Source: an uncultured Bacteroidota bacterium (lineage in GTDB: Bacteria; Bacteroidota; Bacteroidia; Bacteroidales; VadinHA17). Taken from it: DNA of 64,000 bases. The translations under genes were made by a program, and so were the position numbers. The stretch lies in contig CAIJYD010000093.1 in the NCBI GenBank assembly GCA_903824785.1, positions 1 through 64,000 of the forward strand. The letters run 5' to 3'. The notes beneath the pieces are model-generated. The model was not told the DNA's origin. It searched no databases and saw nothing but the letters and a program-made list of their open reading frames with translations. Of the stretch, positions 1 to 64,000 are shown one piece after another (position 1 is the first letter of the stretch; each line of letters begins with the position of its first letter).

Positions 1-529
1 GGGATCTCCTTCTCTCTTTCTGCAATTGACTTAAAATGAGATGTGATGAAAGATTAGCTTCAAAATGAGGGGAGAATTTTTTTATCGGACTTTAGCCTGG
101 TGTTTAACTAAGTACGGAAGCAATAGTTTCAGTTTTTTGTATATCATTGTACAAAGGTGTTATGTTGTTGCAACTACTTTAAATATAGCTGAATAAGTTA
201 TAAATAAAGAACAAAAAAACCTTTTTTATGAATAATTCAGGCTAAGGGACTATTCATTAAGAGAAGAGAAGTTTTTTTGAAAAGACATTTTGAATGCTGT
301 CTTTAGATTTGCCATCAGATCATCAGAATATTTAATTTTGTTTTAATACATTGTGTCCGAAAAAATCAATTTCAGTTCAGCTCTTCATTTTGCAGACCTG
401 ATCTTGTTTTAGTATAATTGGATAAGAAGATGAATGTTTGATATTCCGGATTTCTGAAAAAATCAAACACAATTAATTATTACGAGATTAATATTGATAA
501 CCGATAATCATTTAAAACATAAAAATATT
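1..529. other. Intergenic stretch before the first gene
   Basis: AT-rich sequence with no convincing gene on either strand. A small hairpin at 281-304 (arms AAAGACA and TGTCTTT, 10-nt loop) is visible but has no T-run behind it. No clear promoter box can be assigned to the downstream esterase-like gene. Confidence 0.5.
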
Positions 530-1828
530 ATGATGCGAAGATTTTTATTACTCCTGTTTATTGCCGTTTTACTTAACGACATTATATTGGTTGCTCAGAA
601 CCACGATTTAATTCTGAGTCAGACAAATAAATCAGGTATTTATAAAAAAGGAAGGAAAATTTCGGTTATTGCTTATACTCCGGGTCAGGCCGGCGATTCT
701 CTGAAAATAAGGGTTTTAAAGAATAACACACAAATTCTTAAAAAAGCCACCACGGTTATTGAGCGTGACAGTCTTGTTGTGTTTGAAGGCACATTCAGTG
801 ACCCTTGCTCAATTATTGTCGAGGTCAGATCAAAGGAGAAAAACTCAGCCATCGGATTATTGGTAGAACCGGAAAAGCTTAGGCCGGGTGCCAGCTGTCC
901 AAAAGATTTTGATTCATTCTGGGAGAAACAGGGTGAAATTCTAAAGGCATTGCCACTGGATGTGAAAACAACCGACGTTGCTGACTATGAGGTTGAAAAA
1001 GGTTATAGCTGTACCGATACAGAGATCAACTGTCCAGGGCCAAAACCGGCACGCGGATATTTTGCAAAACCGGAAAAGGCTTCTCCCGGATCTTTGCCTG
1101 TTGTAATTCTGGTACATGCTGCCGGTGTAAAAGGGAGCTGGTGCCGTTCGGAGCCCGGTAATGCAATGAAATATGCTAAAATGGGAGCCCTCTGCTTCGA
1201 CTTAAACGCTCATGGAATGTTAAATGGTCAGCCCGATAATTATTACGAAGGATTGGAAAAAGGTGAACTAAGCCGGTATTATCTTCAGGGATTGACAAAC
1301 CGTGATGAGGTCTATTTCAGGGGAATGTATCTCCGTCTTCTTCGCGCGATTGATTTTATGGCCAGACAGCCGGAATGGGATGGAAAGAGGATTCTGGTAT
1401 TGGGTGAAAGTCAGGGTGGGGGACAGGCTCTGGTCGCAGCCGGATTGGACAAAAGGGTTAGTGCAGTAGTGGCAATCGTTCCTGCCATGTGCGACTGGAT
1501 GGGTTCTTTGGCTGACCGAATGGGAGGATGGCCACAGCCATTTGAGTCAAAAGCCTCAAAGGATGATATGTTGAAAACGCTGCCATATTACGATGCTGCC
1601 AACATTCTGAAAAAGTCAAAAGCAATTATCTTTACAGAGATAGGACTTATTGATATGACATGCCCTGCCACCTCTGTTTATACCGCCATCAACCAGGCAA
1701 AAAGCAGGAAAATTATTTATGCAGTTCCTTACAGACCACATCAGAAGCCTGAAGAATCATTGGCAAAAACCTGGGAGGAGACTGTTTATAAACCACGGGA
1801 GTTATTTATTCAGGATTACCTGAGATAA
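530..1828 (+). CDS. Secreted alpha/beta hydrolase, acetyl-xylan-esterase-like
   Basis: A 432-residue exported serine hydrolase. The first ~22 residues (MMRRF then a hydrophobic run ending in VAQ) form a Sec signal peptide. A ~90-residue N-terminal beta domain precedes the alpha/beta-hydrolase fold. The nucleophile elbow is GESQGGG with Ser294; Asp375 (GLIDMTCP) and His404 (YRPHQ) fit the rest of the triad. The GxSQGG elbow and the DFDSFWEKQ segment ahead of the fold resemble acetyl xylan esterases (CE7/AXE1 type), so deacetylation of plant polysaccharide is the likely role; substrate is inferred. A TTG at 494 would extend the frame by 12 codons, but the ATG at 530 sits directly before the signal peptide and is preferred. 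A galactosidase-like gene follows on the same strand after 93 nt. Confidence 0.8.
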   Translation: MMRRFLLLLFIAVLLNDIILVAQNHDLILSQTNKSGIYKKGRKISVIAYTPGQAGDSLKIRVLKNNTQILKKATTVIERDSLVVFEGTFSDPCSIIVEVRSKEKNSAIGLLVEPEKLRPGASCPKDFDSFWEKQGEILKALPLDVKTTDVADYEVEKGYSCTDTEINCPGPKPARGYFAKPEKASPGSLPVVILVHAAGVKGSWCRSEPGNAMKYAKMGALCFDLNAHGMLNGQPDNYYEGLEKGELSRYYLQGLTNRDEVYFRGMYLRLLRAIDFMARQPEWDGKRILVLGESQGGGQALVAAGLDKRVSAVVAIVPAMCDWMGSLADRMGGWPQPFESKASKDDMLKTLPYYDAANILKKSKAIIFTEIGLIDMTCPATSVYTAINQAKSRKIIYAVPYRPHQKPEESLAKTWEETVYKPRELFIQDYLR

Positions 1829-1836
1829 AAGTGATA

Positions 1837-1864
1837 AAAGAATGTTTAGTAATGCTCATTCTTT
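1837..1864 (+). terminator. Possible weak terminator hairpin
   Basis: Arms AAAGAATG and CATTCTTT form an 8-bp AT-rich stem with a 12-nt loop just after the esterase-like gene. The T-run is only part of the stem, so termination may be leaky. Confidence 0.3.
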
Positions 1865-1921
1865 AATAAGGCTTACGGATTATTTTCAGGAATTGTATTT
1901 GAAACATTAAAAGAAAATAGA

Positions 1922-3634
1922 ATGAATTCATTAAAAACTTTCTCAGCTGTTATTTTGGCAGTATCTGTTCTTAGTTGCAACAGGGCTGATAATGGATCTT
2001 CAGATAAGGGTGCAAAAACTTCTTCTCTGCCAATTCCTCACCTTGAAAAACAGGGAACTGCTACCCGCCTGGTTGTTGAAGGAGAACCTTTCCTTCTCAT
2101 TGCCGGGGAGCTCCATAACTCGACAGCAGGAGGGCTGGAGTATATGCGACCGGTATGGAAAAGAATGGCTGCGAAAAATCTTAATGCTGTAATTGCCACA
2201 GTTTCCTGGGAGCTTGTTGAACCGGAAGAGGGCGAATTTGATTTCGCACTGGTCGACAGTGTCATTGCCGGTGCCAGGGAAGCTGATCTTAAACTTGTTC
2301 TTATATGGTTCGCAAGCTGGAAAAATGCAGGTTCAGTTTATATACCTTCATGGGTTAAGAGAGATTATGAAAGATATCCAAGGGTAAAGGACGAGCAGGG
2401 AAAACCTCTGGAAATACTATCTTCATTTGGAAAAGTCTCAGCTGAAAAAGATGCTCTGGCTTTCGCTGCACTTATGCGTCATATTAAGGAAACTGACAGT
2501 GTTCAGCAAACAGTAGTGATGATGCAGGTTGAAAATGAGGTTGGAGTACTTGATAATCCCGGTAAATTCCCGGGTAGTGCACGACGTGATTTCAGCGATG
2601 AGGCCAATGTGGCTTATAACGGTCCTGTACCTGCAGAATTGATTGAATATCTGGTTTCACATAAGGAAAGTCTCTTTCCTGAACTGATTAAAGTCTGGTC
2701 AGAAAACGGGTCAAAAACCTCAGGGTCTTGGGAAGATGTTTTTGGGAAAAGTAAATTCAGAGCTGAGCAGGACGATTGGAAATATTATTCATATTATACT
2801 GAAGAGCTGTTCATGGCCTGGAATTATGCAAAGTATATCGGACAAGTTGCTGCAGCCGGAAAGAGAGAATATCCTCTTCCGATGTATGTGAATGCATGGC
2901 TTAAACAACCCACAACAAGGTGGCCGGGAAAGTACCCTTCCGGCGGTCCATTGCCTCAGGTGATTGATATCTGGCGCTCTGCAGCACCTTCGATTGATTT
3001 TATTGCACCTGATATTTATACTGATGAGTTTATATGGACATGTCAGGAATATACACGAAGTAACAATCCGCTGTTTATACCAGAGAGCCGAGGTGGAAAG
3101 GCAGGAGCAGCACGAGCATTTTATGTTTTCGGGGAATATGACGCCGGTTGTTTTGCTCCATTCGGAATTGATAATGAGAGTTATGGTGAAAATGATCCGC
3201 TTGATGAGAGTTATGCCGTATTGCAAAAAATGGCTCCTGTTATTCTTGAGTATCAGGGAAGTGGAAAAATGAGAGGAATTCTGGCAGATACAAAATCACC
3301 GGTTCAGCAATTCGAACTCGGAGATTATATTCTTGAGGCAAAACTCGATCGAAGTGGAGACAATGAAATCGCAGGAGGCCTGATAATACAGACGGGTAAA
3401 GAGGAATTCATATGTGCCGGCCGTGGGTTTGATCTTTACTTTATTCCAAAGGCAGATTCAATGAGAGTTGCATTGGATGTCGTGGATGAAGGTACTTTTG
3501 AAGGCAGGAAGTGGGTATCTGAGAGACGGATTAATGGTGATGAAACTCACGCAAGCACCTGGGATGGAAACGGTCTCAGGTTTCCACCCCAAAATGTCGG
3601 TATTCAGAAAATCTCTCTTTACCTGTACAAATAA
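1922..3634 (+). CDS. Lipoprotein beta-galactosidase-like glycoside hydrolase (GH35/GH42-like with DUF5597)
   Basis: 570 residues. The N-terminus has a lipoprotein signal with lipobox VLSC (Cys19), so it should be membrane-anchored. The TIM-barrel part has the GH35/GH42 features: VSWELVEPEEGEFDF near residues 94-108, an acid/base-type glutamate in QVENEVG (Glu206) and a candidate nucleophile in IPESRGG (Glu388). The C-terminal ~170 residues match the DUF5597 beta domain that follows such barrels in Bacteroidota and Xanthomonas proteins. Likely removes terminal beta-galactosyl units from plant oligosaccharides; exact linkage unknown. It is convergent with the mannonate-dehydratase-like gene, with 29 nt between the stop codons. 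Confidence 0.85.
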   Translation: MNSLKTFSAVILAVSVLSCNRADNGSSDKGAKTSSLPIPHLEKQGTATRLVVEGEPFLLIAGELHNSTAGGLEYMRPVWKRMAAKNLNAVIATVSWELVEPEEGEFDFALVDSVIAGAREADLKLVLIWFASWKNAGSVYIPSWVKRDYERYPRVKDEQGKPLEILSSFGKVSAEKDALAFAALMRHIKETDSVQQTVVMMQVENEVGVLDNPGKFPGSARRDFSDEANVAYNGPVPAELIEYLVSHKESLFPELIKVWSENGSKTSGSWEDVFGKSKFRAEQDDWKYYSYYTEELFMAWNYAKYIGQVAAAGKREYPLPMYVNAWLKQPTTRWPGKYPSGGPLPQVIDIWRSAAPSIDFIAPDIYTDEFIWTCQEYTRSNNPLFIPESRGGKAGAARAFYVFGEYDAGCFAPFGIDNESYGENDPLDESYAVLQKMAPVILEYQGSGKMRGILADTKSPVQQFELGDYILEAKLDRSGDNEIAGGLIIQTGKEEFICAGRGFDLYFIPKADSMRVALDVVDEGTFEGRKWVSERRINGDETHASTWDGNGLRFPPQNVGIQKISLYLYK

Positions 3635-3663
3635 CAGTCAGATGCGAAATTGATTATTCAGAG

Positions 3664-4794
3664 CTAGCCTTCAGCAATTACACGCTCAAGGAGACCTTTC
3701 ATATAACCTATTGAGAAAGCAGTTCCTGTCTGTGGCCCATTAGCCATTGAAGGAATATGATCGGCAATAAACACACCGTCGAAATCCACATCTTTCAATG
3801 CTTTAAGAATTTTATACATGTCGGCATATCCGTTATCGAGGAACGACTCGGTAAAATGTGGCAGAGGCTGATTTACATTCCTGAAGTGAACTTTAAAGAT
3901 CTTCTTCCTTTTACCAAAATACTGTATTGTCTCAATAACGTCTTTTCCCATAAGGGTACCGCCTTCAAGCCAGCAACCCACACAGAGGCAGATGCCTATG
4001 TTCGGACTATCAGCTATTTCAAGGGCTCGTTTGTAGCCATCAAAACTGCTGAAGATACAACGTGGCACTCCTCCAAGTTCCGGAACAGGAGGATCATCAG
4101 GATGAATTCCAATACGTACATTTTCCGATTCCGCAACAGCAGCGGCAGCTCTAATGAAATATTCGTAGTTTGCCCAGATCTCGTCTTTTGTATATTCCCG
4201 TCCGTGGGTGAGTGGTCCGACAAACTTTCTTCCGCCCCAGTCTCCAGACACAGCTTTATCCAGATCGAATGCACGGGCTGAAGCTCCTCCTCGTGTAAAC
4301 TCCCGGTCTGTACTCCAGATACCGTTTCCCATGTGAGCGTAAGTAGTATAGGGGATCTTCGCTTTGCCTAGGTTGCGGATGTGATTTTTATATTCCTCAA
4401 TTTTGGCATCTCTTTCAGGAAGGTTCAGGACAATTGCATCAACGTTATGAACTCCGGAATTGCCAAAACCGAACACCTTTATTCCTTGAGCTTCATATAG
4501 TTTTCTTCTGCTGTCATAATATTCGAAACTTGATTTTTTTGCATCAGTATTTAGGACTACATGGTCGATTCCCATTTGCTGAATGAACTTGAAATCATTT
4601 TCAGCAGGTTCGGATGAAGCCTGTAATGCAATTTTCATAACAGGTTCAGCTGATGAATCTGAACGTTTTTCAGTAAGAATATTTTTATTTTCTGGTATTC
4701 CAAATATATCCGACTTACTGGAATTCATTCCAACAAGTGAAAGGGCTGCCAGAGCACTTCCCTTTTTTATAAATTCTCTCCGGTTGTCATTCAT
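3664..4794 (-). CDS. Tat-exported mannonate dehydratase (UxuA)-like TIM-barrel protein
   Basis: 376 residues from the ATG at 4794, which places the twin-arginine motif RREFIKK at residues 5-11 followed by a short hydrophobic stretch. An upstream ATG (4884) adds 30 residues that would bury the Tat motif and is less likely. The body shows UxuA signatures: IHPDDPP near residue 230, CLCVGCW near 269-275 and KVHFRNV before the C-terminus, consistent with a metal-dependent mannonate dehydratase or a related xylose-isomerase-fold enzyme. UxuA is normally cytoplasmic, so an exported relative is notable. A terminator separates it from the upstream dehydratase gene, so it probably has its own promoter. 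Confidence 0.78.
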   Translation of the reverse strand: MNDNRREFIKKGSALAALSLVGMNSSKSDIFGIPENKNILTEKRSDSSAEPVMKIALQASSEPAENDFKFIQQMGIDHVVLNTDAKKSSFEYYDSRRKLYEAQGIKVFGFGNSGVHNVDAIVLNLPERDAKIEEYKNHIRNLGKAKIPYTTYAHMGNGIWSTDREFTRGGASARAFDLDKAVSGDWGGRKFVGPLTHGREYTKDEIWANYEYFIRAAAAVAESENVRIGIHPDDPPVPELGGVPRCIFSSFDGYKRALEIADSPNIGICLCVGCWLEGGTLMGKDVIETIQYFGKRKKIFKVHFRNVNQPLPHFTESFLDNGYADMYKILKALKDVDFDGVFIADHIPSMANGPQTGTAFSIGYMKGLLERVIAEG

Positions 4795-4926
4795 TCTAAT
4801 TCGATTGAAGTTATTTTCAAAAAAAAACTTTATTTCTTTTCCTGAGTCATGGTTAAAGTACAATCTGATGCACTTTTCTGACATAAATATTCTTTCTTTT
4901 TATAATGGTATTTTTATATTAAAAAG

Positions 4927-4956
4927 ACGATACTGTTAAACATATAACAGTATCGT
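4927..4956 (-). terminator. Rho-independent terminator of the enolase-superfamily gene
   Basis: A perfect 12-bp stem (arms at 4927-4938 and 4945-4956) with a 6-nt loop. Read on the minus strand it is followed by CTTTTT. It lies 23 nt after the stop codon of the gene ending at 4980. Confidence 0.85.
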
Positions 4957-4979
4957 GAGGTTGTCCGGATTAAAAAAGG

Positions 4980-6470
4980 TTAACTCCAGAGTCGGTCATG
5001 TGAACGTTTTTCATCCCATTCCGGTGTTGGCTCAAAATATCCTTTAGCTTTTGGATGAAGATGTTTTTTAACCTCTTCATCGTTAAGTTCAATTCCAAGT
5101 CCGGGGGCATCAAGAGGAACATTAGCAAACCCTTTGGTAATCATTGGCTGCGATCCGACCATTTTTACTACGTTGCCCCACCAAGGAGAATCGACACTGT
5201 GATGCTCGAGAGCCAGAAAGTTCTGTGTGGCTGCTGCACAATGTACGTTCGCCATAAAACAAACCGGAGAGCCGGCCATATGCATTGCCATGGCAACGGC
5301 ACATTCTTCAGCATAGTCGCCAATTCTTTTAGTCTCCAGAAGTCCGCCGGAGGTACCAAGATCGGGTTGTATAATATCTACTGCCCTGGCATCCAGTAAT
5401 GGTTTAAATCCGCCTTTTAGCATATAGATATCTTCACCAGTGGCTATCGGGGTTTCGAGAGCTTCAGATAATATTTTGTTCTGGTCTGTATAGAACCATG
5501 GTACCATATCTTCTAACCAGGCAAGCCTGTATTTATCCATAGCTTTTCCAAAACGGATTGCATTGTTAACATCAAAATGGCCGAAGTGGTCAGCACAAAG
5601 AGGCATTTCATACCCAACAGCATTCCGAACATCTTCCACATATTCAGCCAACCCGGCCAGCCCTTTTTCTGTTATCTGGACCTGGGTAAAAGGATGTAAT
5701 GTATTTCCATAACCCATATATTCTCTCAGATCATACTGGCCGGTTGCACCATCCCAGTTTTTTGTATTTACCAGTGCATCGGGAATATTTCCGACAACAT
5801 GAATGCCAAGGTCCATCTTAAGCCAGGTAAAGCCCTGTTCTTCAACTCTTTTCTTCATGGTCAGCGCAAAAGCCTGTGGATCTCTTGCACCGGGGGTATC
5901 GGCGTATAACCTTATTTTATCGCGATATCTTCCTCCGAGAAGCTGCCATGCCGGAACTCCATAAGCCTTTCCGCACAAATCCCATAGAGCCATTTCAACA
6001 GCGCAAACCCCTCCACCCTGACGACCGTGGTAGCCAAACTGACGAATAATTTTAAAAAGCATCTCGACATTGCATGGATTTAATCCCAGAATCCGGCTCT
6101 TAAGCATTAAAGCATAACGCTCGTCAGCACCGTCTCTCACCTCGCCTAGCCCGTAAATTCCCTGGTTTGTATCGATACGAATAATCGTAGTCCTTCCTAC
6201 ATTTCCCATTACTGCAACCCTCATATCGGTAATCTTCAGTTCCGAAGGACTTGAAGAGCGTGCAACATTGGAAGTGGTCTGAGCAATTGTATCCTCTATC
6301 GATAATTTCATCATTCCTCCCAGAGCTATTCCTCCGAGAGCAGCTTTCTTGAGGAAATTACGACGGTCATTCGTAGTGGAAGGATTGGCAATTTCAGCTT
6401 TTGTAGCTTCAATGTCTGACACTTCCTGTTTCCTTGTCTTTTCAGCAATTTGTTTTAAAATACTTTTCAT
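4980..6470 (-). CDS. Tat-exported mandelate racemase/muconate lactonizing (enolase superfamily) enzyme
   Basis: 496 residues. An unusually long N-terminus (~35 residues) precedes the twin-arginine motif RRNFLKK (36-42) and a hydrophobic GGIALGG segment. The enolase-superfamily capping domain and barrel follow. Visible active-site pieces: WLKMDLG (Lys218, Asp220), metal ligands Asp294 (CADHFGH), Glu320 (LEDMVPW) and Glu346 (GEDIY), and His397 (AMHMAGSP). This pattern suits an acid-sugar dehydratase such as galactonate/mannonate/rhamnonate dehydratase; the substrate cannot be fixed from sequence alone. Its neighbours (UxuA-like and RraA-family proteins) support sugar-acid breakdown. Transcription ends at the hairpin at 4927-4956. 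Confidence 0.85.
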   Translation of the reverse strand: MKSILKQIAEKTRKQEVSDIEATKAEIANPSTTNDRRNFLKKAALGGIALGGMMKLSIEDTIAQTTSNVARSSSPSELKITDMRVAVMGNVGRTTIIRIDTNQGIYGLGEVRDGADERYALMLKSRILGLNPCNVEMLFKIIRQFGYHGRQGGGVCAVEMALWDLCGKAYGVPAWQLLGGRYRDKIRLYADTPGARDPQAFALTMKKRVEEQGFTWLKMDLGIHVVGNIPDALVNTKNWDGATGQYDLREYMGYGNTLHPFTQVQITEKGLAGLAEYVEDVRNAVGYEMPLCADHFGHFDVNNAIRFGKAMDKYRLAWLEDMVPWFYTDQNKILSEALETPIATGEDIYMLKGGFKPLLDARAVDIIQPDLGTSGGLLETKRIGDYAEECAVAMAMHMAGSPVCFMANVHCAAATQNFLALEHHSVDSPWWGNVVKMVGSQPMITKGFANVPLDAPGLGIELNDEEVKKHLHPKAKGYFEPTPEWDEKRSHDRLWS

Positions 6471-6510
6471 CTTAGTATAATTTTGATTTCACTGGTATTA
6501 TGGAACTTTA

Positions 6511-6562
6511 CATAACTAACCTATTGGACCGCGTTTTTGCGGTTCAATAGATGTTAGTTATG
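6511..6562. repeat. Long imperfect hairpin between two catabolic genes
   Basis: The arms at 6511-6532 and 6539-6562 pair over 22 positions, with a 2-nt bulge (AT at 6551-6552) and one G-T wobble, around the loop GTTTTT. It lies between the stop of the RraA-family gene and the start of the enolase-superfamily gene on the same strand. There is no clear T-run on the minus strand. It could be an attenuator, an RNA-processing site or a small palindromic repeat. Confidence 0.6.
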
Positions 6563-6611
6563 CAGTTTTATGAATTATGGTTAATAACACTATCCTGTAT
6601 AATGGTTAGTA

Positions 6612-7544
6612 TTAGTAGTTTCTTTCTTTCAGATAGTTATCAAGTTCTTCTTTTGTCATAGGAAGTTTATCAGGATAGCTTTTTAACCAGTTCAAAAAGT
6701 CTTTTTTGATATCTTCGGTCCATTCACTGTCAATCTGACCGGCGAGGTATTTCTTTTCCTGAAGACGCTGATGTCCGAATGCATCGCGGAGTGCAGTTAC
6801 TTCCGAGGTGATTACCAGATCCTCGGCAAGGTAAGCAGGTATAAATATAACACCGTATTTTTTTGCAAGAACCACATCACCGGGCAATACGGTAGCGCGT
6901 CCTACACGTATCGGAGCATTTATTGATGTTAGCATCATCTGAGCAATAAATGAAGGATCAGAACCTTTTATCCAGCCATTAAACCCTTTGATCTCAGTTA
7001 TTCCTTCCTGATCTCTGACCGATCCGTAAAATATTACACCTCTTTCTGATTTTGTATAGATTGAATTGCCTAAGTTATCACCGATTAAGGTTCCTTCAGC
7101 AATTTTACCATATCCGTCAGCTACATAAACATCGCCGGTTATCAGAGAATTTATTGGCCACGAGTTGGTGCCTCCCTGTTGTGCCCTCTTTTCTGCTTTG
7201 CCCTGTTCTTTTACCTGTTTTTCCAGATCGGGTCTGAGAGGCATGTATTGTGCTGTAACAACGCGTCCTGTCATAGCTTCTTCTGGGTGGATAATTGTCC
7301 ATTCACCTTCGAACTGGTTCATATATCCCTTATTACGTAATACACCCCATGCCTCTTCAATTGAAATATTTTTCAATCTGGCAAGAATGGCGTCAGATAC
7401 TTTAGGTCTACCATCGGCAAACCGTTCACCTTTCCAGTCAGCTGTCAAAGCTTTGATATATTCAGGAGATGATCCTACGTTCTGCGCATAAGTTAATAGT
7501 GAAGCAATAACAAATACTGCTAGCAAAATAATTCTTCTGTTCAT
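6612..7544 (-). CDS. Exported RraA-family (demethylmenaquinone-methyltransferase-like fold) protein
   Basis: 310 residues with a clear Sec signal peptide (MNRRIILLAVFVIASLLTYAQ). The middle of the protein has the RraA/HMG-aldolase fold signatures: GDVYVADGYGKIAEGTLIGDN, GVIFYGSVRDQEGI with the conserved Arg-Asp pair, and LPGDVVLAKKYGVIFIP. Non-ribonuclease members of this family include 4-hydroxy-4-methyl-2-oxoglutarate and related aldolases and ring-opened acid lyases, so an aldolase or decarboxylase acting on a sugar-derived oxoacid is the inference here. About 90 extra residues before the core fold are unassigned. The enolase-superfamily gene follows downstream after 141 nt that contain a long hairpin. 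Confidence 0.75.
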   Translation of the reverse strand: MNRRIILLAVFVIASLLTYAQNVGSSPEYIKALTADWKGERFADGRPKVSDAILARLKNISIEEAWGVLRNKGYMNQFEGEWTIIHPEEAMTGRVVTAQYMPLRPDLEKQVKEQGKAEKRAQQGGTNSWPINSLITGDVYVADGYGKIAEGTLIGDNLGNSIYTKSERGVIFYGSVRDQEGITEIKGFNGWIKGSDPSFIAQMMLTSINAPIRVGRATVLPGDVVLAKKYGVIFIPAYLAEDLVITSEVTALRDAFGHQRLQEKKYLAGQIDSEWTEDIKKDFLNWLKSYPDKLPMTKEELDNYLKERNY

Positions 7545-7702
7545 GATTTCATGGTTTTAGTTACTGTAAATATATTTGTTTCAGTTCTTGTTTATTATCT
7601 GCAAAATGTTAAATATTATTAAAAGAGCAGTAATTAGCCAACCGGACAAACTATTACCGGTATAGACAACTCTGTAACCTTATGTCTGTTCTGATTCTTT
7701 AA

Positions 7703-8830
7703 TTATTTATAGCTGACAAATGCATCATTGCCATAACTTATTACACCATTATCGGTACCTATCCATACGACATTGTCATTGTCGACGGCAATGGTTAGTA
7801 TATTATTGCTGTTAAGTCCGTCAGCCGCTGTGAAAGAGCTCCAGACAGTACCGTCAAAAACGGAAATACCCTCCTTTGTTCCAAACCATAACCTGCCTTT
7901 TTTGTCTTCAGCAATTGCCTGTACGAAGTTATTAACCAGCCCATCATCTGTGGTATAAACTGTCCAGTTTTCCAGCGTGTTATCTCCGGTATGTTTGGCC
8001 ACGCCCAGATCGGTTCCGAACCATTTGGATCTGTCTGAGGCTATATAAACGCTGTAGATATTGTCGGAAGGAAGGATGATTGGTCCCCATTGAGCATATA
8101 CTGAAGCTCCGGATATTGCATCAACTTTATCGCGGTAGACCCTTGCAATACCTGCTCCCTGAGTTCCCACGTACAAGGAATCCCCTTCAGGACTGGTGGC
8201 CATAGAGGTAATTGGATATGCCTGAAATATAATGGCAGGATAAGAATCTTCGTAAGCCGGAGTAAACCATTTTTTATTACTTAACCCGGCTATTCCCTTG
8301 TCGGTTCCAAACCATTTGATGTCGCCCTTCCCGATAGCTAACTTAATCACGTTGTTGCTCTGTATGGGTGAAGTTTCAGAATTGTATGTGGTGACTCCCG
8401 AAGTTTCATTAATCGGAAGTATGGCAACAGAAGCTCCATTGGGTGAGGCAATTATAACTTCTGCACCCTCCGGCGAAAGCTGGTATGCCATATCTTTCAG
8501 GTTTTGAGTAGGGACCGAATTGTTTTTATCACTGAGAGTCCATTTTTTCCCGTCGAAACTCACTATACCGGCTTCCGTTAGAAACCATTTTGTATTGTTG
8601 TCGTCAACAAGAACCGATTTGAAGATCTTAGCGGTAATTGCTCCATCAAAAGAGCGATTGGTTACTGAAACCTTCTGCATTTCAGATTTTGTAGTATTAC
8701 TAGTAATGTTTGTGGTGCCGGGATTGTTTATAAATTCCGGAACTGCCTCATATAGTGAATTATAATGAGGAGACCCCTGCAGTGAAAAGAGCAGTAGGGT
8801 TGAAATAAATAATAGTGCTGTTTTTTTCAT
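7703..8830 (-). CDS. Exported two-component-regulator-type beta-propeller protein without a kinase
   Basis: 375 residues from the ATG at 8830, where a signal peptide begins (MKKTALLFISTLLLFSLQG). The rest is a series of propeller blades of the type found in the sensor half of Bacteroidota hybrid two-component systems: WFGTDKGIAGL, WFGTDLGVAKH, LWFGTKEGISVFDG, VWIGTDNGVISYG, with the spacer EDKKGR. No membrane segment, histidine kinase or DNA-binding domain follows, so it is a stand-alone exported propeller. The frame is open upstream to 8995 and includes the conserved leader peptide at 8923 described separately; whether translation begins at 8923 or 8830 is unresolved. Function unknown; ligand binding at the surface or in the periplasm is a guess. 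Confidence 0.75.
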   Translation of the reverse strand: MKKTALLFISTLLLFSLQGSPHYNSLYEAVPEFINNPGTTNITSNTTKSEMQKVSVTNRSFDGAITAKIFKSVLVDDNNTKWFLTEAGIVSFDGKKWTLSDKNNSVPTQNLKDMAYQLSPEGAEVIIASPNGASVAILPINETSGVTTYNSETSPIQSNNVIKLAIGKGDIKWFGTDKGIAGLSNKKWFTPAYEDSYPAIIFQAYPITSMATSPEGDSLYVGTQGAGIARVYRDKVDAISGASVYAQWGPIILPSDNIYSVYIASDRSKWFGTDLGVAKHTGDNTLENWTVYTTDDGLVNNFVQAIAEDKKGRLWFGTKEGISVFDGTVWSSFTAADGLNSNNILTIAVDNDNVVWIGTDNGVISYGNDAFVSYK

Positions 8831-8858
8831 CCGTGCAAAATTATTATTAACAGGCCGG

Positions 8859-8923
8859 ATGGAGCTCGCATGTTGATTTTGTTTATGCAAGTCTGTTTTT
8901 TTGGTTAAATATGATCGGTTCAT
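8859..8923 (-). repeat. Conserved upstream leader, copy A
   Basis: 65 nt beginning with ATG at 8923 match copy B (33532-33596) at 55 of 65 positions with no gaps. The encoded peptide shares MNR, LTK, HxQN and HASSI with copy B. The frame runs in phase into the propeller protein, whose signal-peptide Met lies exactly 31 codons downstream. It may be a translated leader peptide, a regulatory RNA or an N-terminal extension. Confidence 0.75.
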
Positions 8924-8974
8924 AATTTTTATTGAATTAGAATAAGTGTTAAAGATATGAATTAATAATAAAAA

Positions 8975-8999
8975 ATCCATAGTCCGGATGACCATGGAT
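8975..8999 (-). terminator. Rho-independent terminator after the amidohydrolase locus
   Basis: On the minus strand the arms ATCCATGGTC and GACTATGGAT form a 10-bp stem with one G-U wobble and a 5-nt loop, followed directly by TTTTTATTATTAA. It closes the minus-strand unit that ends at 9062 and separates it from the propeller gene. Confidence 0.75.
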
Positions 9000-9061
9000 C
9001 AAACAACATTCTTAAAAAAACTTAATTTAAATTAACACTCAGAATAGTAGTGTATTACATC

Positions 9062-10153
9062 TTATTTTAAAGAATATCCAAGTTTATTCATTCCTGATAA
9101 CAAACCCGGGTAAACTTTCATGGCATTTTTGTAGTAGATCTTTTCAAGTACATCTTCCGGAAGGTTAAGCCCTTTGGTAGGTGAATCTCCAAAGAATCCT
9201 CCCCCCACAGTATCTGATGTCTCAAGAATGCGGAAAGAGCGGGCATAACGGTCTGCCAGACTGGAGATTTCAGACTCTTTTACTTTTCCGATATCTGTCC
9301 CGAATAAAATCCTGTCGGAATATTCAATGAATAAACTTCTCAGGTTTTCGTAGCTGACAAGATGATAATACTGGTCAGTTGCTGCCAGATCGACATAGAA
9401 ATTTGGATAGGTCTTAAACATATACCGGAGAAAATCAATCTGGGCGTCCTGGCAAACGAGCCACGATCCATGTGCTGCAATAATAACAAGTTTGGGATGT
9501 CTCTGCAGAACCCTTTCAAGGCCGATTATCATTCTCCAGAATTCAACTGGGTCAGCACACCATGCTCCTCTGTTTCCGAAGGGTCCGTTCGGATCAGCAA
9601 TATGTATTGATGTTCCGGGCATTCCAGCTTTCTCCATTGCAGCGAATACCGGTTCATTTGCGGGATCATCGAGATACTTTATTCCATCTTCTCCTTCCTG
9701 AAGTCTCCTTTGATACGGGGCAAACCACATCTTGTATCCGACATATCCTTTTTTAAGCAGACCGGCAATATCCCCGGGTTTTTATGTCAATCCCCTTTGA
9801 GGAACATAATCGCTGATGCAGGTCATTATCCTTCCTTTACTTACACTGGTAACTGTGTCTATCCCTTTGTCTCCGCCTAGACTCACCCACATCGATAGAT
9901 CAATTTTATTGTTTTTCAGCAATTGATCGTGAAGTGCGAGATAATTACTTATTGTGGAATAGTCAGGATTCGTAGGAAGGGAAGGATGGCTTTTGGTTGT
10001 TTTAGTTCCTGATCCCGGATAATAATTAATGTAATGAGGATGCGAATGGATATCTATCCTTGGAATATCAGGGTAGATGGTAGTATATTGTGCAACTCCT
10101 TTAAATGTCAGTAGTAAAAGGCCGGCAAGGAGAATAGCAGTTTTTTTTTTCAT
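9062..10153 (-). pseudogene. Amidohydrolase (PF04909-like) interrupted by one in-frame stop codon
   Basis: The frame starts at 10153 with a signal peptide (MKKKTAILLAGLLLLTFKGVAQ) and the metal-binding IDIHSHPH motif. It runs 123 codons to a TAA at 9782-9784. The same frame continues at once with KPGDIAGLLKKGYVGYK and 222 further residues from Met 9730 carrying the rest of the barrel (AAHGSW, LFGTDIG). Without the stop it would be a normal-length ~362-residue amidohydrolase-2 protein. There is no frameshift, so one base change is enough. It may be a true nonsense mutation, a sequencing error or, less likely, readthrough. The downstream part alone would lack the HxH motif and the signal. Amidohydrolases of this family hydrolyse or decarboxylate lactones and acids. 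It follows a cupin gene in an apparent operon. Confidence 0.8.
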
Positions 10154-10197
10154 TATTATTCTTATTTATAATTATGTGGTGCATTTTTATAAGCTGT

Positions 10198-10539
10198 TTA
10201 ACCTTTGGTGATGAAGTCTTTCCGGAGAGGGGTAAAGCTGTCAACCAACCTTGCATTGCCGGAGACAGTCTGAATACAATGGAGTACCCCCGGAGGAATA
10301 GTGATTATGTCACCCTTTGAAAGGTTGTATTTCAATCCGCCTCTGAAGAATAACAGCTCCCCTTCTGCAATATATGTAATCTGTTCATGAGGATGGGAGT
10401 GAGGTTGTTCTGGCTCCTTCATGGGACCATCGGAATAATCGCATATAACTACCATCAGATTATCAAGATGGGCAATTTGTCTTTCAAAACCAGGAGATAT
10501 TTTTTCCCGGATTATTTTACTCTCTTTGTCAATTGGCAT
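10198..10539 (-). CDS. Small cupin-2 domain protein
   Basis: 113 residues forming a single cupin barrel. Motif 1 is HSHPHEQITYIAEGEL and motif 2 is GDIITIPPGVLHCIQ, so the usual three histidines and one glutamate for a metal ion are present. No signal peptide. Such proteins near lyase and dehydrogenase genes (for example KdgF-like) can convert unsaturated uronates from polysaccharide lyases into linear keto sugars; that role is an inference from the heparinase-like lyase gene immediately upstream. Its start is 83 nt after the lyase stop codon. Confidence 0.8.
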   Translation of the reverse strand: MPIDKESKIIREKISPGFERQIAHLDNLMVVICDYSDGPMKEPEQPHSHPHEQITYIAEGELLFFRGGLKYNLSKGDIITIPPGVLHCIQTVSGNARLVDSFTPLRKDFITKG

Positions 10540-10622
10540 AAAGTATATAATTAAAGGTTATTAAAAGTTGTTTATATTATTAATCCTTTTCAGTTCAGGT
10601 AAATCAGGAAAACATATTCCTG

Positions 10623-12587
10623 CTATCTGACGGGAGTAAAGGTTACTGTTTGTCCGCCTTGCAGTCCGGGATTATTAAACCTTAGGATGACGCGGGTTAC
10701 TCCATCTGGCCAGTAACGTCTCAAAGAAGGGTCGTTAACTTTAATATATTCTATTTCGGGAGTAACAATTTTTGGATTGTAGCTCATATTCATAGTGAAT
10801 CCGTTACCTGCAAACTTTAAGACCCCTGGTTTAACCTCTGATACTTTGCAGTAAGTAATCAGGTTTGAGGAGGTATTAGCCTTCGTAATCTCTTTCAGGT
10901 CATATTTATCGCTTATTATAAAGTTTTTACCCCTGTTTAATGTGTAACTCCTGATCCAGCTGTTTACCTTAGCCTCCTCAGTAAAAGCTCCTGCTATATC
11001 AGTAGAAAACATTGCCGATTTAGCATTTGCTGAGAAAGTTGAGTTTTTCGCTTTAAAACTTTCACCATCCTTCTGATCGGTACCGTTAATGACAGGCAGG
11101 TTATGATACCCTGATTGCATGGTCCATATTTCATAACGTTGGGGACTGAATGTCTTTGAGTTATATCCTTCGCGGCCCAGATCGATAAGGCATGGTTTCC
11201 CATCATAGTACAAAACGCAGGTGCCTACATCGTTATGGTTATGACTTTCGTTATTAAAACCACCTTTGGCTCCAAAGAAAAACCCCATGAAACTTCCTTC
11301 TTTGTCGCGTGCTCCTGCAACCTCTGTTTCAGGCAGCCAGAAATCCGAAACCAGCGCCTCTTTTTTGTCAGCATTTCTGATCTCTTCGAGTAGCCCGAGA
11401 TTCCTTATCTGATCGCAGATCTTGCCTCCAAAACTGCCATTGCCCCAATTGTTGAGCTTCGCAAGATAAGCCCCGAACTGTTGCATTTTCAAATCCTGAA
11501 TTGCTTTTCCATACCTGTAAACTGCTGAGGCATCTCCGCCGGTAGTGGCATCAGCATCGGCAAAATTCAGAAAGTAGGGTGCGTGAATATTAGCCTTATA
11601 AAAGTATTTGCCGATATTCTGAATAAGCGGATCCTGGAAAACATCAAACTTACCGTTTGTTGCATCTTTAAGTATTTCAAGACTTTCATATAACAGAGCC
11701 CCTGCAGCACCCCAGTAAGACGGACCCTCATCACACCCACCGTCATCGGAATAACCATTCAGGAATTTATCGAGGGAATTAATAATCTTCTGAACCTCAG
11801 CACTCTTTTTTGAAGGGTCGGATTCGAGAAGAAGGAAGCAGTTAAGCATATTGTAATTTACCCAGGGATTCCAGTTATTCGGACGGCCTCCCTGAAACCC
11901 CATATACCAGAAATCATCTCTTTCAAAATATGGAATAAGAGCCTTATTCATGATCTCCTGTTTCAACCGTTTGGAGATCAGCGGATGGATCCTGTCAAAT
12001 TCATCCTTGAATAAAAACCATGTCCAGGTGAGATCATTTGCAATTTCACCAACCCCAAGATCGACGCAGGGGTCATTAATATCAGGCAGTCCAGTTCCTG
12101 CTTTCTGTGCTCCCAGGTGTGCAGACCATCCCCACCATGTTTGCTCGCTGTAATACCAGACTGAGTTAACTATCTGATCCATAAACCGCCCTTTCCCCTC
12201 CACCAGCTCGCCCATTACAAGTGAGATCTGAGCATTGCTGCATGCTGCATATACTTCCTGTCGACGGTCTCCGGAACGGATAAACTCAAGATAATCAGTA
12301 GCTTTTACAACCGGCCAATTGTATTCGAGGTATTTTTCTGCTTTTTTGATATAGTCCTGTCTTATGTTTTCCGGAAGGGTTTGCCAGAATTGCCTGTTTT
12401 TGTAACCGGGCAGCTTGTTCCAGGAGTTGTTAGTGATCAGGACTTTTTCAAGATCAATAGATTGAGCTTTTTTTGCAAGGATGTTTCTTTCTTTACTGGC
12501 GAGTTCAGCATAAGCAAAACCGGAATAACTGAAAAAAACAAAAGCCAGAAGAGCTGAGAGTAATTTTTTTGAAAAAACGGCTTTCAT
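10623..12587 (-). CDS. Secreted heparinase II/III-like polysaccharide lyase
   Basis: 654 residues with an N-terminal Sec signal peptide (KKLLSALLAFVFFSYSGFAYA). An (alpha/alpha) barrel of roughly 350 residues contains GGRPNNWNPWVNYNML and GYSDDGGCDEGPSYW, both typical of the alginate-lyase/heparinase superfamily. The C-terminal beta domain starts near SHNHNDVGTCVLYYDGKPCLIDLG, the hallmark of heparinase II/III-like proteins. It should cleave an acidic (uronate-containing) polysaccharide by beta-elimination; whether that is a glycosaminoglycan, alginate or a rhamnogalacturonan-like glycan cannot be read here. It is 24 nt downstream of the zinc dehydrogenase gene and is followed by cupin and amidohydrolase genes, consistent with one transcript. 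Confidence 0.85.
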   Translation of the reverse strand: MKAVFSKKLLSALLAFVFFSYSGFAYAELASKERNILAKKAQSIDLEKVLITNNSWNKLPGYKNRQFWQTLPENIRQDYIKKAEKYLEYNWPVVKATDYLEFIRSGDRRQEVYAACSNAQISLVMGELVEGKGRFMDQIVNSVWYYSEQTWWGWSAHLGAQKAGTGLPDINDPCVDLGVGEIANDLTWTWFLFKDEFDRIHPLISKRLKQEIMNKALIPYFERDDFWYMGFQGGRPNNWNPWVNYNMLNCFLLLESDPSKKSAEVQKIINSLDKFLNGYSDDGGCDEGPSYWGAAGALLYESLEILKDATNGKFDVFQDPLIQNIGKYFYKANIHAPYFLNFADADATTGGDASAVYRYGKAIQDLKMQQFGAYLAKLNNWGNGSFGGKICDQIRNLGLLEEIRNADKKEALVSDFWLPETEVAGARDKEGSFMGFFFGAKGGFNNESHNHNDVGTCVLYYDGKPCLIDLGREGYNSKTFSPQRYEIWTMQSGYHNLPVINGTDQKDGESFKAKNSTFSANAKSAMFSTDIAGAFTEEAKVNSWIRSYTLNRGKNFIISDKYDLKEITKANTSSNLITYCKVSEVKPGVLKFAGNGFTMNMSYNPKIVTPEIEYIKVNDPSLRRYWPDGVTRVILRFNNPGLQGGQTVTFTPVR

Positions 12588-12611
12588 AATGTGTTTATTG
12601 GTTAGTAGTTT

Positions 12612-13646
12612 TTAAAAATCGATCATCGCTTTCATAACACCATCTTTGTAACCGGCAACCAGATCAAATGCTTCTTTTGTTTTGTTGAAAGGAAACCGGT
12701 GTGTAACCATTTTTTCAACATTTATCATTCTGGTTTTCATCATTTCAAGGGCAGGTTCAACACAATCGACCTGCCGGCGGATAAACTGCAGAGATATCTC
12801 CCTTCTTCTGGTTGTCTCAACATTCATCGACCAGCGGTCAAATTCCGGAATACCCACAACAACAAGCCGGCCACCCGGTTTCAGAAGATCAACAGCCTGG
12901 TCAAAGGCCTCCTGCTGTCCGCAACATTCAAAAACAATATCGAGCCCCGAAGGCTTTTCCCGAAGGATCTCCTCCGTAATATTTCCTTTAAGAGGATTAG
13001 CTGTAAAGTCTGCGCCATCTTTTAATGCTATTGCTAAACGTTCATCGATTTTGTCAGTAATATAAAATGAATCAGCTTCCTCAGCTTTTGCCGCGAGCAT
13101 TACACTCATCCCTATTGGCCCGAAACCAAGGATTCCTATCCTCTGACCTTTTACGCCACCCGACTTTTTAACCGCATAGATTCCAATTGCAAGTGGCTCT
13201 GAAATAGCTCCGTGGTCAGGGGTCAGGATGCCGGTCAGAGGGAAACAACTCCCTTCCGGCATGACAATATATTCCATGAGGCAGCCTTCAGCCTGCCCCG
13301 GGCAGCCCAGAAACCTCAGCTTCCGACAGGTGTGATGCCTGCCGCAAAGGCACTGATCACATTCCCCGCAAGGCATTGCAGGCTCAATGGCAATCACATC
13401 TCCGGGTTTAACTCTTTTAACTGCCGGCCCTGTTGAAACAACAATACCTGCTCCTTCGTGTCCTACCGTAAACGGGTATTCAACTTTCTGGGAACCTATT
13501 TTGCCCTGAGTATAATAATGAATATCCGATCCGCAGACGCCGACAACAGCCATTTTTATTTTAACATCATCTGGGTTAATCAGAGTTGGTTCAGGTATAT
13601 CTTTCATCTCCATCTGCCTGATTCCGGAGAGCATCATTGCTTTCAT
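12612..13646 (-). CDS. Zinc-dependent alcohol dehydrogenase, sorbitol/threonine dehydrogenase type
   Basis: 344 residues from the ATG at 13646 (MKAMMLSG); 28 further in-frame codons upstream to 13730 do not look like part of the family. Catalytic zinc residues are present in VCGSDIHYY and GHEGAG, and a structural-zinc lobe in CGECDQCLCGRHHTC. The Rossmann motif is GILGFGPIGMSV. The family oxidises polyols or sugar secondary alcohols with NAD(P). As the first gene of the lyase-cupin-amidohydrolase unit it may reduce or oxidise the released uronate derivative. A perfect TAnnTTTG box lies ~29-36 nt upstream of the start. Confidence 0.85.
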   Translation of the reverse strand: MKAMMLSGIRQMEMKDIPEPTLINPDDVKIKMAVVGVCGSDIHYYTQGKIGSQKVEYPFTVGHEGAGIVVSTGPAVKRVKPGDVIAIEPAMPCGECDQCLCGRHHTCRKLRFLGCPGQAEGCLMEYIVMPEGSCFPLTGILTPDHGAISEPLAIGIYAVKKSGGVKGQRIGILGFGPIGMSVMLAAKAEEADSFYITDKIDERLAIALKDGADFTANPLKGNITEEILREKPSGLDIVFECCGQQEAFDQAVDLLKPGGRLVVVGIPEFDRWSMNVETTRRREISLQFIRRQVDCVEPALEMMKTRMINVEKMVTHRFPFNKTKEAFDLVAGYKDGVMKAMIDF

Positions 13647-13674
13647 CTTTGCTGATCTTTTAAATTCATCTATA

Positions 13675-13682
13675 CAAATATA
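13675..13682 (-). promoter_or_regulatory. Candidate Bacteroidota -7 box for the dehydrogenase-lyase operon
   Basis: TATATTTG on the minus strand matches TAnnTTTG exactly and would give a ~22-nt leader before 13646. No good TTG -33 box is seen at the right distance, so support is partial. Confidence 0.4.
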
Positions 13683-13780
13683 ATGATTACCACCGGTCGG
13701 GATACCTGATTTTAAATTTTCCGGAAACAAAACCAGGTGTTACATTTATTTAGGGTATTTTTATTAATGAAAATCTTTTT

Positions 13781-13793
13781 ATTTTTACATTAA
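13781..13793 (+). promoter_or_regulatory. Shared 13-bp motif, copy 1
   Basis: ATTTTTACATTAA in the divergent region between the dehydrogenase operon and the isochorismatase-like gene. It differs by one base from two identical copies at 16774-16786 and 27400-27412. It may be an operator half or a promoter -7 region. Confidence 0.35.
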
Positions 13794-13827
13794 GGTTAGA
13801 TATAATCTGATCGGCTTTAAACCTGTA

Positions 13828-14373
13828 ATGATGAGGATAATTCAAGATGAGACGTTAGCGGTAGTAATTGATATTCAGGAAAAACTTCTGCCACATATCA
13901 GTAACTGGGAATTGGTATTGCAGAACTGTTTAAAACTGATAGAGGGGTTGCAGATTCTTTCTGTTCCAATATTAATTACTCAGCAATATTCAAGGGGACT
14001 CGGATCAACTGTTCCTTCTGTAATACAAAAGTTTCCTGAATTCAGCTATATTGAAAAGATCTCATTCAGTTGCTGGGATGAGCCAGTCTTTAAAGAGCAG
14101 GTTACCAGATCGGGCAAGCCTTACATCATCCTTTTCGGAATTGAGTCGCACGTTTGCGTGCTGCAGACCTGCCTTGATCTTCTCGCTGCCGGATTGAGAC
14201 CTGTTGTTGTTGAAGATTCTGTCTCTTCCCGTAAACCGGAAGATAAAAGGGTTGCAATTGAGCGGATGAAACAGGAAGGAGCAATTATTACCACTATGGA
14301 AAGCATACTGTTCGAACTGACACGTTGTGCGGGAAATGATATATTTAAAAAGATCTCCGGAATTGTAAAGTAA
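13828..14373 (+). CDS. Isochorismatase-family (cysteine) hydrolase
   Basis: 181 residues with the family's catalytic trio: Asp15 (VVIDIQEK), Lys77 (IEKISFS) and Cys110 (IESHVCVLQT). The cis-peptide GIESHVCV context and SVSSRKPEDK are typical of the nicotinamidase/YcaC-like branch rather than of true isochorismatases. It probably hydrolyses a small amide, but the substrate is unknown. No signal peptide. A PfkB kinase gene follows on the same strand after 105 nt; that gap shows no terminator, so the two may be cotranscribed. Confidence 0.85.
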   Translation: MMRIIQDETLAVVIDIQEKLLPHISNWELVLQNCLKLIEGLQILSVPILITQQYSRGLGSTVPSVIQKFPEFSYIEKISFSCWDEPVFKEQVTRSGKPYIILFGIESHVCVLQTCLDLLAAGLRPVVVEDSVSSRKPEDKRVAIERMKQEGAIITTMESILFELTRCAGNDIFKKISGIVK

Positions 14374-14478
14374 TCGCTGTTTCAGAAATACCTTTATTAT
14401 ATGGAGATTGATGAAGAAAACTTACCGGCACTAAGAGGGAAATATGTTTTAAAAACCTGAGACGGAAAGAAATTAATA

Positions 14479-15417
14479 ATGTTGAACGAGATGAGAAAAA
14501 TTTACGGAATAGGTGAAACAGTACTGGATATTATTTTTAAAGATGGCCAGCCACGGGCCGCAAAAGCAGGCGGATCCGTTCTTAACAGCGTTGTATCAAT
14601 GGGACGTATGGAATTGCCGGTCGCCTTTATAAGTGAATATGGGTGGGATGACGTTGGACAGTTAATCGATGATTTTCTGATAAACAACGGAGTAGAAACA
14701 ACCTCTGTTCACAGGTTTCATAAAGGAAGCACGGCTCTTGCGCTTGCTTTCCTCAATGAGAAAAATGATGCTCATTACTCTTTTTATAAAGATTTTCCCG
14801 GAAAACGTCTTGATATACAGTTTCCTGATATTAAGGCTGATGACATAATTCAGTGTGGTTCATTTTATGCAATATGGCCTGAGATAAGGGAGAAGTTCCG
14901 CAGTTTTATAGGAGGGGCCAGGGATAATGGAGCATTAATAATTTATGATCCGAATTTCAGAAAAACTCATCTCTCCGAACTGGATTCTCTCAAGCCGCTT
15001 ATAATTGAAAACATGGAGATGGCCAGCATTATACGTGGATCGGATGAAGATTTTGAGAACATTTTTGGAGTAAACAATGTTGATGAGGCCTGGGAAGTTG
15101 TAAGGAAATACTGCAATTGCCTGGTCTATACTGCAAATGTTGATGGCGTTTATGTCAGGACAACCACTTTTTCCGGGAAGTTTCCGGTAGAAAAAATTTC
15201 ACCGGTAAGCACAATAGGAGCAGGGGATAATTTCAATGCCGGAATGATTACCTCAATATATCGCCATAAAATTAAGAAGGAGGAGCTGGAAAAGAAGGGT
15301 GTAAAGGAGTGGTCTGAAATAATATCAACAGCTGTAGCATTTGCAACTCATGTGTGTATGAGTTATGAGAATTACATCTCACCTGAATTTGCTGAAGAAT
15401 TGAAGACCAAAAAATAA
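14479..15417 (+). CDS. PfkB-family carbohydrate kinase
   Basis: 312 residues. The N-terminal glycine-rich motif (GGSVLNSVVSMGRM) and the C-terminal ATP/catalytic motif (STIGAGDNFNAGM, with the catalytic Asp in GAGDNF) identify a PfkB (ribokinase/fructokinase) kinase. It phosphorylates a sugar or sugar acid with ATP in the cytoplasm. Start at 14479 (MLNEMRK); the ATG at 14491 is an alternative that begins right at the first strand. It is convergent with the large catabolic operon, and may supply its phosphorylated substrate, which is inference from position only. A terminator follows. Confidence 0.85.
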   Translation: MLNEMRKIYGIGETVLDIIFKDGQPRAAKAGGSVLNSVVSMGRMELPVAFISEYGWDDVGQLIDDFLINNGVETTSVHRFHKGSTALALAFLNEKNDAHYSFYKDFPGKRLDIQFPDIKADDIIQCGSFYAIWPEIREKFRSFIGGARDNGALIIYDPNFRKTHLSELDSLKPLIIENMEMASIIRGSDEDFENIFGVNNVDEAWEVVRKYCNCLVYTANVDGVYVRTTTFSGKFPVEKISPVSTIGAGDNFNAGMITSIYRHKIKKEELEKKGVKEWSEIISTAVAFATHVCMSYENYISPEFAEELKTKK

Positions 15418-15445
15418 AAACCGAAATTCTTCTGACATAAAGGGT

Positions 15446-15480
15446 GTCGCATCAGGTTGTAAAGATGCTGACAACTTTTT
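15446..15480 (+). terminator. Terminator after the PfkB kinase gene
   Basis: GTCGCATC pairs with GATGCTGAC (one bulged base) around a 10-nt loop and is followed by AACTTTTT. It lies between convergent genes. Confidence 0.6.
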
Positions 15481-15481
15481 A

Positions 15482-16744
15482 TCAGATTGGTTTGGCATTC
15501 AACAGAAGATATTTCTCTGCCTCAAGCGACCATATAAAATCATTTTTTGAAACAATATCGTGAAGCCCGGCATAAAACTTATCTGTTTTTCCAAGCTCTC
15601 CAAGCTTATACAGAGAGACTAAGGGCATGGATATGTTTGTGTAAATAAGCTTTTTCCCTCCTGGAATCTGTGGTAGGTTGAGCGTAGTCTCAATTACGGC
15701 ATCCAGTCCTCCGACATGTGTTATCATTATTGCAGGGTTTATTTTCCCCTGTCCCATAAGCCTTAATGATTCACGCATATCATCGGTATTACCTCCCGAT
15801 GTGCCAACAATATGAGTGAATGCATAGTGAACGTTATAGAAATTGAACTCAGCCTTAAACTCAGGGTTGGTTGGTCCGGCGAAGAAATTCAGGCAGCCGT
15901 CGAATCCCAGGATTGCATCGCCCTGTTCAATAACAGGTTTGACAGGTGCAAACACGAAAACGTCATCAAATCCTGTTCCGCCTGTAAGATCGCGCATGTA
16001 CTTAACCGGATCGTTCACTTTACCTGTGTTGAGATAGATCAGCTTTGTGCCGGTTTTTTCAGCTTGTTCAGGTGTGAAAATGCATGCAGCCCTGGCAAGC
16101 CTGATATCATCAATATCGGTCACAACCAGCAAACCGGGTTTTTGTTCCTGATGTAGCGCATAATCGATAGCTCCCAGCCCCATTGGGCCGACACCTGCCA
16201 GGATAGCCATTTTACCGCCTTTTCGGATTCCCATCTCATGATTGTATGTTCCGGGTGGAATATGGTAGCTGGCATGAAATGCTCCGACAATGCATGACAT
16301 TGGTTCAGAAAGAGATGCAGGAAAAAATGCCTCCCCGTCATAGGGAAGAAGGCAGTCGGCCTCCATAACAACGGATGGTATAATAACATCTGTTGCATCG
16401 CCACCTATGTAGCGATAGGAATATCCGGGAGCATATAGAGTACCCATGTGATTCATGGCAGGCTGTATCGAAAATTTCTGTCCGGCCTTGAATTTATGCT
16501 GCCATTTCTTTCCTACTTCTGTTATAATCCCTGCAAATTCGTGACCGATAATAGTCGGGTTGAGATGCACGTCGTCAGGAACACGTTTATGATTTGCACC
16601 CTGTAGCGCTGCTTTATGCGACGACATGCAGATACTGTCGGAGACAACGTGCGCCAAAATCTCATCATCTTTCAATTCCGGCAGTTCAAACTCTTCCAGT
16701 CTCAAATCATTCATTCCATATATTCTTACTGCCTTTGTCTTCAT
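15482..16744 (-). CDS. SorE-like (sorbose-1-phosphate reductase type) alcohol dehydrogenase
   Basis: 420 residues of the medium-chain dehydrogenase superfamily. GHEFAG and the Rossmann segment (AILAGVGPMGLGAIDYAL) are present, but the structural-zinc cysteine lobe is replaced by MNHMGTLYAPGYSYRYIGGDA, as in the SorE subgroup. Such enzymes interconvert a keto-sugar (phosphate) and a polyol (phosphate). It is the last gene of the minus-strand catabolic block and follows the aldolase-SDR fusion after 57 nt. One copy of a 13-bp motif shared with the regulator promoter sits in that gap. Confidence 0.8.
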   Translation of the reverse strand: MKTKAVRIYGMNDLRLEEFELPELKDDEILAHVVSDSICMSSHKAALQGANHKRVPDDVHLNPTIIGHEFAGIITEVGKKWQHKFKAGQKFSIQPAMNHMGTLYAPGYSYRYIGGDATDVIIPSVVMEADCLLPYDGEAFFPASLSEPMSCIVGAFHASYHIPPGTYNHEMGIRKGGKMAILAGVGPMGLGAIDYALHQEQKPGLLVVTDIDDIRLARAACIFTPEQAEKTGTKLIYLNTGKVNDPVKYMRDLTGGTGFDDVFVFAPVKPVIEQGDAILGFDGCLNFFAGPTNPEFKAEFNFYNVHYAFTHIVGTSGGNTDDMRESLRLMGQGKINPAIMITHVGGLDAVIETTLNLPQIPGGKKLIYTNISMPLVSLYKLGELGKTDKFYAGLHDIVSKNDFIWSLEAEKYLLLNAKPI

Positions 16745-16773
16745 GTTTTTAAATATTTCTGCAGATTATTGTA

Positions 16774-16786
16774 ATTTTTACGTTAA
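16774..16786. promoter_or_regulatory. Shared 13-bp motif, copy 2
   Basis: ATTTTTACGTTAA, identical to the copy at the GntR regulator promoter (27400-27412). It lies 30 nt upstream of the SorE-like gene, in the opposite orientation to that gene. The core TTWACGTWAA is nearly palindromic, so orientation may not matter. Confidence 0.35.
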
Positions 16787-16801
16787 TGGTCAGTGGTTTA
16801 C

Positions 16802-18775
16802 TCAACCCAGCATCACCTGTCCGCCGGTGACCGGAATGGCCTGCCCTGTTTCATATTCCTGATCGACGATATAGAGAAGCGCCTTCATTACATCTTCAAG
16901 TTTGCACCCCCGTTTCATTGGGACCTGGTCTTCATAAAATTTTCTTACCTCCTCAATGCTTTTTGCACCCGGCACCTTGCCTGTTTTCAGATACTGAACA
17001 AACAATCCGTTATGAGGATCGGACCACAGCGGTCCCTCATAAAAATTACCGGGGCAGATTGAATTCACTTTTATTCTGAAAGGAGCCAGCTCCATTGCGA
17101 ATGACTGGGTGAGACCTATCCCTCCGAATTTGGCTCCCGCATATGCAAAATTACGATTACTTCCCCTCAGACCCGATTTGGAATTGATCTGGATTATATC
17201 GGAGAAATAGTCAGGATTCTCCTGATTCTGAAGCTTCATAATTTCTGAAGCATATTTTGCACAATGGAAATAGCCATTGTAGTTAACATCTGTTGTTTTT
17301 GAAAAAACTTCAGGGTCCATCTCGTCAAGTCCGCCGGCCTTCAATATGCCGGCATTGCTGATCATCAGGTCGAGTCCCCCGAATTCTTTTACAGTTTCAT
17401 GGATAAGGTTTTTTACCGACCCTGCATCCGATACATCTGTTTTGATGAATATTGCCTTATTGGGCGATTTTGGCGAAGTCAGCTGCGATGCAAACTTTCT
17501 GCCTGTCTCTTCATTGAGATCGGCAATGACAACATTGAATTTCAGATTAAACAGTGCTTCAGCAATACCTGCTCCGAACCCCTGGGCACCTCCGGTTACG
17601 ACAGCAATTTTATTGTTCAGTTTGCCGGCAGAATTTTCTGCCTTAGAGATTTTTCTCCTGTAGTTCTCAACTTCCCACTGATCGATGAATGAAACCTGTT
17701 CCGGAGTAAGAAACTTAATTCCACCGCAGAAAGAAGCATAATAGCTGATTCTGATAAGGTCTTCGTAAACATCGAGACAAGCTTCTGCCGAAGCATAATT
17801 TTCAGCAATGGCAAATATACCCATGTCCTTAATTACCAGAACCTTTGGATTATAACCGTATTCATTTACGAAATGAGGCAGCTGATAACGGAATGATTCA
17901 AGTATTTTATCTGCCGTAGCTGTTTGCTCAATATATAAATATCGTGTCTTGCAGTAGACTATAATATCCGGAGTAAGTGGCAGTGAAATTTTATGAAATT
18001 CCTGTTGATTCTGATAAAATCTGGCTATGAGCTGGTTATTCCTGAACCTGATTACTCCCGTTTGGTCACCGGAAAGAATCATTCTCAGATGCGGAAGTAC
18101 TTTGTGGAGCAACGGATTGTATGGAAGAGGTTCATTCTCTGTCAAAGGTGTTATCTGCTCTTCAATGCTGTGAATAATGCCGGTATATATTTTTTTTATT
18201 TCAGCTGTTGTGTCGGCACCAACGAAAACCCCGTGATTCTCAAGAAATATTATCTGAGGATCGTGAGAGTATTTATTGCGGTAGGATAAAATTTCCGATT
18301 CAAGCTTTTTAAAAAGGGTATATCCCGGATCAATATATGGAACAAACAGTACACTCTCTCCAAACAGTTTTTGAGTTAAACTCTTTGCATTTCTGCTGCA
18401 GAGCAATCCGTTTATAAGGGTAGGATGGAGGTGTACAATAAATTTATACTGAATAGTTTCGTGGAGAGATGTTTCGACAGAGGGGCGTTTGTTTCTGTCG
18501 GGAAGGGAGATGCTCAGGAACATATCTGATTTAACCTGTTCTTCCCTGATTGCCGGATCGTCAGAGTAGCTTTTCGATGAAATCAATTGAAGTTTTTCCC
18601 TGTTGAGTTCAACAAGGCCTTCTTCTGTCAGGTCGGCGAGTGATTGTCCGCTTGCCTTTATCCAGATGTTATGCTCATCCTTGAATGAGGTGTTACCTCC
18701 TCCGGCAATTACATAATCCTTATTACCACCGTAATATTTTGAAATCTCAATTAAATCAATAATCTCAGGCTTCAT
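16802..18775 (-). CDS. Bifunctional class II aldolase / short-chain dehydrogenase
   Basis: 657 residues. Residues 1-370 are a class II (adducin-type) aldolase with a GGGNTSF phosphate-binding loop, zinc histidines in HLHP and the ENHGVFVG motif. Residues ~395-657 are an SDR with the NAD motif VTGGAQGFGAG and catalytic YAGAK. The fusion is the type annotated as bifunctional rhamnulose-1-phosphate aldolase/alcohol dehydrogenase; some members pair sugar cleavage with lactaldehyde or sugar-alcohol oxidation. The starting codon follows the PHP gene by 1 nt, so translation is probably coupled. Substrate unknown. Confidence 0.88.
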   Translation of the reverse strand: MKPEIIDLIEISKYYGGNKDYVIAGGGNTSFKDEHNIWIKASGQSLADLTEEGLVELNREKLQLISSKSYSDDPAIREEQVKSDMFLSISLPDRNKRPSVETSLHETIQYKFIVHLHPTLINGLLCSRNAKSLTQKLFGESVLFVPYIDPGYTLFKKLESEILSYRNKYSHDPQIIFLENHGVFVGADTTAEIKKIYTGIIHSIEEQITPLTENEPLPYNPLLHKVLPHLRMILSGDQTGVIRFRNNQLIARFYQNQQEFHKISLPLTPDIIVYCKTRYLYIEQTATADKILESFRYQLPHFVNEYGYNPKVLVIKDMGIFAIAENYASAEACLDVYEDLIRISYYASFCGGIKFLTPEQVSFIDQWEVENYRRKISKAENSAGKLNNKIAVVTGGAQGFGAGIAEALFNLKFNVVIADLNEETGRKFASQLTSPKSPNKAIFIKTDVSDAGSVKNLIHETVKEFGGLDLMISNAGILKAGGLDEMDPEVFSKTTDVNYNGYFHCAKYASEIMKLQNQENPDYFSDIIQINSKSGLRGSNRNFAYAGAKFGGIGLTQSFAMELAPFRIKVNSICPGNFYEGPLWSDPHNGLFVQYLKTGKVPGAKSIEEVRKFYEDQVPMKRGCKLEDVMKALLYIVDQEYETGQAIPVTGGQVMLG

Positions 18776-18776
18776 T

Positions 18777-20012
18777 TTAACGCTTATTTAAGAAGTACTC
18801 AATTACCAGCTGTCCAAGTTTTATTAATTCTCTTTTTTGTTTTGCACTGTGTGATCCGTCGGGTAAGACATAGCCCTGTCTTCCTTCAGCTCTAAGATAC
18901 TGATGTGCGGCAATAACACATGCCCCTTCCCATGCTATCTTTTTTAATGATTCGTCGAGCGGAACTGATCCTCTTGCTGAAACAGTAAGTGGAATCATCT
19001 CAGGGGTATTGTGTTCAGTGCCAAAGGTTATAAGGAAACCTTTATTGTGAAAAAACTCTACAAAGTTCTTCAGTATGGCCAGGTCGTTTCTTCCGGGAAT
19101 CAGTTCAATACATTCAATGCCCATCCGCTTTAATGAATTATAAAGATTCTCTGCATCAGTTTCGAATTCAGTACATTTTCCGGAAGGATCGTCGAGCAGA
19201 ACCGGGTAACATGGAATCCCCCCGGCTTTTATAATTATCCTGATGATTTTTTTCAGTTCGAGGAACGAATTTTCGTCCTCCTCCACAAAAGCAGCTCCTC
19301 CGCTCTTCAGCAGGTTGGATCGTATTTCATTTTCAAGTGCTGCACTATTTGAGGGTTCTGCCTTGGATTTTTTCCCTCCGTAAAGTTTTTCAAGAAAAAG
19401 GAGTTGTTCCCCGGGGGAAGAGAAATTTTCTGCAGCAACTATCCTCAGTGCTTTAGCAATATGTCTTTCGCGGACCAGATCGTGAGCATATTTCTTCTTA
19501 ATATCCTCATAAGAAAGTGTAAGCGTAGGGTTTAAAGGTTCAATCAGCTTGTTGAGTTTAAGGATCATTGCTTTAATCTGCAGCTGACTCTCACGGATAA
19601 CCCCCTTCAGTTGTTTTCTCAGCATAAAGCCGGTATGGAATGGATAATCAAGTCCTTTGCCGCTGAAATAAATTCTGCCCGGATTATTCGGATCATTAAT
19701 CCTTATGCCATTTTTCTGTTCATCTTTGAGTAATCCAATAAACTCAATATTAAACAGTGGGAAAATATTATTTGCCAGACAGCCTTTATGAAATGAGTCA
19801 TAACCGTCGGTAACATAGAAATCGTTTATTCCGAGAACTGCTATTTTTTCTTCTACTGCCATTTTGAAAACTGTATCCATATCAGAAAAAGCACTGAATG
19901 AATACGGGGTATGAATATGTCCGTTTGCTTCACGATATCCGGGAAGAGTGATGCCGTTCATCTCTTTCAGAAGTATATCAAACGGAGGAAAATCGTCAAG
20001 AAAATTTTTCAT
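18777..20012 (-). CDS. PHP-domain metal-dependent hydrolase-like protein
   Basis: 411 residues. The start has the PHP motif GHIHTPYSFSAFSD (HxH), followed by LGINDFYVTDGY, FNIEFIGLL and near the end FGTEHNTPEM, which together give the scattered metal ligands of the PHP phosphoesterase fold. A ~150-residue helical insertion lies in the middle. The family includes histidinol phosphatase and other phosphoesterases. Its place between the aldo/keto reductase and aldolase genes (8-nt and 1-nt gaps) suggests a phosphatase or lactonase step in the same pathway, but this is inference. Confidence 0.75.
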   Translation of the reverse strand: MKNFLDDFPPFDILLKEMNGITLPGYREANGHIHTPYSFSAFSDMDTVFKMAVEEKIAVLGINDFYVTDGYDSFHKGCLANNIFPLFNIEFIGLLKDEQKNGIRINDPNNPGRIYFSGKGLDYPFHTGFMLRKQLKGVIRESQLQIKAMILKLNKLIEPLNPTLTLSYEDIKKKYAHDLVRERHIAKALRIVAAENFSSPGEQLLFLEKLYGGKKSKAEPSNSAALENEIRSNLLKSGGAAFVEEDENSFLELKKIIRIIIKAGGIPCYPVLLDDPSGKCTEFETDAENLYNSLKRMGIECIELIPGRNDLAILKNFVEFFHNKGFLITFGTEHNTPEMIPLTVSARGSVPLDESLKKIAWEGACVIAAHQYLRAEGRQGYVLPDGSHSAKQKRELIKLGQLVIEYFLNKR

Positions 20013-20020
20013 CTCTAATT

Positions 20021-21019
20021 TTATAATGTTGTATCGAGTCTGATATCAGAGAGCAGGGCATTAATTTTTTTTAGCTCCTCATCTGTGAGGCAGAAATCGA
20101 CAGACTTAACGTTATCGAGTACCTGGGCTGCATTTCTTGCACCAGCCAGCGCGCATGTGATTCCCGGTTGCTGCAGTGTCCAGTTTAGCACCAGTTGAGA
20201 AAGTGTCACATTTCTTTCATTTGCGATCTCAGAAAGGTCGTCTGTAAGTTTTATGATCCTCGAAAGATTGGGTTCCTTATAATATGGTGATGCAGGCCTG
20301 CTGTCTCCCTCTCCGAATTTATGTCCGGATTTTATCTTGCCGGTAAGCAAACCTCTCTGAAGAGGACTGTATGCGAGTATGCCAATATTTTCCTTCAGGC
20401 AATGTGGAACAACTTCATTCTCGATATTACGGTTTACCATGCTGTAAGGAACCTGGTTTGAAGCGATTGTGTATGTTTTTTCAGCCTCTGACATCAGTTC
20501 CGCGGAATAATTACAAACAGCACCTGCTCTTATCTTTCCTTTTTTTACAAGAATATCAAGGGCTTCCATCGTTTCAGAAACCGGCGTTGTTGTGTCTGGC
20601 CAGTGAATCTGGTAGAGGTCGATATAATCAGTTCCCAGTCGTTTCAGACTCTGATCACAATCGCTTATGACCCTCTCTTTTGAGGCAAAGCTGAAAATGT
20701 CGACAGCTTTTCCTTCATTATCATTAGTAGCAAAGAAGAACTTGCCTTTCTTTTCATCCCAGACCAATCCGAATTTTGTCAGAATCTGAACTTTTGTTCT
20801 TTTGCCTTTTACAGCTTTTCCTACAAGTTCCTCACTCAGACCGAAACCGTAAACTGCTGCGGAATCTATTGTTGTCATATCATGATCTACTGCAGTTTCA
20901 ATTGCTTTAATGGCATCTTTTGAATCGGCACCGCCCCATAACCAACCTCCTATTGCCCATGCGCCAAAAGCCAGTTCAGATATTTTAATGTCTGATTGTC
21001 CAAGTTTTCTGTATTCCAT
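20021..21019 (-). CDS. Aldo/keto reductase
   Basis: 332 residues with the AKR catalytic tetrad: Asp52 and Tyr57 (IDSAAVYGFG), Lys82 (LTKFG) and His139 (LYQIHWP). The cofactor-binding end is AGARNAAQVLDN. It reduces a sugar aldehyde or ketone with NAD(P)H, or works in reverse. It is packed between the HAD phosphatase gene (18-nt gap) and the PHP gene (8-nt gap). Confidence 0.88.
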   Translation of the reverse strand: MEYRKLGQSDIKISELAFGAWAIGGWLWGGADSKDAIKAIETAVDHDMTTIDSAAVYGFGLSEELVGKAVKGKRTKVQILTKFGLVWDEKKGKFFFATNDNEGKAVDIFSFASKERVISDCDQSLKRLGTDYIDLYQIHWPDTTTPVSETMEALDILVKKGKIRAGAVCNYSAELMSEAEKTYTIASNQVPYSMVNRNIENEVVPHCLKENIGILAYSPLQRGLLTGKIKSGHKFGEGDSRPASPYYKEPNLSRIIKLTDDLSEIANERNVTLSQLVLNWTLQQPGITCALAGARNAAQVLDNVKSVDFCLTDEELKKINALLSDIRLDTTL

Positions 21020-21037
21020 ATTATATATATTCTGATC

Positions 21038-21682
21038 TTACCAGTTAAGTACTTCAAAAGGAACTTCAAGAAGGGAATTACATATCCAGTCAGCTTCATG
21101 AAGGGCTGCAGAATCAAATGATGTGGTAACTGCAAGACATTTGCATCCTGCTGATTTACCTGCTTTTATGCCACTAACGGCATCTTCCACCACCAGACAT
21201 TCCTGTGGTTTTAGGCCAATGCTTTCAGCTGCTTTTACGTAAATATCGGGGAAAGGTTTTTTGTTCTCCACCTCAAGCCCTGTAATAATGGAATCAAATG
21301 TTTCCGGAGATAATCCGATCTCCTTCAGGTTAACCTCCATTTTTACCCTGTCGGCACTGGTGGCGAGAGCCAGTTTAAATCCTTTTTTCCGGCATTGTGC
21401 AATGAACTCATTTGCACCCGGAAGGGGCGATAATTTATTTTTTACGATGTTGCCGAATATTTCGTATGTTCTGGCTTTAACCTGTTCAATATCAACATGT
21501 AATTTATACTTTTCAGCAACTCCTCCAATGTATTTGTTTTCACCCATACCAACAAATGGGAGAAAGTCTTCGGGAAGTGCGGTTACTCCAAGTTCGCTGA
21601 ACATCATTGTTGCTGCCTGGCAGATAAAAGGTTCTGAATCAACCAGCACCCCATCCATATCAAAGAGGACACCTTTTATCAT
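21038..21682 (-). CDS. HAD-superfamily phosphatase, beta-phosphoglucomutase-like subclass
   Basis: 214 residues. Motif I is FDMDGVLVDSEP (Asp8, Asp10), motif II LALATSADR, motif III around KKPFPD and motif IV VVEDAVSGIKAG. The helical cap of the subclass I (beta-PGM/phosphatase) type is present. It should dephosphorylate a small sugar phosphate. Its start overlaps the class II aldolase stop by 4 nt (ATGA), so the two are translationally coupled. Confidence 0.88.
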   Translation of the reverse strand: MIKGVLFDMDGVLVDSEPFICQAATMMFSELGVTALPEDFLPFVGMGENKYIGGVAEKYKLHVDIEQVKARTYEIFGNIVKNKLSPLPGANEFIAQCRKKGFKLALATSADRVKMEVNLKEIGLSPETFDSIITGLEVENKKPFPDIYVKAAESIGLKPQECLVVEDAVSGIKAGKSAGCKCLAVTTSFDSAALHEADWICNSLLEVPFEVLNW

Positions 21683-22317
21683 CTGAAAAGTTTTTCTATT
21701 TCAAAAATTCTCGGTTTGGTGAGAGGGCTTTTCTTCCCGGCTATTTCGACTATCATTGTCATTCTGGCTGCATTTTCAAGAACTTCAACCTTATTGAAAG
21801 CCTGAAGAAGATTTGAACCGGTTGTCAATATCCCATGATTCTCGAGAAGCAAAATATCTGAATGGAGAATATTGTCGGCTGCCAGAGTTGCCAGTTCAAT
21901 TGTCCCCATTAATGCATAAGGAACCAATAACGGTTCACCAAGTATTGCAAATGCTTCGGCAGTTAGACTTGTATTTATTTTTAACTTCATGGCAGTAAAG
22001 GCAGAAGCAAAAACAGGGTGGGCATGAACAATAGCCGTGACCTCTTTCTTCTTCCTGTATATCGACAGGTGCATCTCAGATTCCATGGAAGGCTTGAGCT
22101 CAGGAGTCAGGTTCTCTCCGAAAATGGTCATAATGCCAACCTCATCCCATCTCATTCTTCCTTTATCAGTGACAGAAGGGGTGATTAAAATAATCTCATC
22201 AGCGATAAGCATGCTGATATTACCGCCGGAAGTGGAGGTAAGCCCCTGTTTGTAAAGTCGCCTCATAAAATAGGCAACTTCCTTTCGTTCAGCCTTATAT
22301 TTTTTCGATATTTCCAT
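21679..22317 (-). CDS. Class II aldolase/adducin-family protein (fuculose-phosphate-aldolase-like)
   Basis: 212 residues. It has the TSGGNIS phosphate loop, the catalytic glutamate region SMESEMH (Glu79, His83), zinc histidines VHAH (98, 100) and LENHG. This is the full motif set of fuculose/rhamnulose/ribulose-phosphate aldolases and epimerases, so retro-aldol cleavage of a keto-sugar phosphate in the cytoplasm is likely. A second aldolase in the block (the fusion protein) suggests two cleavage steps or two substrates. Confidence 0.85.
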   Translation of the reverse strand: MEISKKYKAERKEVAYFMRRLYKQGLTSTSGGNISMLIADEIILITPSVTDKGRMRWDEVGIMTIFGENLTPELKPSMESEMHLSIYRKKKEVTAIVHAHPVFASAFTAMKLKINTSLTAEAFAILGEPLLVPYALMGTIELATLAADNILHSDILLLENHGILTTGSNLLQAFNKVEVLENAARMTMIVEIAGKKSPLTKPRIFEIEKLFR

Positions 22318-22325
22318 AAACAGGA

Positions 22326-23117
22326 CTAACTGACTAAATCAATGATTCCATTAAGGATATAGTGAGGCCGGTATGGGAACTGGTCAATTCCCTTCCTGTC
22401 GGTTATACCGCTCAAAACGAGCAGTGTATCAATTTCCGATTCAAGCCCGCATCTTACATCTGTATCCATACGGTCGCCTATTACAATGGCATCTTCTCTC
22501 TTTACTCCGAGTCTTTTCAGTGCACTTCGCATCATAAGCGGGTTGGGTTTACCTACATAATAAGCCTTTTTCCCTGAGGCGATTTCGATAGGTGCAATAA
22601 GAGCTTTTGTTGAAGGAGTTATTCCGTTCTCCACAGGACCGCTCACATCCGGATTGGTGCCAATGAGCTTGGCTCCTTTAAGAACCAGGTTAACAGCCAG
22701 TTCAATTTTTTCAAAATTATAACTGTGTGTATCTCCCACAACAACATAATCGGGATTGACATTATTAACCGTATAACCAACACTGTATAAGGCGTGTATC
22801 AGTCCGGCATCACCAATGATATAGCAACTCCCTGTAGGTTTCTGATTTGAGAGGAAACTTGCTGTTGCAAGAGCGCTTGTATAGAAATGCTCTTCACCGA
22901 CAATTATGCCAAGTCTTTTCATTTTTTCATGAAGCTCTTTCGGAGTCCTTTCCGGTGAATTGGTAAGAAAGAGATATTTTTTACCTGATTCTTCAAGCCA
23001 GGCCAGAAAGTCAGTTACTCCCGGAAGAAGCTTATTACCATGGTAGATCACTCCATCCATGTCGATGATAAAACCTGCCTTTGCTTTAATGTTCTCTATT
23101 GCATTTTCCATATTCAA
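22326..23117 (-). CDS. HAD-IIA hydrolase, NagD/phosphoglycolate-phosphatase-like
   Basis: 263 residues. Motif I is IDMDGVIYHG (Asp19, Asp21), motif II LTNSPERTPKE, Lys in VGKPNPLMM and motif IV IGDRMDTDV. The large alpha/beta cap of the C2a type identifies the NagD family. It probably removes phosphate from a small metabolite of this pathway. A 324-nt gap separates it from the E1 gene and holds a perfect -7 box, so this gene may begin a second transcript. The aldolase gene follows after 8 nt. Confidence 0.85.
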   Translation of the reverse strand: MNMENAIENIKAKAGFIIDMDGVIYHGNKLLPGVTDFLAWLEESGKKYLFLTNSPERTPKELHEKMKRLGIIVGEEHFYTSALATASFLSNQKPTGSCYIIGDAGLIHALYSVGYTVNNVNPDYVVVGDTHSYNFEKIELAVNLVLKGAKLIGTNPDVSGPVENGITPSTKALIAPIEIASGKKAYYVGKPNPLMMRSALKRLGVKREDAIVIGDRMDTDVRCGLESEIDTLLVLSGITDRKGIDQFPYRPHYILNGIIDLVS

Positions 23118-23128
23118 TTATTTTGGGG

Positions 23129-23136
23129 CAAAGATA
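23129..23136 (-). promoter_or_regulatory. Candidate internal -7 box for the NagD-like gene
   Basis: TATCTTTG on the minus strand matches TAnnTTTG exactly and would place the transcript start ~5 nt before the start codon at 23117. On the plus strand the overlapping bases 23135-23142 read TACCTTTG. No good -33 TTG is seen. Confidence 0.4.
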
Positions 23137-23246
23137 CCTTTGATTTTTCAGATTTTATAATTCATTTATTAATTGCTTTTTCTCGTCATACCTGTAAAGA
23201 AGGTGTAATAATGTCGGGAGTGCTCTGTGCCATCACTCCTCACACC

Positions 23247-23294
23247 TGCTTCGGCTTCGCTCAGTAACCATGCTCCGGCTTCGCTCAGTAACCT
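23247..23294. repeat. 24-bp tandem duplication
   Basis: Two adjacent 24-bp units (23247-23270 and 23271-23294) differ at two positions. The shared core is CGGCTTCGCTCAGTAACC. Its GC-rich composition differs from the flanks. Confidence 0.8.
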
Positions 23295-23441
23295 CATCTC
23301 CGCTTTGTAAGGAGGTGTAAGTATCAGGTATACAGTATAGTATATCCAATAATTACGAAGCAGAGATGGGGTGAGTTCATGTGGAAATTTATTCTTTTTT
23401 GGGTCTGTTATACTTTGCTTGGTGACTAATATTTTTTTCAG

Positions 23442-25910
23442 TTAAATACCCTCTTTATTCAACAGGATGGACTTTTCTGCCGAGAAATCAGTTTTAGCCT
23501 GATGCCCTTTCAGAGGAATGATACGTTCATGAATTGCATCGAGGATCCATTCGGGCTGAGGGAAGAAAAATTCCTCCATTTCATAAGCAGGAGTGATCCA
23601 GTTTCTTGAACCTACAACAACAGGAGGTGCATCGAGATAATCGAATGCCAGCTCTGTTATGGTCTGTGCCATCTCTTTCAGAAATGAGCCGCGGGAGGAG
23701 GCATCACTTGTAAGAAGAATTCTGCCTGTTTTTTTAACAGACTGAATAACAGGCTCATAGTTAAACGGAACCAGCGATCTGGCATCTATGACCTCTGCGC
23801 TTAGTCCGTATTTTTCCTGAAGCATATCTGCCACCTTTAATACCGGGTACAAAGTTGCACCGATTGAAAGAATGGTTATATCATCACCTGTTTTCTTAAT
23901 GTCTGGTTCTCCAAAAGGAATCTCGTAATATCCCTCGGGAACGCCACCTTCATGAAACATCTCACCTATATCGTAAATTCTCTGACTCTCGAAGTAAATA
24001 ACAGGGTCGGTGCCCTGAAGAGCGGTGTTCATAAGCCCTTTTGCATCGTATGGTGTTGCCGGGAAAACAACCTTTAATCCGGGAATGTGTGCGGTAAGCG
24101 ATGACCAGTCCTGTGAATGCTGCGCTCCGTACTTTGAACCCACCGAAACCCTGATAACAACCGGCATCCTGATGATATTGCCGCTCATTGCCTGCCATTT
24201 CGGAAGCTGGTTAAATACTTCATCTCCTGACCGTCCAAGAAAATCGCAGTACATTATCTCTGCAATTACGCGGCCTCCGCACATACCGTAGCCAATGGCT
24301 GTTCCGACAATAGCGCCTTCAGAAATAGGGGAGTTGAAGAGACGGTGGTAGGGGAGAGCCTCAGTCAGTCCGCGGTAAACAGCAAATGCGCCACCCCAGT
24401 CGCGGTTTTCTTCACCCCATGCTGCAAGAGTCGGATCTTTATAAAAGCGGTCAATAACAGCTTCAAAAATGCCATCGCGGAACTGATAAAGTTTAGCTTT
24501 TGAAACAGGCTTTCCATCTTTGTCTTTGAAGAACCTCTCTTTGTTCTTAAGCGATTTTACCCTCGGGTTCTCTTCAAGCGGCAGAAGAACTTCAGGAATG
24601 CCCTCTTCCATCCTGTCAATCGAACAATTTGAAAACATCATTCTTCCAATGCAGTCGGGGTCTTTCTGAATATTTATTCCGGGCGAAATTTCCGGATCAA
24701 TACTCAGCTTAAGCATTTGTGTCATAAGCTCTTTAGTCTCTTTGGCAATATCCTCAAGCTGAACACTGCCGGCTATACCTGCAAGAACCAGAGACTGTCC
24801 GTATGAGATTATTGAGTCTTCCTGCTGCCAGGCCTCGATCTCCTCTTTGGACCTGTAAGATGAGGCATCGGATGGTGAATGTCCGCTTATCCTGTATGTC
24901 AGTGTGTCGAGCAGTACAGGTCCTCTTTTTTCCTTCAGAATCTCTTTTTTTCTGCGAAATGCATCAATAACTGCAAGAGGATTGTATCCGTCGATCCTTT
25001 CGGAATGCATCATCTCGGGGTTGACACCGGCTCCTACTCTGGCAAGAATATCATAACCCATTGTCTCACCCATTGTCTGTCCACCCATACCGTACAGGTT
25101 ATTCATAAAGTTGAATATCAATGGCAAACCACCTTTATATTCTCCGTCCCAGAGGGTTTTGTACTGGTCCATGGTAGCGAAAGTGATTCCCTCCCATACC
25201 GGACCACAACCCATAGAGGCATCACCGATATTACAAACTATTATTCCGGGTTTCCGGTTTATCTTTTTATAAAGTGCTGCTCCGACTGATATGTCGCCCG
25301 AACCACCAACTATTGCATTATTGGGATATATGCCGAAGGGAGTGAAAAAGGCGTGCATTGAGCCCCCAAGCCCTTTGTTAAAACCGTTTTCCCTGGCGAA
25401 GATCTCTGCCAGCGCTCCGTATAACAGAAAGTTTATTGCAAGATCTTTAATATTACCATGATATCCTTTTTCAACAACTTTAAGGGCAGAGCCACCAAAG
25501 TAATTTTTCATTACCTGATAGAGGCTATCCTCATCAAGCCGGTGGATAGCCGATAGTCCTTTTGCAAGGATCTCGCCATGGCTGCGGTGCGATCCGAAAA
25601 TAAAATCATCAACACCGAGTGTGTATGCCATTCCTACTGCAGCAGCTTCCTGACCAATCGACAGGTGGGCCGGGCCGGGATGATTATATGGAATTCCATT
25701 ATACTCGTTGGTTGTCTTAATCAGGTTAAGCATTGTCTCAAACTCTCTGATTACCACCATATCGTGATATATCCTCAGGAAATCATCATTGCTGAACAGT
25801 GCCTTTTCCTCTTCAATGGTTTTTTTGTACTGGTTAACAGGAATTTTCCCGAACTCAATAAATTTCGGCTGACGGACAACCTTTGGATTAATGTTCTGGC
25901 TCTTTGGCAT
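23442..25910 (-). CDS. Fused E1 alpha-beta subunit of a 2-oxoacid dehydrogenase
   Basis: 822 residues. The N-terminal half is an E1-alpha: GSHRSHGE (His108, His111) and a thiamine-diphosphate motif beginning GDAS (229) and ending FMNN (~271), with extra residues (WDGEYKGG) between. The C-terminal half (from ~residue 475) is an E1-beta: [30 protein letters not shown] and [10 protein letters not shown]. Fused alpha-beta E1s occur in Bacteroidota branched-chain and acetoin-type complexes. It decarboxylates a 2-oxoacid and passes the acyl group to E2, whose gene is 26 nt upstream. No dihydrolipoamide dehydrogenase (E3) is in the window, so E3 must be shared from elsewhere. Confidence 0.9.
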
Positions 25911-25936
25911 ATTTTTTTGTCTTAAGGTCTTTAAAA

Positions 25937-27169
25937 TTAATATCTGAAGGCTTCAATCTGCTCCTTTATCTCTTTCAGAAAGAGAGTGGCAGGTCCGCCG
26001 TCTATGGCTCTGTGATCGTAAGTGAGGGACAATCCGATATACGGAACGAATCCGAAAATGTTATTACCTGTATCCGCCGGCCGGTTAATAATGGTGCAGA
26101 CCCCGAGGATCCCTGCCTGAGGAAGGTTTATAACAGGAGTAAACATCTCAACACCGTAGTTGCCTAAATTTGAAACTGTGAAGGTGGCAGCACTGCTTTG
26201 TATCAGTTCCGGGCTTATACTTCCTTTTTTACAGGCCTCGGCTACTGATTTAAGTGCTTCCGATAGTTTTGGGAGGTCCATTCCGCAAGCATTTTTTATG
26301 GCAGGAACCATCAATCCACGTTGCGTATCAACAGCAATTCCGAGGTGAACCTTATTGAAAATTTTTATACGGTCATCGAGAAAATGGCTGTTTGCTTCGG
26401 TATGTTTCAATAATGCCCTTATCACGCACCAGCATATCATATCGTTGAGGGTTATGTCAGGCTGGTTTTTATCGGTTGCATGCCGGTTCTTTATTATCTT
26501 CCTTGCTTCAAGAAGGTGGCGTACATCAGCACTCATATGATGTGTAAGCTGAGCGGAGTTCTGCAATGAAGCAAGCATCGCTTTTGCAATCAGTTTACGG
26601 ACATTGCTGAGAGGAGCCTCGGTATATTCAGTGCCGGAGGTCTGAGCCGGATAAAACGGGGCAGCAGCACATGATAATAGTTTTTCAATATCACCGGCAA
26701 TAATTCTTCCGTTCGGACCCGATCCGGACAGATTGCTGTAATCAAGCTTTTTATCGGCAGCAAGACGCTTTGCCCTTGGAGATATTCTTGTTTTGCCGGA
26801 GTGAAGTGATACAGCAGGATTCAAATCATAAGCATCTGCCACCTTTACCGGCTCTTTTTCCTTTTCCGGAGAAGGAGCTTCAGGAGCTGCCGCAGAAAGT
26901 ATTGCAGGGTTGAATGAATTTGTTGCTTCCCCCGGTTTTCCTATCACTGCAACATTGACCAGAACGGGAACTTCCGCTCCATCTTCAAAAAATATTTCAA
27001 GCAATGTTCCTTCAGCAGGAGCTTCCAGATCAAAAGAGGCTTTGTCTGTTTCGTAGGAGAAGAGAATATCACCTGCAGAAACGGATTCGCCTTTATTCTT
27101 AAACCACCTGGTTATAATACAGGTCTCTACCGACTGACCCTGTTTTGGCATTATTACTGCGATTGCCAT
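25937..27169 (-). CDS. E2 acyltransferase of the 2-oxoacid dehydrogenase complex
   Basis: 410 residues. Order: lipoyl domain 1-78 with lipoyl-lysine 43 ([13 protein letters not shown]); Pro/Ala/Glu linker; E3/E1-binding domain ~128-165 ([27 protein letters not shown]); catalytic domain with DHRAIDGG at 385-392 (His386, Asp390). It transfers the acyl group from E1 to CoA. It is the first gene of the catabolic block, ~180 nt downstream of a predicted transcript start that is shared with the regulator's divergent control region. Confidence 0.9.
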
Positions 27170-27356
27170 TTTATATAGTTATTTAAATTAATAGTCTTTT
27201 TAACCTGATTTATAACTGCTTATGCTGATGATCCAATTTCGTTATTCCGGTGATGTATTACGCGATTAATATTTTAGTTTCTGGTAATGAACTTGTTATT
27301 ATAAGTAATTTAACTAAAAGAGTAATATTATTGATAACGCTATGGATCAATGCTTA

Positions 27357-27387
27357 CAAAAATAATTTATTAAACTTGTATTTACAA
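27357..27387 (-). promoter_or_regulatory. Predicted promoter of the catabolic operon
   Basis: On the minus strand TTG (27387-27385) is followed 20 nt later by TATTTTTG (27364-27357), a full match to the Bacteroidota TTG...TAnnTTTG arrangement. The TTG lies inside the right arm of the palindrome at 27374-27389. The leader to the E2 start would be ~180 nt. Confidence 0.55.
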
Positions 27388-27389
27388 GT
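27374..27389. promoter_or_regulatory. Palindromic operator candidate for the GntR regulator
   Basis: ACTTGTA-TT-TACAAGT: 7-bp perfect arms with a 2-nt spacer. It contains the TTG of the divergent plus-strand promoter in its left arm and the TTG of the minus-strand promoter in its right arm. Binding here would block both. It has the TTGT...ACAA form seen in GntR/HutC-type operators. Confidence 0.6.
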
Positions 27390-27406
27390 AAAAAATATTA
27401 TTTTTA
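27376..27406 (+). promoter_or_regulatory. Predicted promoter of the GntR regulator gene
   Basis: TTG (27376-27378), 20-nt spacer, TATTTTTA (27399-27406, 7 of 8 to TAnnTTTG). The transcript would start ~13 nt before the ATG at 27426. The 13-bp motif ATTTTTACGTTAA (27400-27412, copy 3) overlaps the -7 region. Confidence 0.45.
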
Positions 27407-27425
27407 CGTTAAATATTTATAAACA

Positions 27426-28154
27426 ATGATTTCCGTTACCGTTGGTGCTAAAGCCATTCCTCAGTACAGAAGACTTTATGAGGTTCTCAGAAAGCACATT
27501 CTGGATGGTGTTTACAAGGAAGGCGATCTTCTTCCCTCTGAAAACGAGTTATGTCAGTTGCATGGGATGACACGTCCGACGGTAAGGCAGTCGCTCAGTA
27601 CTCTGGCAAACGACGGATACATAAGGAAACATCAGGGAAAAGGAAGTATTGTTCATAACCTGCCACGGGAGATTGGCATTCTTTCTGTTTCAGGAACAAC
27701 TTCTGCGGTAGGTGACCGTGATCTGAAAACCAGGATTATTGTGAAGCCGGTGCTGATGCCCTGGCCCGATGATTTTATGTTTACCCTGTCATTGCTTGAA
27801 AAGGAATCGGGATGTATTTACATGGAGAGGGTCAGGCTTCTGGAAGATGTTCCCATTATTTATGATATCAGCTATATACCGAATATAAATCTGCCGCGTA
27901 TTACCGCCCGGCAATTTGAAAACAAGTCTCTTTTCCGGATATTAAGGGATAGTTATCATATTGAGATAAAAGGCGGTGATCAGAGGCTCAAAGCCATTCC
28001 TGCTTCAGCCAGAATCAGACGATCCTTGAATCTTAAAAAAGATCAGCCTGTTCTGCATCTTGAAAGGAAGATGGAGACAAACAAACCAGGTCTGTTTCTC
28101 TATTCATCTATCTTTTGCAATACAGAAAAGTATTCAATTTTCGGCCGGTTCTGA
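27426..28154 (+). CDS. GntR/HutC-family transcriptional regulator with UTRA domain
   Basis: 242 residues. Residues ~10-78 are a GntR winged helix-turn-helix (LPSENELCQLHGMTRPTVRQ, then GKGSIV wing). Residues ~95-235 are a UTRA ligand domain (YMERVRLLEDVPIIYDISYIPN, LHLERKM). HutC-type regulators usually repress neighbouring catabolic genes until a pathway sugar phosphate binds. Here the gene is divergent from the nine-gene catabolic block, and a palindrome overlaps both promoters, which supports joint control with autoregulation. Confidence 0.88.
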   Translation: MISVTVGAKAIPQYRRLYEVLRKHILDGVYKEGDLLPSENELCQLHGMTRPTVRQSLSTLANDGYIRKHQGKGSIVHNLPREIGILSVSGTTSAVGDRDLKTRIIVKPVLMPWPDDFMFTLSLLEKESGCIYMERVRLLEDVPIIYDISYIPNINLPRITARQFENKSLFRILRDSYHIEIKGGDQRLKAIPASARIRRSLNLKKDQPVLHLERKMETNKPGLFLYSSIFCNTEKYSIFGRF

Positions 28155-28327
28155 AAGTGCGCTCATTTCTTGAATATTAAGGTTTAAGCAGAATTCTTTT
28201 AAACATAAGTTTTAAAAATTCTGTTGTAAATGAAAAAAGTTTAATTTTATGATTATTATTATCATTAAATTATTATGATTTTTTCTGACACAAAATTATC
28301 TTAACTTATCCTGAAAAAAGCAAACTT

Positions 28328-29647
28328 ATGAAAGAACAAAAAAAAGTATGGTCGAGGCGCCGGTTTCTGGGCTCCGCTGCTCTCGGAATGGCCGGTATAG
28401 CAGTTTTACCTAATCTTACCTCATCGTGCAAGAGCTCTGCCGGGAATGATCTCAGACTTGGCTTTATCGGAAATGGCCGTCAGTCGATGTTTCTGCTCAA
28501 CGGGTTTCTGCAGATCCCCGGTGTAAAAGTTGTTGCCGGTTGTGATGTGTATGGAATAAAGCGTAAACGTTTTGAAAAGCGGGTAAAGGCACATTATAAG
28601 AAGGCGGGAGTAGATGCACAGGTAGATACTTATGAGAAGTATCAGGATCTTCTTAACAGGAAAGATATTGATGTTGTTGTGATAGCTGTTCCTGATCACT
28701 CCCATGCGATGATAGCAATTGCAGCCTGCAAGGCAGGGAAGCATGTATATCTTGAAAAGCCGATGACCTTTACCATAAAAGAGGGACAGGAATTAAAGAA
28801 AGCTGTTCGGGAGAACAATAGAATTCTTGGAATAGGAAGCCAGCAGCGTTCTGATCCTAATTTTCAGCATGCAGTTAATCTGGTACAGACAGGAGCACTT
28901 GGAAAAATAACCCTGGTAAATGCTTATGTTGGAGCTCCCCCAAAACCTTATGACCTTCCTGTTGAACCGGTGCCTGCCGATCTTAACTGGGATCTGTGGC
29001 TTGGTTCGCTTCCTGCACCAATTCATTATAATAATCAGCTTGATCCGCTTATTTCACTTGATCCTGAAGAGGATGAGAAGATATGGGGTGCATGGCGCTG
29101 GTATAAAGAGATGGGAGGAGGGTTTACTACCGACTGGGGTGCTCATATGTTTGATATTGCACAGTGGGGTCTTGGAATGGATCGTAACGGGCCGGTTGAG
29201 GCATCACCTATCGGAGACGGTACCGAATTTATGTCGTTTAAATATGCAAATGGTGTTGTTATGACCTCAGAGCCGTTTGACGAAAAGCTGACAAAGGGTG
29301 TTAAATTCTTGGGAGAGAATGACTGGATTGAAGTTTCACGCGGGTATTTCAATGCATCCGATCCAAAGTTCTTTGCTCCAAAAGTTGAAGTAACAGAGGG
29401 GCCATACGAAACAAAAATTCCTCATCAGGTGAACTTTATTGAATCTGTAAGGGCAGGAAAAGATCCTGTAGTACCTGTTGAGATAGGGCACAGCAGTTGT
29501 ACTGTTTGTACTCTGGGCAATATTGCCTGTGAACTGAAACGGACAGTGAAATGGAATCCTGAAACAGAGACCTTTATTGATGACACCGATGGCGCTGCCA
29601 CCAGACTTATGCATTACGAGTACAGGGCAGGCTGGAAGCTGGTCTGA
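28328..29647 (+). CDS. Tat-exported Gfo/Idh/MocA-family oxidoreductase
   Basis: 439 residues. A twin-arginine motif (WSRRRFLGS, residues 8-16) and a hydrophobic segment precede an NAD-binding Rossmann domain (LRLGFIGNGRQS). The family motif is LEKPMT, with a catalytic-type GGGFTTDWGAHMFD later. This Tat-bearing subgroup is widespread in Bacteroidota and includes glycosidase-type oxidoreductases that carry tightly bound NAD(H). It may act on exported sugar derivatives or as an NAD-dependent glycosidase; substrate unknown. It follows the regulator gene by 173 nt and ends at a bidirectional terminator. Confidence 0.85.
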   Translation: MKEQKKVWSRRRFLGSAALGMAGIAVLPNLTSSCKSSAGNDLRLGFIGNGRQSMFLLNGFLQIPGVKVVAGCDVYGIKRKRFEKRVKAHYKKAGVDAQVDTYEKYQDLLNRKDIDVVVIAVPDHSHAMIAIAACKAGKHVYLEKPMTFTIKEGQELKKAVRENNRILGIGSQQRSDPNFQHAVNLVQTGALGKITLVNAYVGAPPKPYDLPVEPVPADLNWDLWLGSLPAPIHYNNQLDPLISLDPEEDEKIWGAWRWYKEMGGGFTTDWGAHMFDIAQWGLGMDRNGPVEASPIGDGTEFMSFKYANGVVMTSEPFDEKLTKGVKFLGENDWIEVSRGYFNASDPKFFAPKVEVTEGPYETKIPHQVNFIESVRAGKDPVVPVEIGHSSCTVCTLGNIACELKRTVKWNPETETFIDDTDGAATRLMHYEYRAGWKLV

Positions 29648-29672
29648 TAATACCTTCTGAGTATAAGAAAAA

Positions 29673-29705
29673 AAAGAGGCTGTACATTTCTGTTACAGCC
29701 TCTTT
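29673..29705. terminator. Bidirectional terminator
   Basis: A 12-bp perfect stem (AAAGAGGCTGTA and its complement) with a 9-nt loop lies between convergent genes. On the minus strand it runs into eight T residues, so it is strongest for the cold-shock gene; on the plus strand only TTT follows. Confidence 0.85.
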
Positions 29706-29724
29706 GGTATTAATTTGAGTAAGA

Positions 29725-29922
29725 TTAATCTACTCTTTTCACCCTGATGGCAACCGGTCCCTTCTCCCTCTGCTCAACTTCAAATTCAACTGCGTTACCT
29801 GCCTCAAGTTCGGTATGGGAAACCTCTAAACCTGAACGGTGGATAAAGATATCCTTATCATCTTCTGTCTGAATGAATCCGAAACCTTTAACCCTGTCAT
29901 ACCACTTAACAGTTCCTTTCAT
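29725..29922 (-). CDS. Cold-shock-domain protein
   Basis: 65 residues from the ATG at 29922: MKGTVKWYDRVKGFGFI begins a canonical CSD with RNP1 (KGFGFI) and RNP2 (DIFIH). It binds single-stranded RNA or DNA and acts as an RNA chaperone. The frame is open 56 codons further upstream, but that part overlaps the RRM gene in another frame and looks unlike protein, so the short start is chosen. It lies 19 nt after the RRM gene and the two are very likely cotranscribed. Confidence 0.9.
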   Translation of the reverse strand: MKGTVKWYDRVKGFGFIQTEDDKDIFIHRSGLEVSHTELEAGNAVEFEVEQREKGPVAIRVKRVD

Positions 29923-29941
29923 AGTTGTAGAAATTGATTTC

Positions 29942-30277
29942 CTACCTGTAGTTGTCTCTTCTGTTTCCGCCGCCACTACCACCGCTTCCACCTCTGCGGT
30001 CGTTATCTCCACCTCTGAAATTACTTCTTCTGTCGGTTCTTTCAATAGACTCGTTAACGATGATGTTTCGACCGCTAACTTCAGCTCCATTTAATTCTTC
30101 GATAGCTTTTTTTGCTTCTGCGTCATTCGGCATCTCAACGAAACCAAATCCTTTGCTTTTCCCAGAGTACTTGTCAATAATGATTTTTGCGGATGTTACT
30201 TCGCCATACTCTTCAAAGATTTCTTTTAATTCTGCTTCACTCATTTTAAAATGAAGACTTCCTACGTAAATGTTCAT
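29942..30277 (-). CDS. RRM-type RNA-binding protein
   Basis: 111 residues. One RNA-recognition motif fills residues 1-80 with RNP2 (IYVGSL) and RNP1 (KGFGFVEM). The tail is rich in Arg, Asn and Gly (RGGDNDRRGGSGGSGGG), as in Bacteroidota and cyanobacterial Rbp proteins. It probably acts as a post-transcriptional regulator or RNA chaperone together with the cold-shock protein encoded immediately downstream. Confidence 0.9.
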   Translation of the reverse strand: MNIYVGSLHFKMSEAELKEIFEEYGEVTSAKIIIDKYSGKSKGFGFVEMPNDAEAKKAIEELNGAEVSGRNIIVNESIERTDRRSNFRGGDNDRRGGSGGSGGGNRRDNYR

Positions 30278-30310
30278 AAGTCAATTATTAAAGTATTTAT
30301 AAAACAGGTA

Positions 30311-30339
30311 CAAAGGTCATCTTTATTTTTGAAAACAAA
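30311..30339 (-). promoter_or_regulatory. Candidate promoter of the RRM/cold-shock pair
   Basis: On the minus strand TTTG (30339-30336) and GACCTTTG (30318-30311, 7 of 8 to TAnnTTTG) are 17 nt apart. The transcript would begin ~27 nt before the RRM start codon. Confidence 0.35.
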
Positions 30340-30490
30340 AAATATAATTTCATATTATATTGTGTTAAAACAGCTTTTTGAATTAAATATCCTGCAAAAA
30401 AGCAGGAATGGCCAATAGAATACGATCAAAGATGGATTAAGCCAGAGTTTGGAGTACCTTGAGAAAAGGAGGAGGGTGAGGAGTGAGTCA

Positions 30491-30726
30491 AGTCTATAAA
30501 GTCTGTAAAGTTTGTAAAGTAATCCGACTTGCATGACCTGCACGACTTGCATGACCTGCACGACTTGCATGACCTGCACGACTTGTATGACCTGCACGAC
30601 TTGCATGACCTGCACGACTTGTATGACCTGCACGACTTGTATGACCTGCATGACTTGCATGACCTGCACGACTTGCATGACCTGCACGACTTGCATGACC
30701 TGCACGACTTGCATGACTTGCACGAC
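30491..30726. repeat. 9-bp-phased tandem array (18-bp higher unit)
   Basis: About 26 units of 9 bp. The first three are AGTCTATAA, AGTCTGTAA, AGTTTGTAA. After a transition unit the array alternates ACTTGCATG and ACCTGCACG, giving an 18-bp higher-order repeat with ~11 copies and only C/T variants. Nine-mer phase is kept throughout. Such an array is expected to vary in copy number between strains. Confidence 0.9.
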
Positions 30727-30790
30727 AATATTCTTCAGATTGGCAGAAGATTCAACTTTTTAACTCTGCTTCACTCCAAACTTAGTCCAG

Positions 30791-30826
30791 GGTTGAAAGG
30801 GTTGAAAGGGTTGAAGGGGTTGAAAG
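30791..30826. repeat. 9-bp tandem repeat GGTTGAAAG x4
   Basis: Units GGTTGAAAG, GGTTGAAAG, GGTTGAAGG, GGTTGAAAG, flanked on both sides by TTCACTCCAAACT. The same 9-mer family occurs at 42195-42230 and, inverted, at 35180-35200. Confidence 0.85.
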
Positions 30827-30863
30827 ACTTCACTCCAAACTCCGGTTCACTTTCAATGCCAAA

Positions 30864-31637
30864 CTATTTCCGGTTCCGGATATAGATATGTTTCGTTTTA
30901 TTCTGGCCTGATTCTCTTTCATCAATTTCAAAATCGAGCGATCTGATGAGAGGAGTAAGTTTTGGGAAGCCGTAATTACGTGGATCAAAATCGGGTTGTT
31001 TTTTAAGAATCAGGTTGCCGACATCACCAAGATATGCCCAGCCGTTTTCATCAGCAAGATCAGTTATTGAAGAGGTGATGAGTCGGTTTAATATTTTAAT
31101 CGGATCCTGATCTTCCCTTATTTCTGTTTTCTTCTTTTTTATTACAGGTTTTCCTTTTTTTCGGGGTTCAGAAGCCACCTCAGATGGGGCAACCGTGGAT
31201 GCAATAATTTCAAGATAAATGAATTTGTCGCAGGCGACTATAAAAGGGTGAGGTGTTTTTCTTTCTCCTATCCCGATAACTTTCATGCCGGCTTCCCTTA
31301 GCCGGGTAGCCAGCCGGGTGAAGTCACTGTCGCTTGATACTATGCAGAAACCATCAACCTTTCCGGAATATAGAATATCCATCGCTTCAATTATCATTGC
31401 GGAGTCGGTGGAGTTCTTTCCCTTGGTATAGCTGTATTGCTGAACCGGTGTTATTGCATTTTCGAGCAATACCGATTTCCATCCCGATACGGTGGGCTTG
31501 GTCCAGTCGCCGTAAATTCTCTTAAAGGTGGGAGTCCCGTATTTTGCAATCTCTTCCAGCATTCCTTTTACATTGCTGTAAGGAATATTGTCGGCATCAA
31601 TCAGGACAGCCAGTCTTAAGTCGTTTAATGTCAGCAT
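30864..31637 (-). CDS. NYN (PIN-like) nuclease-type protein with C-terminal LOTUS/OST-HTH domain
   Basis: 257 residues. The NYN domain (1-145) has the acidic metal-site residues: Asp14 and Asp16 (VLIDADN), Asp78 (NSTDSAM), Asp103 and Asp105 (VSSDSDF). A Lys-rich linker (~155-172) leads to an OST-HTH/LOTUS domain (~178-255: LITSSITDLADENGWAYLG, PLIRSLDFEID), which in other proteins binds RNA. A single-strand RNA nuclease or RNA-binding regulator is likely. It stands alone; four 10-bp repeats lie ~160-195 nt upstream of its start. Confidence 0.85.
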   Translation of the reverse strand: MLTLNDLRLAVLIDADNIPYSNVKGMLEEIAKYGTPTFKRIYGDWTKPTVSGWKSVLLENAITPVQQYSYTKGKNSTDSAMIIEAMDILYSGKVDGFCIVSSDSDFTRLATRLREAGMKVIGIGERKTPHPFIVACDKFIYLEIIASTVAPSEVASEPRKKGKPVIKKKKTEIREDQDPIKILNRLITSSITDLADENGWAYLGDVGNLILKKQPDFDPRNYGFPKLTPLIRSLDFEIDERESGQNKTKHIYIRNRK

Positions 31638-31952
31638 TTTAATATATTTTTGGTTTATTTATTCAATCAAAGGAAAATTAATGTTCAGATTTACATTATA
31701 ATTATCAAAAATTTCCGGAAAAAGAGAGCAAAAAGGTAAATGAAATGCGCTGTATCAGAGCATATTTTCAATTTTCTGATTTTCTCTTTTTATATCCAAT
31801 TAGATCCAATAGTATCCATTTGTATCCATTTAACCGGAAGAGATAATTTTATAAACTAAACGACTATTTATCATTACCCGGAGAAATTTACGATAAAATG
31901 CAAGTTAGTAATTTTAAGCCGGAACTGTCATAAATGTTGTTCAATGATTTCA
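31638..31952. other. Intergenic stretch upstream of the NYN gene
   Basis: AT-rich. Contains four 10-bp direct repeats at 31793-31832. No clear promoter, terminator or gene seen otherwise. Confidence 0.5.
31793..31832. repeat. Four 10-bp direct repeats
   Basis: TATCCAATTA, GATCCAATAG, TATCCATTTG, TATCCATTTA in strict 10-bp register, about one helical turn each. The ATCCA core is invariant. May be an array of protein-binding half-sites or simple slippage. Confidence 0.7.
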
Positions 31953-33503
31953 CTACACCGGAAACAGCCGCAACATAATAACGCCATGGGCAGGAACCAG
32001 AGCAGTGAATTTTCCTTTAAACCGGCCAATATCTTTTTGCCTCCACAGATCTCTCACTTTCTGTTTTCCTGAGATACCAAGATCGCTCCATTCTGCAGTT
32101 ATTTTTGTATCAGTTTCACCTCTGTTGAACAGACCTGCGGCAATAGAACCATCTTCAAGATGCCTTATCCAGACCTCTTTCGTTTCAGATTGAAATACTC
32201 TATAACCGGGTTTCCCCATTGGATCCTGATCAACCTCAATAATCTCATCGTTTGTAAGAAGGCTGAGAGTGAAATCATCCATTCGTGTAATATCGCCGCT
32301 GAAGATCAACGGTGCAGCAATAATACTCCAGAGCGACACATGAGTATACTGCTCATTGGGTGTAAGCGGAGTGGGAACAGTACTCCCTTTCCAGTTGCTC
32401 AGATAACCAAGGAGAAGATAATCAGGGTCGTTCCATCCACCCGGACCTCCGTACAGATGGAGACTGTCGCTGCTGTAAACATCAAAGCCATCGCGGAAGA
32501 GTGCTTTTCCGATTCCTTCGAATGATCCGCCAAGATCTCCTGCAGTACGCCAGCTGTTTCCACCAACCTCTTTGCCCCATTTCCATACATCACCCATTCC
32601 GTACTGACACAGATTGAGGACAATATCACGTTTTTGTTTTCTGAGTAATTCACTTATGAGAAGATATGGTTTCTGCAGATCGGGGAGTGTATCTGTCCTT
32701 CCTACTTTTGAATATGAGCACCAGTCATACTTCAGAAAATCATAACCCCATTCGGTAAATCTTGTAACATCTTTTTCCTCAAAACCGTATGCCGATACAT
32801 ATCCTCCGCAGGTAAGTGTGCCCGGAGAGGTGTAGATTCCGGCTTTTAATCCTTTATGATGTATGTAGTCGGTAAGTGCCTTCATGTCAGGAAATCTCTT
32901 ATTTGAGTTTATCATCCCGTTTTTGTCACGCGGCTCTCCAATAAGGGTTGAGTCTGTTGCATCAGGCTTAACAGGCCAGCAATCGTCAATATTGACATAC
33001 ATATAACCGTGGTCCATCATTCCCGAACTTACCATAGCATCTGCTGCCTCCCGCATAATTTTATCAGTTACATGATTCTCCCAGACATACCAGCTGTTCC
33101 ATCCCATGTGTGGTGTAAGTGCCAGCTTGTCACCGCATACAATTTTAAAAGCCCTTTCAGCTGTTCCTAGTTTGTTGGTGGCTTTGAAGGTGGTCAGGTA
33201 CTCACCCGGAATCTCAATGGTTCCAGTTATTTGTCCTGTCTCAGCATCACAACTTAATCCCGCCGGAAGATTGAGCACTTCATATTTAACCGGTCTTATC
33301 CCGGTAACAGGTATTGTAAAAAGGAAAGGTGAGCCGGGACGAACCCCAAATATTTTTGCCCCGTTTATTTTGGGTTCCGGAGCAGGTTTTGGTGTAAGTA
33401 TTTCCGCTTCCTTAACTGCATTCTCCTGCCCAGTTGAGCAGGAGATACTCAGAAATAGAAAGATGAGAGGAATGATAATAAAAAACCCAGGTTTCATTTT
33501 CAT
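31953..33503 (-). CDS. Lipoprotein GH27 alpha-galactosidase with N-terminal Ig-like domain
   Basis: 516 residues from the ATG at 33503. A lipoprotein signal ends at lipobox SISC (Cys22). Residues ~45-120 form a putative Ig-like (He_PIG) domain (LPAGLSCDAETGQITGT). The GH27 barrel starts at LTPHMGWNSW, with VNIDDCW, the nucleophile in FLKYDWCS (Asp260) and the acid/base in RTAGDLGGSF (Asp333), then GGWNDPDYLL. A C-terminal beta domain follows. It should release alpha-linked galactose from galactomannan or similar glycans at the cell surface. The frame extends upstream through the conserved leader to 33596. Confidence 0.9.
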   Translation of the reverse strand: MKMKPGFFIIIPLIFLFLSISCSTGQENAVKEAEILTPKPAPEPKINGAKIFGVRPGSPFLFTIPVTGIRPVKYEVLNLPAGLSCDAETGQITGTIEIPGEYLTTFKATNKLGTAERAFKIVCGDKLALTPHMGWNSWYVWENHVTDKIMREAADAMVSSGMMDHGYMYVNIDDCWPVKPDATDSTLIGEPRDKNGMINSNKRFPDMKALTDYIHHKGLKAGIYTSPGTLTCGGYVSAYGFEEKDVTRFTEWGYDFLKYDWCSYSKVGRTDTLPDLQKPYLLISELLRKQKRDIVLNLCQYGMGDVWKWGKEVGGNSWRTAGDLGGSFEGIGKALFRDGFDVYSSDSLHLYGGPGGWNDPDYLLLGYLSNWKGSTVPTPLTPNEQYTHVSLWSIIAAPLIFSGDITRMDDFTLSLLTNDEIIEVDQDPMGKPGYRVFQSETKEVWIRHLEDGSIAAGLFNRGETDTKITAEWSDLGISGKQKVRDLWRQKDIGRFKGKFTALVPAHGVIMLRLFPV

Positions 33504-33531
33504 CCATACAACATTAATTTTTAAAGGTAGT

Positions 33532-33596
33532 ATGGAACTCGCATGTAGATTTTGTTCATGCATGTTTTTGTTTTTAGTTAAACATGTTCGGTTCAT
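33532..33596 (-). repeat. Conserved upstream leader, copy B
   Basis: Matches copy A (8859-8923) at 55 of 65 positions without gaps, beginning at ATG 33596. The signal-peptide Met of the alpha-galactosidase is exactly 31 codons downstream, as in copy A. Both copies have CTTTAAC a short distance upstream of the ATG on the coding strand. Confidence 0.75.
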
Positions 33597-33689
33597 AGTC
33601 TTATCTGGTTAAAGTTTTGAAATTGTCTTTTTGTTTTTTGCCAATATTGCAAGGTAGTTTGTGATTGTGGTAAATCCTTTGGATTTCAA

Positions 33690-34157
33690 CTATTTTATTT
33701 TTCCTGTAATCTCCTCTATGTCAAGTTTCAGAATTGTTGTCGATTCCAGAATGTTTTCATCGTATGAAAAATCCTTTCGATCTGAATATTGTGACATAAT
33801 TGTGTTAAGGCCGTTTATCTTTAAGGCTTTGTCGGATATAACCGAAATTTTTCCGTATCCTACCACACTGCTGAAGTTCATCCCCCAGTCACATCCTTTT
33901 TCACCGCCATACAGCTTATGACCTGTATCCATTTCAAAGCAGACATAGTTGTTTTTTGCTATCATTTCAAGTTTTCTTCCCCCCGGGGCACAATGGAAAT
34001 AGAGACACGGAGATTCACCGCCGCAGTATCCGAAATTCATTGTGACGATATATGGAATATTCATGTCAGCAAATGCAACTCTGCAGACATCTGACTGTGA
34101 GATTATTGATTCTATATCAGTCATATCACTGATCTGTCTGTCTTTTCTTCTCATCAT
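33690..34157 (-). CDS. Pyridoxamine-5'-phosphate-oxidase-fold (Nim-like) flavoprotein
   Basis: 155 residues with the split-barrel flavin fold typical of NimA-like and PNPOx-related proteins: RVAFADMNIPYIVTMNFGY, YFHCAPGGRKLEMI, NYVCFEMDTGHKL and SVVGYGKISVI. Such proteins bind FMN, heme or F420-like cofactors; nitroimidazole-reductase members are common in Bacteroidota. The physiological substrate is unknown. It is a single gene divergent from the THX gene. Confidence 0.82.
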   Translation of the reverse strand: MMRRKDRQISDMTDIESIISQSDVCRVAFADMNIPYIVTMNFGYCGGESPCLYFHCAPGGRKLEMIAKNNYVCFEMDTGHKLYGGEKGCDWGMNFSSVVGYGKISVISDKALKINGLNTIMSQYSDRKDFSYDENILESTTILKLDIEEITGKIK

Positions 34158-34268
34158 ATCTTTTTTATTTATTTATGTGTTGGTTCAAAGCGGAAAAGGA
34201 TCACAGGCGACAGAATTCAGATTATAGCAAAGGGTCATAAATTTTTTAATAAAAGTAAAGAAATTTGT

Positions 34269-34276
34269 TAACTTTG
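34269..34276 (+). promoter_or_regulatory. Promoter -7 box of the THX gene
   Basis: TAACTTTG, an exact TAnnTTTG match followed by CC, ~48 nt before the THX start. A TTTTTT run stands where the -33 TTG would be. Confidence 0.5.
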
Positions 34277-34324
34277 CCACCTGCCTGTTAAAAAGGTTAA
34301 TAGAAATAAACAAAATTTACAGAA

Positions 34325-34606
34325 ATGGGAAAAGGTGATAAAAAATCAAGAAGAGGTAAAATTATACTTGGCACTTTTGGCGTAAGACGTCGCCGGAAAA
34401 AAGCTGATAAAACAGAAATCAAACCTGTAGTTGCACAAGTTGAGAAAGAAAAAAAAGCTCCAAAGGAAAAAAATGAGGTTCAGGAGGCTGCAAATGAGAA
34501 TCAGGCTGCAGAAGTAAAAGCTCCAAAAGAGCCGAAAGCTGCAAAAGTGAAAAAAGAGGAGAAGAGTGACAAGGAGTCAAAACCTAAAAAAGAGAAAAAA
34601 GGTTAG
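34325..34606 (+). CDS. 30S ribosomal protein THX with a long Lys/Glu-rich tail
   Basis: 93 residues. The first 25 residues (MGKGDKKSRRGKI, then GTFGVRRRRKK) are the THX/bTHX signature, a tiny basic peptide that sits in the small subunit head. Family members are usually only ~25-60 residues. Here ~65 additional residues of Lys, Glu, Ala and Pro (KEKKAPKEKNE, KAPKEPKAAKVKKEEK) follow and look disordered. A GNAT gene starts 8 nt after its stop, so the two share a transcript. Confidence 0.85.
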   Translation: MGKGDKKSRRGKIILGTFGVRRRRKKADKTEIKPVVAQVEKEKKAPKEKNEVQEAANENQAAEVKAPKEPKAAKVKKEEKSDKESKPKKEKKG

Positions 34607-34614
34607 TGGCATAA

Positions 34615-35145
34615 ATGGAAATCATTTTTGAGGGGGTAACTCTCAGACCATGGTCCATTCATGATGCTGAGGAGCTTGCTGCCATTGCTGATAATATCAA
34701 AATAGCCGGCAATCTGCGTGATGGTTTCCCCTTTCCCTATTTTTTAAAGGATGCTGAGAATTGGTTGAATCTGATATTGACTGAAAATAATCCTCCAAGG
34801 TTTTTTGCAATAACAATTGACAAACGTCTGGCTGGAAGCATCGGCCTTATTTCAAAACCGGATATCTACCGTAAAAATTTTGAGATGGGTTATTTTCTCT
34901 CGGAAAAATACTGGGGGAGAGGAATTATCACAAGCGCTGTAAAAGCTATTACATCCTATGCGTTCCGCGAATTTGACATTATAAGGGTTTATGCTGAACC
35001 CTTTTCCGATAATACTGCTTCACGAAAAGTTCTTGAAAAAGCCGGTTTCAGACTGGAAGCTATTCTGAAAAGGAATGTCATCAAGAATGGTATAATCAAG
35101 GACAGCTGTATATATGCTGTTTTAAAAGACGAGTATAAATATTAA
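34615..35145 (+). CDS. GNAT acetyltransferase, RimJ/RimL type
   Basis: 176 residues with the GNAT fold: an acceptor-side LRPWSIHDAEEL start, the central strand GSIGLI, the acetyl-CoA loop YFLSEKYWGRGIIT and the C-terminal NTASRKVLEKAGFRLE. Family members acetylate ribosomal-protein N-termini or small molecules. Cotranscription with THX makes a ribosomal target conceivable but unproven. Confidence 0.85.
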   Translation: MEIIFEGVTLRPWSIHDAEELAAIADNIKIAGNLRDGFPFPYFLKDAENWLNLILTENNPPRFFAITIDKRLAGSIGLISKPDIYRKNFEMGYFLSEKYWGRGIITSAVKAITSYAFREFDIIRVYAEPFSDNTASRKVLEKAGFRLEAILKRNVIKNGIIKDSCIYAVLKDEYKY

Positions 35146-35253
35146 AGACGAAAGGCGGCAGGGGAGTCAAAAGCCGATAACTCCTTCAACTCCTTCAACC
35201 CATAACAGTTGTCAATCCTGCTCACGCCTGTCGCGTCATATCAGCCATCACCA

Positions 35254-36846
35254 TTACCTTCTTACAATAAGCCACTTATAATCTTCCGGGTCGATGATTG
35301 CATTGATGATAACAGGCTCATTTACTGATAGAGCTTCAATTATTGCCCTTCTCATAGTGTAGTCCGAGTCGGCTTTCAGAACCTTAACCCCCAGAAAGGT
35401 ATCTGAACCGAAAAGGTCTCCCTGATAGAGGGTTGTTCCGTAGGCGGGAAGGTTTTTCCAGGATTGTTTTACTTTGATCAGGTTTAGTTCTCCGTCAGAG
35501 AAAACAACAACAATTACCGGCAGGTTATTTCTTTTTGCGGTTACCAGCTCTCCTGCCATCATCAGGAAACCTCCATCGCCTGTAATGCAAACTACTGTTG
35601 CCTCCCTGTCATTTAGTTGCGCAGCCAGGGCGGCGGGAATACCAAAACCCATTCCCGACCAGCCGTTTGTCATAATTATTTTACCTCTCTCGTGTGTTTG
35701 CCAGAATTGTCCGATAAGGTGAAGATGTGAACCGACATCGGCAGTAAGTATTGTGTTTTCGGGCAGTTCGTCCTGTAGAATTTTAAGGGCCGCCGCTGGA
35801 CCGAAATGATTCGTAAAGCCATTAAAGACCGACCACATTTCATTGCGGATACCTTTAATGGCTCTCTCATCGAAAATCATTAAACCGGCATCCAGATTAT
35901 CAAGTATACTAAACCATTCCTCAGCCGGCCCTTTGTATTGCAGAACTTTCAGGGATGCCGGCATGTCGGTTTCTATTGAATCAAAATGGACGAGTGGAAC
36001 ATCGGGTATCCACGACTCGTAATTGTATTCCACGGGGTCGTAACCAATACCAATTACAAGATCAGTTTTTTCATATATATCTTCAAGGTAGTCGCTTAAT
36101 GAATGAAACAGCACTCCTGCATAACATGGATGATCTTCAGGTATCAGACCTTTTGCCATTGGTGTCAATACTACCGGCATTTTGTAGCTGTCAAGAAATG
36201 CCAGCAACTCTTTCTTAAGTCCAAGACGTGCTGCAGTAAGCCCTACCGCCAGAAGAGGCCGCCGCGATTTCCCGAGTTGCACAAGTATCTCATGAATGGG
36301 ATTCGGGTAACTGATATTTTTCACGGATTGCGGAATATTGGCCGGGGCATCTGTCTCAATGTTTGCGATATCTGCAGGAAGTCCGATATGGACAGGTCCC
36401 GGATAATTTTCACGGCAAGCCATGTAAGCCGATTCCATCACCTCTGCTACGTTATCTGCACTTATCCGGTATGTTGCTTTTGTCAGTGGTTCAAAGAGTT
36501 TCTGGTGGCTGATATTCATCTGGGTTGTGCGGTTTAGCATTTCATTACCCATTTCGCTTGTGAAAACAATAACAGATGACCTGTCGAGTAATGCTCCTCC
36601 GATTCCTGTCGAGATATTGGTTGCTCCCGGACCGAAAGTTGCATGACAAATGCCCGGAACACCAGTTAATCTGAATGTTACATCGGCCATTATGGCGGCT
36701 GAAGCTTCGTTTGAAGTAAGGACAAACTCTATCCCGGCATTTCTGAATGCTTCAAGATAGGGGATGGATGGTCCTCCCGGAATACCGAAAACATATCTGA
36801 CTCCGAAATTAAATAACTGATTTGCAATAGATTCTGCTATATTCAT
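35254..36846 (-). CDS. Thiamine-diphosphate-dependent enzyme of the acetolactate-synthase superfamily
   Basis: 530 residues from the ATG at 36846 (MNIAESIANQL); seven in-frame codons further upstream are less convincing. Three-domain organisation: N-terminal Pyr domain with the catalytic Glu in TSNEASAA, a central domain, and a C-terminal PP domain with the thiamine-diphosphate/Mg motif GDGGFLMMAGELVTA. Acetolactate synthase, benzoylformate decarboxylase and related carboligases share this plan. No regulatory small subunit or ilv genes are adjacent, so it is probably a catabolic acetolactate synthase-like or decarboxylase enzyme. A perfect -7 box (36869-36876) precedes it. Confidence 0.82.
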   Translation of the reverse strand: MNIAESIANQLFNFGVRYVFGIPGGPSIPYLEAFRNAGIEFVLTSNEASAAIMADVTFRLTGVPGICHATFGPGATNISTGIGGALLDRSSVIVFTSEMGNEMLNRTTQMNISHQKLFEPLTKATYRISADNVAEVMESAYMACRENYPGPVHIGLPADIANIETDAPANIPQSVKNISYPNPIHEILVQLGKSRRPLLAVGLTAARLGLKKELLAFLDSYKMPVVLTPMAKGLIPEDHPCYAGVLFHSLSDYLEDIYEKTDLVIGIGYDPVEYNYESWIPDVPLVHFDSIETDMPASLKVLQYKGPAEEWFSILDNLDAGLMIFDERAIKGIRNEMWSVFNGFTNHFGPAAALKILQDELPENTILTADVGSHLHLIGQFWQTHERGKIIMTNGWSGMGFGIPAALAAQLNDREATVVCITGDGGFLMMAGELVTAKRNNLPVIVVVFSDGELNLIKVKQSWKNLPAYGTTLYQGDLFGSDTFLGVKVLKADSDYTMRRAIIEALSVNEPVIINAIIDPEDYKWLIVRR

Positions 36847-36868
36847 AAATAACCTGTTGAATAACAAA

Positions 36869-36876
36869 CAAAAATA
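36869..36876 (-). promoter_or_regulatory. Candidate -7 box of the thiamine-diphosphate enzyme gene
   Basis: TATTTTTG on the minus strand (exact TAnnTTTG), giving a ~16-nt leader. No clear -33 TTG. Confidence 0.35.
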
Positions 36877-37054
36877 TTAAATATTCTGATCACTTCGTAT
36901 CTATTAATTATCATTGGTGTCCGGTAAAAAATTCCAGAATCATTTGAATATGGCTATCTTTATGACATTCACATATATTGCGCCCCTATAGGGCTTATTT
37001 TTGAAATTTTCCATACTTTCTACAAATATTTAGGCAGCGCTGTCGCTAAAATAT

Positions 37055-37121
37055 GCTGCAGAGCAGCAAAATATTTAGTGTGCCGGGTAATTGCACATAT
37101 GTGTTAAAGCTGCAGAGCAGC
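37055..37121. repeat. Two copies of hairpin GCTGCAGAGCAGC
   Basis: Each 13-nt copy is a 5-bp stem with an AGA loop. The copies are 54 bp apart, each followed by an AT-rich AATATT segment. Upstream sequence ATTTAGGCAGCGCTGTCGCT resembles them. Likely a degenerate palindromic intergenic repeat. Confidence 0.6.
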
Positions 37122-37230
37122 GTAATATTAAAAGAAAAGTTGTTTTGATGTTTTACCGGAAAACAATGATTAATTATATAGCACTTAAAGTGAGGTAAAG
37201 TTTAGAGTGAGCCATAGTTTGGAGTGAACG

Positions 37231-37271
37231 CTCTACGCCCTATGCTCTATGCTCTGAGCCCTGCGCTCTCG
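37231..37271. repeat. 7-bp tandem array
   Basis: CTCTACG, CCCTATG, CTCTATG, CTCTGAG, CCCTGCG, CTCTCG in strict 7-bp register (pattern CYCTRYG), starting 5 nt after an AGTTTGGAGT 10-mer. Confidence 0.75.
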
Positions 37272-37338
37272 TTAATATTCCGTCAGAAAAAGGTTATTAA
37301 ACTCAGGAACTGCTATAGCGTGATATTTTTTCTGATAT

Positions 37339-38274
37339 TTGTCCTTTAATTTTTTTTCATTGAGCAGCAAGGGAAATACGATCTTCTGGGCCATCATAGC
37401 CTGCCTTTTATGGTCAACAGCTTATGCAGGTATAAAGCTTGGTTTGCAATATGATACCCCATTCCATTTTTCAGGAGTGAGGTTTATGATTTCAGGCTTG
37501 CTGATCTTACCTTTTACAGTAAGACCGGGTCTCTATATTAAAATGATCAGGGAACACTGGAAGCTTGTTTCTATGGTAACTGTGCTTCAGACTCTTATAA
37601 ACTATTCATTGTTTTATCATGGACTGGCCCTTGTCCCCGGAGCTCTGGGAGCAGTTATCGTTGGCTCACAGCCTCTTGTAACAGCGGTTGTCGCCTCTGT
37701 AATGCACAGCGATGATAAACTGACAAGAAAAAAAATAACCACTATTGTCTTTGGAATCTCTGGTGTGATCCTTATCAGTGCCGGAAGGCAGGCATTCAAA
37801 TTCGGAACGGCAATCGAACTATTGGGCGTACTTATGATACTTGGAGCCAATATAGCCCTTTCCCTGAGTAATGTTATTGTTTCTGTAAAAAGTAAAGGAA
37901 TTCATCCCTTTGTGCTGAGCTCATCATCCTTGTTTATCGGAGGTGTTATACTCTACCTTGTGTCAATACCTGCTGAAGTTCGTCCTCTGGGTCCGATGCC
38001 AACGGAATACTGGTTGATTCTCGGGTGGTTAAGCATTATGGCTGCCACTGCTTTTTCAATATGGTTTAAACTGCTTCAACGACCCGGAGTTAAAGTATCT
38101 GAACTTAATCTGTGGAAGTTTATAATACCTGTTGTGGGTGCCATCCTGAGCTGGCTTCTGGTTCCTGATGAAAATCCGGAATGGCTCACAATTTCAGGTA
38201 TGGTTATCATAACAGCTTCATTGATAATGTTTTATAGAAGCACGCGAGAGGTTTCCAAACCCTTGAAAATTTAG
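37339..38274 (+). CDS. EamA/DMT-superfamily transporter
   Basis: 311 residues with ten hydrophobic segments in two EamA repeats (first repeat begins TIFWAIIACLLWSTAYAGIKLGL; second near LLGVLMILGANIALSLSN). It is a drug/metabolite-type inner-membrane permease; cargo unknown. The start is unusual: a stop codon lies at 37333 and the first ATG would remove the first two helices, so the TTG at 37339 (or the TTG at 37357) must be used. The LTA-synthase-like gene begins 8 nt after its stop. Confidence 0.8.
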   Translation: MSFNFFSLSSKGNTIFWAIIACLLWSTAYAGIKLGLQYDTPFHFSGVRFMISGLLILPFTVRPGLYIKMIREHWKLVSMVTVLQTLINYSLFYHGLALVPGALGAVIVGSQPLVTAVVASVMHSDDKLTRKKITTIVFGISGVILISAGRQAFKFGTAIELLGVLMILGANIALSLSNVIVSVKSKGIHPFVLSSSSLFIGGVILYLVSIPAEVRPLGPMPTEYWLILGWLSIMAATAFSIWFKLLQRPGVKVSELNLWKFIIPVVGAILSWLLVPDENPEWLTISGMVIITASLIMFYRSTREVSKPLKI

Positions 38275-38282
38275 TCTTAATT

Positions 38283-40118
38283 ATGAAGAAAAGAGTCATC
38301 GCCCTTGGTTCATATGCCCTGTTCTGGCTTGTATATTTCATTGCTGCCAGGTTATTTTTTATTTCAGCAGAGTACCATATTTCTTTCAGTTACACTATTG
38401 GTGAGCTTCTGGCCACATTCATTCATGGTTCCAGACTTGATATTTCAACCACCGGATATATTTTGCTTTTACCTGTTTTGACAGCCGTTCCGGGCCTGTT
38501 TTTCAATGGCAGCTGGCACCGTTTTTTTATACGCTGGTATTCATATTTACTTATTGTTTTCACTTCAATATTAATTATTGCAGATGCTAAACTCTATTCT
38601 TACTGGGGATTTCGTATGGACTACACCCCGTTTTTTTATCTTAAAACACCCGGAGAAGCTATGGCATCAGTCAGTACCATGGAGGCTGTTCTCTCTATTG
38701 TTATGATTATTATATTTTCCGGAGCTTCTATATATATTTATAATAAGCTGATTGATAAGCTATTTAGCTCACCCGGGAGTATTCGTTACAAGCTGGCAGC
38801 TGTTCTGTTTTTCCTGATTTTGTGTGGCTCCCTAATCATCCCGATAAGAGGTGGTTTTGGAGTAGCCCCTATAAATGCAGGGACAGTCTATTTCAGTCCG
38901 AAAATGTTCCTGAATCATACGGCGGTAAATGCGGTCTGGAATGTAGGAACCTCTGCATTTACGCAAAAGCCTGTAAAGAATCCATATGAATTTGGTGATG
39001 TTACCGCTGCAAAGGCTCTTGTTGATTCGTTGACTATGCAAAAAGGGTTACCTGAAAAAGTGCTGAACACAGAAAAGCCAAATATTCTTATTCTTGTGCT
39101 TGAGAGTTTCAGCGGTTATCTTATCGGGCCATTGGGAGGCGACTCGCTGGTAACTCCAAATTTTAACCAATATGCAAAAGAGGGAATACTGTTCTCTGAC
39201 TTTTATGCTTCAGGTACACGTACGGATAAAGCTATGCCCGCAATATTGAATGGTTATCCGGCTCAGCCTGCTCAATCAATAATTAAAGAACCTAAAAAAA
39301 GTCAGTCGCTGCCGAGCCTTATCAGAATACTGATTGAAAACAAATATAACAGCTCGTTCTGGTATGGGGGAGAGATCAATTTTGCCAATTTTAATTCCTT
39401 TGTTATCGGATCAGGTTTTACCGAGATAATAACCAAAAATAATTTTGACCCTGAAAATTATAATTCCAAATGGGGGGTTCACGATCATATTCTTTTTAAG
39501 GCTCTTAAAGATTCAATGAAGATGGTAAAAGAGCCCTTTCTGAAAGTTGTTCTTACATTATCGAGTCATGAGCCGTTTGATGTTCCCATGGAACCAGTTT
39601 TTCCCGGAAATGATAACCTGACTAAATACAAAAACTCTTTATATTATGCTGATAAATCACTTGGGGCATTTATCGATTGGGCAAAAGAGACAGACTGGTG
39701 GAAAAACACTTTGGTTATAATGGTGGCTGATCACTGCTGCCGCATTACGGCAGATATGCCGGTCTATTCAAAGGAGGTATTTAAAATACCAATGGTTTGG
39801 ATGGGAGGTGCATTATCAAAAAAAGGCATCAGGATTGAGAAGCTTGGCAGCCAGCAAGATATCCCTGTTACATTATTGAATCAACTTGGGGTTGAAGGGA
39901 AGTTCCCGTTTGGAAAAGATCTTTTATCCGGTAAGTCAGACTCATTTGCATTTTACACCTTTAATGAAGGGTTTGGTTTTATTACTGACAGCTCTGCATA
40001 TATCTACGATCATAAACTTAAAGAGTCAGTCATTGAGGAGGGTAAAAACCCGGGATATGCTGAAATAGCCGGCAAATCCTATCTTCAGGTTTTATTCAGC
40101 GACTACCTGAAAAGATAA
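38283..40118 (+). CDS. LTA-synthase-family membrane sulfatase-like phosphotransferase
   Basis: 611 residues. Five hydrophobic segments in the first ~190 residues anchor a periplasmic alkaline-phosphatase/sulfatase-fold domain. The domain starts at KPNILILVLESFSGY (metal Glu), with the nucleophile Thr in SGTRTDKAMP and later metal ligands in KWGVHDH and VADHCC. The family transfers phosphoglycerol or phosphoethanolamine groups onto lipids or glycans. In Bacteroidota its acceptor is not teichoic acid, so an envelope glycan or lipid modification is inferred. It is cotranscribed with the EamA gene. Confidence 0.85.
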   Translation: MKKRVIALGSYALFWLVYFIAARLFFISAEYHISFSYTIGELLATFIHGSRLDISTTGYILLLPVLTAVPGLFFNGSWHRFFIRWYSYLLIVFTSILIIADAKLYSYWGFRMDYTPFFYLKTPGEAMASVSTMEAVLSIVMIIIFSGASIYIYNKLIDKLFSSPGSIRYKLAAVLFFLILCGSLIIPIRGGFGVAPINAGTVYFSPKMFLNHTAVNAVWNVGTSAFTQKPVKNPYEFGDVTAAKALVDSLTMQKGLPEKVLNTEKPNILILVLESFSGYLIGPLGGDSLVTPNFNQYAKEGILFSDFYASGTRTDKAMPAILNGYPAQPAQSIIKEPKKSQSLPSLIRILIENKYNSSFWYGGEINFANFNSFVIGSGFTEIITKNNFDPENYNSKWGVHDHILFKALKDSMKMVKEPFLKVVLTLSSHEPFDVPMEPVFPGNDNLTKYKNSLYYADKSLGAFIDWAKETDWWKNTLVIMVADHCCRITADMPVYSKEVFKIPMVWMGGALSKKGIRIEKLGSQQDIPVTLLNQLGVEGKFPFGKDLLSGKSDSFAFYTFNEGFGFITDSSAYIYDHKLKESVIEEGKNPGYAEIAGKSYLQVLFSDYLKR

Positions 40119-40145
40119 TAATGTCCTGATAAATTATTCTAAAAA

Positions 40146-40172
40146 AAAAGAGCCTTAAATCCAGGCTCTTTT
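40146..40172. terminator. Bidirectional terminator
   Basis: AAAAGAGCCT and AGGCTCTTTT form a 10-bp stem with a 7-nt loop between convergent genes. T-runs are present on both sides, longest (nine T) on the minus strand for the helicase gene. Confidence 0.85.
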
Positions 40173-40218
40173 CTTATAATATGATCTCCTTATTTCTTAC
40201 AAAGGCATATGGTAGAAT

Positions 40219-42006
40219 CTACCTGTTGTATTTCTTCTTATCCTTCTTTCCGAATTTACTCTCCCTCTTGAAATCACGTCCTTTACTTTCCGTTCTGCCT
40301 GTACTTCTCTTTTCAGGTCGTCGGTCAGCCCATTTTGCCGGTCTGCTTTGCGGAAATTCATTTCTGGGTCTGTCGGTTTTTTCCTGTGCAACCTCAACTG
40401 CAACTCTTCTGTTATCGAAAGTAGCATTATTCAAAGCTGCAATGAGATCGTCAGCATAACCCGGGTCAACTTCAAAAAAGGAAAAGGTCTTTAACAGATC
40501 AATTTTACCGATAGGAACTTTCCTCCCTTTTGTGTTAGAGTTCACAAGCTCAATAAGTTGTTCCGGAAAAAATCCATCAGTTTTTCCAAGATTGATAAAA
40601 AGTCTGGTGTAATTGCCAGGGTATTCTTCGCGTGATTCTCTTTTTCCTGATCGTCCGAAGCTTGCCTCTTTTTCTGAAACCGGGGAGATCAGATCTTCTC
40701 CATGGCGATAATCGTCAAGGAACCGGTCAAATTCCAGAGTAACGACTCTTCTGAGAAGTTCTTCCCTGTCGAGGCCTGCAAGCTTTTCTTTTATTTCAGG
40801 CAGAAATTTTTCGATCTCCTGATGTTCAGCTACAACATTTTCCAGTTTATTGACCCAGTTAAATAACTGTTTTCCGCAGATCTCAGTTCCTGTTGGAATC
40901 GGAATAGCTTTAAACTGTTTCTTTACAAGTCTTTCGATCTGTTGAAGGCTGTGCCTCTCTCTGAGATGTACCAGCGAAATTGATATTCCCGTTTTTCCGG
41001 CTCTTCCTGTACGGCCGCTTCTATGTGTGTAAACCTCCGTATCGTCGGGCAGACTGAAATTAATTACATGGGTCAGATCGTCCACATCAAGTCCTCGTGC
41101 TGCAACATCTGTAGCCACAAGCAGCTGAAGGTTTCTCATTCTGAATTTCTGCATAACAGCGTCGCGCTGAACCTGTGAAAGATCACCATGAAGTGCATCG
41201 GCATTATAGCCATCGTTTATAAGTTTTGACGCTATTTCCTGTGTCTCCTTGCGGGTGCGGCAGAATACTATTCCGTATATATCCGGCTCAAAATCGGCAA
41301 TACGTTTTAGGACCTTGTATTTGTCTTTGGCATGAACAAGGTAATATGCATGACTTACATTATCAGCAGATGAGTTTTTTGTTCCGATTGTTATTTCAAC
41401 CGGATCAGTCATATACTTTCTTGCAATTGATGCAATTTCTTTCGACATAGTTGCTGAAAACAGAAGTGTTCTTCTACCTTCAGGAACCTCTTCAAGTATT
41501 TCATTTATGCTGTCAAGAAAGCCCATGTTGAGCATTTCGTCCGCTTCATCGAGCACAACTGTTGTAACGGCTGAGAGTCTTGCGGCTCCTCTGCCGATAA
41601 GGTCGATCAGTCTTCCGGGGGTGGCAACGATAATGTGAACCCCTTTTTTCAAACCGCGAATCTGGTTATCAATACTTGCACCACCATAAACAGCAAGTAT
41701 TTTAAGCTTGCCGGTAAATTTGGCATAATCAGTCAGGTCACCGGTTATCTGCATGCAGAGTTCACGGGTTGGACATAGGATTAGTGCCTGAGTACTGTTT
41801 AATTCTGTGTCTGTTGCCTGCACAAGAGGCAATCCAAAGGCTGCTGTTTTGCCGGTTCCGGTCTGAGCCAGGGCGATAATATCACCGGCGTCGCCAAGCA
41901 TTAGGGGAATAACTTTTTCCTGTACTGGCATGGGTTGTTCAAATCCGAGTTCCTGAATAGCCTTCAGGATACCGGGAGTGAATCCCATTTCTTCAAAATT
42001 TATCAT
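40219..42006 (-). CDS. DEAD-box RNA helicase with C-terminal DbpA-type RNA-binding domain
   Basis: 595 residues with all helicase motifs: Q-motif FEQPMPVQ, motif I AQTGTGKTAA, motif II DEAD, motif III SAT, motif VI HRSGRTGRAGKTG. The C-terminus has a DbpA RRM-like domain (TRLFINLGKTDGFFPEQLIEL, IDLLKTFSFFEVD) and a basic tail rich in Arg/Lys. It resembles DeaD/CsdA and should act in ribosome assembly or cold adaptation. A perfect -7 box ~125 nt upstream implies a ~118-nt leader, common for helicases that are regulated at the RNA level. Confidence 0.92.
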   Translation of the reverse strand: MINFEEMGFTPGILKAIQELGFEQPMPVQEKVIPLMLGDAGDIIALAQTGTGKTAAFGLPLVQATDTELNSTQALILCPTRELCMQITGDLTDYAKFTGKLKILAVYGGASIDNQIRGLKKGVHIIVATPGRLIDLIGRGAARLSAVTTVVLDEADEMLNMGFLDSINEILEEVPEGRRTLLFSATMSKEIASIARKYMTDPVEITIGTKNSSADNVSHAYYLVHAKDKYKVLKRIADFEPDIYGIVFCRTRKETQEIASKLINDGYNADALHGDLSQVQRDAVMQKFRMRNLQLLVATDVAARGLDVDDLTHVINFSLPDDTEVYTHRSGRTGRAGKTGISISLVHLRERHSLQQIERLVKKQFKAIPIPTGTEICGKQLFNWVNKLENVVAEHQEIEKFLPEIKEKLAGLDREELLRRVVTLEFDRFLDDYRHGEDLISPVSEKEASFGRSGKRESREEYPGNYTRLFINLGKTDGFFPEQLIELVNSNTKGRKVPIGKIDLLKTFSFFEVDPGYADDLIAALNNATFDNRRVAVEVAQEKTDRPRNEFPQSRPAKWADRRPEKRSTGRTESKGRDFKRESKFGKKDKKKYNR

Positions 42007-42130
42007 TATTATTTTTTATGATGTGGTTTCGGGAGCGATGGATTTGTTATCCCGGCCGAAATGAACTCAAATGCAGACTGGGCAAAATGCCTGATGACGC
42101 TTCGCGGAAATCACCTTGTTAATTAGGGCG

Positions 42131-42138
42131 CAAAGATA
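42131..42138 (-). promoter_or_regulatory. Promoter -7 box of the helicase gene
   Basis: TATCTTTG on the minus strand, exact TAnnTTTG, followed by CGCC. The predicted start gives a ~118-nt leader to 42006. The -33 region has only GTT. Confidence 0.45.
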
Positions 42139-42194
42139 ATCAAATTTTTCTAATTGTAACATATTTAAAAGTTTGGAGAGACTGGAGTGCCTAA

Positions 42195-42230
42195 AGTTGA
42201 AAAAGTTGAAAGGGTTGAAAAGGTTGAAAA
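42195..42230. repeat. 9-bp tandem repeat AGTTGAAAA-type x4
   Basis: AGTTGAAAA, AGTTGAAAG, GGTTGAAAA, GGTTGAAAA, same family as 30791-30826. It is bounded by AGTTTGGAG on the left and CTCCACACTTCTGTTCACTT on the right; the latter matches the right edge of the array at 30832-30850. Confidence 0.8.
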
Positions 42231-42356
42231 GGTTTTTCAACTCTTGTTTGCTCCACACTTCTGTTCACTTCTGGTACCTATTGTATTGTAAAATATTATG
42301 AAAAAAATATTAAAATTATCTTCATACTTTATGCCATTAAATAACAAGTAATTACA

Positions 42357-42364
42357 TAAATTTG
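42357..42364 (+). promoter_or_regulatory. Candidate -7 box very close to the deacetylase-like start
   Basis: TAAATTTG, exact TAnnTTTG. Its last base is 7 nt before the ATG at 42371, so transcription would begin at or next to the start codon (leaderless or nearly so). Confidence 0.35.
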
Positions 42365-42370
42365 TAATTA

Positions 42371-43678
42371 ATGGATATGCGACCGGTAAAAATATATTCA
42401 ACAAGTGATGTGCCCCGGCTAAGGTATATTGCAGATATTATTCTGGGAGAAATCCTCGGATTATCATGGGAGATCATAACCGACAAACGAAAGCTGGGCA
42501 AGCATATAATTATAAACTATTCTGCAGAAAATATTCCGGGTTCATTTAAAATAAGTCCTGATAAACTTTTGTTTGAAACAGGAATTGCCTCCAGAGAGAT
42601 AACTGTTAATCAATGGAAAAGCCTTCCGGTTTTTTTTCAGACTTCATCAGATTCAGACCTCCCGTTTGATATTTTTGCAGCCTCATTTTTTCTTGTCAGC
42701 CGCTATGAGGAATATCTTGAATTTGTGCCCGATCAGCATGGAAGGTTTTGCGCCTCCTCATCACTTGCCTTCAGAAACGGGTTTCTCGGGATTCCTGTTG
42801 TTGATTTGTGGGCAAGGGAGTTGTCGAAGGTTATTCTTAAAAAGTTTCAGACCCTGGCTTTTAAACGGAATGATTATAAGGCACTTCTGACCATTGATTT
42901 GGACCAGCCATTTGCCTACCTTGGGAAAGGACTTATCAGATCTGTAGGTGGCCTTTTCCGTGATATAAAAAATAATGCCGGACATGCCGGTGAGCGTTAC
43001 AGGATTGTGGCACTGGGAGAGAAGGATCCATATGAGGTCTTTGATTATATCACCGAAAGTATTGAGAAAAACAGAACAGATGCCAGATTCTTTTTCCCTG
43101 TGGGTGATCATTCGCAATATGACAAAAATCCTTCATGGAAAAATGATGAATACAGGAAGCTCATTCTCTCTCTGAACAGTAAGTATAAAACCGGTCTTCA
43201 TCCTTCATATATTGCTGCAGGTAAAGGTTCACTTGTATCAGCTGAAAAAGAGAGGCTGAAGAGCATACTTGGAAAAGAAATCCACTTGAGCCGTTTCCAT
43301 TTTATCAGATTAAATTTTCCGCAGTCTTACCTCGATATTCTTAATGCCGGAATTGATGAGGAATATTCAATGGGGTATCCCGATGAACCGGGTTTCAGGG
43401 CAGGTATTGCCAGACCATTTTTCTTTTATGACGTTGCAGAGGATAATCCTTCGGGCATGAAAATTATTCCTTTTCAGGTGATGGATGCAACACTCTATAC
43501 GTATAAACATTTCACTCCTGAAGAATCGAAAGAGGTCATATCAAAACTTATTAACGAAACCAGGAAAGTTGGCGGAACCTTCGTAAGTATCTGGCATAAT
43601 ACATCATTGCTTGATAATCAGGAATGGAAGGAGTGGAGAGAAGTTTTTGAATTTATGCTCCAAACTCAATTGCCATGA
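42371..43678 (+). CDS. Polysaccharide-deacetylase-like protein
   Basis: 435 residues, no signal peptide. The N-terminal ~150 residues match the domain that precedes the deacetylase fold in a Bacteroidota-specific group (FDIFAASFFLVSRYEEYL). The NodB-like part begins ALLTIDLDQPF and continues with GLHPSY, where catalytic histidine and metal residues would sit. The deacetylase motifs are poorly conserved, so activity is uncertain. Family members lie in surface-polysaccharide loci. Its stop overlaps the next start by 4 nt (ATGA), so the two are coupled. Confidence 0.75.
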   Translation: MDMRPVKIYSTSDVPRLRYIADIILGEILGLSWEIITDKRKLGKHIIINYSAENIPGSFKISPDKLLFETGIASREITVNQWKSLPVFFQTSSDSDLPFDIFAASFFLVSRYEEYLEFVPDQHGRFCASSSLAFRNGFLGIPVVDLWARELSKVILKKFQTLAFKRNDYKALLTIDLDQPFAYLGKGLIRSVGGLFRDIKNNAGHAGERYRIVALGEKDPYEVFDYITESIEKNRTDARFFFPVGDHSQYDKNPSWKNDEYRKLILSLNSKYKTGLHPSYIAAGKGSLVSAEKERLKSILGKEIHLSRFHFIRLNFPQSYLDILNAGIDEEYSMGYPDEPGFRAGIARPFFFYDVAEDNPSGMKIIPFQVMDATLYTYKHFTPEESKEVISKLINETRKVGGTFVSIWHNTSLLDNQEWKEWREVFEFMLQTQLP

Positions 43679-44580
43679 TAGTTTACCACAAAAACAATGA
43701 GATAGACCGCGAGCAATGGGATAATTGCATTAAGAATTCTCCGGGTGTGAAACCGTATGCATACTCATGGTACCTCGACATAATGTCACCCGGATGGGAA
43801 GCTCTTGTTGATGACGATTATGATTCCGTATTTCCAATCCCCGGGCGAACACGGTTTGGTATAAAATATATTGCAACTCCGATATTTCTTCAGCAGCTGG
43901 GTGCATTTTCCCCGGATAAAGCACCGGACGACGTAATAAATGAATTTCTTGATTTTCTGCCAGGTTTTTTCAAACTTATCGACTTGTGTGTTGGGCAGAA
44001 AGCAGATTATGACGGTTACAGGGTTACTGAAAAAACAAACCTGGAACTGGACTTGTCTGTGCCATATGAAAAACTTTGGGCTGGTTTTTCACCTAATTGC
44101 AAACGGAATGTTGAATTATCTTCAAAAAAACGACCTGAGCTTGTTTCAGATATAACACCGGATGAGATAATAGATCTGTTTATCAGAAATAAAGGGAAGG
44201 AGATAAAAGGAATTAAACCCCGGGATTATCAGCAGCTCAGAAACCTGATGAATTTCTGCCTTAAGAACAGAAAAGGAAGAATTATTGGTGTACGGGCTGC
44301 AAAAAAACGGTTAATATTTGGTGTTTTTATTATTGAAACACACGGAGTTAAGATTCTTCATTTTACTGTAAATACTGAGGAAAGCCGCAACAGAAGGTTA
44401 GGCTATTTTGTTGTTAACGAATTAATAAAAACCCATTCCTCTACACGTACCATCCTCGATTTTGCCGGATCATCAATACCTTCCATTGCATCATATATGT
44501 TATCCTACGGCTGCGTCCAAGTGCCATTTTACAGGATTTACCGTAACAGACTCTTCTGGCCTGTCAGAATAATGAAATAG
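43675..44580 (+). CDS. GNAT/FemAB-like acyltransferase-fold protein
   Basis: 301 residues. The layout (YAYSWYLDIMSPGWEALV at the start, then KYIATPIFLQQLGAFS, SPNCKRNVELSSKK, and a C-terminal half with GVFIIETHGVKILHFTVNTEESRNRRLGY) fits the double-GNAT FemAB-like proteins found beside Bacteroidota deacetylase-like genes. It may transfer an acyl or aminoacyl group onto an envelope glycan. Translational coupling with the preceding gene supports joint function. Confidence 0.65.
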   Translation: MIVYHKNNEIDREQWDNCIKNSPGVKPYAYSWYLDIMSPGWEALVDDDYDSVFPIPGRTRFGIKYIATPIFLQQLGAFSPDKAPDDVINEFLDFLPGFFKLIDLCVGQKADYDGYRVTEKTNLELDLSVPYEKLWAGFSPNCKRNVELSSKKRPELVSDITPDEIIDLFIRNKGKEIKGIKPRDYQQLRNLMNFCLKNRKGRIIGVRAAKKRLIFGVFIIETHGVKILHFTVNTEESRNRRLGYFVVNELIKTHSSTRTILDFAGSSIPSIASYMLSYGCVQVPFYRIYRNRLFWPVRIMK

Positions 44581-44949
44581 TCTGTAAAAATCTTTTGCTT
44601 TTTCCCGCAGGAACCACCCTGATGTTCAAGGCGAAGATTAATTTTTCCCACTCTTCCACCATCTTCATATTATTTACAATGAAATTCTCCTCGTAAAAGA
44701 AGAGAAGGTATTCGATTTTGAAGATTAAAAAAAAGAAATAAAATCATATTCATTAGGTAACATGTTGTTGTACAGGATTATATTATTGATGGCACGTCTA
44801 TTGCTATATCTTTGGTGTAAAATTGGGAAATAACTATACAAAAATTGAATTACCGGGAACTTACAGCCTGAAATTTTTTAAAGGATATTAAATAAACAAT
44901 ATCAAAGGGGGGTAATCAGGGTAGTAAAGCTGATATTAAACAAATAGGG
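44581..44949. other. Control region of the chemosensory cluster
   Basis: No gene. It holds the sigma-54 promoter at 44790-44805. Two copies of GAAGATTAA (about 44635 and 44719) lie ~70-155 nt upstream of it, in the range where enhancer-binding activators usually sit, but they are not demonstrably operators. Confidence 0.6.
44790..44805 (+). promoter_or_regulatory. Sigma-54 (RpoN) promoter
   Basis: TGGCACGTCTATTGCT matches the -24/-12 consensus TGGCACR-N4-TTGCW at every defined position, with the invariant GG and GC 12 nt apart. The transcript would start near 44816, leaving a ~135-nt leader to the first CheW gene. An activator of the NtrC type would be required; none is encoded in the window. 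Confidence 0.8.
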
Positions 44950-45471
44950 ATGTTAACAAAGAAATTATTTACAGCTTCAGGGGATAATGAAACGGTTGGC
45001 AGGAAAATAGAAGCAACGGATCAGATTCTTGTCTTTTCACTCGATGATTTGTCATATGCGCTTCCTTTATCAATTGTAATAAAGGTTATTCACGCAATTG
45101 AGTTTCGCCATTTACCTAATGCTCCGGAGATTATTTCCGGGATTATTAATCTTTACGGAGAGATCATTCCTGTTGCAGACATCCGTAAACGTCTAGGTCT
45201 GGCACCTCGTGAGATTGATCCTGACGACCGTTTGATTATTGCGGTTTCAGGACAAAGGAAAGTTGCTATCGTGGTAGATTCTGTAGCCGGTATCAGAGAT
45301 ATGTTACCCGGAAAAATTTCAGAAGCCGCAGAAACGCTGCCATTTGCAGAGCACATAAAGGGAGTAGCGAAAACTGATGATGGCCTGATACTTATTTACG
45401 ACCTGGTCGGCTTCCTGAGTATTGAAGAGGAGAAAGAACTTGAAAAGGCAATAAAATCAACGATAAAATGA
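44950..45471 (+). CDS. cheW: CheW-like adaptor 1 (WspB-like position)
   Basis: 173 residues; a single CheW domain spans ~22-160, with the hallmark NLYGEIIPVADIRKRLG (~68-84). It should bridge the receptor and the CheA kinase in the chemosensory array. It is the first gene after the sigma-54 promoter, and its stop overlaps the cheR start by 4 nt. Confidence 0.9.
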   Translation: MLTKKLFTASGDNETVGRKIEATDQILVFSLDDLSYALPLSIVIKVIHAIEFRHLPNAPEIISGIINLYGEIIPVADIRKRLGLAPREIDPDDRLIIAVSGQRKVAIVVDSVAGIRDMLPGKISEAAETLPFAEHIKGVAKTDDGLILIYDLVGFLSIEEEKELEKAIKSTIK

Positions 45472-46946
45472 ATTATAAGCTGACTGATATAGAACTTTCA
45501 AGAGTCAGGGAGTTGCTTACCTCACTTACAGGACTTGACTTTCCTTCTGAAAAGAGAGATATGCTTACCAGAAGTCTGGCTTTAGCTGCAACGGAATTTG
45601 GTTTCAAGGAGATGACAGGATTCATTAACTGGCTTACAACTCATTCACTTTCTGAAAATCAAATTCAGACTCTTGCCTCTTTTCTTACAATACCAGAAAC
45701 ATATTTCTGGCGTGAGCCACATGTCTTTGAGGCATTAACAGATGTAATAATTCCAAAACTTGCAAGTTCAAAACTGTCGGGAGAAAAGAGCATCCGGATC
45801 TGGAGTGCAGGTTGTTCCTCCGGCGAAGAAGCATACTCACTGGCCATAGCACTTCACAGAACCTTAAAAAATATTGAAGAGTGGAATATTTCCATACTGG
45901 CTACCGATATTAACCCGAATGTAATCAGCAAAGCAAGAGAAGGAATTTATGGACCATGGTCATTCCGCAATACTCCTGAGTGGTTAAAAAGGAGGTACTT
46001 TAATAAGATCAGCGATAAGAAATATGAGATTATTCCAGAGATAAAAAAGCTTGTGACTTTTGAATGCAGAACTCTTCTTGAAAAGCCGGCAAAGAAAAAT
46101 GAAGGAACAATGGATATTATCTTCTGCAGAAATGTCTTAATGTATTTATCAGAAGAGTGGATCAGGAAAATATCCGATGGATTCTTAAGTTCTCTTACTG
46201 AAAACGGCTGGTTTGCAGTCTCTTCCTGCGAACTTTCTGCAACACTGTTTCCAAAGTTTACACCAGTGAACTTCCCCGGTGCAGTATTATACAGGAAGGA
46301 GAATGAGGAATCATCATCTTCAGCTGATCCTCACTTAACCGGGTTCGATAGCAATTTTTCTTACAACAATATCTCTTCATTGAATTTTGATGATGAAGAA
46401 ATAAAGAGATCGTTCATTGAGAATTCAGGAATAGACTCTATTGCGAAGGACCTTTTTGGCAAAACCGATACAGTTACTGATTCTCAGATCAAATCTGATG
46501 AGATAAATGAAATTAACTCCCTTCAGACCAGAGAGGCAGATGCTCTGACTGAAAGTGAAAATTCAGTTAGATTGCTTGCCGGAAAGGGTAATCTGAAGGA
46601 TGCTCTGGATATCTGCAATGATTTGATCGCAACTTACAGACTCGAGCCGAAGTTATATCTTCTTCGTTCTTCAATACTTCAGGAGATGGATAATAATAGT
46701 GAAGCAGTTTCGTCACTAAGACAAGCTATTTTTTTAAACCCCGATTACATCATGGGGCATTTCACACTGGCAAATTTATTAATAAGGCAGGGAAACTACG
46801 GAAGTGCGAAACGTTATTTTAATAATGTAATTGAACTTACCGGCAGATTGAAGAATGATTCCATTCTTACTGAATCGGAAGGACTATCAATCAGATATAT
46901 CAGGGAGATTACCTTTTCAACCATGCAAATAAAACAGATACTATGA
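45468..46946 (+). CDS. cheR: CheR methyltransferase with C-terminal TPR repeats (WspC-like)
   Basis: 492 residues. The N-terminal CheR helical domain (1-75) leads to TIPETYFWREPHVF and the SAM-binding domain with SAGCSSGEEAYSLA (113-126), ATDINP (145-150) and FCRNVLMY (219-226). A ~100-residue acidic linker leads to TPR-like repeats (~370-470). CheR proteins with TPR tails are typical of alternative-function systems such as Wsp, where WspC methylates the receptor. The gene overlaps both flanking cheW genes by 4 nt. Confidence 0.92.
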   Translation: MNYKLTDIELSRVRELLTSLTGLDFPSEKRDMLTRSLALAATEFGFKEMTGFINWLTTHSLSENQIQTLASFLTIPETYFWREPHVFEALTDVIIPKLASSKLSGEKSIRIWSAGCSSGEEAYSLAIALHRTLKNIEEWNISILATDINPNVISKAREGIYGPWSFRNTPEWLKRRYFNKISDKKYEIIPEIKKLVTFECRTLLEKPAKKNEGTMDIIFCRNVLMYLSEEWIRKISDGFLSSLTENGWFAVSSCELSATLFPKFTPVNFPGAVLYRKENEESSSSADPHLTGFDSNFSYNNISSLNFDDEEIKRSFIENSGIDSIAKDLFGKTDTVTDSQIKSDEINEINSLQTREADALTESENSVRLLAGKGNLKDALDICNDLIATYRLEPKLYLLRSSILQEMDNNSEAVSSLRQAIFLNPDYIMGHFTLANLLIRQGNYGSAKRYFNNVIELTGRLKNDSILTESEGLSIRYIREITFSTMQIKQIL

Positions 46947-47464
46947 ATAAGGAGAATCTGGAAAAACTTAAGAACCGGGCCATTGTCATGGCCGAAGAAA
47001 CGGTACAAAAACAAGAGACATCTTCTGCTACTGAGGTAATTACCTTCATTCTGGATGTCGAAACCTACGCTATTGAATCGGCATTTGTGAGAGAAGTTTA
47101 CCAGATAAAGGATTTTACCACCTTACCGGGTGTACCCTCTTTCATTTTTTGTATAATAAATATTAGGGGTCAGATCCTTCCGGTTATTGACCTTAAAAAG
47201 TTTTTTAACCTTCCTGAAAAGGGTTTTGGTGAACTTAATAAAGTGATTATTCTCAGCAACGACCTGATGGAGTTTGGCATACTGGCTGATGAGGTCCGTG
47301 GAACAGAAACCATTGAGCAGGACGATCTTCAACCCGTTCCTCAAACCATTTCATCGATAGGTGAAGAGTTTTTGAGGGGAGTTACAAAAAAAGGACTCAT
47401 ACTTTTAAATGCAGAGAGAATGTTATCTGATAAAAAGCTTGTGGTATACGACGAGGTAAACTGA
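46943..47464 (+). CDS. cheW: CheW-like adaptor 2 (WspD-like position)
   Basis: 173 residues with a CheW domain from ~28 on, including NIRGQILPVIDLKKFF. It diverges clearly from the first CheW, as in Wsp systems, where the two adaptors have different roles. A basic/coiled N-terminal segment (NLEKLKNRAIVMAEETVQKQ) precedes the domain. Confidence 0.9.
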   Translation: MNKENLEKLKNRAIVMAEETVQKQETSSATEVITFILDVETYAIESAFVREVYQIKDFTTLPGVPSFIFCIINIRGQILPVIDLKKFFNLPEKGFGELNKVIILSNDLMEFGILADEVRGTETIEQDDLQPVPQTISSIGEEFLRGVTKKGLILLNAERMLSDKKLVVYDEVN

Positions 47465-47536
47465 ATATAAATGAGAAAGAATAATTGAATTAAACAGTTG
47501 AAAAATTAATATAAATCTAAAAAAAAAGAATACGCT

Positions 47537-49237
47537 ATGTTTAAAAACATGAAAATTGGAGTACGGTTGATTATGAGCTTAAGCATTATGATTGTTTTAA
47601 TGATTGCCATAATCACTGTCGGAATTTCTTCCATCAATAAGATTAATGAAAATCTGTACAGGGAGGTTAAAATAGATGATGTTCGCCGTGAACTTGCAAA
47701 TAGTATGGTTGATAACGTACGGGAGGTTTCTATTGCTCTGAGGGCTATGTTACTGGAAAAAGGAAATTATTCAATAGAGGAACAGAAAAAGAAAATATCG
47801 GATTTCAGGAACGCATATGATTCAGATATATTGAAATATGAGGAGCTGGTTCCGGAAGGTCAGAATATTATACACGTTCATCTTTCAAAGGTAAAAGCTC
47901 TTCAGGATGAAGCACGGGCTTTGAATAATCTTGTTATTGAATCTGCAAATGAAGGAAGTACTGCTGCAGAAGTTAGTGAAATGCTGAAAACTTCTACCCC
48001 AAAAGTGAATGAATGGCTTGCTTCAGTTAATTATTTAATTAAGCTGGAAAAAGAAAATTCGGTCAGGAATTATGATCATTCAATCAGTCTGTTTGAAAAA
48101 ACACGGCTTAATATGTTAATACTCGGAGTTACCGCCTTTTTGCTGGCTGCCCTTATTGCTCTTATACTAACACTCAGTATCACTAAACCACTTCAGGTTG
48201 CAACAACCCTGGTTACCTCCAGGGAACTGTCCGTAGATGTTTCTGCATATATGAAAGGTAATAGTGAATTGGATCTTATGATACAGTCGTTCAGCAAGGA
48301 GATTTCCGAACGAAAACGGCAGGAAGACGAATTGAAAGTTTACCGCGACCAGCTGGAAGAAATGGTTAATCAGCGTACTGCTGATCTGTCGAATGTAATC
48401 CTTGAAGTTAAAGAGACGGTTAATATCCTCGTTTCCACTTCATCGCAGATACTCGCTGCAACCATACAGGTGGCTTCAGGTACTGCTGAAACTGCAACTG
48501 CCATAACTGAAACATCCACAACAGTTGAGGAGGTTCAGCAGGCTACAAAACAGTCTGCACAAAAAGCTAAAAATGTAGCTGAGAATGCCGAGCTGGTTGC
48601 GAAAGTCTCCAACGAGGGACAAAAAGCTGTTGAGGAGACTGTTAAAGGAATTGGCAGAATAAGGGAACAGATGGACCTTATTGCGCAGACTGTCATCCGG
48701 CTGAGCGAACAAAGCCAGTCGATCGGAGGTATCATTGCTTCTGTAACAGATATTGCAGATCAGTCTAATCTTCTTGCAGTAAATGCAGCTATCGAAGCAG
48801 CTAAAGCGGGTGAAAACGGGAGAGGTTTCGCAGTTGTGGCACAGGAGATTAAAAATCTTGCCGGGCAATCAAAACAGGCAACTCTTCAGGTCAGGAATAT
48901 TCTTTTCGACATTCAAAAAGCAACAGGCGCAGCAGTAATGGCTACAGAACAGGGAAGCAAGGCTGTTGAAGCAGGTGTTATACAGTCAGCTCAGGCCGGG
49001 GAAGCAATACGGATCCTGGCTAAAAGCAGTAATGAAGCAGTTAGTGCAGCCACTCAGATAGTAGCATCCAGCCAGCAGCAGGTTGTTGGAATGGAACAGA
49101 TTGGTGTCGCAATGCAAAATATTAAGCAGGCCGGAACAGAGACTGCCCTTAGTATGGGGCAGTCTGAAAAGTCCGCAAAAAACCTGAATGAGCTTGGCCA
49201 GAAGCTTAAGGATATGGTAGAACGATTCGGGGCTTAG
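47537..49237 (+). CDS. Methyl-accepting chemotaxis-type receptor (WspA-like)
   Basis: 566 residues. Transmembrane segments at ~11-32 and ~191-214 bound a ~158-residue periplasmic helical-bundle sensor of the 4HB type. No ordinary HAMP domain is recognisable; instead a coiled coil of the histidine-kinase linker style ([20 protein letters not shown], ~258-277) follows. The signalling domain (~300-560) has the conserved hairpin [22 protein letters not shown] (405-426). It should drive CheA through the two CheW adaptors. The sensory signal is unknown; a small helical bundle could sense membrane or surface cues. Confidence 0.92.
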
Positions 49238-49308
49238 TCTTTGAGATGGGAGCCGGACAGGTGAAAAATGAGTATGCTGATAAGAAGAATAGTTTAAAAA
49301 GTTGACAA

Positions 49309-51585
49309 ATGGATAAAAAAGAGGAAGAATTTCTAAAGCGGATTCAGGCTACATTTCTGATTGAGGCAGAAGAACATGTCCGTGCATTTTCCTCGGGTCT
49401 GATTGAATTGGAGAAGATTCATCCGGATGGGAAGGTTGATGAAATTACAGAGATCCTGTTTCGGGAAATACACAGCCTCAAAGGGGCTGCCCGTTCTGTC
49501 GATCATAAAGATGCAGAATCTGTCTGCCAGCCTCTCGAGAGTGTCTTCTCTGCGTTGAAAAACAAGAAAATAAAGTTGTCCCCTGATTTATTAGGACTAT
49601 TTTATAAAACATCAGATTTACTCACAAAAGTTTTGCTGAATACTAGTGGGACTCACTCTGGCGACGACCGTAAAATAATGCGGGAATTGATCACCCAGTT
49701 AAAGGAGTCAGCAGAACCTAATCTGCATGAAAGCACAACTGCCGTGGAAAAAATTCCTGATCTGCAGCCGGCTATTTCAGAAAAACTGACTTCTCCGGAA
49801 TCGAATAGTTCTTCAGATATTTTACCTCCTTCCAGAGAGTCGGTAAGGATAAGGATTTCCAAACTCGATCCCCTTCTTTTACAGGCTGAAGAGTTATTGC
49901 AGACAAAGATTGCTATCAGTCAACGCGCCATTGAGCTGGAGGAGATAAGGACAAACATTGGATCATGGATACAGGAGACTCAAAAATGGCGGAGCCAGCG
50001 CTCAGGAGCATCATCTGAAAGGTGGAATGAGTGGATGGAAGAAAATGATTTACACCTTAATGACCTGGAGAACAGGTTAACCTCCCTTGCAGGTCATACT
50101 CAGAAAGATCAGCACAACCTCAGTAATATGGTTGATAATCACCTCGATTCAATGAAACAGATCCTTATGCTTCCTGTTTCTTCTTTAGTCGAGATCTTTC
50201 CTTTAATGGTGAGGGAAATTGCACGTGAACAGAACAAAGAGATAGATTTTAAAATCAATGGTGCCGAACTGGAAATAGATAAAAGAATCCTTGAGGAGCT
50301 TAAAGATCCCCTTATACATCTGATAAGGAACAGTATTGATCATGGTATCGGCAAGCCTCAGGAGCGGATTCTGAAAAATAAACCGGCCGGTGGAAAGATC
50401 AGACTTGACTTCTCTGCCAGAGAAAACGGACAGGTTGAGATTACCCTTTCTGATGACGGAAACGGTATAGATAAGGCGAAATTGATTAAGGCAGCTTTAA
50501 AAAAAGGGTTGCTTTCCGAAGAGGCTGCCGCCATACTTGAACCTGAAGAGTGTTATAACCTTATTTATCAGTCGGGCATTTCAACAAGCTCTATTATTAC
50601 AGATATCTCAGGACATGGATTGGGTCTGTCGATCGTTCGGGAAAAAGTTATTAAGCTCAACGGAAAAATATCTGTTGAATCTGATCCGGGCCATGGGACA
50701 ACTTTCCGTATTCTTCTTCCAATGACACTTTCAACTTTCAGAGGTATAGTTGTTAAGGTTCAGGAATTCGCCTTTATCCTTCCAACAATGAATGTTGAAA
50801 GGGTGATGAAGATAGACCGGGAAGATATCAGAACTGTGGAAAACCATGAAACCATTCTTGTTGGCGATAAAGTAACCTCAATTGTTGATCTCAGGGAGGT
50901 GCTGGGATTGCCTGAAAAAAGGAATTCAGTCTCAGATAATATGGAAACAGAAAACGGTATCTCAAATCAGATTCGTGTCGTTGTTCTCTCCGCTGCTGAA
51001 CTTCGTATCGCCTTTAAAGTGAATGACATAACTGATGAGCAGCAGGTGTTGGTGAAGCCACTGGGAAAACTGCTTAAACGTGTAAGAAATATTTCAGGAG
51101 CTACAATTCTTGGTTCAGGTAAAGTGGTTCCCGTACTGAATATCAGCGACCTTATGAAGACTGCCCTTCGGGTTCATGTAAAAGCTAAAGTAAGCAGGGA
51201 CGGAGATCTGTCAATAAGAAAAACCGGGAAGATCCTTGTTGTTGAAGATTCAATTACTTCAAGGACAATGCTTAAAAATGTTCTGGAGACTTCAGGTTAT
51301 AGCGTGGTTACGGCTTTCGACGGATTAGATGGCTTCACAAAAGCCAGAGACGGGGAATTCGATCTTATCCTGTCAGATGTGGATATGCCCAGAGTAAACG
51401 GATTTGAACTTACAACAAAAATCAGGGCCGACAAAAAACTGAAAGAAATGCCTGTAATCCTTCTGACTGCCCTTGGCTCACAGGCAGACAGGGAGCATGG
51501 TATCGATGTTGGCGCAGATGCATACATCATCAAAAGCAGTTTCGATCAGGGCAACCTGCTCGATATAGTGAAAAAACTTATTTAA
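49309..51585 (+). CDS. cheA: Hybrid CheA kinase with C-terminal receiver (WspE-like)
   Basis: 758 residues. Domain order: Hpt with phospho-His54 (REIHSLKGAA); a Ser-rich linker without a recognisable P2 domain; dimerisation helices (~190-290); ATPase with N box (HLIRNSIDHG, 337-346), G1 (DDGNGID, 382-388) and G2 (GHGLGLS, 435-441); CheW-like domain (~470-615); receiver (~640-758) with phospho-Asp690 (LILSDVDMP). The fused receiver is the layout of WspE and FrzE. It should phosphorylate CheB and downstream receivers, with the fused receiver as sink or gate. Confidence 0.93.
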   Translation: MDKKEEEFLKRIQATFLIEAEEHVRAFSSGLIELEKIHPDGKVDEITEILFREIHSLKGAARSVDHKDAESVCQPLESVFSALKNKKIKLSPDLLGLFYKTSDLLTKVLLNTSGTHSGDDRKIMRELITQLKESAEPNLHESTTAVEKIPDLQPAISEKLTSPESNSSSDILPPSRESVRIRISKLDPLLLQAEELLQTKIAISQRAIELEEIRTNIGSWIQETQKWRSQRSGASSERWNEWMEENDLHLNDLENRLTSLAGHTQKDQHNLSNMVDNHLDSMKQILMLPVSSLVEIFPLMVREIAREQNKEIDFKINGAELEIDKRILEELKDPLIHLIRNSIDHGIGKPQERILKNKPAGGKIRLDFSARENGQVEITLSDDGNGIDKAKLIKAALKKGLLSEEAAAILEPEECYNLIYQSGISTSSIITDISGHGLGLSIVREKVIKLNGKISVESDPGHGTTFRILLPMTLSTFRGIVVKVQEFAFILPTMNVERVMKIDREDIRTVENHETILVGDKVTSIVDLREVLGLPEKRNSVSDNMETENGISNQIRVVVLSAAELRIAFKVNDITDEQQVLVKPLGKLLKRVRNISGATILGSGKVVPVLNISDLMKTALRVHVKAKVSRDGDLSIRKTGKILVVEDSITSRTMLKNVLETSGYSVVTAFDGLDGFTKARDGEFDLILSDVDMPRVNGFELTTKIRADKKLKEMPVILLTALGSQADREHGIDVGADAYIIKSSFDQGNLLDIVKKLI

Positions 51586-51726
51586 ATTTAAATGCATTAC
51601 TATTTATGACACTATTAATATTATTTCTTTTGTTCAGGGCTTACCGGTCATACAGTCTGCTGACAACCTTATCACGATTCAGGCCTTCCAGAGTAAGAAC
51701 CTATCAGCCAATCAAAATTTTTTCAA

Positions 51727-52776
51727 ATGATTAAAGTTCTGATTGTTGATGACTCAAAAGTAGTGCAGGAGCTATTAAAACACATTTTTACATACGATCC
51801 TGATATAAAAGTACTGGGAGTGGCAAACTCAGGCCGAGAAGCTATTGAACTCACCAGGATCCTGAAGCCCGATGTAATAACAATGGATTTCCATATGCCT
51901 GATATTAACGGATCAGAAGCTACACGGATAATAATGGAGACACTTCCTACTCCTATAGTAATTGTAAGCGGAAGCATCAGCACAAGTGATGTAACATATT
52001 CATTAAGCTTACTGGAAGACGGAGCTCTGGCCGTTGTTCTGCGTCCGCCGGGAATCAGTCATCCCGATCATTTCCGTTCGAGCAGGGAGATGATTCAGAC
52101 GATAAAGCTCATGTCTGAAATAAAAGTTGTCAAAGTCTTTCCAAGGCAGCGGAAAGTGCGGTTGCAAATGGCTGAAGAGAAACCTGCTGAGATAAAAAGG
52201 AATTCTGACTTCAGTCTGATTGCAATAGGTGCTTCAACAGGAGGCCCTCTGGTTTTGCAGAAAATCCTCTCAGTATTGCCTTCTGATTTGCCGGTTCCTG
52301 TCCTTATCGTACAACATATTGCTGCCGGGTTTGTTAAAGGTTTTGTGGAATGGTTGTCAACTACTTCAGGAATTCCTTTAACTATCCCTTCAGATGGTGA
52401 GATATTAAAAGCCGGTGTCGGTTATATTGCACCGGATGATTTTCATATGGGAATACAGAATGGACACTCCATTGTCCTCAGCGCTCTTCCGCCTGAAAAC
52501 GGTTTGAGGCCATCGGTAGATTTTCTTTTTCGTTCTGTTGCAGCGGTATCAGGCGGCAATGCCATTGGAGTATTGCTTACAGGAATGGGAAAAGATGGTG
52601 CGGCTGAACTGAAAACAATGAAAGCTACAGGATCCTTAACAATTGCTCAGGACAGCGAAAGTTCCATAGTATTCGGAATGCCAGGGGAAGCTATCAAAAT
52701 AGGAGCTGCCGAACATATATTGCACATGGATAAGATTGGAGGTTTCCTCAAAGATTTAGTGAAAAATAACAGGTAA
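51727..52776 (+). CDS. cheB: CheB receptor methylesterase (WspF-like)
   Basis: 349 residues. Receiver domain 1-120 with phospho-Asp54 (ITMDFHMPD). Methylesterase domain ~160-345 with the triad Ser170 (GASTGG), His197 (VQHIA) and Asp290 (GMGKDGA). Removing receptor methyl groups counters CheR and resets the array. In Wsp, loss of WspF locks the pathway on. The 141-nt gap before it shows no terminator. Confidence 0.93.
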   Translation: MIKVLIVDDSKVVQELLKHIFTYDPDIKVLGVANSGREAIELTRILKPDVITMDFHMPDINGSEATRIIMETLPTPIVIVSGSISTSDVTYSLSLLEDGALAVVLRPPGISHPDHFRSSREMIQTIKLMSEIKVVKVFPRQRKVRLQMAEEKPAEIKRNSDFSLIAIGASTGGPLVLQKILSVLPSDLPVPVLIVQHIAAGFVKGFVEWLSTTSGIPLTIPSDGEILKAGVGYIAPDDFHMGIQNGHSIVLSALPPENGLRPSVDFLFRSVAAVSGGNAIGVLLTGMGKDGAAELKTMKATGSLTIAQDSESSIVFGMPGEAIKIGAAEHILHMDKIGGFLKDLVKNNR

Positions 52777-52790
52777 TAACGAGAGAGTAA

Positions 52791-54965
52791 ATGATTGTTC
52801 CCGAAAAAAAAACCATATTAATTGTTGAAGATAGTCCCACGCAGGCTGAACAGCTAAAATACCTGCTCGAAAGTTACCGGTATAATGTTATGGTAACACA
52901 GAATGGCCGCAAGGCTTTGGAATGGTTATCTGATAATAAACCGTCATTGGTCGTTTCTGATATAGTTATGCCCGAGATAAATGGATTCGACCTATGCCAG
53001 AGAATTAAATCAGATAAGCGTATTGAAGATATCCCTGTAATCCTGTTAACCTCACTTTCTGATCCGGCAGAGGTTATTGATGGGCTTTCTTGCGGTGCTG
53101 ATAGTTTTATTATCAAGCCTTACAACAAAGATTATCTTATCTCCAGTATAGAAAAAATCCTTAGCGAAAAGATCATTGTTGAGAATTTCAGCGATAAGCA
53201 TGGTATTGAGATAAACTATGGTGGAGAAAAAAGACTTGTCATGGCAGGTCAGCAGAAATCGATTAATTTCCTTCTCAATATTTATCAGGGTGCAATTCAG
53301 CAGAATAAAGAACTTATTCAGACAAGGGACCAGCTTAGACTTTTAAATGAGAGCCTCGAAGATCTTGTTGATGAGAGAACCAGAGAGCTTAAAAAAAGTG
53401 AAGAGAAAATCCTCGCCTTTAATGCTGAACTTGAGGAACGGATACTTGAGCGGACCGCTCAGCTTGAAGCTGCCAATAAAGCAAAAAGTGAGTTTCTTTC
53501 AAATATGAGCCATGAGATACGGACTCCTATGAATGCTGTACTTGGCTATGCCGAACTTTTGGGATTTATGATTGATGATAAAATTCAGAAGGATTATATT
53601 GAATCGATCAAATTAAGCGGAAGAAGTCTTCTGACTCTTATTAATGATATTCTCGACTTGTCAAAGATTGAAGCAGGGAAGCTGGAACTTCAGTTTGAGT
53701 TTGTCAACTCCAAATCATTCTTTTCTGAATTTGAACGGATATTTTCCTTAAGTATGGCTGAAAAAGGTCTCAGATTCATACTGGAGATATCTTCAGAAAC
53801 ACCGGCCGGTATCTTTATTGACGATTCAAGGCTCCGTCAGATCCTTCTTAACCTTATCGGGAATTCTGTTAAATTCACAGAAAGCGGCAGCATTAGTTTA
53901 AAAGTTAAATCAGGGAATCCAAGAACAATAGATTCTTCCAATGGGAAAAAAGAGGAATGTATAGATCTTTTTATTGAAGTGACTGATACCGGCATAGGAA
54001 TCTCAAAGGAGACGCAGGAAGAGATTTTCAATCCTTTTGTACAAGGACACCGTCAGAATGCAAAAAGGTATGGAGGAACCGGTCTTGGGCTTGCAATAAC
54101 TCAGCGCCTTGCTCACCTTATGAACGGGACTATCGAACTCGATTCCAGGATGAACGAGGGAAGTTCATTCAAAATAATGATTCCTGAAGTTCCTTATCTG
54201 AGAAATTTTGAAAATAATCCTGAAGCGGTTCAACTGAATCCTTCCGATATTGTTTTTGAAAAGGCTACGATAATTATTGCAGACGATGTGGAACAAAACC
54301 GAAAATTCCTGATAGATGCCCTTCGAAAATCAAATATTGAAATAGTTGAAGCTGAAGATGGCCAGCAAGCCCTGTTGCTTGCTGAGAAAATTGTGCCTGA
54401 CCTTATCATTACAGATATAGGAATGCCGGTACTTGACGGATTTGACCTTTTAGAAAGGTTAAAGAGCAATAAACTCCTGAAAAATATTCCCGTTATAGCC
54501 TATTCTGCGTTAGTTATGAAAGGTCAGAAAGACCGTGTCCGCGAAAGCGATTTTGCCGGTTTATTGATAAAGCCGGTTCAGATAAATAAACTCTACCACG
54601 AACTTATGAATATCCTTCCGTATAAACTATTAATAGGGGATGAACAGGAAAAGGAACAGGCAGAAGCTGAAATGGAGAGTGGAATAACCGATCTCAGCGG
54701 ATTAATAAAATCACTCAGAACAGACTATAATGCTATCTGGGAGACATTTGCCGTCAGGCAGCCAATAGATGAAGTGAGCGAATTTGGCAAGAGCCTGATT
54801 CAGCTGGGACAACTTCATAATTCGGCAGTAGTTATCGATTATGGAAAAAAATTAATAAATGCAACCGATAGCTTTAATATTGAAGCCATCTTAAAACTTA
54901 TTAAAAGATATAATAGAATAATTGAAAGCCTGGACAGTTCAAACAAAAACATTATTTATGGATAA
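52791..54965 (+). CDS. Hybrid histidine kinase REC-HK-REC with a conserved helical tail
   Basis: 724 residues, no membrane segment. N-terminal receiver (phospho-Asp57, LVVSDIVMP), long coiled coil, HisKA with His241 (MSHEIRTPMNAVLGY), HATPase, second receiver (~490-615; IITDIGMPVLDG) and a C-terminal ~80-residue helical domain (~640-722) shared with the kinase gene at 57456-59795. Being cytosolic and led by a receiver, it can take phosphate from the CheA hybrid and relay it. It starts 14 nt after CheB. Confidence 0.9.
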   Translation: MIVPEKKTILIVEDSPTQAEQLKYLLESYRYNVMVTQNGRKALEWLSDNKPSLVVSDIVMPEINGFDLCQRIKSDKRIEDIPVILLTSLSDPAEVIDGLSCGADSFIIKPYNKDYLISSIEKILSEKIIVENFSDKHGIEINYGGEKRLVMAGQQKSINFLLNIYQGAIQQNKELIQTRDQLRLLNESLEDLVDERTRELKKSEEKILAFNAELEERILERTAQLEAANKAKSEFLSNMSHEIRTPMNAVLGYAELLGFMIDDKIQKDYIESIKLSGRSLLTLINDILDLSKIEAGKLELQFEFVNSKSFFSEFERIFSLSMAEKGLRFILEISSETPAGIFIDDSRLRQILLNLIGNSVKFTESGSISLKVKSGNPRTIDSSNGKKEECIDLFIEVTDTGIGISKETQEEIFNPFVQGHRQNAKRYGGTGLGLAITQRLAHLMNGTIELDSRMNEGSSFKIMIPEVPYLRNFENNPEAVQLNPSDIVFEKATIIIADDVEQNRKFLIDALRKSNIEIVEAEDGQQALLLAEKIVPDLIITDIGMPVLDGFDLLERLKSNKLLKNIPVIAYSALVMKGQKDRVRESDFAGLLIKPVQINKLYHELMNILPYKLLIGDEQEKEQAEAEMESGITDLSGLIKSLRTDYNAIWETFAVRQPIDEVSEFGKSLIQLGQLHNSAVVIDYGKKLINATDSFNIEAILKLIKRYNRIIESLDSSNKNIIYG

Positions 54966-56160
54966 AAAGGATATTTCAAATGTAACACCGGATGCAATTC
55001 TGATTGTGGATGACAATCCGCATAATCTTCAGGTATTAGGTAAGATGCTGCAGGAAAACAGATATAAAATTGAGTTTGCCACAAATGGAGTTGCTGCTCT
55101 CGACTGGCTTGACACCAGGCAGTTCGGCCTTATATTACTCGATGTAAATATGCCCGGAATGAACGGCTTTGAAGTTTGTACGAAAATACGTTCAAGACCT
55201 GCCCTGAATAATGTTCCGGTTATCTTTCTATCGGCAGATACCGACAGGGAAAGTATTCTGAAAGGATTCGAACTCGGGGCTCAGGATTATATCACCAAAC
55301 CATTCGACAGCAGAGAGCTTCTGCTGCGGGTAAGAACTCACCTTTCACTTAAGGATAACATTGAAAAGCTTGCGAAACTTAATGAGTCGCTTGAAGATAA
55401 AGTGAAAGAGCGAACAGAACAACTGAATGAAGCCAATGAATTACTGGAGACCCAGAATCTTAAATTAATGGATCTGGACAGGGCTAAAGCAAGCTTTCTT
55501 AAACTTATAAGCCATGAGATACGTACCCCGCTGAATGGTATTATTGGTCCGTTGGAACTCCTTAAGGGACCACTGGATGCAAGTGATATTGCCGATCTGA
55601 TCGATATTCTTGATTCTTCTGTGAAAAGACTCGAGAGGTTCTCATTAAATGCCCTCCTTATTACCAGGCTAAAGACAAACCAGCAGGATATAAGGAAAGA
55701 TGAACTCAGGCTTTCAGCTATTATTGATGATCTGCTGGAGGAAGAAAAAGAGAGATTAGGTCAGGGAAATAAAACAGTAAAGAGAATTAATCAGGTATCA
55801 ATTGACCTTATTTGCGGCGAGGCTGAACTGATCAGAAAATGTATTGGAAACATAATCGACAATGCAATTATTTTTTCTCCCGATAACAGTACCATCGAAG
55901 TCAGAACATTTGTTGATAATCAAAATATTGTCTGCGAAATTAATGATTCAGGAAAAGGTTTCGAGGATGAAACCATCAACAGGGTTTTTGAATTATTCTC
56001 GGCAGCTGATGAATACAAAGATAATTCCACCGGAACAGGAATATCGCTGGCTAAAATGATCATTGAAGCACACGGAGGGAATATACAAATTTCAAATAAC
56101 CCTGCCGGAGGCGCTTCAGTTAAGTTGCTGTTTAAAAAAATGGTGAAGGTGGTACTATGA
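54958..56160 (+). CDS. Receiver-histidine kinase (REC-HK)
   Basis: 400 residues from the ATG at 54958, which overlaps the preceding stop by 8 nt; a further ATG at 54922 would overlap by 44 nt and adds no recognisable domain. Receiver 1-125 (LILLDVNMPGMNGFE), coiled coil, HisKA (LISHEIRTPLNGIIGP) and a HATPase with a reduced G2 box (NSTGTGISLAK). No output receiver is attached. It probably acts as an intermediate in the phosphorelay of the chemosensory cluster. Confidence 0.9.
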   Translation: MDKKDISNVTPDAILIVDDNPHNLQVLGKMLQENRYKIEFATNGVAALDWLDTRQFGLILLDVNMPGMNGFEVCTKIRSRPALNNVPVIFLSADTDRESILKGFELGAQDYITKPFDSRELLLRVRTHLSLKDNIEKLAKLNESLEDKVKERTEQLNEANELLETQNLKLMDLDRAKASFLKLISHEIRTPLNGIIGPLELLKGPLDASDIADLIDILDSSVKRLERFSLNALLITRLKTNQQDIRKDELRLSAIIDDLLEEEKERLGQGNKTVKRINQVSIDLICGEAELIRKCIGNIIDNAIIFSPDNSTIEVRTFVDNQNIVCEINDSGKGFEDETINRVFELFSAADEYKDNSTGTGISLAKMIIEAHGGNIQISNNPAGGASVKLLFKKMVKVVL

Positions 56161-56199
56161 ATAATAAAAGAACAATAAGGAATATTTATTTTTTTTGTG

Positions 56200-57393
56200 A
56201 TGGGAAAAATGGAAGTTTTTAGTCAGTCATCGGTTTTGATTGTGGATGATAATGTTAAGAATCTTCAGGTTCTTGGTGGCTTTTTACGAAAAGAGGGAAT
56301 TCTCATTGAATTTGCTCTCGATGGCGCTTCTGCTTTAAGCTGGCTTGATAAGAAAAAATTCGACCTTATCCTGCTCGATGTTATGATGCCCGGAATGGAT
56401 GGTTTTGAAGTGTGCAAAAGGATAAAGAACAACCCTGCCATCAGCGAAATCCCAATAATATTTATTACTGCAAAAACAGATTCGGAAAGTGTTGTTAAAG
56501 GATTCGAAACAGGAGCAGTTGACTATATAACCAAACCTTTTATTCACAGCGAACTTCTTGTCAGGGTAAGAACACAGCTAAGCATTAAACGGTCGAATGA
56601 GCAGGTTGCCCTTTATCTTAACCAGATTGAGGAGCGAAATAAGGATATCAGCGATAGTATAGAATATGCAAAGAGTATCCAGAATGCAGTTTCAAGCAGT
56701 TCGGTGAAAAATCTTGAATATCTGCCGGAACAGTTTATCCTCGATCTTCCGAAAGATATTCTGAGCGGTGATTTTTACTGGATATGCAAAACAGAAAAGA
56801 AGATTATTATCGCTGTAATGGATTGCACAGGACATGGTGTGCCCGGTGCCTTAATGAGTATTCTTGGCAATACATTGCTGAATGAAACCGTATTAAGTGA
56901 TCATATATTCCGTCCCGATAAAATCCTCGAGAGCCTTCGTTCAAAGATTATACGCGCTCTGGGTCAGAGAAAAGGGGATGGCTTTATTAAAGACGGAATA
57001 GAAGGATCTGTTATCTGTTTCGATACCGAATCCAATAAACTTCAGTATTCAGGTGCTTTCAATCCAATGATTCTGATACACAACGGATTAATACGCGATA
57101 TTAAGGCTAATAGATTCCCAATAGGGTATTATGAAGTAAACGGAAGCTTTTCACTTCATGAAATAAATATTGAAAAAGGCGATCTGATCTTTCTTTTTTC
57201 AGATGGTATAGTTGATCAGTTCGGAGGACCAAAAAACAGACGGTTTATGCTAAAAAACCTTAAGGATATTCTGACACTGAACAGTAATCAGACAATGGTG
57301 GCTCAAAAGGAATTGTTAATAAAAGAACTCAGCGAATGGAAAGGTTCACTGGACCAGACTGATGATATTCTGGTTCTTGGGATCAGGTTTTAA
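56200..57393 (+). CDS. Receiver-PP2C (SpoIIE/RsbU-type) phosphatase
   Basis: 397 residues from the ATG at 56200 (a GTG stands one codon earlier). Receiver 1-125 with LILLDVMMPGMDGFE, a coiled coil, then a SpoIIE-type PP2C domain with the metal motifs LSGDFYW, MDCTGHGVPGALMS, FSDGIVDQ and QTDDILVLGIR. RsbU-like phosphatases dephosphorylate an anti-anti-sigma (STAS) protein, linking phosphorelay input to partner switching. No STAS or anti-sigma gene is in the window, so its target lies elsewhere. It is the best candidate for the output of the chemosensory cluster. Confidence 0.9.
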   Translation: MGKMEVFSQSSVLIVDDNVKNLQVLGGFLRKEGILIEFALDGASALSWLDKKKFDLILLDVMMPGMDGFEVCKRIKNNPAISEIPIIFITAKTDSESVVKGFETGAVDYITKPFIHSELLVRVRTQLSIKRSNEQVALYLNQIEERNKDISDSIEYAKSIQNAVSSSSVKNLEYLPEQFILDLPKDILSGDFYWICKTEKKIIIAVMDCTGHGVPGALMSILGNTLLNETVLSDHIFRPDKILESLRSKIIRALGQRKGDGFIKDGIEGSVICFDTESNKLQYSGAFNPMILIHNGLIRDIKANRFPIGYYEVNGSFSLHEINIEKGDLIFLFSDGIVDQFGGPKNRRFMLKNLKDILTLNSNQTMVAQKELLIKELSEWKGSLDQTDDILVLGIRF

Positions 57394-57455
57394 GATTCAT
57401 AGGTTTTGTTTACACTTAATAAAATGGTTATCAGAAAAAAGAAAATTTTAACAAA

Positions 57456-59795
57456 ATGGATTATTTAAATAAATCAAAAACTGAGCTTATTGATGAGTTA
57501 ATCAGACTGAAAAAGGTGGAACAGGAACTGAAAGAAAGTGTTGGTCAGTTTAGAAATTTATTTTACAGCCACGATTCCATAATGCTGCTTATTGATCCGG
57601 AGAAAGGTTCTATCGTTGATGCAAACAATGCCGCTTCAAGGTTTTACGGATATTCAGTTCCAACATTATGCTCAATGTTAATTCAGGATATTAATACAAT
57701 GTCACCTGAAGAAAATGCCATTGAGAGAAAAACGGCAATGAGTGAAGCGAGAAATTTCTTTATTTTCCAGCATAGACTTTCTTCCGGCGAAAAACGATTT
57801 ATGGCAGTTCACTCTTCACCAATTGTCTATGAAGGAAAGGCTATCCTGTTTTCAATTATGAACGACATAACTGAGGCCAGGAACGCAGAGATTGAACTTA
57901 AACAAATATCGGCCCGTTATAAATTAGCTGTGCGTGCAGGTGGTGTAGGGGTATGGGATTTTGATGTTGTCAACAACATTCTTTTATGGGACGATCAGAT
58001 GTTTGAGTTGTATGGCTTAAGCAAAGAAAATTTCAGTGGTGCTTACCAGGCATGGCAGAGCGGCCTGCATCCCGGCGATAGGGAAAAGGGCAATGAAGAT
58101 ATAAGGCTGGCTTTAACAGGAGAGAAGGATTTTGATACCGAGTTCAGGGTTGTATGGACAGATGGCACTGTGCGTAATATGAGAGCGCTGGCTGTTGTTC
58201 AGCGCGACGACTTAGGTAAGCCGCTTCGTATGATCGGAACAAACTGGGATATTACTGCTGTCAAGCGGGCGGAAGAAGAGATCATTAATGCTAAAACTGA
58301 AGCCGAAAGGGCAAACAGGGCAAAAACTGAATTTCTGGCTAATATGAGCCATGAAATCCGTACTCCGCTGAATGCAGTACTGGGCTACTCAGAACTGTTG
58401 GCATTAACCGATGTTGACAATTTGCAAAGAGATTATATTGACTCGATTAAATCAAGCGGGAAAAGCCTTCTGAAATTGATTAATGATATTCTTGACCTTT
58501 CGAAGATAGAAGCAGGAAAACTTGAGCTTGAACAGAATTATGTTCATACGCATTCATTCTTCTCTGAGTTTGAAAGAATTTTCGCTTACAGCGTGAAAGA
58601 GAAAGGGCTGAACCTTATAATTGAAATAAAATCTGGTGTGCCGAGGGGAATTTATGTTGATGAGACAAGACTCCGGCAGATAGTTTTTAATCTTATCGGT
58701 AATGCTGTTAAGTTCACTTTTCAGGGTCAGATAGCTGTAAAAATATTAACCAAACCTTCTCAGGTCATTAATAATTCAGTTGGGAAAACTGAGGAATTAG
58801 TAGATTTGATAATTGAAGTACATGATTCCGGTATTGGAGTCTCAAGGGATTTGAAAAAGGTTATTTTTGAGCCCTTTACCCAGGGAAAAAATAAAGGTAC
58901 AGGAGGAACCGGATTGGGACTTGCAATTACAAAGAGACTTGTAATGCTGATGAATGGAACTTTAAGTTTGAAATCAAAACCTGAATCAGGAAGTATATTT
59001 ATCGTCAAAATCCCTGATGTTTCGTTTCTGCGCGATTTATCAGATACCATTATTAATGTACAGATCAATACTTCGGAAATCTTATTTAAGGAGGCCGTAA
59101 TACTTATTGTTGATGATGTTCAGCATAACAGAAAATATCTTAAGGATGCCCTTGTTAATACACCGCTTAAAATTGTTGAGTCGGAAAACGGTGAGGATGC
59201 TTTCCGGGTTGCCAGGGAGATTGTCCCCGACCTTATAATTTCTGATATTCAGATGCCTTTGATGGATGGTTTCGGATTGCTTAACAAAATAAAATCCACC
59301 AGTAAACTGAAACATATTCCTGTCATTGCTTATACCGCCTCCGTCCTAAAAGAACAGAAAGAGCGCATTCAGAACAGTAAATTTGCCGGTCTTCTCATTA
59401 AACCCGTTAAGGTCACAGAACTATATCTTGAGCTGATGAATTTTCTGCCATTTGAAAGAGTGACGGAACTAAAATCTTCAGAAATCGTTCTTATCGATGA
59501 AATAATCAATCTGCCTGAGTTAATTTCTTCGCTTGAAACAGGCTTCTATGATGACTGGAAGATCTTTTCCGTCAGGCAACCTATTGACCAGATATTGGAT
59601 TTCGGAAAAAAACTGGTAACTCTCGGGGAGAAACATAATGCTGCGGTTATAACCCTTTATGGCAGTGAAATGATAAAGGCAGCTGACTGTTTCAATATTG
59701 AAATAATATTAAAACTGGTAGGAGAGTATGAGTCCCTTATCAATCGTCTTAAAGTATCGTCAGATCCGGCCACTTCCGTAGTATCAGTTAATTAA
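57456..59795 (+). CDS. PAS-PAS hybrid histidine kinase with receiver and conserved helical tail
   Basis: 779 residues, no membrane segment. PAS 1 (~25-140) and PAS 2 with PAC (~150-275; FRVVWTDGTVRNMRA), HisKA (MSHEIRTPLNAVLGY, ~307-321), HATPase (GTGGTGLGLAI), receiver (~540-660; IISDIQMPLMDG) and a C-terminal helical domain (~685-765) sharing VRQPID, FGK, HNxAV, YG and FNIE with the tail of the kinase encoded at 52791-54965. The two kinases are clearly paralogues from HisKA to the end. It may add a cytosolic (redox or small-molecule) input to the same relay. Confidence 0.9.
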   Translation: MDYLNKSKTELIDELIRLKKVEQELKESVGQFRNLFYSHDSIMLLIDPEKGSIVDANNAASRFYGYSVPTLCSMLIQDINTMSPEENAIERKTAMSEARNFFIFQHRLSSGEKRFMAVHSSPIVYEGKAILFSIMNDITEARNAEIELKQISARYKLAVRAGGVGVWDFDVVNNILLWDDQMFELYGLSKENFSGAYQAWQSGLHPGDREKGNEDIRLALTGEKDFDTEFRVVWTDGTVRNMRALAVVQRDDLGKPLRMIGTNWDITAVKRAEEEIINAKTEAERANRAKTEFLANMSHEIRTPLNAVLGYSELLALTDVDNLQRDYIDSIKSSGKSLLKLINDILDLSKIEAGKLELEQNYVHTHSFFSEFERIFAYSVKEKGLNLIIEIKSGVPRGIYVDETRLRQIVFNLIGNAVKFTFQGQIAVKILTKPSQVINNSVGKTEELVDLIIEVHDSGIGVSRDLKKVIFEPFTQGKNKGTGGTGLGLAITKRLVMLMNGTLSLKSKPESGSIFIVKIPDVSFLRDLSDTIINVQINTSEILFKEAVILIVDDVQHNRKYLKDALVNTPLKIVESENGEDAFRVAREIVPDLIISDIQMPLMDGFGLLNKIKSTSKLKHIPVIAYTASVLKEQKERIQNSKFAGLLIKPVKVTELYLELMNFLPFERVTELKSSEIVLIDEIINLPELISSLETGFYDDWKIFSVRQPIDQILDFGKKLVTLGEKHNAAVITLYGSEMIKAADCFNIEIILKLVGEYESLINRLKVSSDPATSVVSVN

Positions 59796-60190
59796 TATAA
59801 TCACTTTCTCATTCGGTTTCCGGTAGGCCATACTTCCGGAGAAAAGGCCGTAACAAGATGTATGCTAATTAATTTACGTCTTATGCTTCGGTATATGATA
59901 TTGGAAAATCCGGATTTCAGAAGAGTGTTTTTTTACTGCAATAATTTTCCTATTGATCATCGATTGACAATTTATTATTACTTTCGCAATTAAATATTCA
60001 AAATCCTTTAATGAATAAGGAATGAGAATAAATATTTGAAAAGACTGTACAGAAGGCTACCCGGCTTTTCGCAAAGCATGCTGTTGACACTAAAAACGAA
60101 ATGCTCCTTTTTAGTAAAAAGTTGAAAGGTTTACTTTAAAACTGAAAACTGTGCTGAATTTAGTTTTTCAATTCCTAACCCACAATAAAT
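59796..60190. other. Intergenic stretch within the signalling region
   Basis: No gene. A bulged hairpin (59817-59844, TTTCCGG/CCGGAGAAA) lacks a T-run. A loose promoter candidate is TTG at 59954-59956 with TACTTTCG at 59979-59986 (7 of 8, spacing longer than usual), suggesting the last two signalling genes form a separate transcript. Confidence 0.45.
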
Positions 60191-60628
60191 ATGAAGCTAA
60201 AAACTATATTGCTGGCAGAAGACAATGAAAATGATATTGTGCTTACCCTGGAAGCACTTAAGGAGTTTCATCTTGCTAATACAATTGTTGTTGTAAATGA
60301 TGGTGTCGAAGCACTCGATTATCTGCGTTCAGAAGGGAAATTTACAGGACGAAACTCCGGTAATCCTGCTGTGGTTATGCTCGATCTGAAAATGCCGCGT
60401 CTTGATGGTATAGAGGTATTGGCAGAAATCAGAAGTGATCCTAAACTTAAGCTGATTCCGGTTGTTATTCTAACATCTTCAAAAGAAGATAAAGATTTAC
60501 TTAATTCTTATTCTCTGGGAGCCAATGCTTATGTCGTTAAACCGGTCGATTTTAATCAGTTTGTTGTTACCATTAAACAAATGGGTTCCTTCTGGGCAAT
60601 AATTAATGAACTTCCTCCATCTAAATAA
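60191..60628 (+). CDS. Single-domain response regulator (Rcp1-like)
   Basis: 145 residues, one receiver: acidic pair AEDNEND, phospho-Asp in VVMLDLKMPRLDG, Thr/Ser switch VILTSSKED and Lys in VVKPVDF. The extended loop before the phospho-site (RSEGKFTGRNSGNP) is typical of the Rcp1 group that accepts phosphate from phytochrome-like and PAS kinases. Likely a diffusible phosphate carrier. It is 14 nt upstream of a hybrid kinase gene. Confidence 0.92.
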   Translation: MKLKTILLAEDNENDIVLTLEALKEFHLANTIVVVNDGVEALDYLRSEGKFTGRNSGNPAVVMLDLKMPRLDGIEVLAEIRSDPKLKLIPVVILTSSKEDKDLLNSYSLGANAYVVKPVDFNQFVVTIKQMGSFWAIINELPPSK

Positions 60629-60642
60629 TTTATAACTACAGC

Positions 60643-62571
60643 ATGAATATAGCCGGTTTGAAAATACTTTGTCTCGAAGATATGAAATCAGATGCTGAGC
60701 TTATAAAGGGGCTGCTTCTGAGTCAGGGAATGAATATCCGCTTTGACCATGTTGAAAATGAAGCGGCATTCACAACCATGCTCAACTCACAATCTTTCGA
60801 TTTAATTCTTTCTGACTATAATTTACCAGGGTTTAGCGCAACTGCCGCTCTGGCATTGGCGAAAAGAATTTGTCCGGAGGTGCCGTTTATCTGCGTCTCA
60901 GGGGCAATTGGCGATGAGCTTGCCGTGGCTTTGATGCAGGACGGGGCTTCAGATTATATAATCAAGGACAAACTCTACAAACTTCCTGTTGCTATTAACC
61001 GTGTCCTTCGGGAGGTAAAGGAGCGTCACGACAGAATTGAGGCAGAAATATTACTGAGAAAGTCTGAAGCACGTTTCAGGGATATTATAATGAGTTCATA
61101 TGATTGGGTATGGGAGGTCGACAAGGATTTAAAATATTGCTATTCTTCAGAAACTGTTGAAAACATCCTTGGTTACTCAGCAGAAGAGATTATTGGTAAG
61201 ACGCCATTGGATTTTTTCACCGAAGAGGATCAGCAGCGACTGAAACCGGTTTTAATAAAATGTGTTGAGGCGAAAGAAAAATTAAAAGATATCGAAAACT
61301 GGAACGTACATAAGGATGGGCATCTTGTTTGCCTTTTAACCAACGGGTTTCCTGTGTTTGATAGTAATTGCAACCTGATTGGATACAGAGGTGTAGATAA
61401 AGATATCACAAAAAACAAAAATCTTACTTTGGAACTGATACAGGCTAAGGAAAAAGCAGAGGCCAGCGACCGCCTGAAAACAGCATTTCTGAATAATATT
61501 TCGCACGAAGTACGTACCCCTTTGAACGGGATTCTGGGTTTTGGGGAGTTAATTCTTCAGCGCGATATTACCCCCGATAAAAAAGATGCCTATCTTAAAA
61601 TACTTAAAGGCAGCAGCGACCGCCTGATAAATACCATAACTAACTACATGGATATATCTCTGATTGTATCCGGGAATGTAACTGTTCATTATAATCTGCT
61701 TAATGTTTCCGTTTTTCTCAATGAACTTTACGAAAAATTTGAACCAATCTGTTCAGATAAAAACCTGAAACTTTTAACTGTAATACCTGCCGAAACAACC
61801 AATATTTATATTTCCTGCGATGTCAGACTTCTCAATAAGAGCGTTTCACACCTTATTGATAATGCAATAAAATTTACAAATTCTGGTTCTGTAACATTTG
61901 GAGTAAAATCGCTTCCGGGTAAAGTTGAGATTTTTATAAAAGACACAGGTACCGGAATTTCTTCTAAATCCCAGAATGTCGTATTTGACGTATTCATGCA
62001 GGGAGATGTTTCTGATACTAAGGAGTATGAAGGAAGCGGACTTGGATTGTCAATTGCAAAAGGGCTCGTCGAATTAATGAATGGTACAATAAGGGTTGAA
62101 TCATCGGATAAAAAAGGATCAGCCTTCTTTTTAACTTTTAATGTGGCAGGTGAGACGAAGTTAAAAAAAGATTCATCAGTAAAAATTATGAAAGAAACCG
62201 GATCTCCTGTGATTCTGATAGTCGAAGATGATGAGTCAAACTCACTGTTCTTAAAGATTATCCTTGATAAGAATTCTTATAAATGGCTTGCCGTTACAAA
62301 TGGAAAGGATGCAGTTGAGATGTGTCGGTCTCATCCTGAAATTTCTTTGGTTCTTATGGATATTAAAATGCCGGTTATGAATGGGCTTGAGGCAACAATT
62401 AAGATTAAAGAGTTCAGAAAAGAGCTCACAATTATTGCTTTAACAGCCTACGCAATGGGTGGAGATATGGTTGACGCTCAGGAAGCAGGCTGCGATGATT
62501 ATCTTACCAAACCGGTTAAGCCGGATGTATTAATTTCTTTTCTGAAGAAACATTTACCAGAAACGACCTGA
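60643..62571 (+). CDS. Hybrid kinase REC-PAS-HK-REC
   Basis: 642 residues, no membrane segment. Receiver 5-120 (LILSDYNLPGFS; the final switch region IKDKLYKL has a Lys), PAS ~145-255 (YDWVWEVDKDLKY), HisKA (NNISHEVRTPLNGILGF), HATPase (GSGLGLSIAKGL) and a C-terminal receiver (~525-640; LVLMDIKMPVMNG). It forms a pair with the small response regulator. Input is from the N-terminal receiver and PAS domain, so it sits inside a relay rather than at its top. Confidence 0.9.
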   Translation: MNIAGLKILCLEDMKSDAELIKGLLLSQGMNIRFDHVENEAAFTTMLNSQSFDLILSDYNLPGFSATAALALAKRICPEVPFICVSGAIGDELAVALMQDGASDYIIKDKLYKLPVAINRVLREVKERHDRIEAEILLRKSEARFRDIIMSSYDWVWEVDKDLKYCYSSETVENILGYSAEEIIGKTPLDFFTEEDQQRLKPVLIKCVEAKEKLKDIENWNVHKDGHLVCLLTNGFPVFDSNCNLIGYRGVDKDITKNKNLTLELIQAKEKAEASDRLKTAFLNNISHEVRTPLNGILGFGELILQRDITPDKKDAYLKILKGSSDRLINTITNYMDISLIVSGNVTVHYNLLNVSVFLNELYEKFEPICSDKNLKLLTVIPAETTNIYISCDVRLLNKSVSHLIDNAIKFTNSGSVTFGVKSLPGKVEIFIKDTGTGISSKSQNVVFDVFMQGDVSDTKEYEGSGLGLSIAKGLVELMNGTIRVESSDKKGSAFFLTFNVAGETKLKKDSSVKIMKETGSPVILIVEDDESNSLFLKIILDKNSYKWLAVTNGKDAVEMCRSHPEISLVLMDIKMPVMNGLEATIKIKEFRKELTIIALTAYAMGGDMVDAQEAGCDDYLTKPVKPDVLISFLKKHLPETT

Positions 62572-62581
62572 AGAACCTCAT

Positions 62582-62621
62582 CCCTTTATGCCCTTACGCC
62601 TTACGCCCTTACGCCCTTCTC
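62582..62621. repeat. Short CCCTTACG tandem array
   Basis: Units CCCTTTATG, CCCTTACG, CCTTACG, CCCTTACG, CCCTTCTC directly after the last kinase gene. Its TACGCCCT-type units resemble the 7-bp array at 37231. Confidence 0.7.
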
Positions 62622-62701
62622 TATTGTAACAATAAATTAACAGCTATTAACTGCCTTCGGAAAGGTACTGAGAGAAACAATTATTATATTTACAGTCTGT
62701 T

Positions 62702-63013
62702 ATGAAAAAGGGCAAACTGTTTATATTAAAACTTTTTATTTTCCTTATCTTTTTTTCTTTCACAGATGGAGGCAGGTCGCTGGTGCTTGTCAGTTATAAT
62801 ATTCAACTCGTATTTCATCACCATCATTCTGCCGATCTCGAAGTTCCGCATCAGAACAGTTCTGTAAATTGTAATTATGATGAAAAAGAGGTGGGATCAT
62901 TCAGATTTGATTTTGCCTGTATCAGCAAACAGCCTGTGGTGTTTCAATCTGCTTTGGCAGGTACCTCACACGGGTTTTCAGATTCTGTCTGGCAGCCGCC
63001 TGAATTTATTTAA
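62702..63013 (+). CDS. Small exported His-rich protein of unknown function
   Basis: 103 residues. A signal peptide or membrane anchor (KLFILKLFIFLIFFSF) is followed by a conserved-looking DGGRSLVLVSYNIQLVFHHHHSADLE segment carrying four consecutive histidines. Two Cys (NCNY, FACIS) follow. I do not recognise the family. The histidine cluster and the CDF transporter gene 96 nt downstream suggest periplasmic metal binding, which is inference. Confidence 0.6.
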   Translation: MKKGKLFILKLFIFLIFFSFTDGGRSLVLVSYNIQLVFHHHHSADLEVPHQNSSVNCNYDEKEVGSFRFDFACISKQPVVFQSALAGTSHGFSDSVWQPPEFI

Positions 63014-63057
63014 TAATTTCATCTGACAGCTCAATAACGTAGTAACTTATTGTCTGA

Positions 63058-63079
63058 ATTATCTGAATGATCAGGTAAT
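63058..63079 (+). terminator. Possible weak terminator
   Basis: ATTATCTGA and TCAGGTAAT form a 9-bp stem (one G-U) with a 4-nt loop, followed by CTTCTTATTT. AT-rich, so probably leaky. Confidence 0.3.
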
Positions 63080-63109
63080 CTTCTTATTTAAAAAATAATT
63101 ATTGACTTT

Positions 63110-63973
63110 ATGATTGGCGAAAAACAACGTGTTGCCGGCATTTCTGTGTTTGCGGCAGTTTTCCTTACAGGCATTAAGCTTGTAATAGGAATTATTACAG
63201 GTAGCCTTGGATTGCTTTCCGAGGCATTGCACTCAGGGCTTGACCTAGTTGCTGCAGTAATTACTTTTTTCTCAGTCCGGATCTCCGATAATCCGCCTGA
63301 TAAGGAACATAACTTCGGGCATGGCAAAATTGAAAATTTCTCGGCATTTCTCGAAACCATACTTCTCCTTATAACCTGTGTCTGGATCATATATGAGGCA
63401 ATGAATCGTCTTATTACAGGAAATACAACGATCGAGGTGGGTCCGTGGAGTTACATTGTTGTGGTTACCTCAATCGTGGTCGATTATACCCGTTCACGGG
63501 CTTTGAGCAAAGTGGCAAAAAAATATAACAGTCAGGCCCTTGAAGCAGATGCATTACATTTTTCAACGGATATATGGAGTTCAGCTGTTGTATTGCTGGG
63601 CCTTGTCTGTGCTAACTTCGGGTTCTTCTTTGCCGACTCTGTAGCTGCGCTGGTAGTTGCTCTTATCGTTATCGTTATTTCATATAAGTTGGGGAAACGT
63701 TCTATTGAAGTCCTTCTCGATTTTGCTCCCGGAGACAAGGTTAGTAAAATAGGATCAGTTCTCAATTCATTGCCTGAAATAGATACTTTTCACAGTTTAA
63801 AAGTCAGAACAGCCGGAGCTGATACCTTTGTAAGTGTTATTGTTATCCTCAATCCTCAGCTCAGACTTGATCAGGCCCATCAGATATGCGATAAAGTTGA
63901 AGCGGAGATCTGTAAAGTGATTGAGAGATGTGACGTTTTTGTCCATGTTGAACCTCAGAAAAATAAAACTTAG
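63110..63973 (+). CDS. Cation diffusion facilitator (CDF) metal exporter
   Basis: 287 residues with six hydrophobic segments and two HxxxD transport-site pairs: LHSGLD in helix 2 and LHFSTD in helix 5, the arrangement of zinc-type CDF proteins. A His-containing loop (KEHNFGHGKIE) follows helix 2, and the C-terminal ~80 residues are the cytoplasmic metal-sensing domain. It exports Zn2+ or a similar ion by proton exchange. Complete; the window ends 27 nt later. Confidence 0.92.
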   Translation: MIGEKQRVAGISVFAAVFLTGIKLVIGIITGSLGLLSEALHSGLDLVAAVITFFSVRISDNPPDKEHNFGHGKIENFSAFLETILLLITCVWIIYEAMNRLITGNTTIEVGPWSYIVVVTSIVVDYTRSRALSKVAKKYNSQALEADALHFSTDIWSSAVVLLGLVCANFGFFFADSVAALVVALIVIVISYKLGKRSIEVLLDFAPGDKVSKIGSVLNSLPEIDTFHSLKVRTAGADTFVSVIVILNPQLRLDQAHQICDKVEAEICKVIERCDVFVHVEPQKNKT

Positions 63974-64000
63974 AATTTATGAAAATTAAATTAATAATAA

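Follow-up and report, generated by a model that had tools for sequence, protein, structure and literature searches.

A receiver-linker module beside CheB as a candidate link between a chemosensory array and a phosphatase switch in an uncultured Bacteroidota bacterium

Within the 64,000 nucleotides of DNA from an uncultured Bacteroidota bacterium that were analysed as a whole (the window), nine plus-strand ORFs (44950-57393) encode a chemosensory cluster and its putative output. Their content and order agree with the initial annotation, all the domains listed for them scoring above the Pfam cut-offs (Table 1). The gene that comes next, encoding a PAS-PAS-HK-REC kinase, probably belongs to the same transcription unit. 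The cluster had been drawn from position 44790, i.e. 160 nt upstream of where the first gene starts, and had been described as packed by 4-nt overlaps or short gaps. The intergenic distances (-4, -4, 72, 71, 141, 14, -44 and 36 nt) bear this out for the two overlaps at the start of the cluster and for the gap of 14 nt between CheB and the hybrid kinase, but the MCP, CheA and CheB genes lie 71-141 nt apart. The REC-HK gene was called from a TTG start codon; an ATG 36 nt further is also possible.

Table 1. Genes and module of the cluster, with positions in the window
Feature	Position	Strand	Evidence
CheW (first)	44950..45471	+	PF01584, 94 bits; the genome has just 3 CheW domains in all
CheR methyltransferase with C-terminal TPR	45468..46946	+	PF01739, 166 bits; TPR_2 and TPR_8 above cut-off
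CheW (second)	46943..47464	+	PF01584, 103 bits
Chemoreceptor: four-helix-bundle sensor (4HB) and MCP signalling domain	47537..49237	+	PF12729, PF00015
CheA: Hpt (HSLKG), HATPase, CheW, C-terminal REC	49309..51585	+	Pfam, motifs, tree
CheB: REC and methylesterase	51727..52776	+	PF01339, PF00072
Hybrid kinase RECL-HisKA-HATPase-REC with C-terminal tail	52791..54965	+	Pfam
RECL module: receiver and ~75-residue linker (hybrid kinase residues 5-206)	52803..53408	+	RECL and linker profiles
REC-HisKA-HATPase kinase, encoded by the middle gene of the output set	54922..56160	+	Pfam
REC-SpoIIE (PP2C) phosphatase; motifs SGDFYW, DCTGHGVPG, SDG, TDD	56197..57393	+	Pfam, alignment, motifs
PAS-PAS-HK-REC kinase	57456..59795	+	Pfam; 62 nt after the REC-SpoIIE gene

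The host genome is 97.8% complete, and all three of its CheW domains reside in this cluster. The absence of GGDEF domains, first noted for the locus, proved to be genome-wide (no match across 4.69 Mb), which rules out a GGDEF protein encoded elsewhere as the phosphate acceptor. FliM, the one flagellar gene searched for, gave no match in the genome. This lack of FliM, together with a CheR fused to TPR, a CheA carrying a receiver and multidomain response regulators (REC-HK-REC, REC-HK and REC-SpoIIE), is a trait of systems of alternative cellular functions (ACF), the last three features being listed among the ACF hallmarks (PMC3447774). The cluster appears to be a chemosensory system of this kind; such arrays usually steer something other than swimming.

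The Wsp system of Pseudomonas consists of WspA-F and WspR, the latter being phosphorylated by the CheA component. The same component set is found here (CheW, CheR-TPR, CheW, MCP, CheA-REC and CheB, as judged with Pfam), including the CheR-TPR fusion that characterizes WspC (PMC3447774) and the receiver of CheA, and the locus had been interpreted as a Wsp system in which WspR was replaced. Our results do not support this view. In a quick CheA tree, with long branches, weak deep branches and no Pseudomonas WspE itself, the window CheA falls into a clade of 89 rows (SH-aLRT 98), apart from a separate clade (100) comprising the Wsp-type GGDEF clusters L206, L208 and L211 as well as L205; Wsp orthology was rejected on the basis of this tree. 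Moreover, a receiver-kinase is the usual product encoded after CheB in the lineage of the window CheA, the MCP gene is located behind the second CheW gene, unlike in Wsp, and the genome lacks GGDEF. The window CheA is also placed apart from E. coli CheA, beside the Wsp-type and one Chp-like CheA, in a split that is weak (83) and was obtained with no class-labelled references.

Genes adjacent to CheB were compared at 64 of 80 named loci; the other 16 had no CheB found (10), an unrecognised CheA (1) or no same-strand gene within 300 nt (5, three of them near a contig end). A receiver-kinase directly follows CheB at 49 of the 64, all of the window CheA's lineage (the breakdown by family covers 25 of 31 families). 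PP2C, searched for with our own profile and motif among the 988 ORFs of the 80 loci, was found only at two loci of the same genus (L114 and L117, equivalent to genomes G014 and G042). Of the downstream receiver genes that had been expected to be kept with the core, the receiver-kinase is thus retained beside CheB across phyla, and the PP2C within the genus only. In genome G075, of another family, there is a nearby PP2C without a receiver. Gene labels in the named-locus and same-genus comparisons come from profiles built in this analysis. A plasmid search yielded mainly unrelated receivers (31 records at the stricter limit); seven of these 31 records, and two others from the initial plasmid search, were used as references.

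These comparisons revealed a feature not recognised at the locus before: the CheB-adjacent proteins open with a conserved receiver followed by a linker of ~75 residues, irrespective of the output located behind (we refer to this module as RECL). With a RECL profile trained on the same 64 proteins that were later scored, 61 of them gave 224-304 bits (the remaining three 151, 186 and 212), and no protein outside this set fell between 144 and 224 bits. The window hybrid kinase, itself outside the training set (two same-genus proteins were inside), scored 264 bits. The test was repeated with a linker-only profile built from 48 non-Bacteroidota sequences, which matched residues 132-205 of the window kinase (E 8.6e-17); the linker alone was specific among 1521 proteins. 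PDB entry 3gt7 covers only positions 7-152 of the RECL profile. In genome G051 the CheB-adjacent gene encodes a stand-alone RECL of 202 residues, ending at the module boundary. A survey of 296 genomes of the phylum, in which at most about 10 candidates per genome were scored in one scan and 3 in the other, detected this CheA in 30 and RECL in 38, with both present in 11 (3.9 expected); in all 11, RECL is encoded on the same strand, at most 1.7 kb downstream of a CheA. At the thresholds used, RECL occurs without this CheA in 27 of its 38 genomes, and this CheA without RECL in 19 of its 30. We propose that RECL is the direct target of CheA.

Within the genus, this CheA was found in 7 of the 62 genomes searched. 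According to our own labels, six of the seven carry a REC-HK-REC gene after CheB and a REC-PP2C gene one or two genes further (in genome G023 the Che core is split over two contigs), and this recurrence exceeds chance. The REC-PP2C subfamily is present in 7/7 Che-positive and 5/55 Che-negative genomes (six when one cut by a contig end is counted), an association with Fisher probabilities of 1.6e-6 or 3.5e-6, uncorrected for relatedness. The descent of the phosphatase does not track Che linkage, since the Che label requires 4 changes on the REC-PP2C tree, where shuffled labels need 5.2-5.3 on average and give so low a count in 83-93 of 500 shuffles. The kinases form a single Che grouping, weakly supported (61/54).

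The window phosphatase has its receiver and intact PP2C motifs (Pfam, alignment, motifs) and is encoded by the fourth gene after CheA. CheA might phosphorylate the receivers of REC-PP2C (and REC-HK) directly, as with WspR in Wsp, so that the hybrid kinase would form a side branch or oppose the signal. The arrangement in genome G017, where the middle gene is missing and REC-PP2C comes immediately after the RECL kinase, would suit such a route. However, the receivers of REC-PP2C and REC-HK are linkerless and obtain RECL scores like those of other receivers, close REC-PP2C relatives exist in genomes without this CheA, and RECL is general at the 80 named loci, in contrast to the PP2C of the two same-genus ones. 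We regard direct phosphorylation of the phosphatase as unlikely, and favour RECL as the predicted acceptor.

The output set (the hybrid kinase, a REC-HK or REC-only partner and REC-PP2C) also occurs in sister species lacking this CheA. The kinase-REC-tail part of the window protein shares 54-68% identity with hybrid kinases at seven Che-less loci. L195-L197 are from Che-positive genomes, though at other sites; for L196 and the L191 fragment identity is only 45-46%. In six cases the similarity sets in between residues 167 and 221 of the window protein; for L197, whose gene is split, it does so at residue 286. None of the seven has RECL, their best RECL scores (67-82) mapping to the C-terminal REC. 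Where intact (L201 is cut at its N-terminus by a contig end; L191 and L197 are split), they carry PAS domains, in some cases behind another receiver: in L192, L193, L194 and a fragment of L197, a receiver of another type precedes PAS. Since the same kinase body bears PAS domains in sister species without this CheA, the array seems to stand in for the input region. This putative input swap is newly reported here, and would not have been a clean exchange of a sensor for a receiver.

The window REC-HK is 52-66% identical to the middle gene product of the Che-less sets L190, L191, L192 and L194. As neither an H-box nor an ATPase is present in 7 of 12 aligned middle genes, transfer in series through REC-HK does not hold for these sets in general, and a linear relay of this type was rejected as a rule.

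The PAS-PAS-HK-REC kinase encoded next door belongs to the same family as the window hybrid kinase, with a PAS input instead (its HK-REC part is 51-60% identical to that of the RECL hybrid kinases from L048, L049, L050, L051 and L055). It is conceivable that the RECL kinase is the last member of the Che core and that REC-HK and REC-PP2C are mere neighbours answering this PAS kinase or others, the more so as Che-less sets with PAS kinases exist, the REC-PP2C tree interleaves Che-linked and Che-less members, and the Che core and the set lie on different contigs in G051. Such independence is nevertheless unlikely, given the position of REC-PP2C one or two genes behind the RECL kinase in six of the seven Che-positive genomes and the catalytic body that this kinase shares with the set's own kinases.

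The initial annotation had proposed that the phosphatase acts in a partner switch with a STAS or alternative sigma factor output. The genome does encode two stand-alone STAS proteins and one strong HATPase_c_2 (RsbW-like) protein, none of them linked to the cluster. Of the 62 same-genus genomes, Che-positive or Che-negative alike, 54 contain a STAS orthologue (E 2e-20 or better), and among the 30 best STAS loci 25 have an Hpt gene next to the STAS gene. This genus-wide Hpt-STAS pair and the RsbW-like kinase, neither of them tied to Che, could complete a partner switch. The pairing of STAS with this PP2C is not specific, because the partners are unlinked, STAS is so widespread, and the genome contains 10 SpoIIE genes; STAS was thus rejected as a Che-specific partner. 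The alternative sigma factor found no support: the only two Sigma70_r3 proteins of the genome reach just 111 and 120 bits with the SigBFG model (cut-off 234), and match the RpoD models best, yet below the cut-offs of those models. A SigB-type target was rejected on this search of Sigma70_r3 proteins. Among the best 25 NCBIfam matches per protein, the models scoring above their cut-offs were limited to the sigma superfamily and one general model of CheB.

The route proposed next is inferred from these data in all its phosphotransfer steps, in the sign of control, in STAS as the substrate and in its final target. The receptor array would control CheA, which would phosphorylate RECL, with the receiver of CheA acting as a sink and CheB providing adaptation. 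Phosphorylated RECL might turn the attached kinase up or down, and the kinase, either directly or via its C-terminal REC and an Hpt from another gene, would set the phosphorylation of REC-HK and REC-PP2C. Finally, PP2C would remove the phosphate that the RsbW-like kinase places on the STAS protein(s). We give this proposal as a whole, in which the output of CheA is received by RECL at the front of the set's hybrid kinase and passed to the phosphatase switch, a probability of about 0.53. More tentatively, and with odds somewhat below even, RECL may be an undescribed CheA-acceptor cassette, through which arrays of many phyla drive varied effectors (kinases, GGDEF, EAL, HD or none), while in this genus an array captured a pre-existing phosphatase-switch kinase, the cassette replacing its PAS-bearing input region.

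If so, one kinase body with either a PAS input or an array-facing receiver would offer a natural pair for studying the rewiring of an array to a new output, and the RECL boundary could be a sequence marker for predicting, in many uncharacterised arrays, which protein CheA targets directly. A partner switch is moreover predicted here in a Bacteroidota genome containing neither a SigB-type sigma factor nor GGDEF enzymes. We found no Bacteroidota array with a PP2C output in the literature searched by title or abstract start.

Several known systems share parts of this architecture. The sigma-B pathway of Bacillus cereus includes the CheR-like RsbM and the REC-PP2C protein RsbY; to our knowledge, it has no CheA, CheW or MCP array, and its target is sigma-B. 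RsbK, the hybrid kinase of that pathway, is tuned by methylation and, like the window kinase, has a C-terminal REC (PMC4574943). In the HptB-HsbR-HsbA system of P. aeruginosa, a precedent for signalling from Hpt through REC-PP2C to STAS, hybrid kinases, Hpt, REC-PP2C and a STAS protein are likewise combined, but HsbR contains a kinase/anti-sigma domain, there is no array, and the output runs via FlgM, RpoS and the cyclase HsbD (PMC6482189). In Campylobacterota, REC-PP2C-kinase proteins and their STAS target are predicted to be linked to a chemoreceptor; they are proposed to act on the receptor and not downstream of CheA (PMC9239204). Receiver-HK and 2C-phosphatase outputs of CheR-TPR clusters are already known: Munoz-Martinez et al. 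(2012) described receivers fused to HK (around 40%) and GGDEF (some 20) and, in the legend to their Figure 7, to a Ser/Thr phosphatase of family 2C, while their abstract and response-regulator Results mention neither Bacteroidetes nor an adapter like RECL or a swap of inputs (PMC3447774). In the Che3 system of Rhodospirillum centenum, described as being of the ACF type, CheA3 (which ends in a REC) phosphorylates REC1, the N-terminal receiver of the hybrid kinase CheS3 (PMC3868531), a precedent for the CheA step proposed here. The window cluster resembles CheA3-CheS3-CheY3 in architecture, combining CheA-REC with a hybrid kinase that has an N-terminal receiver; CheS3, however, signals to the single-domain CheY3 in cyst formation (PMC3868531), whereas here the kinase has a second REC and is followed by REC-HK and REC-PP2C.

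All nine genes assigned to the cluster by the initial annotation were recovered on the + strand by ORF calling and Pfam searches. The HSLKG motif of CheA, the kinase H-boxes and the PP2C motifs are intact on inspection, and the three CheW domains of the cluster are the only ones in the genome (4.69 Mb, 97.8% complete). FliM had no match in this genome, and the reported absence of GGDEF domains extends to its whole length. The array is real and well-formed, and its output is unusual yet has precedent. A PAS-PAS-HK-REC gene lies 62 nt past the ninth gene (Table); a REC gene and a REC-PAS-HK-REC gene, 14 nt apart, begin 395 nt past the described unit.

Table. Features discussed in the text
Feature	Locus	Position	Strand
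First start codon of the cluster	window	44950	
Gaps between the nine genes, in order (nt)	window	-4, -4, 72, 71, 141, 14, -44, 36	+
PAS-PAS-HK-REC gene	window	57456-59795	+
REC and REC-PAS-HK-REC genes	window	60191-62571	
Tails past REC2	window	54590-54965; 59400-59795	
Second RECL kinase	L049	13882-17556	
Second RECL kinase	L050	13647-16223	
Second RECL kinase	L051	2708-5647	
Second RECL kinase	L055	1402-3549	
Second cluster type	L058	4240-17958	
Second cluster type	L059, L060		
Hpt-STAS pair	L001 (G000:C73)	1477-2211	
RpoD-like sigma factors	L212	1099-1962	
	L213	1246-2106	
Seven Che-less kinase loci	L190, L192, L193, L194, L195, L197, L201		

The array likely belongs to the alternative-cellular-functions class, which the accessible text of two sources marks by CheR-TPR and multidomain response regulators (PMC3447774, PMC10542144). 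A quick tree built from 106 CheA kinase units places the window CheA in an 89-row clade (support 98) whose members come from Bacteroidota, Thermodesulfobacteriota, Nitrospirota, Acidobacteriota, Chloroflexota and others. The CheAs of GGDEF-bearing Wsp-type clusters (Cupriavidus, Mesorhizobium, Novosphingobium) form a separate clade (100) with one Burkholderia CheA. Therefore the proposed Wsp-type core stands as a parts list, but on this tree it is not Wsp. Outside the 89-row clade lie the CheA of E. coli and another CheA type from the window's order, the deep split being weak. Three genomes from other families of this order share a second cluster type, ordered REC, o588, REC, CheA without REC, CheW, CheR, small HK, a ~160-residue gene, CheB and a ~760-residue gene.

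A same-strand gene lies within 300 nt of CheB in 64 of 80 named loci. By our own labels these neighbours comprise 49 kinases, 5 proteins with a GGDEF motif and 10 that combine a receiver with another part; a receiver-kinase in WspR's place is therefore the norm. Among the Pfam families listed (25 of 31), the 64 carry receiver (64), HisKA (48), HATPase_c (45), GGDEF (8), EAL (3) and HD (1). The available text of a 2012 survey gives HK as around 40% and also includes a family 2C phosphatase among outputs (PMC3447774). SpoIIE occurs in 2 of 46 second and third genes after CheB.

Common to CheB-adjacent proteins are ~205 N-terminal residues, a receiver and a linker of ~75 (RECL). A RECL profile scored 61 of the 64 at 224-304 bits and three at 151-212; beyond them, 28 proteins, the window's included, reached at least 224 bits and every other at most 144. 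A linker-only profile, built from 48 non-Bacteroidota members and run against 1521 proteins, matched residues 132-205 of the window kinase (E 8.6e-17); below L158 (4.7e-11) there were only two weak kinase matches (2e-5, 1e-3) and then noise, within which all REC-HK and REC-PP2C proteins of Che-less loci fell. The window linker matched no Pfam family at E 0.001. Across 296 phylum genomes (CheA E 1e-100, RECL E 1e-38), CheA was found in 30, RECL in 38 and both in 11 (Fisher 3.5e-4); each of the 11 has a RECL that follows a CheA on the same strand by no more than 1.7 kb. At these thresholds, 27 genomes have RECL without this CheA and 19 the reverse, which counts against exclusive pairing; 20 of the 27, with RECL-like kinases at 179-194 bits, belong to one family (f71). 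Four relatives with this CheA (Che+) carry a second RECL kinase 3' of REC-PP2C (262-274 bits), where the window has a PAS kinase, which suggests fan-out from CheA.

Within the genus, 7 of 62 genomes have the full CheA; it occurs in 0 of 7 genomes from the family's other genera and in 2 of 47 from the rest of the order. Downstream receiver genes are partly conserved with the core: in six of the seven Che+ same-genus genomes RECL-HK-REC comes next after CheB and REC-PP2C after that, five of the six having a middle gene in between, but our profile and motif found PP2C among 988 ORFs of the 80 loci only in same-genus L114 and L117, the two loci that also account for the SpoIIE genes above. In the seventh, G051, CheB precedes a stand-alone 202-residue RECL that stops where the window protein enters its kinase, and the kinase set lies on a different contig. 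Hybrid kinase, middle gene and REC-PP2C also occur in six genomes without this CheA (G041, G036, G020, G056, G010 and, with cut genes, G003); the output set is separable from the array.

Over its kinase-REC-tail part, the window kinase shares 54-68% identity with the kinases of seven Che-less loci (L201 cut at a contig end), beginning at residue 167-221 (286 for L197). It is 45-46% identical to L196 and one fragment of split L191, and 67% over 139 residues to the other. RECL is absent from every Che-less kinase compared (L190-L197, L201, of which L195-L197 lie within Che+ genomes); PAS domains are labelled in L190, L192-L196 and fragments of L191 and L197, and another type of N-terminal receiver in L192, L193, L194 and L197. 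This has the pattern of an input-region swap, apparently in part of REC-PAS for RECL. The REC-PP2C subfamily occurs in 7/7 Che+ and 5/55 Che- same-genus genomes, kinship ignored. The Che label changes four times on the PP2C tree, no better than many shuffles, and once, weakly supported, on the kinase tree; since the trees disagree, the output genes seem to have been reshuffled. By alignment the middle gene encodes a complete REC-HK in the window and in G041, G020, G056 and G036. At seven other loci it encodes a REC protein of 227-237 residues that lacks both H-box and ATPase; the conserved part of the gene is the receiver. A C-terminal tail past REC2 is common to this hybrid-kinase family; it has no Pfam match, keeps a histidine in 15 of 16 aligned kinases and is possibly a divergent phosphotransfer domain. 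The adapter module and input swap are of more interest than the array and its output.

The genome holds ten SpoIIE genes, two stand-alone STAS genes, a third STAS within a 587-residue frame, and one strong HATPase_c_2 gene adjoining a ybeY-like gene. Candidate STAS and HATPase_c_2 partners are present, but a STAS orthologue occurs in 54 of 62 same-genus genomes and is therefore a shared hub at best as pathway end. An Hpt gene directly adjoins one of the STAS genes, and the two are neighbours in 25 of the best 30 STAS loci of the genus. As to the suggested alternative sigma output, no SigB-type sigma was detected in the genome. Two RpoD-like sigma factors occur in one genome.

Our best reading is a route, every transfer of which we infer, in which CheA would phosphorylate RECL, phosphorylated RECL would change the attached kinase, and this kinase would set REC-PP2C and hence STAS phosphorylation. 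In the accessible part of PMC3868531, CheA3 phosphorylates REC1 of CheS3, a model for the CheA-to-RECL step. The Hpt-STAS pair resembles HptB-HsbR-HsbA as outlined in the available text of PMC6482189, and the parts list is shared with Wsp, whose GGDEF clusters have CheAs in a clade separate from that of the window.
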